Positions 1 to 37,215 of a stretch of 37,215 nucleotides of DNA are shown piece by piece. Position 1 is the stretch's first letter; each line of letters begins with the position of its first letter. Location of the stretch: contig MWCD01000038.1 in the NCBI GenBank assembly GCA_002069885.1, positions 1 through 37,215 of the forward strand, written 5' to 3'. The position numbers and the translations under genes were made by a program. The DNA comes from a bacterium ADurb.Bin236 (GTDB taxonomy: Bacteria; UBP15; UBA6099). The notes beneath the pieces are model-generated. The model saw only the letters and a list, made by a program, of their open reading frames with translations. It did not search any database and was not told where the DNA came from.

Positions 1-2
1 GG

Positions 3-3000
3 GCCAGCGGGACAGTAGTATTCACGGACGGCTATATGAATTTCGGAACAACCTCTGGTTCTTCCGGCTACGGGTTCAGGGACAACGCCGGAACGCTCGA
101 ATACAAGAACGATCTTGGCGCGTGGGCGCCGGTGGCAGGCGGCGGCGGAAGCTATGTGCCGCTTGCCGGAGGGGCGATGACGGGCGGGCTGACGATATCA
201 AGCGCAAGCGCCACCGGGTCGCTATATGTTGACAATACAAACAACGCCAGTTCCGCGCGATTCATGAACGCTTTCGCGACGGCTACTGTGTATGCTGAGA
301 ATTCAAACGCAGGCCCGGCCGTATATGGACGAAACACAGGAACAGGAGTCGGCGGATATTTTGACACGAACGGAAGCAATCACGCGGTTTACGGGTTGAA
401 CACAGGAACAGGAACAGCGGGATATTTCGAGATATTCAACGGAGCAAACTCCGCCGCCGCGCTGAAAGCCGAGACGGACGGCGTCGGCAGCCTGCTTGAG
501 CTGCACAATTCCGGCTCTCCAGTTTTTACAGTTGACGCCGACGGAAACCTCGCCGCAAGCGGAACGATAAAAACAGGTAATGACACGGGAATAGACGGCT
601 ATGATGTGAACTTCTACGGCGCGCTGGGCGGCGGCAACACAGGCGCTCGGATGTACTGGGACGCCGACACATCTGCCTTCCGAGCGGGGCGGGACGACAC
701 CGGAACAAACTGGGATAACCCCAACACCGGCCTCTACTCCTTCGCCTCCGGCTACAACACAAAAGCAAGCGGCCAGCAATCAACAGCAACAGGATGGAAC
801 ACAACCGCAAGCGGCCAGACCGCGACAGCGTTGGGCAAACAGACAACCGCAAGCGGCCAGACCGCGACAGCGTTGGGCGACTACACAACCGCAAGCGGCT
901 CGAAATCTCTCGCCGCAGGAGAATATGTCATCGCAGGGCCCGCTGACAACACCATCGCGTTGGGCAAAGGCGTGGATGCCGGCAACCAAATGACTAACAA
1001 CGTTGCCTACTCCCTCGGCATCGGCTTTAACAGCACCGTTCCTACATTCTTCGTCGGCCCGGCGAGCGGAATAGGCACATACGGAAAAGTGGGCATAGGC
1101 ACAACTACACCCGCATACTCCCTTGATGTCAACGGCACAGTAGCCGCCACAAGCGCCATCTTCGTTGCGGGCGGGCACGTCAACTTCGGAGCGAACCTAG
1201 GCGACACCGGCTACGGCTTCCGGGACAACGCCGGGACGATTGAATATAAGAACGACCTCGGCGCGTGGGCTCCTGTGGGCGGCGGCACGGAGGGCAACTT
1301 TGTGTCGAAGTCCGGCGACATCATCGACGGCGGGCTTGTTGTCAATTTCAACACCGCGACAGCGACCTTGCATGTGAAGACAGGAGACGCGGGTGGAACC
1401 GCCGCTTATTTCGAGCAGACCGGAATGCCTGCGGTGGCGACTCCGACGGTTTACATAAAAACCAACAACACTGACACGGGCAGCAACGCTCTTAAGATTG
1501 AAAGCGCCGCAGGGGACACGATTTACGCGCGGACAACCGGAGCGGGTAGCGTCGGATATTTCCACACGATGAACGGCGCAAGCGTCAATCCGACCGTGTT
1601 TGTTTTCTCCAACGGGCAGGGCGACTCATATTACTCCACCCAAATGGGAAGCGGACTTCTTTACGGCGGCAACCAGACAGGCTCTGGAAATCTAATGACG
1701 CTTAACGCAAGCAACTCGCCGATGTTCTCGGTGGACAGAAACGGCGCGGTGTACGCCAGCGGCACGGTAAGGACTGAATCCGCATCCGCCTTCGCAGCGC
1801 CGGTCAACGGCTACTACGCCTTCGGCCCGGTAGTCGGCCCGGCAGGCTACGGTTTCCGGGACAACGCCGGAACGCTTGAATACAGAAACGATGGCGGATC
1901 ATGGAGTTCATTCACAAGCGGCGGTTATGTCGCAAAATCAGGAGACACGATGACGGGCGGGTTGACGATAGACTTCAACACTGCTACGTCCAGCCTGTAT
2001 GTGAAGAACATGGGCGCCGGCCATGCGATAGCGGCCAGCGGCACCGTAACAATCGGCAGCAACACCGGAACAGACGGCTATGATGTGAGTTTCTATGGGA
2101 CATACGGCGCTTTTACGGGAAGCCGCATGTTCTGGGACGCAAGCAAGAGCGCTCTGCGCTCAGGCCGCGACGGCGACGGCACATATTGGAGCGACGCCAA
2201 CATAGGATCGTATTCCTTTGCGACAGGTTATAACTCCAAAGCGAGCGGAAACCATTCAAACTCGATCGGGCCGTGGACGACGGCGAGCGGAGAAGCTTCC
2301 GTCGCTCTCGGAGACGCTCTTACGTCAGGGGGCAATACGTCCGTGGCCATAGGGAGTTTCTCTTCCGCAAGCGGCGACTACACTTTGGCTGCGGGCCGCT
2401 GGGTAACGGCTGGGCCGATAGCAAACACAATGGCGATAGGCAAAGGCGTGGACGATTCCAACCGAATGACTAACAACACCGCCGACTCCCTCGGCATCGG
2501 CTTTAACAGCACCGTTCCGACATTCTTTGTCGGGCCAGCGAGCGGAATAGGAACATACGGCAAGGTGGGCGTCGGGACGACGACGCCGGCGTATGCGCTG
2601 GATGTCAACGGCACGGTAGCGGCCACAAGCGCGATCTTCGTTGCGAACGGACATATTAACTTCGGCGCGAACCTTGGCGACACCGGCTATGGAATCAGGG
2701 ACAACGCCGGAACACTCGAATACAAGAACGATCTTGGCGCGTGGGCATCGTTTGCTCCGGGAGGCGGAGACTATGTGTCCACATCCGGCGACACCGTCAG
2801 CGGCGGGCTTGTGCTTGATTTTGACTCGGCGACCACCACTCTCCATGTGAAGGCCGGAAGCATAGGCGGCGGCAGCGCGGCTTACTTCGAGCATCTCGGA
2901 GTTCCGGATACGGCCACCGCCACGGTTTACATTAAAACAGATAACATCAATGTGGGAAGCAACGCGCTCCGGGTAGAAAACGCCGTCGGCGACACGATTC

Positions 3001-6000
3001 ACGCGTCAACCACAGGCAATGGAAGCGTGGGATATTTCATGACCTCAAATGTAGTCAACATAAACGCGACTGTGTTTGCGCAAACCAGCGGGCAGGGCGA
3101 AGGTTTCTACGCCAACCACTCCGGAAGCGGGCTTCTGTACGGAGGCAACCAGACAGGCTCCGGAAATCTTATAACCCTTAAAGCGAGCAACTCGCCGATG
3201 TTTGCGGTGGACAGGAACGGCTCGGTGTACGCCAGCGGCACGGCCATTATTGAAGGCCCGGTTGTGTCGAAAGCCAACATGATGGGCCAGACGGCTTTCA
3301 AATCGACAGGCAGCAACGTCACAGGGTTGACATACGAAAACTCAGGCCTGAACGGCAGGGGAGCATACATGGAATCACTCAGCGCGGGCAACAGCTACCC
3401 CGTGCTTGAGATAAGAAACAGCGGGTCAGGCAACGCCACGCTCATACAGTCAGCCGGTTCAAGCGCGGCTACTTCTGCGGTTTACATAACATCAGACAAC
3501 TCGGAAAGCGCGAGCAGGGCGCTGTTCGCCGAGCATTCCGGCGCCGGAACCGCCATTCTCGGCTACAACACGGGAGACGGAATCGCCGGCCACTTCCAGA
3601 TACAAAATAACGCTAACATGACGACAGCTCTGCTTGCGGAGACAAACGGCGACGGCGGAAAAGCTGTGACAGGATACCATACCGGCAACAGCGGCTACGC
3701 AGGATATTTCAATGTCGGCAACGGCATCAGTTCAGCCGACGCGGTATTCGCCGGGACAAACGGCTCCGGCAGTCTTTACACAGGCAACCACACAGGCGGC
3801 GGCGGCAACCTGATACATCTGCAAACCGGCGGAACGGACACTTTCGTTGTTGACCAAAGCGGAAACATAATCGTCGGCGGCGCGGCGGGCAACTATGTGT
3901 CAAAATCCGGCGACACGATAACCGGCGGGCTTTATGTCGATTTTGACACCGCCACTGAAAGCTTGAAGGTGATAAACACTGATATAGCAGGCAAAGCTCT
4001 ATACGTAGAAGGAAACATACAATTAGGAATGAACGACGGATTCACAGGCTATGATGTGAACTTCTATGGCGCGATGGGAGCAGCAGGTTCGCGGATGTTC
4101 TGGGACGCGAGCAAGAGCGCGTTCAGGGCCGGCTACGACTCGATGGGAACAAACTGGATGGACGCCAATATAGGTATTGATTCTTTCGCGTCCGGGTTGA
4201 ACTCGAAGGCGTCAGGATTCGCGTCCACCGCGATGGGCGGAGGGACTACCGCCGGAGGCACGTATTCATTCGCCGTCGGAGACGGAACCACTGCAGGCGG
4301 GGATATGTCTGTGGCGATGGGCGGATACACCACTGCCGCAGGCACATCGTCGTTCGCCATGGGAGACAGCGCGACGGCGGGAGGAGTCACTTCAGTGGCA
4401 TTAGGAAGAGAAACCACCGCGAGCGGGGATTACTCAATAGCTCTCGGCCAATGGCTAACCGCAGGGCCGGCAGCTAACACGATCACGCTAGGCAAAGGCG
4501 TAGGCAACGCGACTCGACTTAACAACAACATCGCCGGTTCGATGATGGTCGGGTTTGAAAGCGACGTTCCCACTCTGTTCGTCGGCCCCGGCAGCGGAAT
4601 CGGAACTTACGGCAAAGTCGGCATAGGCACTGCTTTCCCGGCGGTCATGCTCGACGTGCGAGGCGCGTTCAACGTCGGCAGCGATGTCGGCGCGGACGGA
4701 TATGATGTCAACATGCACGGCGATTCAGTTGGATCGAAACTTTTCTGGGACTCATCGAAAATGGCCATCCGCGCGGGCAGGGACGCGGCCGGAACTAATT
4801 GGAACGACTTGAATGTGGGACAATACTCGGCGGCGTTCGGCTACAACACGATGGCAAGCGCAGTAGGCTCTTTCGTAACAGGCAACCAATCCTCCGCTTC
4901 TAACACATATTCCGTGGCGATGGGAGACACCGCGCAATCGACAGGGATAACTTCAATTGCTATAGGAAATGTTGCTTCCGCTGCAAACGATTATGCGGTC
5001 TCAATCGGCGACAACACTTCCGCATGGGGAATGTCCTCAACCGCGCTTGGATACTACACGACAGCCAACGCTTCATATTCAACGTCGATGGGCAAATGGA
5101 CGACAGCGCAAGCGAATTCTTCTATAGCCATCGGCTCCGGTGTAAATGACTTGAACCGCATGTCGAACAACGTCGCAAACTCTTTAGGCATCGGGTTCAA
5201 TACGACTATTCCCACCCTCTTCGTAGGCCCCGGCGTCGGCGTCGGCACACACGGCAACGTGGGCATCCGCACGACGACTCCGGAAATGTCCGCCGCGCTT
5301 GAAATCGCAGGCACGGACGGCGCGCTGCTGCTTCCCCGTTTGTCAACCTTTGAGCAGGACATGCTCACGGGTGTCAACGGCATGTTGATATATAACGCCT
5401 CCACTAATAAGTTCAGGGGATACAGGAGCGGCGCATGGTCAGACTTAGGCGGCGGCGATTTCATGTCCAACGGCAGCGTGCCCATGACAGGCTCGCTGAC
5501 AGTCGGCGACAACACCGGCTTCGACGGCTACGATGTCAATTTCTACGGCACATACAACGGCTTCGCTGGATCTCGAATGTTCTGGGACGCAGACAAGAGC
5601 GCGTTCCGCGCGGGTAGAGATTCGACGGCCGCAAACTGGAACGACGGAAACGTGGGCGCGTATTCTTTTGCCGCCAATTATGACACTAAAGCAAGCGGCA
5701 TGTATTCCACCGCGCTTGGAAACCAAACCATCGCGACAAACTTGGCGTCGGTGGCTTCAGGCATGTTCACATACGCATACGGCTCATATGCGAACGCGAC
5801 AGGCTATAACACCGAGGCAAGCGGGGACTACTCGTACACAATGGGCAACTCGACAACCGCAAGCGGGGCGTACTCTCTGGCAGTCGGACAATGGGTGACG
5901 GCTGGATTTGCCGACAATACCGTGGCTATCGGAAAAGGCGTCAACGATGTCAACCGCATGACGAACAACACGGCCAACTCTTTTGCCGTCGGCTTCAACA

Positions 6001-7889
6001 GCAACCTGCCAACGATCTTCGTCGGCCCCGCAAGCGGAATCGGAACTTATGGCAAAGTCGGCATAGGCACTGTAACGCCCGCCACGATGCTTGACCTTCG
6101 CGGAGATTTCAACGTCGGCAGCGACACCGGCGCGGACGGCTACGATGTGAGTTTCTACGGAACATACGGCGGCAACACGGGTATGCGCATGTACTGGGAC
6201 GCCTCAAAAGCCGCTTTCCGGTCAGGCAGGGACTCGGACGGCACATTCTGGAGCGACGCCAACACGGGAGCTTATTCATTCGCGGCGGGATACAACGCCA
6301 AGGCGGCCGGCGAATCTTCTGTGGCCTTGGGACAACAAGCCACAGCTAGCGCCATGCATTCGGTGGCGATCGGATACAACACCAACGCCGGGTTGTACGC
6401 CACCGCCATCGGATATTCGACCACGGCCAGCACCACCGCCGCAACCGCATTGGGAAGCACGACCACCGCAAGCGGCATTTACTCCACCGCTATGGGCTAC
6501 GGCACATCTTCAAGCGGCAACTCCTCAACAGCAATGGGCAGAGAAACCGCCTCTTCCAACTCATACGCTACCGCTATGGGATATCAGACATCAGCCAGCG
6601 GCACAGCCTCTCTTGCCGCCGGTCAATGGGTGACCGCCGGCCCCGGAGCAAACACAATAGCTATCGGAGCGGGCGTGGACGACATCAACCGCATGGTAAT
6701 AAGCGCGATGAATTCCTTCGGAATCGGATTCAACAGCACGATACCTACACTCTTCGTCGGAGCGGCAAGCGGCATAGGCACATACGGCAAAGTCGGCATA
6801 GGCACATCGACCCCCGCCACGATGCTCGACCTTCGCGGAACGTTCAACGTCGGCGCGGATACCGGCGCGGACGGTTACGATGTGAACTTCTATGGCTCGA
6901 ACGGCAATATTGGGTCCAGAATGTTCTGGGACTCCTCCAAGATGGCCTTCCGTGTCGGACGCGACGACGACGGCGCTCACTGGAACGACGGCAGCGTGGG
7001 ATTCTATTCTTTAGGAACAGGATTCAACACCATTGCAAGCGGCGATTACTCTACGGCATTGGGCATCGGAACGACGGCGAGCGGCATGTACTCGACAGCG
7101 CTTGGCGGACAAACTACGGCATCATCTAACTACGCGACCGCGATGGGTATGAGCACGCTAGCGAGCGGAGACGCGTCGACCGCCATCGGAGCCAATTCGA
7201 CTGCTAGCGGCTGGTACTCTCTGGCAGCCGGCCAATATGTGACTGCTGGCCCCAACAATAACACCATAGTCATCGGCAAAGGCGTCAGCGACGTCAGCCG
7301 TTTGGTAAATAACAACGTCAACTCTCTAGTTATGGGATTCAACAGCGACGTGCCCACGCTCTACATCGGCCCCGCCGGCGGTTCAGGCAAGATAGGCCAA
7401 GTGGGCGTCGGCACGACCGCCCCCGGCGCTTTCCTCGGCGTCGATAATCCTGACGCTTCAGACGCCGGAATCGTCATCAGGGGAGACACCGAGGGCGCGG
7501 GACATCTTCTTGTTCTCCAAAAAGCCGGCGTCGATAAATTCATCATCAACAACAACGGCGTGGTCACCCTAAAAGGCTGCCCTGCGGACATGAAGAGCGC
7601 GGGCGCTTACTGCATCGAAATCGACGAGCGCGCGGGGAAGCCGTACACCGGGGCCGTTAATGACTGCCAGAGCGCAGGAAGAATGATGTGCACCACTTCC
7701 CAGTGGATTGCCGCCTGCAACAACGTCGCCGGACTTAACACATTGACCGACAACGGAGAATGGGTGGATTCCGTTTTCTACAATAATGGAACCGGGCAGC
7801 TTCAGAGCATATTCGTAGGCAACGCTGGTTGCGGAAACATCGGCAACGACAACTTGGTCAACAACCGCACCTTCAGATGTTGCCTGTGA
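3..7889 (+). CDS. Giant modular surface/tail-fibre-like repeat protein, 5' end outside window
   Basis: The frame is open from the left edge. The codons before the first ATG (position 36) read ASGTVVFTDGY, which continues the internal repeat pattern, so the true start lies upstream. About 2,628 residues are visible. The protein is built from at least two module types. One is 'GYGFRDNAGTLEYKNDLGAW', in four copies in the first third. The other begins 'GADGYDVNFYG..GSRMFWD', followed by YadA-head-like 'TTASG..STALG' strings and ending 'GTYGKVGIGTTTPA..LDVNGT'; there are seven copies. Such strings are known from trimeric autotransporter heads and phage or bacterial fibre proteins and form beta-rich stalks. 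The last ~100 residues are cysteine-rich (GCP, AYC, NDC, MMC, AAC, AGC, CC), resembling a C-type-lectin or FGE-like cap. I infer an exported adhesin or fibre. No C-terminal autotransporter anchor is visible. A terminator follows at 7979. Confidence 0.8.
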   Translation, partial: ASGTVVFTDGYMNFGTTSGSSGYGFRDNAGTLEYKNDLGAWAPVAGGGGSYVPLAGGAMTGGLTISSASATGSLYVDNTNNASSARFMNAFATATVYAENSNAGPAVYGRNTGTGVGGYFDTNGSNHAVYGLNTGTGTAGYFEIFNGANSAAALKAETDGVGSLLELHNSGSPVFTVDADGNLAASGTIKTGNDTGIDGYDVNFYGALGGGNTGARMYWDADTSAFRAGRDDTGTNWDNPNTGLYSFASGYNTKASGQQSTATGWNTTASGQTATALGKQTTASGQTATALGDYTTASGSKSLAAGEYVIAGPADNTIALGKGVDAGNQMTNNVAYSLGIGFNSTVPTFFVGPASGIGTYGKVGIGTTTPAYSLDVNGTVAATSAIFVAGGHVNFGANLGDTGYGFRDNAGTIEYKNDLGAWAPVGGGTEGNFVSKSGDIIDGGLVVNFNTATATLHVKTGDAGGTAAYFEQTGMPAVATPTVYIKTNNTDTGSNALKIESAAGDTIYARTTGAGSVGYFHTMNGASVNPTVFVFSNGQGDSYYSTQMGSGLLYGGNQTGSGNLMTLNASNSPMFSVDRNGAVYASGTVRTESASAFAAPVNGYYAFGPVVGPAGYGFRDNAGTLEYRNDGGSWSSFTSGGYVAKSGDTMTGGLTIDFNTATSSLYVKNMGAGHAIAASGTVTIGSNTGTDGYDVSFYGTYGAFTGSRMFWDASKSALRSGRDGDGTYWSDANIGSYSFATGYNSKASGNHSNSIGPWTTASGEASVALGDALTSGGNTSVAIGSFSSASGDYTLAAGRWVTAGPIANTMAIGKGVDDSNRMTNNTADSLGIGFNSTVPTFFVGPASGIGTYGKVGVGTTTPAYALDVNGTVAATSAIFVANGHINFGANLGDTGYGIRDNAGTLEYKNDLGAWASFAPGGGDYVSTSGDTVSGGLVLDFDSATTTLHVKAGSIGGGSAAYFEHLGVPDTATATVYIKTDNINVGSNALRVENAVGDTIHASTTGNGSVGYFMTSNVVNINATVFAQTSGQGEGFYANHSGSGLLYGGNQTGSGNLITLKASNSPMFAVDRNGSVYASGTAIIEGPVVSKANMMGQTAFKSTGSNVTGLTYENSGLNGRGAYMESLSAGNSYPVLEIRNSGSGNATLIQSAGSSAATSAVYITSDNSESASRALFAEHSGAGTAILGYNTGDGIAGHFQIQNNANMTTALLAETNGDGGKAVTGYHTGNSGYAGYFNVGNGISSADAVFAGTNGSGSLYTGNHTGGGGNLIHLQTGGTDTFVVDQSGNIIVGGAAGNYVSKSGDTITGGLYVDFDTATESLKVINTDIAGKALYVEGNIQLGMNDGFTGYDVNFYGAMGAAGSRMFWDASKSAFRAGYDSMGTNWMDANIGIDSFASGLNSKASGFASTAMGGGTTAGGTYSFAVGDGTTAGGDMSVAMGGYTTAAGTSSFAMGDSATAGGVTSVALGRETTASGDYSIALGQWLTAGPAANTITLGKGVGNATRLNNNIAGSMMVGFESDVPTLFVGPGSGIGTYGKVGIGTAFPAVMLDVRGAFNVGSDVGADGYDVNMHGDSVGSKLFWDSSKMAIRAGRDAAGTNWNDLNVGQYSAAFGYNTMASAVGSFVTGNQSSASNTYSVAMGDTAQSTGITSIAIGNVASAANDYAVSIGDNTSAWGMSSTALGYYTTANASYSTSMGKWTTAQANSSIAIGSGVNDLNRMSNNVANSLGIGFNTTIPTLFVGPGVGVGTHGNVGIRTTTPEMSAALEIAGTDGALLLPRLSTFEQDMLTGVNGMLIYNASTNKFRGYRSGAWSDLGGGDFMSNGSVPMTGSLTVGDNTGFDGYDVNFYGTYNGFAGSRMFWDADKSAFRAGRDSTAANWNDGNVGAYSFAANYDTKASGMYSTALGNQTIATNLASVASGMFTYAYGSYANATGYNTEASGDYSYTMGNSTTASGAYSLAVGQWVTAGFADNTVAIGKGVNDVNRMTNNTANSFAVGFNSNLPTIFVGPASGIGTYGKVGIGTVTPATMLDLRGDFNVGSDTGADGYDVSFYGTYGGNTGMRMYWDASKAAFRSGRDSDGTFWSDANTGAYSFAAGYNAKAAGESSVALGQQATASAMHSVAIGYNTNAGLYATAIGYSTTASTTAATALGSTTTASGIYSTAMGYGTSSSGNSSTAMGRETASSNSYATAMGYQTSASGTASLAAGQWVTAGPGANTIAIGAGVDDINRMVISAMNSFGIGFNSTIPTLFVGAASGIGTYGKVGIGTSTPATMLDLRGTFNVGADTGADGYDVNFYGSNGNIGSRMFWDSSKMAFRVGRDDDGAHWNDGSVGFYSLGTGFNTIASGDYSTALGIGTTASGMYSTALGGQTTASSNYATAMGMSTLASGDASTAIGANSTASGWYSLAAGQYVTAGPNNNTIVIGKGVSDVSRLVNNNVNSLVMGFNSDVPTLYIGPAGGSGKIGQVGVGTTAPGAFLGVDNPDASDAGIVIRGDTEGAGHLLVLQKAGVDKFIINNNGVVTLKGCPADMKSAGAYCIEIDERAGKPYTGAVNDCQSAGRMMCTTSQWIAACNNVAGLNTLTDNGEWVDSVFYNNGTGQLQSIFVGNAGCGNIGNDNLVNNRTFRCCL
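66..2752 (+). repeat. Four-copy 'GYGFRDNAGTLEYKND' coding repeat
   Basis: A unit of roughly 65 bp recurs near 66-130, 1209-1272, 1845-1905 and 2685-2750, inside the giant repeat gene. The first and last copies are nearly identical over about 45 bases. Each unit precedes a Gly-rich linker and a 'YV..SGDTMTGGL' segment, so it marks the start of a higher-order block. Confidence 0.7.
574..7440 (+). repeat. Seven-copy 'GYDVNFYG / STALG / VGIGTTTP' coding repeat array
   Basis: Module copies begin near 574, 2053, 4021, 4674, 5503, 6112 and 6847. Each encodes a GYDV(N/S)FYG head, an (M/F)(Y/F)WD..K.A.R.GRD segment, a variable number of 14-residue 'TTASG.YSTALG' units, and a 'NTIAIGKGV..NRM.NN..NS.GIGFNS..PT.FVGPASGIGTYGKVGIGT' tail. 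Copies 1 and 2 are close at DNA level as well as protein level: the stretches near 1006-1075 and 2482-2551 differ by only scattered bases. That indicates recent duplication or gene conversion. The number of 14-residue units varies between modules, so this part expands and contracts. Confidence 0.8.
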
Positions 7890-7978
7890 CGCGCGAAAAA
7901 ACAAATAGCGTCAACGCAATGTCGCATCTGGCTTGCTGATTAATCGATAGTAAGCAGTAATATGATAGCATTAAAAAA

Positions 7979-8006
7979 CGCCGCTCCGCAAAAATCGGGA
8001 GCGGCG
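7979..8006. terminator. Strong stem-loop terminator after the repeat gene
   Basis: A perfect 9-bp GC-rich stem (CGCCGCTCC at 7979-7987 with GGAGCGGCG at 7998-8006) encloses a 10-nt loop. An A-run (7973-7978) precedes it and CTTTC follows. It lies 90 bp downstream of the giant gene's stop codon. The short T tract makes it a moderate intrinsic terminator on the + strand, and the A-run gives a better U tract on the - strand, so it may work in both directions. Confidence 0.7.
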
Positions 8007-8076
8007 CTTTCACTTACGTTGATTCTCCCCGGACTAACTCTGAAACCGTAATAATTTAGGGCGAATTTTTCTCTTG

Positions 8077-8222
8077 AATTCTTCAAAATCCTTGGTATAT
8101 GCATGTTATTAGATGCTTCTACCCACTACCAAGTGTGCCATGCGCAAAGCTTTTTCCTTTGCGCATGATGCTTTTTACCAAAGTAGTTAGTGGGAACTTT
8201 CATTTAATTCTTCGTATATGCA
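8077..8222. repeat. Hairpin element bracketed by short direct repeats
   Basis: A perfect 10-bp inverted repeat (ATGCGCAAAG 8140-8149, CTTTGCGCAT 8157-8166) is nested inside a second inverted pair (CCCACTA 8122-8128, TAGTGGG 8188-8194). Outside this, the words AATTCTTC and TATATGCA occur in the same order on both sides (8077-8084 and 8096-8103; 8206-8213 and 8215-8222). It could be a structured RNA, a bacterial palindromic repeat or a small non-autonomous element. No protein is encoded. Confidence 0.4.
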
Positions 8223-8370
8223 ACATTTTCACCCCATCAAAAAACACCGCTTTTTAGAGCACGGCAGGTTAACGGATTGAGAATCGGACGGTACGAAATT
8301 GTACAAGTTTGGAAAAATACAGTCAAAAATAGTCCAAAATCAAATATTCGATCCCGGAATTTATGGATTC

Positions 8371-8395
8371 AACTGTTGCAAATTTTGCAACAGTT
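8371..8395. promoter_or_regulatory. 25-nt near-perfect palindrome, candidate operator
   Basis: AACTGTTGCAAA (8371-8382) and TTTGCAACAGTT (8384-8395) are perfect 12-bp reverse complements around a single central T. With no T tract beyond it, and a spacing suited to a dimeric regulator, it looks more like a protein-binding site than a terminator. It lies about 230 bp upstream of the MerR-like gene, so autoregulation is possible but unproven. Confidence 0.45.
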
Positions 8396-8538
8396 CAAAA
8401 GAGGGCGGACATGAAGCAACTCGTAATATTGAGTATTACATCTTTGACGCTATTATTTCAGCCTGTTCCCGCTTTAAATTCCACATGGTCTATCAGTTCC
8501 TCATCTGAGAAAACTGCAAATAATTTTTTCGATGGGGG

Positions 8539-8570
8539 TTGACAGTCTGTTAAGGTGGCAGTAATATAAA
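8539..8570 (+). promoter_or_regulatory. Promoter of the MerR-like gene
   Basis: A consensus -35 TTGACA (8539-8544) is followed either by TAATAT at 8562-8567 (17-bp spacer) or by TATAAA at 8565-8570 (20-bp spacer). A long 19-20 bp spacer is the hallmark of promoters activated by MerR-family proteins, and the gene downstream encodes a MerR-like protein. The leader to the ATG at 8603 is short. Confidence 0.5.
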
Positions 8571-8602
8571 ACGCAAAGGCTTACACATATTGGCGGTGAA
8601 TC

Positions 8603-9184
8603 ATGTCCAAAACTGTTAAAGAATGGCTGACCAAGGATGAGTTGGAATCTGAGTTAAGGCGTTCAGGTGTTGACCTAATCGAAAAACGCAAGAACAGGAA
8701 CATCAAACGCGTGCTTTATTATTATCGGTACAAGGGGCTGATAACCCCACCCATTCGAAAAATGGTGGGTAAGCGGCTGACCCTTTTTTATAACAGCATC
8801 GTTATAAGTGAGATTCTTACTATCAGGCTTTTGAAAGAACGCGGCAAATCACTTGATAAAATAGAGGATTACATGAAGAAAATGGTGAAGTCCGAATTTG
8901 TATCCAGCGCTCGTGACGCCATACGCGAGGTGGAAGATAGATTCGGAATGGAACCGGATACGGAGATGGTGGTGTTGTCTGCTCTCAGCAAGGATGGGCA
9001 ATTCATTTATCTCAAGACCACAAAACAGAACAAGAAGGCCGTATATGAAATGCTTGATAAAATAGGCTTCGAGTCAGAGAGCATTTCGAAAGAGGATATA
9101 GATAGAATAACAAAGCGATTATTTTTGCCATATTACTGCAAAGGCTTACGCTATAAACAGATTGGAGGTGCAAATGATTCCTAA
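8603..9184 (+). CDS. MerR-like winged-helix transcriptional regulator
   Basis: The 193-aa product has a MerR-type DNA-binding region in its first half: 'VLYYYRYKGLITPP' followed by 'GKRLTLFYNSIVISEILTIRLLKERGKSLDKI', i.e. the Y-x-R-x-x-G-L-I-x-P helix-turn-helix and wing pattern plus the following helices. The C-terminal ~90 residues (including 'TEMVVLSALSKDGQFIYLKTT') form a separate domain that I do not recognise; it is presumably a sensor. No cysteine cluster typical of metal-sensing MerR proteins is present. The ribosome-binding site is a weak GGTGA six bases before ATG. A consensus -35 lies upstream. The gene is followed after 54 bp by a 133-aa gene and then by a radical SAM gene on the same strand, suggesting that it regulates them. 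Family assignment is fairly sure; ligand and targets are unknown. Confidence 0.7.
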   Translation: MSKTVKEWLTKDELESELRRSGVDLIEKRKNRNIKRVLYYYRYKGLITPPIRKMVGKRLTLFYNSIVISEILTIRLLKERGKSLDKIEDYMKKMVKSEFVSSARDAIREVEDRFGMEPDTEMVVLSALSKDGQFIYLKTTKQNKKAVYEMLDKIGFESESISKEDIDRITKRLFLPYYCKGLRYKQIGGANDS

Positions 9185-9238
9185 GAAGGTTTTGTGCCAC
9201 CGATAACTTACGTCAATTAATCGAAAGAAGGTGTAATT

Positions 9239-9640
9239 ATGACCGAGGAATTGTACTATGAAAAACTCAACTGGTTCAAAGAAAATGAAAAGCCGGAAGT
9301 GGTTCTGTTCATAACTGACAACGAACCGCGAACGAGGATTGTTATCGCATGGCAGAATACGAAAATCTCGATTTCAAAGGAAATCACTCCGTTGAACACA
9401 GATATCGAGAGCGAAGTGTGGGATTGGTTGTGGGAGAACACTGAGTTTTCCCTGGATGAATTGAGTGTGAAAAGCGTGCTTTCGTCATACGACATTGAAA
9501 AGAGGATCAAACCGCTTATCGCGAACAGAATTCTCTATCCGGACGGCACGGTGAATTCATTCGTTCAGCGATACCTTCGCGAACAGGTTCTGAAGCTCTT
9601 TGATGCGAAACATAAAAAAACCGCAACAAAACGAAAGTAA
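9239..9640 (+). CDS. Unrecognised 133-aa protein, possible winged-helix C-terminus
   Basis: I do not recognise this family. The N-terminal half alternates beta-like stretches ('PEVVLFITDN', 'TRIVIAWQNTKISI'), and the second half is helical. 'FSLDELSVKSVLSSYDIEKR' then 'IKPLIANRILYPDGTVNSFV' reads like a winged helix with a short wing at 'YPDGTV'. The C-terminus is lysine-rich (KHKKTATKRK), which would suit nucleic-acid binding. There is no signal peptide or membrane segment. The start is supported by AAGGTG five bases upstream. It sits between a MerR-like gene (54 bp gap) and a radical SAM gene (115 bp gap, with its own candidate promoter). A DNA- or RNA-binding accessory role is inference. 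Confidence 0.55.
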   Translation: MTEELYYEKLNWFKENEKPEVVLFITDNEPRTRIVIAWQNTKISISKEITPLNTDIESEVWDWLWENTEFSLDELSVKSVLSSYDIEKRIKPLIANRILYPDGTVNSFVQRYLREQVLKLFDAKHKKTATKRK

Positions 9641-9661
9641 AGAGGCATATCAGCAATACCG

Positions 9662-9689
9662 TTGATAAATTCCGGATAAATGATATAGT
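9662..9689 (+). promoter_or_regulatory. Candidate promoter for the SPL-type gene
   Basis: TTGATA (9662-9667), a 16-bp spacer and TATAGT (9684-9689) lie 66 bp before the GTG start at 9756. The gap between the two coding regions is otherwise empty. Confidence 0.4.
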
Positions 9690-9755
9690 AAGGAATAATA
9701 CCTGGCATTATGTGCAGTATTTGTAAAAGATGGTTTTAAGGAAGGAACTGAAACC

Positions 9756-10508
9756 GTGAGACTAGTTTACGAACCCAAAGGCCGTGCCCGTGAATACGCG
9801 GCTCTTGCCGCCAACCTGTATACATCCTGCACTCATGGCTGCCTGTACTGTTACGCGCCTCGGTGCATGCAGCGTAAGCGTGATCTATTCCACACAACCG
9901 CAAGCGTAAGAAAGAATGCGCTTAGACTCTTCGCTGCGGATTGCACCGAATATGCTGAACAACATCTCACTGAGCCGGTACTAATGTCTTTCGTAAGCGA
10001 TCCGTATCAACCGGATGAACTTGAATTGCGGATCACGCGCAAAGCCCTCGAAATAGCAGCCGGCCATAAGGTGCCGATACACATATTGACGAAGGGCGGC
10101 ACACGTGCGATTCAGGATTTTCCGATTCTCGTGGAAACGGGATCGCAGGCCGCGTTCGCATGTACCCTGACGGTGTACGATAAGTCGTGGTCTGCAAAGC
10201 TCGAACCATGCGCTGCCGAACCGGAGGATCGGCTCCAAGCCCTCAAAGCAGCACATGATGCCGGTTTATCAACATGGGTATCTTTCGAACCATCAATTGA
10301 TGAGGAATCAGTTATTAAATTTATCAGATTGTCTCATTCTTATGTTGATCTCTACAAGGTCGGCGCAATAAGCGGCGATAAATCTCTGTCCAGGATAAGT
10401 AACTGGCGCGACTACGGTATGAGCGTTATAAATGAACTCGAGAAGTACGAAAAGGAATACATCATTAAAAATGACCTGGAGAAGGAATTGATGCCCGATG
10501 GACAATAA
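9756..10508 (+). CDS. SPL-family radical SAM protein (spore-photoproduct-lyase-like)
   Basis: The 250-aa protein begins 'YEPKGRAREYAALAANLYTS' and then carries the radical SAM cluster motif C-x3-C-x2-C at residues 25, 29 and 32 (CTHGCLYC), which binds a [4Fe-4S] cluster with S-adenosylmethionine. Later blocks 'VLMSFVSDPYQPDE', 'VPIHILTKGG' and 'STWVSFEPSID' are typical of the SplB-like 'DNA repair photolyase' group. Spore photoproduct lyase repairs thymine dimers. Shorter SPL-like members such as this are widespread in non-spore-formers, and their substrates are mostly unknown. The start is GTG, with an AAGGAAGG-like site upstream; no ATG is available near the conserved N-terminus. It converges on the res gene from the opposite strand. 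The link to DNA repair is family-level only. Confidence 0.8.
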   Translation: MRLVYEPKGRAREYAALAANLYTSCTHGCLYCYAPRCMQRKRDLFHTTASVRKNALRLFAADCTEYAEQHLTEPVLMSFVSDPYQPDELELRITRKALEIAAGHKVPIHILTKGGTRAIQDFPILVETGSQAAFACTLTVYDKSWSAKLEPCAAEPEDRLQALKAAHDAGLSTWVSFEPSIDEESVIKFIRLSHSYVDLYKVGAISGDKSLSRISNWRDYGMSVINELEKYEKEYIIKNDLEKELMPDGQ

Positions 10509-10799
10509 GAAAACAATAAATTCCCCGGTCCCCGGGCGAGCCGCGCACCAAACCGGCTTCATTAGTGAAAATTCGCGGTTCTGGAACCTCTCGCGGTTGT
10601 AATCGGTCGAAAAACAGAAATCGGGAATTATTGTGTGTGGGACTGCAATACAGGCAGACAAACACCCACAAGAAAACACACAAATACTCATAATACCGGC
10701 TGATATTTTGATTTATGGATAATTATGGACAAATTTTCGGATAACCGATGCTCAGAAAAACACCGGACGCGACACGTGATATGAGGGGAAATAATGATA
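10509..10799. other. Convergent intergenic region without a clear terminator
   Basis: This 291-bp gap separates the + strand radical SAM gene from the - strand res gene. It holds a CCCCGG/CCCGGG cluster near 10523-10535. An imperfect hairpin pairs TTGTGTGTGGG (10631-10641) with a CCCAC and an ACACAA segment between 10665 and 10683. Neither has a proper T tract. I see no RNA gene or credible ORF. Confidence 0.5.
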
Positions 10800-13382
10800 T
10801 TATTTTGATTGATTATTTTTCAGAACAGCTTCAAGACTGTCTCTGAATTGATTTTCGTCTTCGTTGTTATAGAATGGGACACCAATTAATCGGAATTTAT
10901 TGCCCTCGAGCTTCAATATTGTTGTTTCATATTCGGTTTTAATCGCATTGAGAAATTCCAATTTCCATTGTTCGGCCTTCTGGAGTATTTTTGCCTTTGG
11001 CTCAATGAACAACTGAAGAACAACCATCTCCTTGTTCTTCTCCTTCAAAAATAAAACAAAATCAGGCTGGAAAGCACGACCATCTGAAAAGTTGTAAATT
11101 GAAAAATGTCCCTCGTTTCGTAGAAGGTAGATTTGATCGTATTGCTCCTTCAATTCATGTATCATCCTCGCCAGCATGCGAACAAAATCTTTTTCCTCTG
11201 AAGTCCCATAAATTGTATTGAAAGCAAACCAATCTTTATCAGATACCAAACCTTCGAACTGAGCATCATCAATTGCACGAGGATTCTTTGCATCGAATTT
11301 CAATATTTTGTCATAGAAAACCTTACTTACTCTATTGTCTTTGAAATTTCTTGTGCCTTCATAATCTGATACATTTTCACTAATCTCTGATTCAATCTGA
11401 TTTAATAGGCCTGATATTGCATTCAGTTGTTCAAGGCGTTTGTTATCCAAATCATATAGATTGCCTTGGAAAGTAATCGAAAGTCCGCCAAGATAATCCT
11501 TTGATTCAATAAAGTCTCGAACAGACTCAAGATTCGGAAAACATTTCTTTAGGGTTGCAAAAGTAAAAAACGGATTACGAGATATAGCACATTGAACAAT
11601 ATTGAGATCGATATCCCTAACCCATAAATCTTTACTGTTTTCTTCTTTTAACACAAAATCTTTTTTGCTTTTATCCAATGCAGCGGTAGCACCGCCATGC
11701 CCTGATGATATGATATGGAGGTAATTACGATTCTTTACACCAAGATCAGAAAACGAGCGAACCCGTTTATAGTCTTTTTCTTGACGTTCATTTAGCCAGA
11801 CGACTCCTTTTTTGTAAAAATCTGATTTCTTAAAGGAGTCTTTTAGTTTTAGTTTCTTAATTACCTCTCGCTCATCCATCATTCCTTGCTCAATTAGAGC
11901 CTGTTTAATTTCAGATATGTAGCGATTATCATTAATGCTGTGATAATGCAATTCTTCAAGTACTCTTAGTTCATAATCAAGGTCACCATCGTATTTACGC
12001 CTGAATTTATCATTGTTTTGTGGCAGAACAAAAGGAAAGTAACGCGCTCCACGACCGATAAGTTGTGCTTCAGATAGCGTGGTTGTTCCTATTTTTGCTC
12101 TTCCTGTGTCGCGCGATTCATAGCAACGCACAATATCAAAGAGGTTTAGTACATCCCACCCTTCATTAAGCTTCTGAACTGCGAAAATAGCGCGTATGCG
12201 GTTGTTTTTATCTTCAAGTGTGTTTACAAGTATTTGATGGTTCTCTTTATCGTTTTCATCGTTTACGGACAGACAATAATCAGGGTGAAACTCCTGCTTC
12301 AATCTTTTCGCCAATTGTTCATCACTTATTCCGTTATCATCGAAGTATTTGAATGCACTTTGAATTACCGGTATGTCAGTTTTTCGTATTTTTGTAATGT
12401 GTTTTGCTGATAGCTCATCAATGATTTTATGAAAATATATTTTATTCTCTTTAGATTGGTCGATAGTTCGCTGCGCTTTGAGCAATATTACAGGTTTGAG
12501 ATTTATACGATATTTTGCTGCTACCTCCTGTTTGTACTGACTAAGGATCAACGCTTGTAGTATTCGTTCCCTGTGTCCAAAATCAGATTGAATTATTACA
12601 ACGTCTTTTGAAAATCGATCATTCCTAAAGTGGAGTAAATCATATTGAATTATAATTTTATTTATGTATTTTTCTACTATAGATGGATTGCTTAAGTCGA
12701 TTGTTGCAGTGAATTCAAGCAGCAGATTTTCTAAATTCTGATTAAAGATACGCTCAACTGTGTTTTCCCAACTTTCGAATATTTCGACCTGCGCCTTTGT
12801 TTTTACATTTATGTGGTGAGCTTCATCTGCAATCAGTACAATTTTATGCTTTTTGAAATCTTCAAATGTAATAGAGTTTTCCTTCTCATTGGTCAAATCA
12901 GAGTGAAGTTTTTGAATTGTGGTAAAGCAGATATTTATGTCGTTCGGATTAACTCCTTCAAAGTTATCCACAAGAGAAATGTTAATGCGCCGGTTTCCAA
13001 TATTTATATCATTATTGAAAAGATATTTAATACTAGAAGGATTTAAGAAGTTGTCTTTGGTTTTTTCGATAATATTTGTTGAATTTACAAAAAATACAAA
13101 GTTGCGATACCCTTTTTTGTGAAGATATAAGATTAGCCCCGCCATGATGAGCGTTTTTCCGCTTCCCGTCGCCATGTTGAAAAGCAAATGTATTGGACAT
13201 TGCTTAAAATCAAAATCATTTTCGAAGTAGCATATGAAACGTTGAAAAGCATCCACTTGATATGGGCGCAACTCAAATTTATGATTTAAATTGTCAGTGA
13301 CATAATTTGGTATTTCTATTTGCGCGACAGTTCGTTTCCCGAATTCTTCTACGATTCGGTCATAGAGATATTTTTCAGGCAT
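10800..13382 (-). CDS. res: Type III restriction enzyme, Res (helicase-nuclease) subunit
   Basis: This 860-aa superfamily 2 helicase-nuclease pairs with the adjacent Mod. It has an N-terminal Q-motif-like 'FELRPYQVDAF', Walker A MATGSGKT (about 70-77), DEAHH (about 186-190) and the SF2 motif VI 'QLIGRGARYFPF'. Near the C-terminus is a PD-ExK nuclease signature: PDF at about 770, then E-P-K at 794-796 in 'VLQLFIEPKAKI'. Type III Res subunits translocate or slide on DNA with ATP and cut beside an unmethylated site. I place the start at 13382 rather than the upstream ATG at 13397. GGAG lies nine bases before 13382, the protein then begins MPEKYLYDRI, and the overlap with mod becomes eight bases (ATGCCTGA), a coupling geometry also used by pglZ here. 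All helicase and nuclease residues look intact. Confidence 0.92.
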   Translation of the reverse strand: MPEKYLYDRIVEEFGKRTVAQIEIPNYVTDNLNHKFELRPYQVDAFQRFICYFENDFDFKQCPIHLLFNMATGSGKTLIMAGLILYLHKKGYRNFVFFVNSTNIIEKTKDNFLNPSSIKYLFNNDINIGNRRINISLVDNFEGVNPNDINICFTTIQKLHSDLTNEKENSITFEDFKKHKIVLIADEAHHINVKTKAQVEIFESWENTVERIFNQNLENLLLEFTATIDLSNPSIVEKYINKIIIQYDLLHFRNDRFSKDVVIIQSDFGHRERILQALILSQYKQEVAAKYRINLKPVILLKAQRTIDQSKENKIYFHKIIDELSAKHITKIRKTDIPVIQSAFKYFDDNGISDEQLAKRLKQEFHPDYCLSVNDENDKENHQILVNTLEDKNNRIRAIFAVQKLNEGWDVLNLFDIVRCYESRDTGRAKIGTTTLSEAQLIGRGARYFPFVLPQNNDKFRRKYDGDLDYELRVLEELHYHSINDNRYISEIKQALIEQGMMDEREVIKKLKLKDSFKKSDFYKKGVVWLNERQEKDYKRVRSFSDLGVKNRNYLHIISSGHGGATAALDKSKKDFVLKEENSKDLWVRDIDLNIVQCAISRNPFFTFATLKKCFPNLESVRDFIESKDYLGGLSITFQGNLYDLDNKRLEQLNAISGLLNQIESEISENVSDYEGTRNFKDNRVSKVFYDKILKFDAKNPRAIDDAQFEGLVSDKDWFAFNTIYGTSEEKDFVRMLARMIHELKEQYDQIYLLRNEGHFSIYNFSDGRAFQPDFVLFLKEKNKEMVVLQLFIEPKAKILQKAEQWKLEFLNAIKTEYETTILKLEGNKFRLIGVPFYNNEDENQFRDSLEAVLKNNQSK

Positions 13383-15381
13383 TGTATGTTTCTCCATAAA
13401 ATGCCTTGTTCAAAGTTTTGTCTTCTTTGCTAACTTTGAATTGTGCATCGTCAATTTCAGATAAATTCACATATAGCTGATTTTTATCGAGCAATTCAGA
13501 CATCTTGTGTTTTTGTTTAATGAGGCCATTCTTTTCTTTTCCCAACTCTATAAATATCTTAACTGCATCTTCGGGTATTTTGGGGTTAACATACCAGTTC
13601 AGGAATGAATCTTCTGCCATTCCTTGCCATACTTTCAAAAGTTCCTTACTGGTCTTTGCGGATTGTATAAGATCCATGAAAGATTCATTGTATTTCATCA
13701 GCTCGCAGCAGATGAAATCGCCACCACCATTCCAATTTACTGATTTTGAAACACCTGATTTTTCTCCAGCAATTACATTTTGTAATCGCACGATGGTATC
13801 ATTTTCTCCATATTCAAGCTGCTCAACACCAATATACTGCCGTCCCATTTTGTGAGCGACTGCTACGGAAGTGCCTGATCCAAGATAGAAATCCAAGAAT
13901 ATATCTCCAGCATCAGTATTTAGATCAATGATTCTGGAAATCAACTTTTCTGGCTTTTTTCCCTTTTTTAATTTGACACCACCCTCGTTGTGTAAGTCAT
14001 TTGGTAAAACATCATCCCACAAATCAGAAAGTGGTTCAGCCGTAACTATTTCTCCATCAATTTCAAATAGCCTTTCCGAGTAGAACAATAATCTTTGACC
14101 GTTAAGCAGATAAATATCAGGCTCATTCTCTCTTTTTACATGGAATATCTTTTGTGGATTGGCTTGAGACTGTTTGATGACGGTCTGTACATCTTTACTT
14201 ACCTTGTCGAAATCGGGATAGGCAAACTGTATTACCGCATCAGAATTCGCTTTAATAAACTCGAATATTTCATACTCGAATTCAGATCCCAGTGTCTTCT
14301 TTAGTTCTCTTTTTGATATGTTTTTGTATTCTGAAAAAGCATCAAGAAGGGAACAAAAATGCCACTTTGAAATGGGGCCTTTTCTATTCTTAATAAAATT
14401 ATTATATCGGACGTTGCGGTCTCTTTTAACAACTAAACGTTTTGGTTTCCAAAGGGGTTTTTTCATGCAATAAGATATCAAATACTCGGTTAGATTTACA
14501 ACACCTTCATTAATAGCCTTGTGCCCGGTAAGTGAACCACGCTTAACTGTTATGATACCTGAACGATTTTCACGGCCAAAAATATCGTCCATTAGGATTT
14601 GAATATAGCCAATTTCATTTTCATCAATAGATACATAAATTGCTCCATTATTTTTAAGGAATTCTCTCGCTATTTCCAATCTATTTTTCATGAATGTCAA
14701 CCATGTGGAGTGGTTGAAATTGTCATTATAGCCAAATGAATCTGTACCAGTATTGTAAGGCGGATCAATATAAATCAATTTGACCTGACCTCGAAACTGA
14801 TTTTTGATTGTGTGCAAGGCAAGCAGATTATTGCCCTTAAATATCATGTTTTCTTGAATAACACTATTCTTATCTCGTTTGAAGTCTTTTACTGGCTGCT
14901 TGCCTTTATCTGTATACCGCGTGAAATTGGTAAGCACTTTTGGGGCTAAAAGGCGGTTGATCTCATCCTGAGCAAGCACTTCGTTAAAAATAATCTCTTT
15001 TCGTTTTTCCTCTTCTTTCGTCTGTCCACCTTCTATGAAGCAATCTTTATAAGGCCAATCTATCGCAACTTCGCCACGTTCGCGCAAAAATTTACCGCCA
15101 ATAGTCAAGCCAATATGGTTGTTAAAGCGGGTGTAAGAGTTATCGAGAAAATTCTTCTGAGAAACGTAGTCAATAAATGTGTTTATATTGAATATCCAGT
15201 GTTTCTCTATTTCCTCAAAGAATTTCTGTTTGATTTCTTTATCAGAAAGTAGAAGCTTTACAAGCCCACGATCAATTTTCCATGCGCTATCCTGAACAGC
15301 GGCAATTAGAAGTTCGCCATCATCATCTATAAAACGCCGATCCGTTTTAAGAAGATTTATCAATTTTGTGTTGAAGGTCAT
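13375..15381 (-). CDS. mod: Type III DNA adenine methyltransferase, Mod subunit
   Basis: This 668-aa beta-class N6-adenine methyltransferase has the catalytic DPPY at 206-209 ('IYIDPPYNTGTDSF') ahead of the SAM-binding motif 'FLDFYLGSGT' at 495-504. The ~280 residues between them contain the target-recognition region. Mod sets sequence specificity for both methylation and cleavage, and works alone or with Res. The start is well supported: TAGGAGA lies six bases before ATG 15381. mod precedes and overlaps res by eight bases, the normal type III order. Base composition is strikingly AT-rich compared with the giant gene and the recombinase genes, which suggests separate acquisition. No simple-sequence repeat that would make it phase-variable is visible. 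The ~120-residue tail after motif I may contact Res. Confidence 0.92.
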   Translation of the reverse strand: MTFNTKLINLLKTDRRFIDDDGELLIAAVQDSAWKIDRGLVKLLLSDKEIKQKFFEEIEKHWIFNINTFIDYVSQKNFLDNSYTRFNNHIGLTIGGKFLRERGEVAIDWPYKDCFIEGGQTKEEEKRKEIIFNEVLAQDEINRLLAPKVLTNFTRYTDKGKQPVKDFKRDKNSVIQENMIFKGNNLLALHTIKNQFRGQVKLIYIDPPYNTGTDSFGYNDNFNHSTWLTFMKNRLEIAREFLKNNGAIYVSIDENEIGYIQILMDDIFGRENRSGIITVKRGSLTGHKAINEGVVNLTEYLISYCMKKPLWKPKRLVVKRDRNVRYNNFIKNRKGPISKWHFCSLLDAFSEYKNISKRELKKTLGSEFEYEIFEFIKANSDAVIQFAYPDFDKVSKDVQTVIKQSQANPQKIFHVKRENEPDIYLLNGQRLLFYSERLFEIDGEIVTAEPLSDLWDDVLPNDLHNEGGVKLKKGKKPEKLISRIIDLNTDAGDIFLDFYLGSGTSVAVAHKMGRQYIGVEQLEYGENDTIVRLQNVIAGEKSGVSKSVNWNGGGDFICCELMKYNESFMDLIQSAKTSKELLKVWQGMAEDSFLNWYVNPKIPEDAVKIFIELGKEKNGLIKQKHKMSELLDKNQLYVNLSEIDDAQFKVSKEDKTLNKAFYGETYNA

Positions 15382-15401
15382 TTGTAATCTCCTAACTTGC
15401 C

Positions 15402-15432
15402 AACAAAAGGCGCTTTTGTTAACCGGTTAACA
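15402..15432. promoter_or_regulatory. Two overlapping palindromes just upstream of mod
   Basis: AACAAAAG / CTTTTGTT (15402-15409 and 15413-15420) form an 8-bp inverted repeat. TGTTAACCGGTTAACA (15417-15432) is a perfect 16-bp palindrome. The two share positions 15417-15420. They sit 21-51 bp before the mod start, where a repressor, or Mod itself, would block transcription or where the mRNA leader would fold. No separate controller (C) gene is present. Confidence 0.5.
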
Positions 15433-16197
15433 GCCGTCACTCGTTTTTCTCTCTCATTCCGAATTAAAAATGCGGAGTTCTGAAACGGACTCATATCAAA
15501 CGTAAAACATGGTTGCCGGATGATTATTGAATCAGAATAGTTGCTGCAAGGTGATTGTGATTGCAATCGCGATGTAGGAAAAAGGCAGTTAAATAAAGGG
15601 TATTCTCGGACTCTCTCAATTTTTGAGAGTTTGAGAGTAATTTCCTGCGGATGTGGAGCGGATTGTTTATAGGTTAAAAAAAACGGGAGCGGTGGGGGTG
15701 AACAGAGAGAGGTTTTCGGGCTGTGGCGCTGTTCACGAAATATCCTTCTGTTAACTAAACGTTTTGAATTCTGTTTTCATGTACCACTCGGAAATTTGAA
15801 GTTAAGCAAAAAAGCGCTTTATTACTCGCTTTTTTGAATTAAGCTCCCCGGAGACAACCCTCTTCAAACTCCCAAAACCCCGCTTTTTCTGAAGCCCCCT
15901 CTGGAGAGAAATCGCAGAGAACCCCGCGCCCAACACCTTATCGTGAAAATATTCGTCCGATAATTTAACAACCTGAGAAACTTCTTATGTACGCCGAGTC
16001 AACTGCACAGGCACCGATTCAACGCACGCGACAACCGCAACCAATCCACCCCGACCACCCGCCCAACCCGTCGCGCCAGAATCGGATGTGTCTGCTTCTG
16101 TCCCAGCAGTTGAAGAGGAATGCGCGCCACCCACAAACGTCCAACTAACCCACAGAACCCGCAGCAGGTAAAACCACCGCTATCTACTTGGCAGCTA
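15433..16197. other. Long intergenic spacer with G-poor tract
   Basis: No credible gene is seen in this ~765 bp. Near 15608-15638, the CTCTC / GAGAG words form a small inverted repeat (ACTCTCTCAA ... TTGAGAG). A C-rich, G-poor tract runs from about 15960 to 16190 on the + strand. The minus strand is correspondingly G-rich and could be a decayed gene remnant or a structured 3' region of the BREX transcript. The region probably marks the seam between the two systems. Confidence 0.4.
15807..15836. terminator. Candidate bidirectional terminator between BREX operon and mod
   Basis: A 10-bp inverted repeat CAAAAAAGCG (15807-15816) / CGCTTTTTTG (15827-15836) gives a short GC stem with T6 on both strands. 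It is the only terminator-like structure between the end of brxA (16198) and mod. The GC part of the stem is short, so strength is uncertain. Confidence 0.4.
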
Positions 16198-16959
16198 TCA
16201 TTTACGAAGCATTACAAGGTCTTCATCTAATCCATGACGCATGCATTCCAATCGGGGGGAAACTGACATTAGGAGACCTGCGGACGTTGGTTTAATACGG
16301 AATGGGAATAAGCTCGGATTCTTAATCAGACCATGGATGTTTGCAGAACCGTTGGATTTAGAATGCAAAAATGCCTCTATCAACCATGAAACAAGATGTG
16401 GCTCATCAACATTTATGATATCTCCAGAAGTATAAACACCCTTTGTTTCTGTTTCTGACAACACCTTCCAATCCACGTAAGACCGCATTGCGCGTTGTGC
16501 AGAACGGGAGACTGTCTCCCGTTCACCATATTGTTCACGAAGACGCCGCTGAACTTGAGAAGCAGTAACCGACGGTTGAATCTTTAAGAGTCTTCCAACT
16601 TGTGTTGCCGTTGCTCCCCAAAATGGATAAACTGCCATCAACATTCCCCAGTGGACCGGCGTATGATATACCGCTGGAAGGTTTGAAATAAGTTTCAGTC
16701 CGTCATTGCGAAGAGGTATGAGGTGATTTGGGACAATGAACCATGTTTTTGTTAAAATTGTTATCGTCTTATCCAATGAACCACGAACAATTTGATTATC
16801 GTATTGAAATGAATCTTTGATCTCGTCTTGCAAAGCAACCTTGGATTCATGGACTTGACTGCCCGCTAAAGCGTACTGTGCAGTTTTTTTTAACCAAGAC
16901 AGTCTAATAATACGGTCAATGCCAATTTGAGTTAGTCGAACATCCTTGTCTACTCTCAT
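16198..16959 (-). CDS. brxA: BrxA-like BREX protein
   Basis: The 253-aa protein closes the operon, the position of brxA in type 3 BREX. Its ATG overlaps the pglZ stop by four bases (ATGA), with AGAAGGAG upstream. The central 'HWGMLMAVYPFWGATATQVG' and 'VSRSAQRAMRSYVDWKVL' segments are predicted helical and look like winged-helix DNA-binding surfaces, in line with what is known for BrxA (DUF1819), a small DNA-binding component. Sequence similarity to BrxA as I know it is weak, so the name rests mainly on position and size. No catalytic motif is visible. No strong terminator follows directly; the nearest candidate is at 15807. Confidence 0.6.
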   Translation of the reverse strand: MRVDKDVRLTQIGIDRIIRLSWLKKTAQYALAGSQVHESKVALQDEIKDSFQYDNQIVRGSLDKTITILTKTWFIVPNHLIPLRNDGLKLISNLPAVYHTPVHWGMLMAVYPFWGATATQVGRLLKIQPSVTASQVQRRLREQYGERETVSRSAQRAMRSYVDWKVLSETETKGVYTSGDIINVDEPHLVSWLIEAFLHSKSNGSANIHGLIKNPSLFPFRIKPTSAGLLMSVSPRLECMRHGLDEDLVMLRK

Positions 16960-18953
16960 GAACTCCTTCTTTCGATCTGGATAAGAGGAACGACAAGTTC
17001 CTCAACCGAGATTCCTCCATGACAGACGACACGCTCTCCATCTCTGACAAACGCTTTCCTTCCCGGAGAAATAAGCGCAAAACAGTTATCCGGAAGACCA
17101 ACAGGGAGCCATTCGAGCGCATCAGCGTAATGTTTCTTAACTTCGGCACGAAGAAGAAAGTCTGGATATATGCGAACGCGCTCGCCTCGTAGATCGGCGA
17201 CAGATCCTTCACTTGGTCGTCCATATCCTTCAGCTTCGATATTCCCGTGGTCGGAAGTAAGAAAAACTTGGTAATTGAGCTTTAGAAGCAGATCTAGGAG
17301 AGAGAGCATATAAGACTGCTGAGCCCACTGTCGAACCTGATTGTGCATGCCAGCGGTTCCCATCTCCATTCCATGTATGATTTTATCTATCTTGTCTATG
17401 ACAAGTCCAGCGACTCGCGTTTTAGGGTGAGCAAGCTGTTCCGCAATCTCTGACAGATTGCCGCTGCCTAGCCCCCTTACGTAAGTGATTTCGTTCGGCT
17501 GCAGTCCTTGGTCCGCCCAGAATTGCGACCACAAGGAAGGCTCTTTATCGGTGGTGTTAATGCTATTCGGGAAATATATGGGGGGTTTTCCGGCAAAGAT
17601 GGTTTGCCTTGAGATTGATGTGATGGTTGGTATCCAAGCAAAAACAGCATTTTCCCGAAAACAATAATCGGATTTCTGAGATGCTATTGTTTCACGGATG
17701 ATAATCCACTGGTCAAGAGATAGCCCGTCCACTACTATTAAAGCGATTTTAATTCGCTTGTCTTCGACTATCTTGTGCGATAGAAATCTTGGTAAATGAT
17801 GAAGCATCACCGGTGGGGTAGGAGGCAGATTTACAAGCCCAGCGTATCTTCTGATCAGCCAAGAGCAAAATGAAGAATCTACTTGAGCCTGCAAGTTTTT
17901 TACTTCTTGCGCTATTGTGGCAGAGGCGTCTTCATATACGGTCACTATCAGTTCTGCCCAACCGCGGGCATAGATTAGCCAATCTGTATATTTGGCGTTG
18001 TCTTTCGGAATAGACATACTAAGGTTTGCAATCTGTTTTGATAGGTGCCGGGACCGGTCTTCTACTGAACTTGTTATGACTCCTATGCTCGTCCAAGTTT
18101 TTGAAAGTTTTTCAGATTGTTCATGCGACACTGATTGGAGCATTCCTTCAAGGAACAAATTGTCGATGTAGACTTTTACATCATGGTGATCAAATGGCAA
18201 ATCGGACGGGCCGGGGTATTTGAGACCGTAAGGTTCATGCTTCTCGCACAAACGATGTTCACCTGAATCTGCGAAACGGTCGAGAAACAATGGCCAGCGC
18301 TCTTGAAGAAAAGCAAAGAACGCTTCCCGATCCGAGACTATTGATTCGAGTGGCCACTCCGTGAAAGTATCATTCTGCTGCAGAATCTGAATGAACCGTT
18401 CATCGAGTATTTTGGGTATGCGTTGGCCGCGATAATGACGGCGAAGCAGAACTCGCAGCAGGTCGGAAGGCTGTTTTATGAGTTCGGGCGCAATCTCGAA
18501 TACATGGCGAAGAACAAATTCCTTTGTGGCATTTTCACCAAGCAGCCCTGGTGCATGCCTTGTTTGCGCCGAGAAAAGAGAATCAAGGTCGCTTCGATCC
18601 AAACCAGTCACAACCGGGTAACTGAGATTCGGAAAAATCTCGCCGAGGTTGAAAGAGAGTTTACGTCCTGCATTCAACAAATCGAAAGGCAAGGCACCGA
18701 GAGCGCTGGCATGTGATCGCAATACGACAACCAGATCGGTCTGTTCACCCCGATCCCAGTGGGAACGGAATTTCGATTCATAAGCGTAACGAAAAGCGAC
18801 ATGATCCTCGAAGGGTATTAGCTCAAAACCCTGATTTCGAATACCCTCAAGAATACCCTCCTCAAGGATGAGTCCGTCAGGGTCTGCAACCAATGTAAGC
18901 CGTGCAACATTCGGAGTGAACTCATGCAGGATTATTTCTCTCCAACTATTCAT
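16956..18953 (-). CDS. pglZ: BREX phosphatase-fold protein PglZ
   Basis: This 665-aa protein carries a C-terminal PglZ domain of the alkaline phosphatase superfamily. Metal-site signatures are visible: 'IVVDGLSLDQW' (about 407-416), the nucleophile-region 'PTITSISRQTIFAG' (about 442-455), 'TSDHGN' (566-571) and 'HGGISVEELVVP' (645-656). The N-terminal ~390 residues are helical and of unknown role. PglZ is the universal BREX component and is needed for both defence and methylation. I start it at 18953 instead of the GTG at 18971: GGAGG precedes ATG 18953, and this start overlaps the brxHII stop as ATGAATAG. Metal-binding residues appear intact. Confidence 0.9.
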   Translation of the reverse strand: MNSWREIILHEFTPNVARLTLVADPDGLILEEGILEGIRNQGFELIPFEDHVAFRYAYESKFRSHWDRGEQTDLVVVLRSHASALGALPFDLLNAGRKLSFNLGEIFPNLSYPVVTGLDRSDLDSLFSAQTRHAPGLLGENATKEFVLRHVFEIAPELIKQPSDLLRVLLRRHYRGQRIPKILDERFIQILQQNDTFTEWPLESIVSDREAFFAFLQERWPLFLDRFADSGEHRLCEKHEPYGLKYPGPSDLPFDHHDVKVYIDNLFLEGMLQSVSHEQSEKLSKTWTSIGVITSSVEDRSRHLSKQIANLSMSIPKDNAKYTDWLIYARGWAELIVTVYEDASATIAQEVKNLQAQVDSSFCSWLIRRYAGLVNLPPTPPVMLHHLPRFLSHKIVEDKRIKIALIVVDGLSLDQWIIIRETIASQKSDYCFRENAVFAWIPTITSISRQTIFAGKPPIYFPNSINTTDKEPSLWSQFWADQGLQPNEITYVRGLGSGNLSEIAEQLAHPKTRVAGLVIDKIDKIIHGMEMGTAGMHNQVRQWAQQSYMLSLLDLLLKLNYQVFLTSDHGNIEAEGYGRPSEGSVADLRGERVRIYPDFLLRAEVKKHYADALEWLPVGLPDNCFALISPGRKAFVRDGERVVCHGGISVEELVVPLIQIERRSS

Positions 18954-21786
18954 TGTCGCATCCCTCCACACGGATCAGGATCAAAGGCGATATTTCAGGA
19001 TACACCTGCATCTTGTGTTCGAGCTGTTCCTGAAAAACACGTTCCTCTTGTAAGATAAGCTCCAGCCGGTGATTGCGAACCTGCGGCAGTCCAATCCTCT
19101 CGGCGGCCCTTCGCTTTGCAGCGAATGCGTACTCCGATTTCTCGCGCTCGCGGGAAACATGAGCGCGATGTTCTTGTATGAGTTCCTCATATACAGGTTT
19201 CCCTTGTTCCTCTGCCATGCTCAGTAAGCGTTCGTAAGTGCGTATTGAGGCATCCATATCAAGTAAAGAGCTAATTATTGGATTTGTAGCGAGTAGGTGA
19301 TCCCAGATGTGCCTAGCCGTAGGAGTGAATGCTTTATCATCATCTGAGATAAACAGGGGCAAAATTCTCTTACGTTGCCTCTCCTCCGATATAATCGAAA
19401 TGCTCCATAAAGACCAGAAACCATGTATTTCCTTAGAGATTCCTTCTATCGAAACCACAGGAACAGGTTGTCCTGAAATAAATCGGTTAAGTTGAACAAT
19501 CAGAGACCTAACCTTTGTATCTTCAAGAGTCACATAGCGGCCGGTAGGCGTCATTTCCACTTCTTTTAGCGAAAAAACGACATTGGAATATACCTCGCCG
19601 TCCGGCCATGTGATATTCCATGTCTTCCCTCTTTTTTCCGCATTGCCTCCGTGAGAAGATAGATAGCTTAAAGTCAGTCGCTCAATCCAATGAGGCAACG
19701 GATGGGCCATGAGGCGTTTCGCCTCTTCCGGGTTCAATTCCTCGGTCGTTCCAAGAATTGATGTGTTCGAACGAACATCACGAACTTCATCCTGAATTCG
19801 TGCGACAACGCTGTCCACTGAGTCCTCAATTCTTTCCGGATTGAGAATTGCCTCTACATAAAGCTCATCGAACATTCTACCGGCCTGTGCCGAATCAAGG
19901 ACATCGCTTGTTTTATCAACTCCAAAATCTTCATAAATAACAGCAAGTTTCTGTTCCAAAACCTCGCGAACCCTATGTTCAACGGAATCTTCTATTACGA
20001 AGTTGATGGCTCTTACTACTCGTTTTTGCCCGATGCGGTCTACTCTACCAATCCGTTGCTCAATCCGCATGGGATTCCAAGGGATATCGTAGTTGATGAC
20101 AACATGACAAAACTGCAGGTTCAATCCTTCCCCACCCGCGTCTGTTGAAATCAGAATTCGCGCTTTTTCAGCAAACGATTCCTGAACCCGTTTGCGCTCG
20201 TCCATACCCATTGAACCGTTGAGACACACAACTTCAAAGCCTCGCTCGGAAAGAAACTGGCAAAGCATATCCTGTGTTGGAATAAATTCAGTAAAAATAA
20301 GAACCTTGAGTTCTGAATCGTTTTCCTCTGCCTGCAGTCGATATATCCAGTCGAGCAGAGCTTCGGCTTTCGCGTCGTTTCCTGTCCGCTCCCACCGAGA
20401 TGTCGCTTCCAGAAGCAATTTTACTTCTGAACGTTCATTCTTGAGTGCTTTTAGTTGAGTGCGAAGCAGAGTATCAATCTGTTCCTGCCCATCCATATCC
20501 GACCATTCTTCATCTGATAAACCGGGGAATAGTGTCAACTGCTCCGGTGGAGATTGTAGCGCATCAAGTCTTTTTTCAAGTGTCGTCTTGATAGCTTGTG
20601 TGCTGGACACAACAAGGCGCTGCATCAATATCATTAAGAAGCCGATATAACTCCGTTTCTCTCTAATTGCTTGGTTGTATCCTTCGCGGACATACTCTGT
20701 GACAGCCTCATAAATGATCTGCTGGTCGCGGTGTTTCTCATTCCATGATACTGGTATAAGTTGAGTGCGTCGCGGTTTAAACAATGGCCCGCCGTCTGCA
20801 TTTATTGCACGTCGCTTCTCAGTGCGAATCACATAAGGCCGTACCCGTTCGCGGGTAATACTACTTACATCCGGAAATGCTTTTTCATCGATCAGAGACA
20901 TCAAACGATGGAAGGCATCCGTTTTGCCTTGATGAGGTGTAGCTGTCAAAAGCAGAATGTAAGGCGCCGCCTCGGACAATCCCTGACCGAGTTTGAATCG
21001 GGCAACCTGATCTGTGCTGCCGCCCAGTCGATGCGCCTCGTCAACGATGACAAGGTCCCAGTTCGCGGATATCAAATCCTCGAAACGCCCCCGATTGTAT
21101 TCATCTAACTGTTCAGTTGTCCAACCACGACGCTTGTCCAACGGTTTAAATGAGTCCATTGGCACAACTACTTGTGAGAACATCTGCCAGGCATTTTCAC
21201 GACTTCGCATTGGCTTGTGATTGTTTGAATTTTCATCGCCCGAGATTGAAGCCGATAAAACTCGATTCAATGATTTAAGGTCATCCGGAAGCACGAGGTG
21301 AAAAGTTTCGCCAAAATGAAAGCTCATTTCGCTCACCCACTGAGTAACCAGTCCCTTGGGGGCAATAACCAAAATGCGTTTGACCACACCTCGAAGTTTG
21401 AGTTCCTTCAGTATCAGCCCAGCTTCGATGGTTTTTCCAAGACCAACCTCGTCCGCCAAAAGATATCGGACACGATCACCGTTGATAGCACGGGACAAAG
21501 CTTTGATCTGATGTGGTAATGGGATGACTGAGGATTCTATAGGCGCGAGCAGCACATCATGAACCATTGCATCGGCGATTCGTGCGGCGGTGGCAACGTA
21601 TGCAATGTGATCCGGCGAATTGCTACCGGCACTCTCAAGAGGCTTGAGCCGGGAAGCTGGGACACGCACCACAGAGTTATGACCGGGCAACCAGACCCGA
21701 CAGGTCGTCTCTCCCCAGAGTGTCTGGGTTTCTATGACCTGACAATTCTGCCCGAAGTCCAAGTTAAAGAACCAATTGCCATCCAT
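18946..21786 (-). CDS. brxHII: SNF2-family helicase BrxHII
   Basis: The 946-aa SWI2/SNF2 (RapA-like) ATPase has motif I DEVGLGKT at about 112-119 ('LLADEVGLGKTIEAG'), DEAH at 249-252 ('LVIVDEAHRLGG'), motif III 'LLLTATPHQG', and the C-terminal lobe with 'ISTDAGGEGLNLQ' and motif VI 'RIEQRIGRVDRIGQ' near residue 600. The first ~50 residues form a small beta domain ('WLPGHNSVVRVPASRLKPLE') as in RapA-type proteins. The C-terminal part is charged and helical. BrxHII is the helicase specific to type 3 BREX and is thought to translocate on or remodel DNA-protein complexes. It starts six bases after the 348-aa gene, with a poor ribosome-binding site (GGAA), and ends overlapping pglZ. Confidence 0.88.
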   Translation of the reverse strand: MDGNWFFNLDFGQNCQVIETQTLWGETTCRVWLPGHNSVVRVPASRLKPLESAGSNSPDHIAYVATAARIADAMVHDVLLAPIESSVIPLPHQIKALSRAINGDRVRYLLADEVGLGKTIEAGLILKELKLRGVVKRILVIAPKGLVTQWVSEMSFHFGETFHLVLPDDLKSLNRVLSASISGDENSNNHKPMRSRENAWQMFSQVVVPMDSFKPLDKRRGWTTEQLDEYNRGRFEDLISANWDLVIVDEAHRLGGSTDQVARFKLGQGLSEAAPYILLLTATPHQGKTDAFHRLMSLIDEKAFPDVSSITRERVRPYVIRTEKRRAINADGGPLFKPRRTQLIPVSWNEKHRDQQIIYEAVTEYVREGYNQAIREKRSYIGFLMILMQRLVVSSTQAIKTTLEKRLDALQSPPEQLTLFPGLSDEEWSDMDGQEQIDTLLRTQLKALKNERSEVKLLLEATSRWERTGNDAKAEALLDWIYRLQAEENDSELKVLIFTEFIPTQDMLCQFLSERGFEVVCLNGSMGMDERKRVQESFAEKARILISTDAGGEGLNLQFCHVVINYDIPWNPMRIEQRIGRVDRIGQKRVVRAINFVIEDSVEHRVREVLEQKLAVIYEDFGVDKTSDVLDSAQAGRMFDELYVEAILNPERIEDSVDSVVARIQDEVRDVRSNTSILGTTEELNPEEAKRLMAHPLPHWIERLTLSYLSSHGGNAEKRGKTWNITWPDGEVYSNVVFSLKEVEMTPTGRYVTLEDTKVRSLIVQLNRFISGQPVPVVSIEGISKEIHGFWSLWSISIISEERQRKRILPLFISDDDKAFTPTARHIWDHLLATNPIISSLLDMDASIRTYERLLSMAEEQGKPVYEELIQEHRAHVSREREKSEYAFAAKRRAAERIGLPQVRNHRLELILQEERVFQEQLEHKMQVYPEISPLILIRVEGCDNE

Positions 21787-21792
21787 TGTCGC

Positions 21793-22839
21793 TCATTCCG
21801 GTATCGTCATATCTTTGTGGACTACCACAGATCCTAATTCAATGTTTCCATCTTCACATTGCCAATAATGAAGATGATATTCATAATCAATATCTCTTCT
21901 CCATGCATTATCCAGTCCTCTGGTTCGTTGGGGATCATTGGCTCCTTGACCAGTACGTAGCCGATGAGTTGCCCTCATGTTAAGTCCTTCAAGAGTATCG
22001 ATAATAGATCGCAAAACTTTAGCCGCAAAACTGTCCGCTTGATCCACACAACATTCTCTAAGCGTTTCTCTAAAACTATGTCCGATTATAAGACCGCGTG
22101 TATCGTCCCAGTTCGGTTCTTGAGATCTCGCGATTCTTGACTTGTATAAAGCTACACGTATGGCTGCTTCTAATCCGACATCATCAACCGCACTTAACAA
22201 AATTGCTGACGCATCTAAGCATTGTATTAGTCCATGAAAATCATCACAAACAAGTACATCACCCTCAAAATAATTAGGTGGTGACGGTATTTCGGTCAAA
22301 TCGTCTCTCTCGTGTTGGATATCGTGAATAAGAGCTGTAACATTCACAATCTGTCGAGGTGCGCTACGAATAATTAGGGAGTGGTCCAGAATGGGTTCTG
22401 TACAGTGTTTGCGAAGAATCGCAATCAGTATTATGCATCTTGCCAATTCAGTCTGAAATCCCATACTTGCGCAAAGCTGTAGCAGATCAGGATTCGTAGT
22501 CACATCTTCAAGGCGTGTTAATACCTCTTGCATTCGATAATATGTTTCAAATGATGGCGTCATCTGAAGGAGAGTGTTTACCACTCTGACAACACCATTA
22601 ACAGCAAACTCTTCTATCCCATGGGCAGTGAAAAGCTCCTCTAATTGATCATGCAACGGGAAAAGACCTTCTTTAATAAGAGTTTCCGAGGAACGCTCAC
22701 TCATGTAAATCGATACCCAAGGTTCATTAAGCAGTCTACTCCAATCCGATATCGTATCAACATATCGATGCGCTTCTTCGATTTCACAATCCACAGGAGG
22801 AACTGCCAAAACCCCAGCATCAATGGAAACACTTGGCAT
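21793..22839 (-). CDS. Unrecognised 348-aa partner of the SMC/OLD-like ATPase
   Basis: I cannot assign a characterised family. It is mostly helical, and the C-terminal ~50 residues look different and catalytic. A 'TGQGANDPQRTR' segment leads to 'WRRDIDYEYHLHYW' (313-326) and 'IELGSVVVHKD' (333-343). Together they offer D316, D318, E320, H322, H324 and H341 in a compact alpha/beta segment, as expected for a small nuclease or toxin core. This is a reading of residues, not a match. Its ATG overlaps the ATPase stop as TAATG, with GGGAGA upstream, so the two are translationally coupled and probably bind each other. An effector role alongside the ATPase is inference. Confidence 0.6.
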   Translation of the reverse strand: MPSVSIDAGVLAVPPVDCEIEEAHRYVDTISDWSRLLNEPWVSIYMSERSSETLIKEGLFPLHDQLEELFTAHGIEEFAVNGVVRVVNTLLQMTPSFETYYRMQEVLTRLEDVTTNPDLLQLCASMGFQTELARCIILIAILRKHCTEPILDHSLIIRSAPRQIVNVTALIHDIQHERDDLTEIPSPPNYFEGDVLVCDDFHGLIQCLDASAILLSAVDDVGLEAAIRVALYKSRIARSQEPNWDDTRGLIIGHSFRETLRECCVDQADSFAAKVLRSIIDTLEGLNMRATHRLRTGQGANDPQRTRGLDNAWRRDIDYEYHLHYWQCEDGNIELGSVVVHKDMTIPE

Positions 22840-24734
22840 TATTGTTTCTCCCGTTTGTTTTTTCTCTTTTTGGCGGCCGCAATTAAAATTTCTTCTTCTT
22901 CCCGCTGACTTTGATCAAAAAATCCTTTGGGCCAATTTTTAACGGCTCCATAATCATTTACCTCAACTTCTTGGAAAGTTGATGTCGCGCCTTCTTTCTC
23001 TACAAAATATACTTTTAAATGAGAATTCACTCTATTGTTTTCATCTTCTGCTGCCACTCGATTTCTTAGCCTATTGACTAAATACTCGCTATGCGTTTCC
23101 ACAAGGCATTGTTTACCCATAAGAACAATTGATAAAAAGAAATCGGCAAGTCGAGTTTGAACCTTAGGATGTAAGTGTAGCTCAGGTTGCTCGAACACAA
23201 GAACTGTATCTCGATCTGCAAGCAATGACATCACCAGAATTGGCAACACCTGGCTAACACCAACTCCGACGTGGGTTAAATCATGAACAGGGCCATCTTC
23301 TGACAAAGTAATTTTAAGCTCATGTCCTAGTTTTCCTTTGTCAAAGCTTTTTGCAGATTCTGCGACACCCAGATACCTTAGCCATTCAGTAACAGCAGAT
23401 TCGAAGTATCTTATTGTAGGCGTAAAATTGAAAGGAGTCTTTTCAAACGCAGATGGGGGTATGAAGCGAACGCGTTTTTCCTTATGAAGATTGAGAACAG
23501 CCGCGGTCATTTCACCACGAAGACCTACATCTGTCGGGTCGGCATAGGCTGCCAATGGGTATAATGGCTTCGGTTCATCGCGCAATGGCCCAAGATATTT
23601 GACTGAATTTGAAAACATATATTCGAGATATGCCGAAGCGTTCATCAGGTCCATCGGAGGACGGAAAGGTCTTAATTCGAATTCAGATTCGTTGTCATTC
23701 CTTTGGGCGCGCAAAGCATGCATTATAGTTTGGGGAAGGTCAGAACAATCCAATAATGCTCTTCTGAATTCACGTCTCATATCAGGAGGGAGTCTTCTAA
23801 CACGATCAGCCCATTCTCTGACGGGAATGCCAGATTCAATATCAAAGAGTGTTTGTTGCCTGTCAAAAATAAGCCTGAATTTATCGTCTATCTTCGATTG
23901 CAGATGTTGAACAACCATTTCTGGTATTAAAATATCTCTTCCATTGAAAACGGGACGTCTGTAATATCGTGGTGATTCTTCAACAAGAATCATATAGATT
24001 TGTCTTGCAAGTTCCTCGATGGTATTAACTCTTATTGAAATGCGATCAGGAAGAAAATGCTTTAGCACGCATCCGACAGGCTCTGCGGTAGCAAAATCTT
24101 CATTGAGTTCTATCAATGAATTATCATCCAAAACAATATCGTATTCGAGGCTGTCGATGGCTATCTTGTTATCAGGCTCTTTTATCTGCAAACTGTTCAT
24201 TTTTGAGCTGCCGGATTGGCTTCTTGTGATAGTAATTTCAAAACGCTTGTCAGTGTTGTCGTCTCCTCTGACGAGTAAAGACATGTTGAAAAGGAACAAT
24301 TGTGGTTGAAGTTGAAACAAATCACGATCTGGGCTTCCCGGATTTGTGTCAAATGAAAGTTTGCATGATACTTCCTTTATTGATTCAATACGTCTTCCAT
24401 ATACAGTGGCAGGACCTGGAATTCGTAAACCATCTATAATAGCAATTTGCCCATCTTCGGTAGGATGGCATTCCCAACCAATACTAATAATATCCGTTTC
24501 ACTTCTAAACGATTTCAAGTCGTCAAATTGACCAAGTCTTGTGAGAGTGCCGTTCAGCACTACAGAACGGCTGCTGATCTTATGAGAGAGTGTTTGGGAT
24601 ATAAGAAGAATAGACTGAAGAAACGTGCTTTTTCCGCTGCTGTTTGGTCCTGCAAATATCGTTAATGGTGCGAGTGGAAGCGTTTCCTCTTTTGATATTG
24701 ATTTAAAGTTCGCAACTGTCCATTTTGTTATCAT
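22839..24734 (-). CDS. SMC/OLD-like AAA ATPase with DUF3696-like tail
   Basis: This 631-aa ATPase has Walker A GPNSSGKST at 29-37, directly after 'NFKSISKEETLPLAPLTIFA'. Its signature-like 'VGVGVSQVLPILV' is followed by Walker B 'VLVFEQPELHLHP' (about 511-523) and the switch region 'CLVETHSEYLVNRLR' (about 543-557). The last ~40 residues, 'DYGAVKNWPKGFFDQ' plus a Lys/Glu-rich tail, match what I know of DUF3696 C-termini. Proteins of this build are ABC/SMC-like ATPases without a long coiled coil. They recur in phage-defence operons, where they couple DNA sensing to an effector. No TOPRIM domain is visible, unlike true OLD nucleases. AAGGAGA gives a strong start. The 34-bp gap before it is the widest in the locus. 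It is coupled to the 348-aa gene behind it. Confidence 0.85.
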   Translation of the reverse strand: MITKWTVANFKSISKEETLPLAPLTIFAGPNSSGKSTFLQSILLISQTLSHKISSRSVVLNGTLTRLGQFDDLKSFRSETDIISIGWECHPTEDGQIAIIDGLRIPGPATVYGRRIESIKEVSCKLSFDTNPGSPDRDLFQLQPQLFLFNMSLLVRGDDNTDKRFEITITRSQSGSSKMNSLQIKEPDNKIAIDSLEYDIVLDDNSLIELNEDFATAEPVGCVLKHFLPDRISIRVNTIEELARQIYMILVEESPRYYRRPVFNGRDILIPEMVVQHLQSKIDDKFRLIFDRQQTLFDIESGIPVREWADRVRRLPPDMRREFRRALLDCSDLPQTIMHALRAQRNDNESEFELRPFRPPMDLMNASAYLEYMFSNSVKYLGPLRDEPKPLYPLAAYADPTDVGLRGEMTAAVLNLHKEKRVRFIPPSAFEKTPFNFTPTIRYFESAVTEWLRYLGVAESAKSFDKGKLGHELKITLSEDGPVHDLTHVGVGVSQVLPILVMSLLADRDTVLVFEQPELHLHPKVQTRLADFFLSIVLMGKQCLVETHSEYLVNRLRNRVAAEDENNRVNSHLKVYFVEKEGATSTFQEVEVNDYGAVKNWPKGFFDQSQREEEEILIAAAKKRKNKREKQ

Positions 24735-24768
24735 TCGTCTTCTCCTTTTCTGGAGGCAGTAAATTGCA

Positions 24769-26265
24769 TCATGGCAAAACAGGCAATGAATATGCTGCTA
24801 ATTTTGGAAGATGCTGGGAGTAACGTGTCTTCAATACGTCTAATTGACCAATGAAATTACGCCATGTTTCGCAATCTTCTCTATTCCACTCAATAACTGT
24901 GACTTTGCTTGCATACTTAATACAGATATCTTCAAATACCGTGGGGAGAAGAGTTGGGCTTGTTTTCAACAAAGCGTCTGCTGCTTCGAACAATGTGAGC
25001 ATGTCATCTGGACGATCCACTGTGAGATCAATCAAAATATCATCTGTCATATTGATAAAGGAAACCAGAAGAGCGACGCTCCACTTACCAATATTTTGAA
25101 GAACTTCTTGAACATCCGCATCTAACCAATCAGATGAAACTATCTCTTTTATCAATTCATCGATCTTTGGACAGCCATCGAGACATAAACTAGAAGAAAA
25201 TAAATCTTTACAAGCACGCAAAGCGATTGTCTTTTTGGCGGAGTCACGAAGTGTGTCTAAAAGAATAACAAGAATTTCTTCTCTGCGCTTATCCAAAATC
25301 ATGCTATGTTGTGCAATCAATCCGGAAAATATGTTTATCTTTTCGCCGAGTAATTCTTTGTCACTTTGTGAAAGACCATCGATAGAGCATAAATTTGCCC
25401 ATGAATTAAACACAATGCGGTCCGGTTTGCCTACTTTTAATGAATCCAAAAGATGAGATTTTGCAGTTGTACGAGTTGGTTCATCCCAAAATCTATTTAC
25501 ACGACCATCTAATCCTACGAATATTGAAAATAAATCTCTGTCCTCAGCTTCGTAAGCAGGCAGTTTGCGTGCTATTTTATCAGCAACTGAATCCTCAGCG
25601 GCATTTAGTAACTCAAAAATAAAATGAATGGCATTATCTTTCCATATCTGAGTCTTGTTATTCTTATAAGCATCAATGCTTACTGCGGCAAATTGAGGCC
25701 ATAGACTTTTAGGCACTTTGGAGAAATAATAGCTGCACGTTTCAGATATTCGATTTGGGTCAGAAATGAAGTGCTTGTCAGACAGTTTAGCGTTCATTAA
25801 TGTCTTTATGAACGTCATTCCACGATACCCTTCCCGGCATAACGTGGTCTGTGAGCAAATATAAAGAATGTTTCTTACTGTTTCAGCAGAAGGGTTGACT
25901 CCGGTTGGATGGGCACACTTTGATCTAATGTCTCGAGCAAACCGAAGACACTTCTCTTCATAATCATCAAACAACTCACACTTTTTCGCCTGGGTAATTA
26001 AAAGTTCCTCGAAAGACGCCATTCCCTTTTGAGGCGTCAATAAGGACACAGCAACCTGTGCGGTCCCGTCCCCATCTGAACTCAATTCTCCAATTCGCCG
26101 CTCAAGGCAATCTGCGGTTACGGACCATGCTAAAATAACTGCGGCGCGATGAGAACCTATGTAATAACATCGAATAGCTTCATTGAACATTTCACGATCA
26201 TCTTGATCCAATATTTGGTCGCAGACATGATCAAGATCAATGAATTTCTTTTCTTCTCCGTTCAT
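24769..26265 (-). CDS. HEPN-domain protein, candidate RNase effector
   Basis: The 498-aa protein has an N-terminal HEPN-like domain (about residues 20-140). 'FNEAIRCYYIGSHRAAVILA' and 'WSVTADCLERRI' form the first helices, and 'RDIRSKCAHPTG' carries R114-x4-H119, the Rx4-6H signature of HEPN ribonucleases (the AHP context resembles DUF4145-type HEPN). The remaining ~350 residues look like an alpha-solenoid of short helices with no recognised motif, suited to binding a partner. Many HEPN proteins in defence loci cleave RNA when activated. Its ATG overlaps the pglXI stop (TAATG), with GGAGGTG upstream, so it is expressed with the BREX methyltransferase. Local base composition is AT-rich: 20 of 60 bases in 25141-25200 are G or C, against 34 of 60 in 28381-28440 of pglXI. 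That hints at a separate origin. Confidence 0.7.
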   Translation of the reverse strand: MNGEEKKFIDLDHVCDQILDQDDREMFNEAIRCYYIGSHRAAVILAWSVTADCLERRIGELSSDGDGTAQVAVSLLTPQKGMASFEELLITQAKKCELFDDYEEKCLRFARDIRSKCAHPTGVNPSAETVRNILYICSQTTLCREGYRGMTFIKTLMNAKLSDKHFISDPNRISETCSYYFSKVPKSLWPQFAAVSIDAYKNNKTQIWKDNAIHFIFELLNAAEDSVADKIARKLPAYEAEDRDLFSIFVGLDGRVNRFWDEPTRTTAKSHLLDSLKVGKPDRIVFNSWANLCSIDGLSQSDKELLGEKINIFSGLIAQHSMILDKRREEILVILLDTLRDSAKKTIALRACKDLFSSSLCLDGCPKIDELIKEIVSSDWLDADVQEVLQNIGKWSVALLVSFINMTDDILIDLTVDRPDDMLTLFEAADALLKTSPTLLPTVFEDICIKYASKVTVIEWNREDCETWRNFIGQLDVLKTRYSQHLPKLAAYSLPVLP

Positions 26266-29108
26266 TATTCCGCACCTCCCAAACGCGTGATAGCCTGGTC
26301 ATACCACATGAGAAGTTTTGGGTCTTCCTGAAGAACAGATTCTGGTATTTTACGAGCTACTTCGATTATCGTCCGGTATCCATCGTTCGATTTTTCCTGC
26401 CATGCTTTCTTAAACCCGGCCCGTACAGCCTCCAAGCGGAACACTTTCAAACGCTTTTGACTCGATTGTTTATATTCATCGAACTCTCGTAAAAGTGTAC
26501 GTTCCCGCAGTTTTTCGAGATCTCCAGATTTATTAGGATCGGGCACATAATAACGGTCTTTCGCTCGAGCAATGAGAACTGTTGATCGTGTGCTGAAACG
26601 ACCGTTTTCTTCGATTGCTCGACCAGACTCCAACTCGTCACGAATAATGATTCGTAGTTCTTCACTCTGTTTCATCCATGAGACCAATTGTGTCGGGATT
26701 GCCCCCTTGCCGTCGTATCGCAGAAAATTCTGTTCGAGCAATTCGTCAAGCTCAAGGAGTTTTTCTGTTTTCTGCCACCCCCCCATTTCCTGCATGAACT
26801 GAGGTTTCAACTCGCCCGCTGTCTGTGGCTTCCTTGTAAGCTGTTGTCGCAGCCATTGTATTGCTGTAGATTCATCACTTACAAAAAGTTGGAGTTGGAG
26901 CACATCCTTTACGGTCATTCGCTTTTTGTCGTATTCCGCCGCCTGCTCGGGCAAGAAATACATGCCGTCGCGCTCGGGGAACCGTTGCAGACCCGTGTAG
27001 AACTCTGCGGCAGACAGTGGGACTGTTACGCCGCGCTGGACGTGGAAGGCAACCATACGATCAAAGAGAAGATAATTCTGTCGTTCGGCAATGGTTTCCG
27101 CTTTATTCTCTCTTGGAACAAAGACAGGCAGTTGTTTCAGGTGCGTTCGAATAAAATCCCAAACACCTTCTTCTGTCCCAGCTTCAAGCTTGAAACGTTC
27201 TTCGAGGCCACCATTGGGTTTGTATGCCGAAATAATCAAATCCTGTTTGACGGCGCCGCCGCTGGTGACTTGCTTGAAAGTGCCTTGTTGTTTGTCAAGG
27301 GTTCTGACATCGGCAATGACGAACCCAGCATTTTGCAAAGCCACCTGAATGGCATTCCAGACACTGTTCTTGGAGTTGTGAAACTCAACTGTCATCCATC
27401 TGCCGGATTTAAGCACACGATAGTATTCTTTGAAACAAGCTGTCATCAGTGCTTGGTATTCTGGAAGCCCCTTATTTTGATGTTTCGATTCAATCGCCTC
27501 TTCATTGCGACTTGTTAAGACTTGTAACCACTCTTCCCACAGCACATTGAGTTCTGCATACGCCAAATTTCCTCCAAATGGGGGGTCAGTAAAGACATAG
27601 TCACAGCTCGCATCAGACATGCCTATGTGTGTTGTGGAATTACAACCTATTGTATTTCTTGTCCGAAGTTGTTTATAAGCGGCAACGAAACGCCGCATTT
27701 TGTTATAATATGCTACAAATATATTCGACTCCGATATCTGTGAGCCGACATACAGGGTGCCGCTAAGTGGATTGTAAGGAAAAGACACTCCTGGCCTATA
27801 ACGGTTCAATCGGGACATGTTAACAAGTTGGCTTGTGAAAAGCAGCATCATTTGTGGTGAGTGTTTGAATCTCTCCCTCAAAGCTGCCAGTATCCAGATG
27901 TTGCGTCGAGTGTAAAACTGATGCACATGAGTAATCCCAATGATGTCGTTTCGTCGAGTTTCGCCGCCTTCAAAGAGTCTGTTGGTTGGGAACCAGTAAG
28001 GGATATCGCTCTCTGAAATTTTCTCAATTACCGTCAAGTCTAACTTGTCTGGCTCTTTCTCGTAATTAACGCGGCCCACATGGTAACTTATTAATACTGG
28101 AATCTGTTTCGCCTGTTGTATGCTTATGTGTAACGCAGAGTCATAGAATGTTACGTAGGCTCTGTCCATGCGACGCTTTGTAAGCGATGCATTGCAATGC
28201 GTGCATGGGAACTCGTCGCTGACTTTGCCCGCCTCCTTGTCCACTGCGGCTTCCCAGAATACAACCTCACGTGTGCATTCCGGGCAAATGAAGACATCTG
28301 ACCATACCGTGTAATTGATACGCCCCTTAGCCTTGCCGTCAGTGTGAAGCGTCTCGTACATCCAGCCGCATTCCGCCTCGACCTCCTTCAGAATGCATTT
28401 GGCCTCGTGCTCGAAGGCCGCAACATCTACCGGCGTGTTGAAGTTGTAGGCGATGAAAGTGGCGGCTGGCGAAAGGTCATTTAGTATGGCATGGCGTGCG
28501 CCGAGTTTGGAAAAGGACTCCCAGACGGTCTTGCCGTTGTTATCCGTCTCCTGCTGAAAGATCGTGCCATCCTTATCAACATTGTATCCCATGGATTCGA
28601 CCGTCATCTTGTCGCCGCAGAGCTGCGCAGCAACTCCCGTCATGCCTGTCCCACAGAATCCATCAAACACGACATCGCCCGGCTCGGTGTAATGCAGGAT
28701 GTACCGCATAATCGCTTTATGAGGCACCTTTGTGTGGTAGGAATGAGCGTTATAGATCGGGTCGTTCTTTCCTTCGCTTACATCCGCTGCGAACGGTTCG
28801 CGCTTGTAAGCATCGTTCGGGTCATAAGGCTTGCCATAAAATCGAATAAAATCCTCGGTGAAAGGATTCGGGCAGGCAGTGTAGTACGGCGGGTCGGAGA
28901 GCGCCAGGATGTCCTCGTCCGAGCCGATGGGGAAGCCTTCGATTTTGCGGAATTCCGGGTCCTCAAGTTTTTCTTGCAAAATGCCAAGGAAATGCGCCCG
29001 TCTCGCGTCGTCGTCAGGGAATGTCAATCCTAAACAATCGACCGGTCCTTGTTGCTTGGATTCGGACTGCATATCCAAGGTTCCTTGTTCGTGATTATCA
29101 TTTGCCAT
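26265..29108 (-). CDS. pglXI: BREX type 3 DNA adenine methyltransferase
   Basis: The 947-aa methyltransferase has 'GDVVFDGFCGTGMTGVAAQ' as the SAM-binding motif (about 144-162) and a DPPF catalytic motif at 508-511 ('YVFTDPPFGGNLAYAEL'). A second 'SDPPYYTACPNPF' lies near the N-terminus (71-83), as in other DUF1156-type and PglX-type enzymes. Between the two main motifs is a zinc-ribbon-like insert, CPEC (275-278) and CTHC (302-305). The long C-terminal part probably recognises the target. In BREX, the methylation mark distinguishes self DNA. The start at 29108 is preferred over the TTG at 29210: AGGAG lies eight bases upstream, and the previous gene's stop is four bases before it. No frameshift is visible, so the gene does not appear phase-locked off. 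Confidence 0.88.
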   Translation of the reverse strand: MANDNHEQGTLDMQSESKQQGPVDCLGLTFPDDDARRAHFLGILQEKLEDPEFRKIEGFPIGSDEDILALSDPPYYTACPNPFTEDFIRFYGKPYDPNDAYKREPFAADVSEGKNDPIYNAHSYHTKVPHKAIMRYILHYTEPGDVVFDGFCGTGMTGVAAQLCGDKMTVESMGYNVDKDGTIFQQETDNNGKTVWESFSKLGARHAILNDLSPAATFIAYNFNTPVDVAAFEHEAKCILKEVEAECGWMYETLHTDGKAKGRINYTVWSDVFICPECTREVVFWEAAVDKEAGKVSDEFPCTHCNASLTKRRMDRAYVTFYDSALHISIQQAKQIPVLISYHVGRVNYEKEPDKLDLTVIEKISESDIPYWFPTNRLFEGGETRRNDIIGITHVHQFYTRRNIWILAALRERFKHSPQMMLLFTSQLVNMSRLNRYRPGVSFPYNPLSGTLYVGSQISESNIFVAYYNKMRRFVAAYKQLRTRNTIGCNSTTHIGMSDASCDYVFTDPPFGGNLAYAELNVLWEEWLQVLTSRNEEAIESKHQNKGLPEYQALMTACFKEYYRVLKSGRWMTVEFHNSKNSVWNAIQVALQNAGFVIADVRTLDKQQGTFKQVTSGGAVKQDLIISAYKPNGGLEERFKLEAGTEEGVWDFIRTHLKQLPVFVPRENKAETIAERQNYLLFDRMVAFHVQRGVTVPLSAAEFYTGLQRFPERDGMYFLPEQAAEYDKKRMTVKDVLQLQLFVSDESTAIQWLRQQLTRKPQTAGELKPQFMQEMGGWQKTEKLLELDELLEQNFLRYDGKGAIPTQLVSWMKQSEELRIIIRDELESGRAIEENGRFSTRSTVLIARAKDRYYVPDPNKSGDLEKLRERTLLREFDEYKQSSQKRLKVFRLEAVRAGFKKAWQEKSNDGYRTIIEVARKIPESVLQEDPKLLMWYDQAITRLGGAE

Positions 29109-29112
29109 CAGA

Positions 29113-29679
29113 CTACTCCTGTTCGAGTTGTTCTCCACGTTCAATCTGTTTAATATAGCACTCCAAGTTGCTGGACACCTTCTCGAAAACTTGGGGCAGG
29201 TAACAAGCAAGTTCCCGAAATGTCACTACATCTGAAGCTGGACCACCATGGTAGTATCTTAGATGCTGTAGAATGTCGTTTCGCTCTTCCATCTCAAGCT
29301 CACGCATTGGATCACGTTCGCGGTAGTCATTCATATTCGATAGATGGATGAAAGCACAACCAAATCGATAAACAGATTGTGTCCATCCGTGGAGTTGTCC
29401 CGCAAGCTGGACCATTTCACGGTCTGTGATTCGACCCTTGTGGTGCATCTTCCAGACCCGACCGTTGACGGCGTCTTGGATCAGGGAATCTCGATGTGCG
29501 GAATCATTGAGCGAGAGAAGGAAGATGACTCGGATCATAGAGTCCAGTTCTTGCCGCAGTATGCCGACTATTTGACCATAAAGTTCTGCTCCATGCAAAA
29601 GTGCCAGCGCATCCCGATTCTCGCGAGAGCGCTCTCGGACTTGGCGGCAGAATGTATGCACAACTTCACGTTCATCCAT
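29113..29679 (-). CDS. HEPN-like 188-aa protein between brxC and pglXI
   Basis: I do not recognise a named family. The protein is entirely helical, and 'GAELYGQIVGILRQELDSMI' followed by 'YRFGCAFIHLSN' reads as a HEPN-type four-helix bundle. R105-x6-H112 fits the upper limit of the Rx4-6H motif; the residue after the Arg is Phe rather than the more usual polar residue, so catalysis is doubtful. The gene starts six bases after the brxC stop (GGAG upstream) and ends four bases before pglXI. The two junctions carry the same GGAGTAGTCT word, in which the stop codon and the next gene's ribosome-binding site overlap. It could be an RNase, an inactive regulator of the 498-aa HEPN protein, or a structural BREX subunit. 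It is not among the six standard type 3 genes. Confidence 0.6.
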   Translation of the reverse strand: MDEREVVHTFCRQVRERSRENRDALALLHGAELYGQIVGILRQELDSMIRVIFLLSLNDSAHRDSLIQDAVNGRVWKMHHKGRITDREMVQLAGQLHGWTQSVYRFGCAFIHLSNMNDYRERDPMRELEMEERNDILQHLRYYHGGPASDVVTFRELACYLPQVFEKVSSNLECYIKQIERGEQLEQE

Positions 29680-29685
29680 AAGAGA

Positions 29686-32600
29686 CTACTCCAACACAAT
29701 TCGAACTTTTCCGGGTTCTTTACCCTTGATTAACTGATCCAAATATTCATCGAACCTCTTCTTCATTTCCACCGGGGTGGCCGGTGAGCCGCCCGCGAGC
29801 AGCGCAGAGCGCATTTCATCCACCTTTAGCGTGACTTTCGTGAGTCCTGACAATACCTCTTGCAGCGCATGGATAAATTCCTGATCGAGATCGTCCGGCA
29901 AGGCTTTCTTTGTTATGAAGCCATCCACGAGCTTGCGAGACGCAGATTTTAGGAGTGCCAGATTGGCTTTGGTTGTCGGGTCATCAAGATTGGTGAGCAG
30001 AGACTTGGTCCAGTTCTCCATCAGATTATCAAGTTCTGCATCCTGTGCATCGAGAAGCATGCTTGCCGGTGCCGTTGTTGGTTCCGCTGCGGGTTTGTAG
30101 CCACAATGCGGACACACGGGAAACGCATCGAGTTCCTGCTCCGTCAGCGCGAAACAACTTCTCAGTCCCGCAAGACGATTCTGAAACTCAGCCAGATGCT
30201 GACGAGGCATGAGATCGATTGTGGAGAGCTTCTGGAGCCGCTTGAGACGGTCATCATTCATGATCTGGGTTTTGCGTTTGTCTTCGTTAACACCCAGACG
30301 TGATTTTGTATGCATTACAAGATATGTCTGGATGTAATCTTTCTTCAATTCAGTGAGGCTACGTTGCGCCTTTTGGCGGAATGCGGGAGCACTACGTTTC
30401 TTTGCATCTCCGATTTGTTCAAGAACTTCCGTTCGTGCTTTCCTCATTTTTTCGATCCATTCGTGCTCGGAGGGGAATACCGCCTCGGCTGTTGAAAGAT
30501 AAGAGGCTGTTGAACCGAGGTCGGCTACAAATTCTTGTAATGCTTCAATTTCTTCGATTGCTTTCAACCCATCGCTATGGCTACTTATCTCTTTCACTTC
30601 GTAACGAAAGTTTTTTAACTTGCCGGGGGAATTAAAGGGCTGAAGTGATTCGAGAAATGTCTTCGTAGCATCAAGACGCGTGCGGAGATTCTGGACATCG
30701 TCCTCGGTAAGCAAGGTTTTACCCCAGAAAATAATACCAGTTTGCAGATATTGCTGAACGAACACAAGCTTTTGAACCATTCCTGCTATTTTATTTAGCA
30801 ATTCCTGAACCGGTTCCTCTTTGCTTTGGGTAACTAGTTGTGCCATGCCAGGAGTGAGTCCCAGCAACTCGTATAGCGCCTTTAAAGCGGGAAGGTTCCA
30901 ATCCTTCGGTCTTTCAATATGCTTGAATTGGGTAAGTTCTTCGATTCCTGTTGTAGCAAGTTGTTGAAGACCGGTCGCATCAAATTTGTTGCCCGGAATT
31001 GCCAGTACGACTTCACCAGCGTATATGAGCGCGGATAGAACTACAATCGCCCAATCAGGCTCAAGCCGCAGCTTCTGAGGCAAAAGGAATTCGACGCCGA
31101 GAACTTCCTGAATCAGTTCAGATCGGTTAACGACTTGTCCGTGGCCTTTCTTCTTTGCGATTTCGAGAATGACCTTGGCGTACTTTGACCGGTATGGATC
31201 AATTCTATCTCCATCTAATAGTTCCAGAGCATCCAAAACCGCCGTGGCTTGTTTCGTTCGATTTTGCCCGGCAATTGCTCTTAATGCATCTTGTGCCGCT
31301 TGGCTCCGATTGGCTCCGGTGATAAGTATCGAGAAGAAAGGGTATTCCGGCGCCTGATCTTGGAAGTGTGTGCTCAGGCAAATACCCGCTATGGTATTTA
31401 CAAGATCACGGAAGTTGATGCGCTCATGGGATGCAATGCCGGATAACTCCCGGATAGATTTTCCCTTTGCCCATTCCGTGAGAGACTTCGTTCGCCCTTG
31501 ATAAGTTACATCAAAAGCCGTGGCCATGTTTTTCTGAAGCCATTGCACTAAATCCCGCAGGAAGCCCGATGCTTTAGATTCGTAGGTGGACTTTGCGTGA
31601 CCGGAGGAAGTGGACGCCATGTCGAGCGCCGCTGCATAATTGCGAAGAGATGTGCGGAAAGCGTCATCTGGGTTCTTAAGAAGAACAATCACATCTCTTG
31701 CGTCCATTTCATACTTTTCTGTCGGCGGTTCCAATGGCTGGATGAAGTAAATATAAAAATCGCGTGGGGGTATCGCAGTGGACCGCTCATTCGGCGCACC
31801 AAAGAAAAGGTACCCTTTGCGGGCGGCTTTTCGTTCGATCCATTCGATCTCGTGCTGCCAGATTTTGTAGCCGGTAACGTAGGTCTGGTCTGTGCATTCC
31901 ATGACCCGTTTTAATGCTTCGTAGTAATATCGGTCGAGTTGAGATGAATCAAGGCACTCTGCTTTTTTTTCAATCAAAGCGTCAAAATCATCGGTCTTCT
32001 TGAGGTCGAGATAATATTGCCGGTTGTCCGTGTTTGACGAAATGAACTGCCCGCTCACCGTTCTGTGGATTTCCTTTAGAACTGTTTCCACTTGTGTGAG
32101 CAAATCATCAGCAGGAACTCCGCCTAAGTCTTCAATGCCGTCTTGGTAAAGACATAGTCCATCACGTAATTCTTCTGGTGTAGCGCCAATGGATGAATAA
32201 ATATCACCAGTGGTAAGTCTGTGAATCGAGAGAGCATGGATAATCTGAACAGCCATGTCTTTGTATGCAGGACGTGTAAATGCTTGCTTGATGCGTGATT
32301 CAAGAACTTGGCTGCAGTCAATAACCGCTCTGATGTCCGGCACAGCGCGAAATGACGGATTCTCGCGAAGTGAAGACCAGTAGCTGTCGTATGCGATTAC
32401 TCCAGGTCGATCCTGCGGAATCTCCTTGTCGAGAACTTTTTTCATTGCGACCGAGAGTGTCCTTAGAACTTCACGTTTTTCCACTGCTGAAACTCGTTCA
32501 AAAGTGTCGATGTAGTCAGGATGCACAGGAAAAAGCCGGACGAACTCGTCCATTTTTTCATTCATGTTTCCATAGAACTTTGCAAAAGGAGTTAAATATT

Positions 32601-33414
32601 CGCGGATTTTGACCTGCTGTTCTCCTGTTTTCTTCAAGAGTCTTTCGGCCACCACAAACTTGACGTCTTTGCGAGCGATCAAAACCTGTTCGAAGCGATC
32701 TTTCACTCGACGGATACTATCTGATACGAAGGAGAACCGAGGACTATCGAAAATTGCCTCTTGAACACCCGCTACGAACCGGAAATGCAAGTCTTTACAG
32801 ACTTCACCAATCTCGCGGAGAAAATTCAGATCAAGGATAAGTTCCAAGTCTTTCCGTGTTCGTAAGTAGTCGAGCAACTCGTCCACAACCAGAAGCAGAC
32901 CATGATGCGGATATTTCTGGTGAAATGCGGTCATCATGTCTTCGAATGCCCGTTTGCTATTAGGCACTTTGTCCGCGGGCGGAAAGGAGTATGACACACC
33001 CATTGAAGAAAGATGTTCTTCAAGTTCGGCCACAAGGATGTCGCGCAAAGACATCATGGTGGCGCCGATTTCAGTTCGTATTACCTTGAACCGTCCAGCA
33101 ATTTTCACGGCTGCATCAGCCACATCGCGGTTGTTGAGCTGCGTGGCGAGTTCATCATTCTCCGCGAGTATGGATATTACCGACATGAGGTGAGATTTAC
33201 CTGTTCCGTAATTGCCAACGACGAGCAGCCCTTTGTTGTCGGCTGGCTGCTCAAATTGAAGCTGGGGAATAACGAGTCCGGTAAGCTTTTCCGCCATCTC
33301 GTTCGATATCACATAAGTGCTGATTAGCTGGCGGGCAGCGGTCATTTCGTCGGCATCTCGAAGCTGAACAACGGATTCGATTGGTTCGAATTTGATAAGG
33401 TCTCCGTATTTCAT
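29686..33414 (-). CDS. brxC: BREX ATPase BrxC (PglY-like, DUF6079-type)
   Basis: The 1,242-aa P-loop ATPase has Walker A GNYGTGKS at 67-74 and Walker B '[12 protein letters not shown]' at about 173-184. Long helical and coiled-coil-rich regions follow, with a single CPHC pair near residue 1,100 that may be half of a zinc knuckle. BrxC is the large ATPase common to all BREX types; size, motif positions and placement between brxF and pglXI all fit type 3. It probably oligomerises and assembles the other components on DNA. GGGAGA precedes the ATG. A 33-bp gap separates it from brxF. All nucleotide-binding residues are intact. Confidence 0.9.
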
Positions 33415-33447
33415 GTCAATTTCTCCCTGTTGGTCATGTTAAGTATC

Positions 33448-33924
33448 TTATTCAATTACATCCGATCCCGCCACCAGAAAGTCCTGTATTGCATAACGCT
33501 TGAATTCAGAGTGTCCGGGTTCTGCGTAAATGATGTGTTCTCCTTCATTCAAGCCATTCCAAGTCACAACGACTGTTTTGTTTCTTGAAAGACCTTGCAG
33601 AAGCCGTAGCGGGTCCTGTTTGAGTGATACATCAAACAGAATTTCAATGTTGTCCAGAAGGATTGTGTCGCCCTTCGATGAATTCACGATATCAGATAAA
33701 ATTCGAGGGAGTTGAAGAGCGCGTTGTCGTTCGGTCAAATCGAGCATTCTCTTTGAAAGCTCAAGATTGACATTGACCATCGGTGCGCCAGTTCGTTTTT
33801 GTGCATCTTGGATGGCGCTGGTTTTCCCTGATCCTGCCGGGCCAACTACTACCAAAAGGCGGTTGTACAGCCCGGTTGTTTGGTCGATTTTTCTCACAAT
33901 TTGATCTGCAAGCGGCTCTGCCAT
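33448..33924 (-). CDS. brxF: BREX P-loop protein BrxF
   Basis: The 158-aa ATPase has Walker A GPAGSGKT at 28-35 and Walker B-like 'DTILLDNIEILF' at about 86-97. It is a single small P-loop domain, which is what BrxF is in type 3 BREX, and it sits directly ahead of brxC as expected. Its ATG overlaps the stop codon of the HTH gene (TAATG), and AGGAGA lies upstream, so translation is coupled to the regulator. BrxF probably works with BrxC as a regulatory or DNA-dependent ATPase; its exact role is not known. Confidence 0.85.
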   Translation of the reverse strand: MAEPLADQIVRKIDQTTGLYNRLLVVVGPAGSGKTSAIQDAQKRTGAPMVNVNLELSKRMLDLTERQRALQLPRILSDIVNSSKGDTILLDNIEILFDVSLKQDPLRLLQGLSRNKTVVVTWNGLNEGEHIIYAEPGHSEFKRYAIQDFLVAGSDVIE

Positions 33925-34130
33925 TAATGACTTTCTCCTGTGACAGGTTTTTCTTCCCGTGTTTCTTCAAGCCATCGGTCAATCGCAAATTTCCGAAAAC
34001 GCCAGTGACGACCTATTTTTTGAGAAGGAATTTTGCCTTCACGAACGATTTTGTAGATCGTTGACTTCGGGATCTTCAGGTATGTGGCTAACTCATCGAT
34101 GTTGAAGACCTTGTCTGTTGCCTCTTCCAT
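33924..34130 (-). CDS. Excisionase/MerR-type small HTH protein leading the BREX operon
   Basis: The 68-aa protein is a typical excisionase-family DNA-binding domain: 'FNIDELATYLKIPKSTIYKI' then 'VREGKIPSQKIGRHWRFRK' and 'IDRWLEE', i.e. helix-turn-helix, wing and closing helix. The longer frame begins at a TTG (34172) lying inside the putative promoter. ATG 34130, with GAGGGG upstream, is the better start. It overlaps brxF by one base (TAATG). It could repress or activate the BREX operon, or act as a recombination directionality factor for the serine recombinase next door. The sequence does not decide between these roles. Confidence 0.8.
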   Translation of the reverse strand: MEEATDKVFNIDELATYLKIPKSTIYKIVREGKIPSQKIGRHWRFRKFAIDRWLEETREEKPVTGESH

Positions 34131-34149
34131 TGGAAACCCCTCTCGCTCG

Positions 34150-34185
34150 ATTATACACGAACCATGTGACAAAACCGAATGACAA
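34150..34185 (-). promoter_or_regulatory. Promoter and repeated TTGTCA boxes before the BREX operon
   Basis: On the minus strand a perfect TATAAT (34155-34150) lies 20 bp before ATG 34130. The word TTGTCA occurs twice upstream (34185-34180 and 34172-34167), 13 bp apart, about one helical turn. Neither copy is at the ideal 17-bp spacing, so they may be regulator-binding sites and not -35 boxes. The leader would be very short. Confidence 0.5.
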
Positions 34186-34266
34186 GTTCATAAATTACAG
34201 TTAATGGCAGTTGCTGTCAATCGTTTCTGGGAGACTTGGGTGGATGGTTGCTCTGAAGACTCAAGA

Positions 34267-34803
34267 TTACGAACTGATTTTTTGAGTGAGCATTTTCCAT
34301 TCTTTAAGCTGCAAGTCCCAGCGGGGGGTTAGGGCGATGGAGCGGAGGGTGTGTTCGGAGATGGGGTCGGAGCCGCGGGCGATTTTGGGCAGGAAGAGGA
34401 TGTCTTCTTGGATTCGGGGTGCGAGGAGATTGAGGTTCATTATCTGTGTGATGCGGGCGCGGGTGAGGCCGGACAGGGCGGCGATGTGGGCGTAGTCGCG
34501 CACCGCGCCGTCGTCGAGCAGTTTTTGAAGGTGTATGGCGAGCGCCATGAACCTGGTTATGCGCGGCGTGCGCAACGCCACAGGCGAGGGCAGAGCGGGC
34601 GCAGCCTGACCCTCTCGCAACTCGCTATTCCGTCCTTTTCTGCCGACATGCACTTTGAACACGACCGTCATGTCCCGCGCTCCCTCGCTTTCCACCGGCG
34701 CTGCGCTATCCAGCATGTCCGTCATATCCCGCGTTCCTGTGACCGCATCCGCTACCGCACCTGCGTTTCCCGTCGCATCAATCGCCGTCATTTGCTCTGT
34801 CAT
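34267..34803 (-). CDS. ParB/KorB-like HTH protein downstream of the recombinase
   Basis: The 178-aa protein has a variable N-terminus and a helix-turn-helix at about residues 100-140: 'YAHIAALSGLTRARITQIMN' then 'LNLLAPRIQEDILFLP', the pattern of ParB-type HTH domains. The rest, 'TLRSIALTPRWDLQLKEWKM', is helical. It overlaps the recombinase stop as ATGA, so it is co-translated. Proteins of this kind often follow serine recombinases with a DUF2924 gene in environmental genomes, and I infer a DNA-binding accessory of integration or excision. No terminator is seen between it and the BREX operon 136 bp further on. Confidence 0.65.
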   Translation of the reverse strand: MTEQMTAIDATGNAGAVADAVTGTRDMTDMLDSAAPVESEGARDMTVVFKVHVGRKGRNSELREGQAAPALPSPVALRTPRITRFMALAIHLQKLLDDGAVRDYAHIAALSGLTRARITQIMNLNLLAPRIQEDILFLPKIARGSDPISEHTLRSIALTPRWDLQLKEWKMLTQKISS

Positions 34804-36383
34804 TTTACCATCTCCTTTGCAAGCTGTTTGATTCCGTTCGGGTGAAACGTGATTCCGACCGTTCCCGCGACGCCGTCATAGACAACCTTCTGCACGAGCA
34901 TCTGCACGATCCGCGTCTTCTCCCGCACATAAAGCACATCCCAAATCGGATCGAATGCCGCCAGCGCGTTCCGTATGTCCGCAGTGTCGACGGTTTCCAG
35001 TTCGTAACGAAGCAGCCGCTCGCGCGCCTCGCTCATGAGCCGGTTCTTTTCGGCGATGGACTCGTCAACTCGCGTAATCTGCTCGGCGATAATCGGGCTT
35101 GTGCCGGAGTTGCATCGCGCGAACCCCTCGACCAGCCGCCGCCCCTCCTTCTTCAGCCGCTCAATCTCGTTCCGCAGCCGTTCCACCTCCGCAATAATCG
35201 CGGGCCGCTTATCCCGCCGCTGCCCGATGACGCTCTTGATCGTCTCCTCAAGAATGGTCGAATTCTTCCCGATGTCCCTGATGCGGCCGACGACAAACTG
35301 TTCGAGCTGGCCGGCGGACACCGTTTTCGTCGGACAACATTTCCACCCCTGTTTATGCGCGTTCGAACACAGATAATACCTGTACGTCCGGTTGCCCTTC
35401 TGCGTGAACGTGTGAATCATCGAACACCCGCACGAGCCGCACACGACGAGGCCCCGCAGCAGCGCGCCGTATTTGTTTTTGACATGCTTGCCGCCGGTTT
35501 TCGCGTTCGTAATCATAAGAAACTGCGTCTTGTCCCACAGTTCATTGTCCAGAATCGCGTCGTGTTCGCCCTCGTAAACCTTATCCTTGTGCGGCACTTT
35601 GCCGATGTAGGCGACGTTTGTGAGCAGCCTGTGCAAACGCGCCTTGTCGAAGGGATGGCCGCCCCTCATCACGCCTTTCCTCGTCACCCAGCTCTTTGTT
35701 CTCATCCCCATATCGTTCAGCGTCTCAACGGTTGACATGATGGACTGGTTTTCCAGATACAGCTCGAAAATCTTCTTCACCTGCACGACCTCTGGTTCAT
35801 TGATGACCAATCGGCGCGCGTCGGGATCGATGTCGTAACCGAGAACGGGCGAGCCGCCCGGCCATTTTCCCTTCTTGCGCGCAGCCGCGATTTTGTCCCG
35901 CGTCCGCTCCGACACAAGCTCGCGCTCGAACTGCGCGAACGAAAGCAGCACGTTCAACATTAGCCGCCCCATCGACGTGCTCGTGTTGAACTCCTGCGTG
36001 ATGGAAACGAAGCTCACGTTGTGCTTCTCGAACAACTCCATAATCTTTGCGAAATCGAACAGAGAGCGGCTCAGGCGGTCGACCTTATAGACCAAAACAC
36101 AGTCAACCTTGCCTTCCTTTATGTCCGCCATCATGCGTTTGAACGCGGGCCGTTCAGTGTTGCCGCCCGTGAACCCGCCGTCGTCGTACTGCTCGGCCAG
36201 CGCCGTCCATCCCGCGCCCTGCTGGCTTTTGATATACGCCTCGCAGGATTCCCTTTGCGCGTCGAGCGTGTTGAAATCCATGTCCAGCCCCTCGGATGTG
36301 GACTTCCGGGTGTAAATCGCGCACCGCACGACAGGAGCCGTCACAGGCTCCTGCCGCACGACGCTCATGTTTCTTCTCGCCAT
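34800..36383 (-). CDS. Large serine recombinase (integrase)
   Basis: The 527-aa protein has an N-terminal resolvase/invertase catalytic domain: 'CAIYTRKSTSEG' with the nucleophile at Ser28, 'YKVDRLSRSLFDFAKIMELF', 'SFVSITQEFNTSTSMGRLML' and 'FERELVSERTRDKI'. These are followed by a recombinase domain ('PVLGYDIDPDARRLVINEPE'), a zinc-ribbon ('CGSCGCSMIHTF' with a later C-x6-HKQGW-x-CC segment) and a coiled-coil region ('IAEVERLRNEIERLKKEGRR'). This is the architecture of phage and element integrases that insert between attB and attP without host factors. Start ATG 36383 has GGAGG upstream. All visible catalytic arginines are present, so it looks functional. It is the likely mobility gene for the island. 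Confidence 0.93.
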   Translation of the reverse strand: MARRNMSVVRQEPVTAPVVRCAIYTRKSTSEGLDMDFNTLDAQRESCEAYIKSQQGAGWTALAEQYDDGGFTGGNTERPAFKRMMADIKEGKVDCVLVYKVDRLSRSLFDFAKIMELFEKHNVSFVSITQEFNTSTSMGRLMLNVLLSFAQFERELVSERTRDKIAAARKKGKWPGGSPVLGYDIDPDARRLVINEPEVVQVKKIFELYLENQSIMSTVETLNDMGMRTKSWVTRKGVMRGGHPFDKARLHRLLTNVAYIGKVPHKDKVYEGEHDAILDNELWDKTQFLMITNAKTGGKHVKNKYGALLRGLVVCGSCGCSMIHTFTQKGNRTYRYYLCSNAHKQGWKCCPTKTVSAGQLEQFVVGRIRDIGKNSTILEETIKSVIGQRRDKRPAIIAEVERLRNEIERLKKEGRRLVEGFARCNSGTSPIIAEQITRVDESIAEKNRLMSEARERLLRYELETVDTADIRNALAAFDPIWDVLYVREKTRIVQMLVQKVVYDGVAGTVGITFHPNGIKQLAKEMVK

Positions 36384-36399
36384 TTTCAGCGCCTCCGCT

Positions 36400-36873
36400 T
36401 CATAGATTGAAAAACGAATATCCGTTCCAGTGCGACCCCGTGATTTTCCTTGCCACCGCCGTGAGGCTCTTATACGTTATCCCCTCGTATTCGAACCCAT
36501 TTTCCACAACAACGACCGTGTGGCTTTCGCCCTTGTAGATGCGGCTTATCGCCGCGCCGGCCGCCGGAACGCGCTTGTCGCGGGGCAGAGAGCCGACAAC
36601 CCCCGCCGCCCCCTTCACGGACGCGTCAAACGCGTTTCGCGGAACCCGCAACCTGAGGTCGGCCTCGTCCGCAATTTCCGCAGCCCGGTTTCTCGCCCGC
36701 TCGGACAGACCCCCGTACGAAAGCTCCTGCAATCGCCACGCGATTCGCTTCCACAACCAATCCTTGTTTGCCGACCGGGTGTGTTCGCCGTAAACCTCGT
36801 GGTATTTCGCCCTCAGGTCTGCGACACTCATCCGCCTGAGCGCTTGAATCTGCTTTGCGATGGTTTCCGACAT
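36400..36873 (-). CDS. DUF2924 protein
   Basis: The 157-aa protein ends with 'FEYEGITYKSLTAVARKITG' and 'SHWNGYSFFNL', the characteristic C-terminal block of DUF2924. Its N-terminal half ('SVADLRAKYHEVYGEHTRSA', 'KDWLWKRIAWRLQELSYGGL') also matches the family. The function is unknown. The family is repeatedly found beside large serine recombinases, as here (16-bp gap), which suggests a recombination accessory. GGAGGA supports the ATG at 36873. Confidence 0.85.
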   Translation of the reverse strand: MSETIAKQIQALRRMSVADLRAKYHEVYGEHTRSANKDWLWKRIAWRLQELSYGGLSERARNRAAEIADEADLRLRVPRNAFDASVKGAAGVVGSLPRDKRVPAAGAAISRIYKGESHTVVVVENGFEYEGITYKSLTAVARKITGSHWNGYSFFNL

Positions 36874-36968
36874 TTCAAATATTCCTCCCTGTTTTCCGCT
36901 CTCGCGCTGTTAAACGCGGCAGGTCACAGGTTGCTCGACATTCAAGAATAATCAAGGCAAACAAAGGC

Positions 36969-37112
36969 TTATTCCTCGTTTTGAGAGTCCCCGCAGCCGT
37001 CCGGCGCGGCGCTCTGCCTTGCGCCGCTTATCTCCTTGAGTCGCAGATAACCGTCCGCCAGAATTGAAGATATCTCTTTAATAACAGGCGTATTTTCGTT
37101 CGATGTTTTCAT
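36969..37112 (-). CDS. Small 47-aa ORF ahead of DUF2924
   Basis: Reading the minus strand from ATG 37112 gives MKTSNENTPVIKEISSILAD and continues GYLRLKEISGARQSAAPDGC to a TAA at 36969. The first 30 residues form one amphipathic helix, and the tail is disordered. It is too short for automatic ORF lists. The ribosome-binding site is a G-run without a clean consensus. Its position 95 bp before DUF2924, and its co-direction with it, suggest a real small gene of the recombinase module, but no function can be given. Confidence 0.45.
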   Translation of the reverse strand: MKTSNENTPVIKEISSILADGYLRLKEISGARQSAAPDGCGDSQNEE

Positions 37113-37215
37113 GCCGTCAGCCCCCCGGATTTTTGTTTTTCTCCGCTCGATTCATTACCTACCGGAGAAGCGCGTTTTTGGTCGGATAAAAATTAAAAAA
37201 AGTTGAAAATTATTT
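37113..37215 (-). promoter_or_regulatory. AT-rich upstream region of the recombinase module
   Basis: A 7-bp inverted repeat (TTCTCCG 37139-37145 / CGGAGAA 37163-37169, 17-nt loop) lies next to a very A/T-rich right end (37188-37215). This is a plausible operator or promoter region for the module. I see no clear -10/-35 pair. Confidence 0.3.

Follow-up and report, generated by a model that had tools for sequence, protein, structure and literature searches.

A predicted HEPN RNase gene and a DUF3696 ATPase gene pair in the pglXI/brxHII interval of a type 3 BREX operon

The stretch of DNA analysed here (37,215 nt, hereafter the window) carries a complete type 3 BREX operon on its minus strand, in which three further genes, here called genes 1, 2 and 3 in their order along that strand, separate the core genes pglXI and brxHII. 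Our preferred reading, to which we assign a probability of roughly 0.6, is that these genes form two independent accessory anti-phage modules, stacked in the pglXI/brxHII slot, expressed with BREX and providing second-line, growth-arresting responses. Gene 1, a predicted HEPN RNase, would be one module, while genes 2 and 3, an ATPase and its partner, would be the other. An apparent single composite cassette is thus resolved into two modules and an uncatalogued conserved domain is named as candidate effector. The embedding of accessory defences in BREX/Hma operons is itself already known: Rakesh & Krishnan (2026, PMC12839542) count HEPN genes and OLD-ABC dyads among the backup effectors that lie within BREX core loci, on the model of PARIS and its sensing of Ocr, and a 2024 preprint ('guilt by embedding'), from which the HEC and PDC names come and which is cited in PMC12988326, treats defences that sit within other defence systems. 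What is new is the separation of a solo HEPN gene from the dyad, the uncatalogued partner with its tail domain, and a scar in a related locus, L003.

All six BREX core genes match PADLOC profiles, with E-values from 9e-71 to 0, and the gene order along the minus strand is an excisionase-type HTH gene, brxF, brxC, a 188-aa gene, pglXI, genes 1-3, brxHII, pglZ and brxA (Table 1). The first-pass annotation had pointed to three extra genes in the pglXI-brxHII interval (21793-26265), and their coordinates, strand, lengths and neighbours were confirmed by the open reading frames and by PADLOC. The genes are co-directional and tightly packed: pglXI and gene 1 overlap as TAATG (context AATAATGAAC), genes 1 and 2 are separated by 34 bp, genes 2 and 3 overlap as TAATG, and the TGA stop of gene 3 is followed by six bases, GCGACA, and then by the ATG of brxHII. 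The first and the last of these junctions had been described before and are found in the sequence as described. Genes 1-3 are probably co-transcribed with the BREX operon. Neither promoter-like nor terminator-like sites were more frequent in the operon than in shuffled sequence. GC3 amounts to 0.31-0.34 in genes 1-3, to 0.43-0.52 in brxF, brxC, pglXI, brxHII and pglZ, and to 0.35 in brxA; since the values of genes 1-3 lie below those of most BREX core genes, these genes probably arrived late. The 188-aa gene, of no known family (29113-29679, minus strand), fills the brxC/pglXI junction and overlaps the listed start of pglXI, of which the true start is probably further downstream because the profile match starts at residue 44.

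Table 1. Positions in the window of the BREX core genes, of genes 1-3 and of their motifs
Feature	Position	Strand	Basis
brxF	33448..33924	-	PADLOC, 9e-71
brxC	29686..33414	-	PADLOC BrxC and Pfam DUF6079, E 0
pglXI (BrxXI methyltransferase)	26265..29210	-	PADLOC PglXI, E 0
Gene 1, 498 aa; HEPN, PD-T7-3/'Dandelion' family, predicted single-gene RNase effector	24769..26265	-	PADLOC, profile, AF2 model
HEPN motif R114-x4-H119 (RSKCAH) of gene 1	25909..25926	-	Invariant in 8 homologues
Gene 2, 631 aa; DUF3696 ABC/OLD-type ATPase (NsnB/HEC-03B-like)	22839..24734	-	Pfam and PADLOC
Walker A GPNSSGKS of gene 2, residues 29-36	24627..24650	-	Sequence
Walker B LVFEQPELHLHP of gene 2, residues 512-523	23166..23201	-	Sequence
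Gene 3, 348 aa; partner of ATPase, predicted effector, no known family	21793..22839	-	No family match; relative in L003
Conserved C-terminal domain of gene 3, residues 252-348 (~97 aa)	21796..22086	-	Alignment of 5 divergent proteins
brxHII helicase	18946..21786	-	PADLOC, E 0
pglZ	16956..18971	-	PADLOC, 6e-304
brxA	16198..16959	-	PADLOC, 3e-86

Profile comparisons and a structural model place gene 1 in the PD-T7-3/'Dandelion' family and give it a HEPN fold. Its product matches the PADLOC profile of PD-T7-3 (E-value 1.4e-9) over residues 10-175 only, and it has no NCBIfam match and no Pfam domain at E-values up to 0.1. Seven homologues encoded on plasmids of Bacteroidota, Pseudomonadota and Actinomycetota were aligned with it, and nine columns of this eight-sequence alignment are invariant, among them R114, H119 and P120, so that the HEPN motif of the first-pass annotation is present and kept throughout. 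The family profile built from the eight sequences matches the solved structure 'Dandelion' (PDB 9wxf) with an E-value of 6e-38 over profile positions 5-288, as well as the 'Dandelion-hepn' fragment (9wx2); with the single sequence of gene 1 the match to 9wxf reaches an E-value of 0.16 only. The C-terminal half is thus covered unequally, the PADLOC match stopping at residue 175 and the eight-sequence profile extending to position 288. An AF2 model of residues 1-199 has a mean pLDDT of 67, and about 80 across the bundle. Compared with known structures, it matches HEPN structures with a best Z of 11.7, and the top 25 or so rows are nearly all HEPN, unrelated rows appearing at about Z 6.5 and lower; Foldseek alone found nothing for this model at E < 0.001. 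The product is predicted to be an RNase.

PD-T7-3 (Vassallo 2022, PMC9519451) and Dandelion share with gene 1 the HEPN N-terminus, the conserved R-x4-H-P and the status of a stand-alone gene, but gene 1 differs from them in that it sits inside a BREX operon and is only 17-23% identical to the aligned homologues. Each of the seven plasmid homologues inspected is a gene on its own; one adjoins a Gabija-like pair and another Wadjet. Scans of viral contigs with genes 1, 2 and 3 and with the tail domain yielded no relatives, and one relative of gene 1 emerged from a pattern scan. A search of 392 planctomycete genomes that had no positive control found no gene 1 relatives.

Gene 2 encodes an ATPase of the ABC/OLD type. 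Pfam matches are AAA_15 (7e-26), AAA_21 (3e-18) and DUF3696 (2e-10), and PADLOC matches are NsnB (8.5e-70), HEC-03B (2.4e-54), PDC-M55A (3e-45) and, weaker, AriA (3e-28). Of the full set of nucleotide motifs that had been attributed to it, Walker A, Walker B and THS (residue 547) are present, and the stretch VGVGVSQ at residue 489 possibly represents the signature motif. Both Menshen and HEC-03 have a partner gene after their DUF3696 ATPase, NsnC in the former and a PIN-like protein in the latter.

Menshen (NsnABC) resembles our pair in its ATPase, NsnB, and in the gene that directly follows it in the effector position; in the three NsnA-B-C loci that were recovered (L047, L049 and L051) NsnC likewise comes directly after NsnB. 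It differs in that no DUF262 gene, NsnA, lies upstream here, its place being taken by the HEPN gene. The product of gene 3 matches no NsnC profile at E-values up to 10, while three plasmid NsnC proteins match with 2e-74 to 2e-86, and membership in Menshen was therefore rejected. One could still regard genes 2 and 3 as a divergent Menshen that has lost NsnA and in which gene 3 is a strongly diverged NsnC, given the close match of the ATPase to NsnB and the fact that NsnC is highly polymorphic. The NsnC tail motif R-[IV]-H also resembles, by eye, the LHYW of gene 3, a likeness beyond which the kinship of the two tails found nothing in its favour. Profile comparison of gene 3 with three NsnC proteins gave probabilities below 4, which together with the failed profile match and the missing NsnA makes this origin unlikely.

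HEC-03 (Hma-embedded candidate 03, PADLOC-DB), named for its embedding in a methyltransferase-helicase defence operon, likewise combines a DUF3696 ATPase with one partner. HEC-03-type pairs were recovered in L025, L046 and L052, and their HEC-03A-like partners start like PIN nucleases. Gene 3 does not match HEC-03A at E-values up to 10, as opposed to the partners in L025 and L052 (3e-23 and 3e-42), and HEC-03 was rejected as well. The N-terminus of gene 3, VSIDAGVLAVP, appears PIN-like by eye, but a PIN fold was unsupported when it was compared with three HEC-03A proteins by hhalign (probability 0.3, with very small profiles). In PARIS, where AriA senses Ocr, an OLD/ABC ATPase and an effector act as backup beside BREX (PMC12839542); gene 3 differs in having no Toprim/AriB (DUF4435) match, and gene 2 is of the DUF3696 type and nearer to NsnB than to AriA. 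The partners that PMC12839542 lists (Toprim, HNH, PD-(D/E)XK and PIN) do not fit gene 3, and DUF3696 does not occur in its main text.

Gene 3 itself has no match among the families of Pfam, PADLOC and NCBIfam, the best Pfam score being E 0.28. Its C-terminus had been singled out as conspicuous and is indeed highly conserved: the residues G, F, R-x-R, D, A, R, LH-x-W, E, SV, D and I-x-E are common to all five divergent proteins aligned, and the tail is almost identical in a relative from another phylum. The same domain terminates Planctomycetota proteins of 350-690 aa, some of which carry an S1 RNA-binding domain (S1/coiled-coil proteins; the S1 domain was shown for the 689-aa protein of L017), and it is also found at the end of actinobacterial plasmid proteins. 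In L015, L017 and L019, all Planctomycetota, 689-aa proteins with this tail come after a conserved 203-aa gene, near DUF2924-like and phage-like genes. Matches of the tail domain to solved structures were at chance level, and tblastn with gene 3 on plasmids and phages found none. AF2 modelling of gene 3 from two sequences gave no usable fold (pLDDT 33), so that it is its position and its conservation that make gene 3 a putative effector of a two-gene module.

The near identity of this tail across phyla also bears on the idea that genes 1-3 are passengers, or are decaying, and no longer serve in defence. Their low GC3 suggests a recent arrival, as would befit passengers, yet each of them has its full length, its motifs intact and its junctions tight, and we consider such a state most improbable.

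Two other loci, one with BREX and one away from it, show genes 2 and 3 to be a separate module. In L003, a planctomycete (Sedimentisphaerales bacterium), a gene 2 relative (49% identity) that begins on the pglXI stop is followed by a gene 3 relative (54%), the single one in the genome collection, between pglXI and brxHII, and the HEPN gene is absent. A conjugative plasmid of Acetobacter encodes a gene 2 relative, 32% identical over its full length, followed by a 335-aa gene, with no BREX nearby; the tail of this partner was compared with the gene 3 tail family and gave an hhalign probability of 82 and a pairwise E-value of 1e-5. Since the inspected gene 1 homologues stand alone or near other systems, and the pair in L003 lacks the HEPN gene, we read the interval as two modules in series.

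The composite locus proposed in the first-pass annotation thus stands in so far as HEPN and ABC/OLD-type ATPase genes lie within the BREX operon, but not as one cassette. A single system, in which gene 2 would be the sensor and the HEPN protein and gene 3 effectors or regulators in one complex, would agree with three contiguous, co-directional, tightly packed genes of common low GC3. It is nevertheless quite unlikely, as both recurrences of the pair lack gene 1, no second locus bearing all three genes was found, gene 1 homologues occur singly, and genes 1 and 2, being 34 bp apart, are less tightly joined than genes 2 and 3, which overlap.

L003 also shows how such a pair may be exchanged. Between positions 3570 and 10389 this locus has two pglXI genes that are 55% identical to each other, and gene 3 is followed by stray pieces that match brxHII at its start and pglXI at its end. 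It looks like a segment of 'pglXI-gene 2-gene 3-brxHII start' from another type 3 BREX has recombined into the resident one. A 245-aa unknown gene stands before brxHII in this locus. We tentatively suggest, as a possibility well short of even odds, that the gene 3 tail is an effector domain not yet catalogued, perhaps an RNase, and that the ABC-ATPase dyad which uses it passes from one BREX operon to another through recombination in the flanking core genes; the RNase is proposed because the domain also ends proteins with an RNA-binding S1 domain, and the mode of movement because the L003 scar suggests such exchange.

The junction that holds genes 1-3 is a variable one. In a small survey of 11 type 3 BREX loci, mostly from Planctomycetota and alphaproteobacterial plasmids, pglXI runs directly into brxHII, as had been taken for standard, in four (L034, L038, L039 and L040), whereas the other seven have cargo, which differs between loci. 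Apart from genes 1-3 in the window and the relatives of genes 2 and 3 in L003, this cargo consists of a protein kinase and two genes (L032), PD-(D/E)XK_3 and Schlafen AlbA_2 (L033), the ABC-ATPase dyad HEC-02 (L041 and also L035, which begins within the ATPase and has its pglXI outside view) and a DNA methyltransferase-like gene (L037, a fragmentary assembly). The brxC/pglXI junction is a second slot: L037 and L041 have a pair of ATPase and DUF4276 genes there, L039 and L040 have AlbA_2-type genes, and L032 has a PIN-like gene. L041, a contig of a viral collection, has type 3 BREX with different ABC-ATPase dyads at both junctions (3841-5684 and 8446-9986), namely AAA_21 with DUF4276, and HEC-02. 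We therefore point out the pglXI/brxHII junction as a recurrent cargo slot of type 3 BREX; if it is general, new defence genes could be found directly by cataloguing what it holds across type 3 BREX loci.

The empty junctions also speak to a role of genes 1-3 as subunits that modify BREX itself, for instance in phage recognition or regulation. The common operon and the translational coupling to pglXI are what one would expect of such subunits, but four type 3 BREX loci do without them and the pair of genes 2 and 3 occurs without BREX, and we hold this role to be very unlikely.

Back-up, possibly abortive, defence is in our view the likeliest function of the embedded genes, and for the two-module reading a mechanism can be sketched. 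From their relatives we infer that the ATPase senses and that gene 3 and the HEPN protein act on the cell or the phage. In the first module the HEPN RNase would be controlled by its C-terminal part, which probably senses infection or restrains the RNase. In the second, what the DUF3696 ATPase detects is probably a product of the phage or an inhibitor that the phage directs against BREX; once triggered, the ATPase would release or activate gene 3, in which the toxic enzyme is likely to be the conserved domain at the C-terminus. The two modules would act when BREX fails, as a growth-arresting second line; triggers and abortive outcome are part of this proposal.

The small HTH gene 5' of brxF (33924-34172, minus strand) scores 65 bits with MAD1 of the MADS defence system, just under the cut-off of 80 bits. 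Just upstream of BREX lie a CcrB/XisF-like serine recombinase and a DUF2924 gene (34800-36873, minus strand); this stretch has a GC content of 0.58-0.60, against 0.46-0.48 for most BREX genes, and is possibly the edge of a mobile element. A type III restriction-modification pair with a GC content near 0.36 (10800-15381, minus strand) comes after the BREX operon, with which it forms a defence island. On the plus strand, and ending short of the defence genes, lies the gene of a 2617-aa protein with YadA head repeats (36-7889), which is probably a surface protein of the trimeric-autotransporter-like kind.
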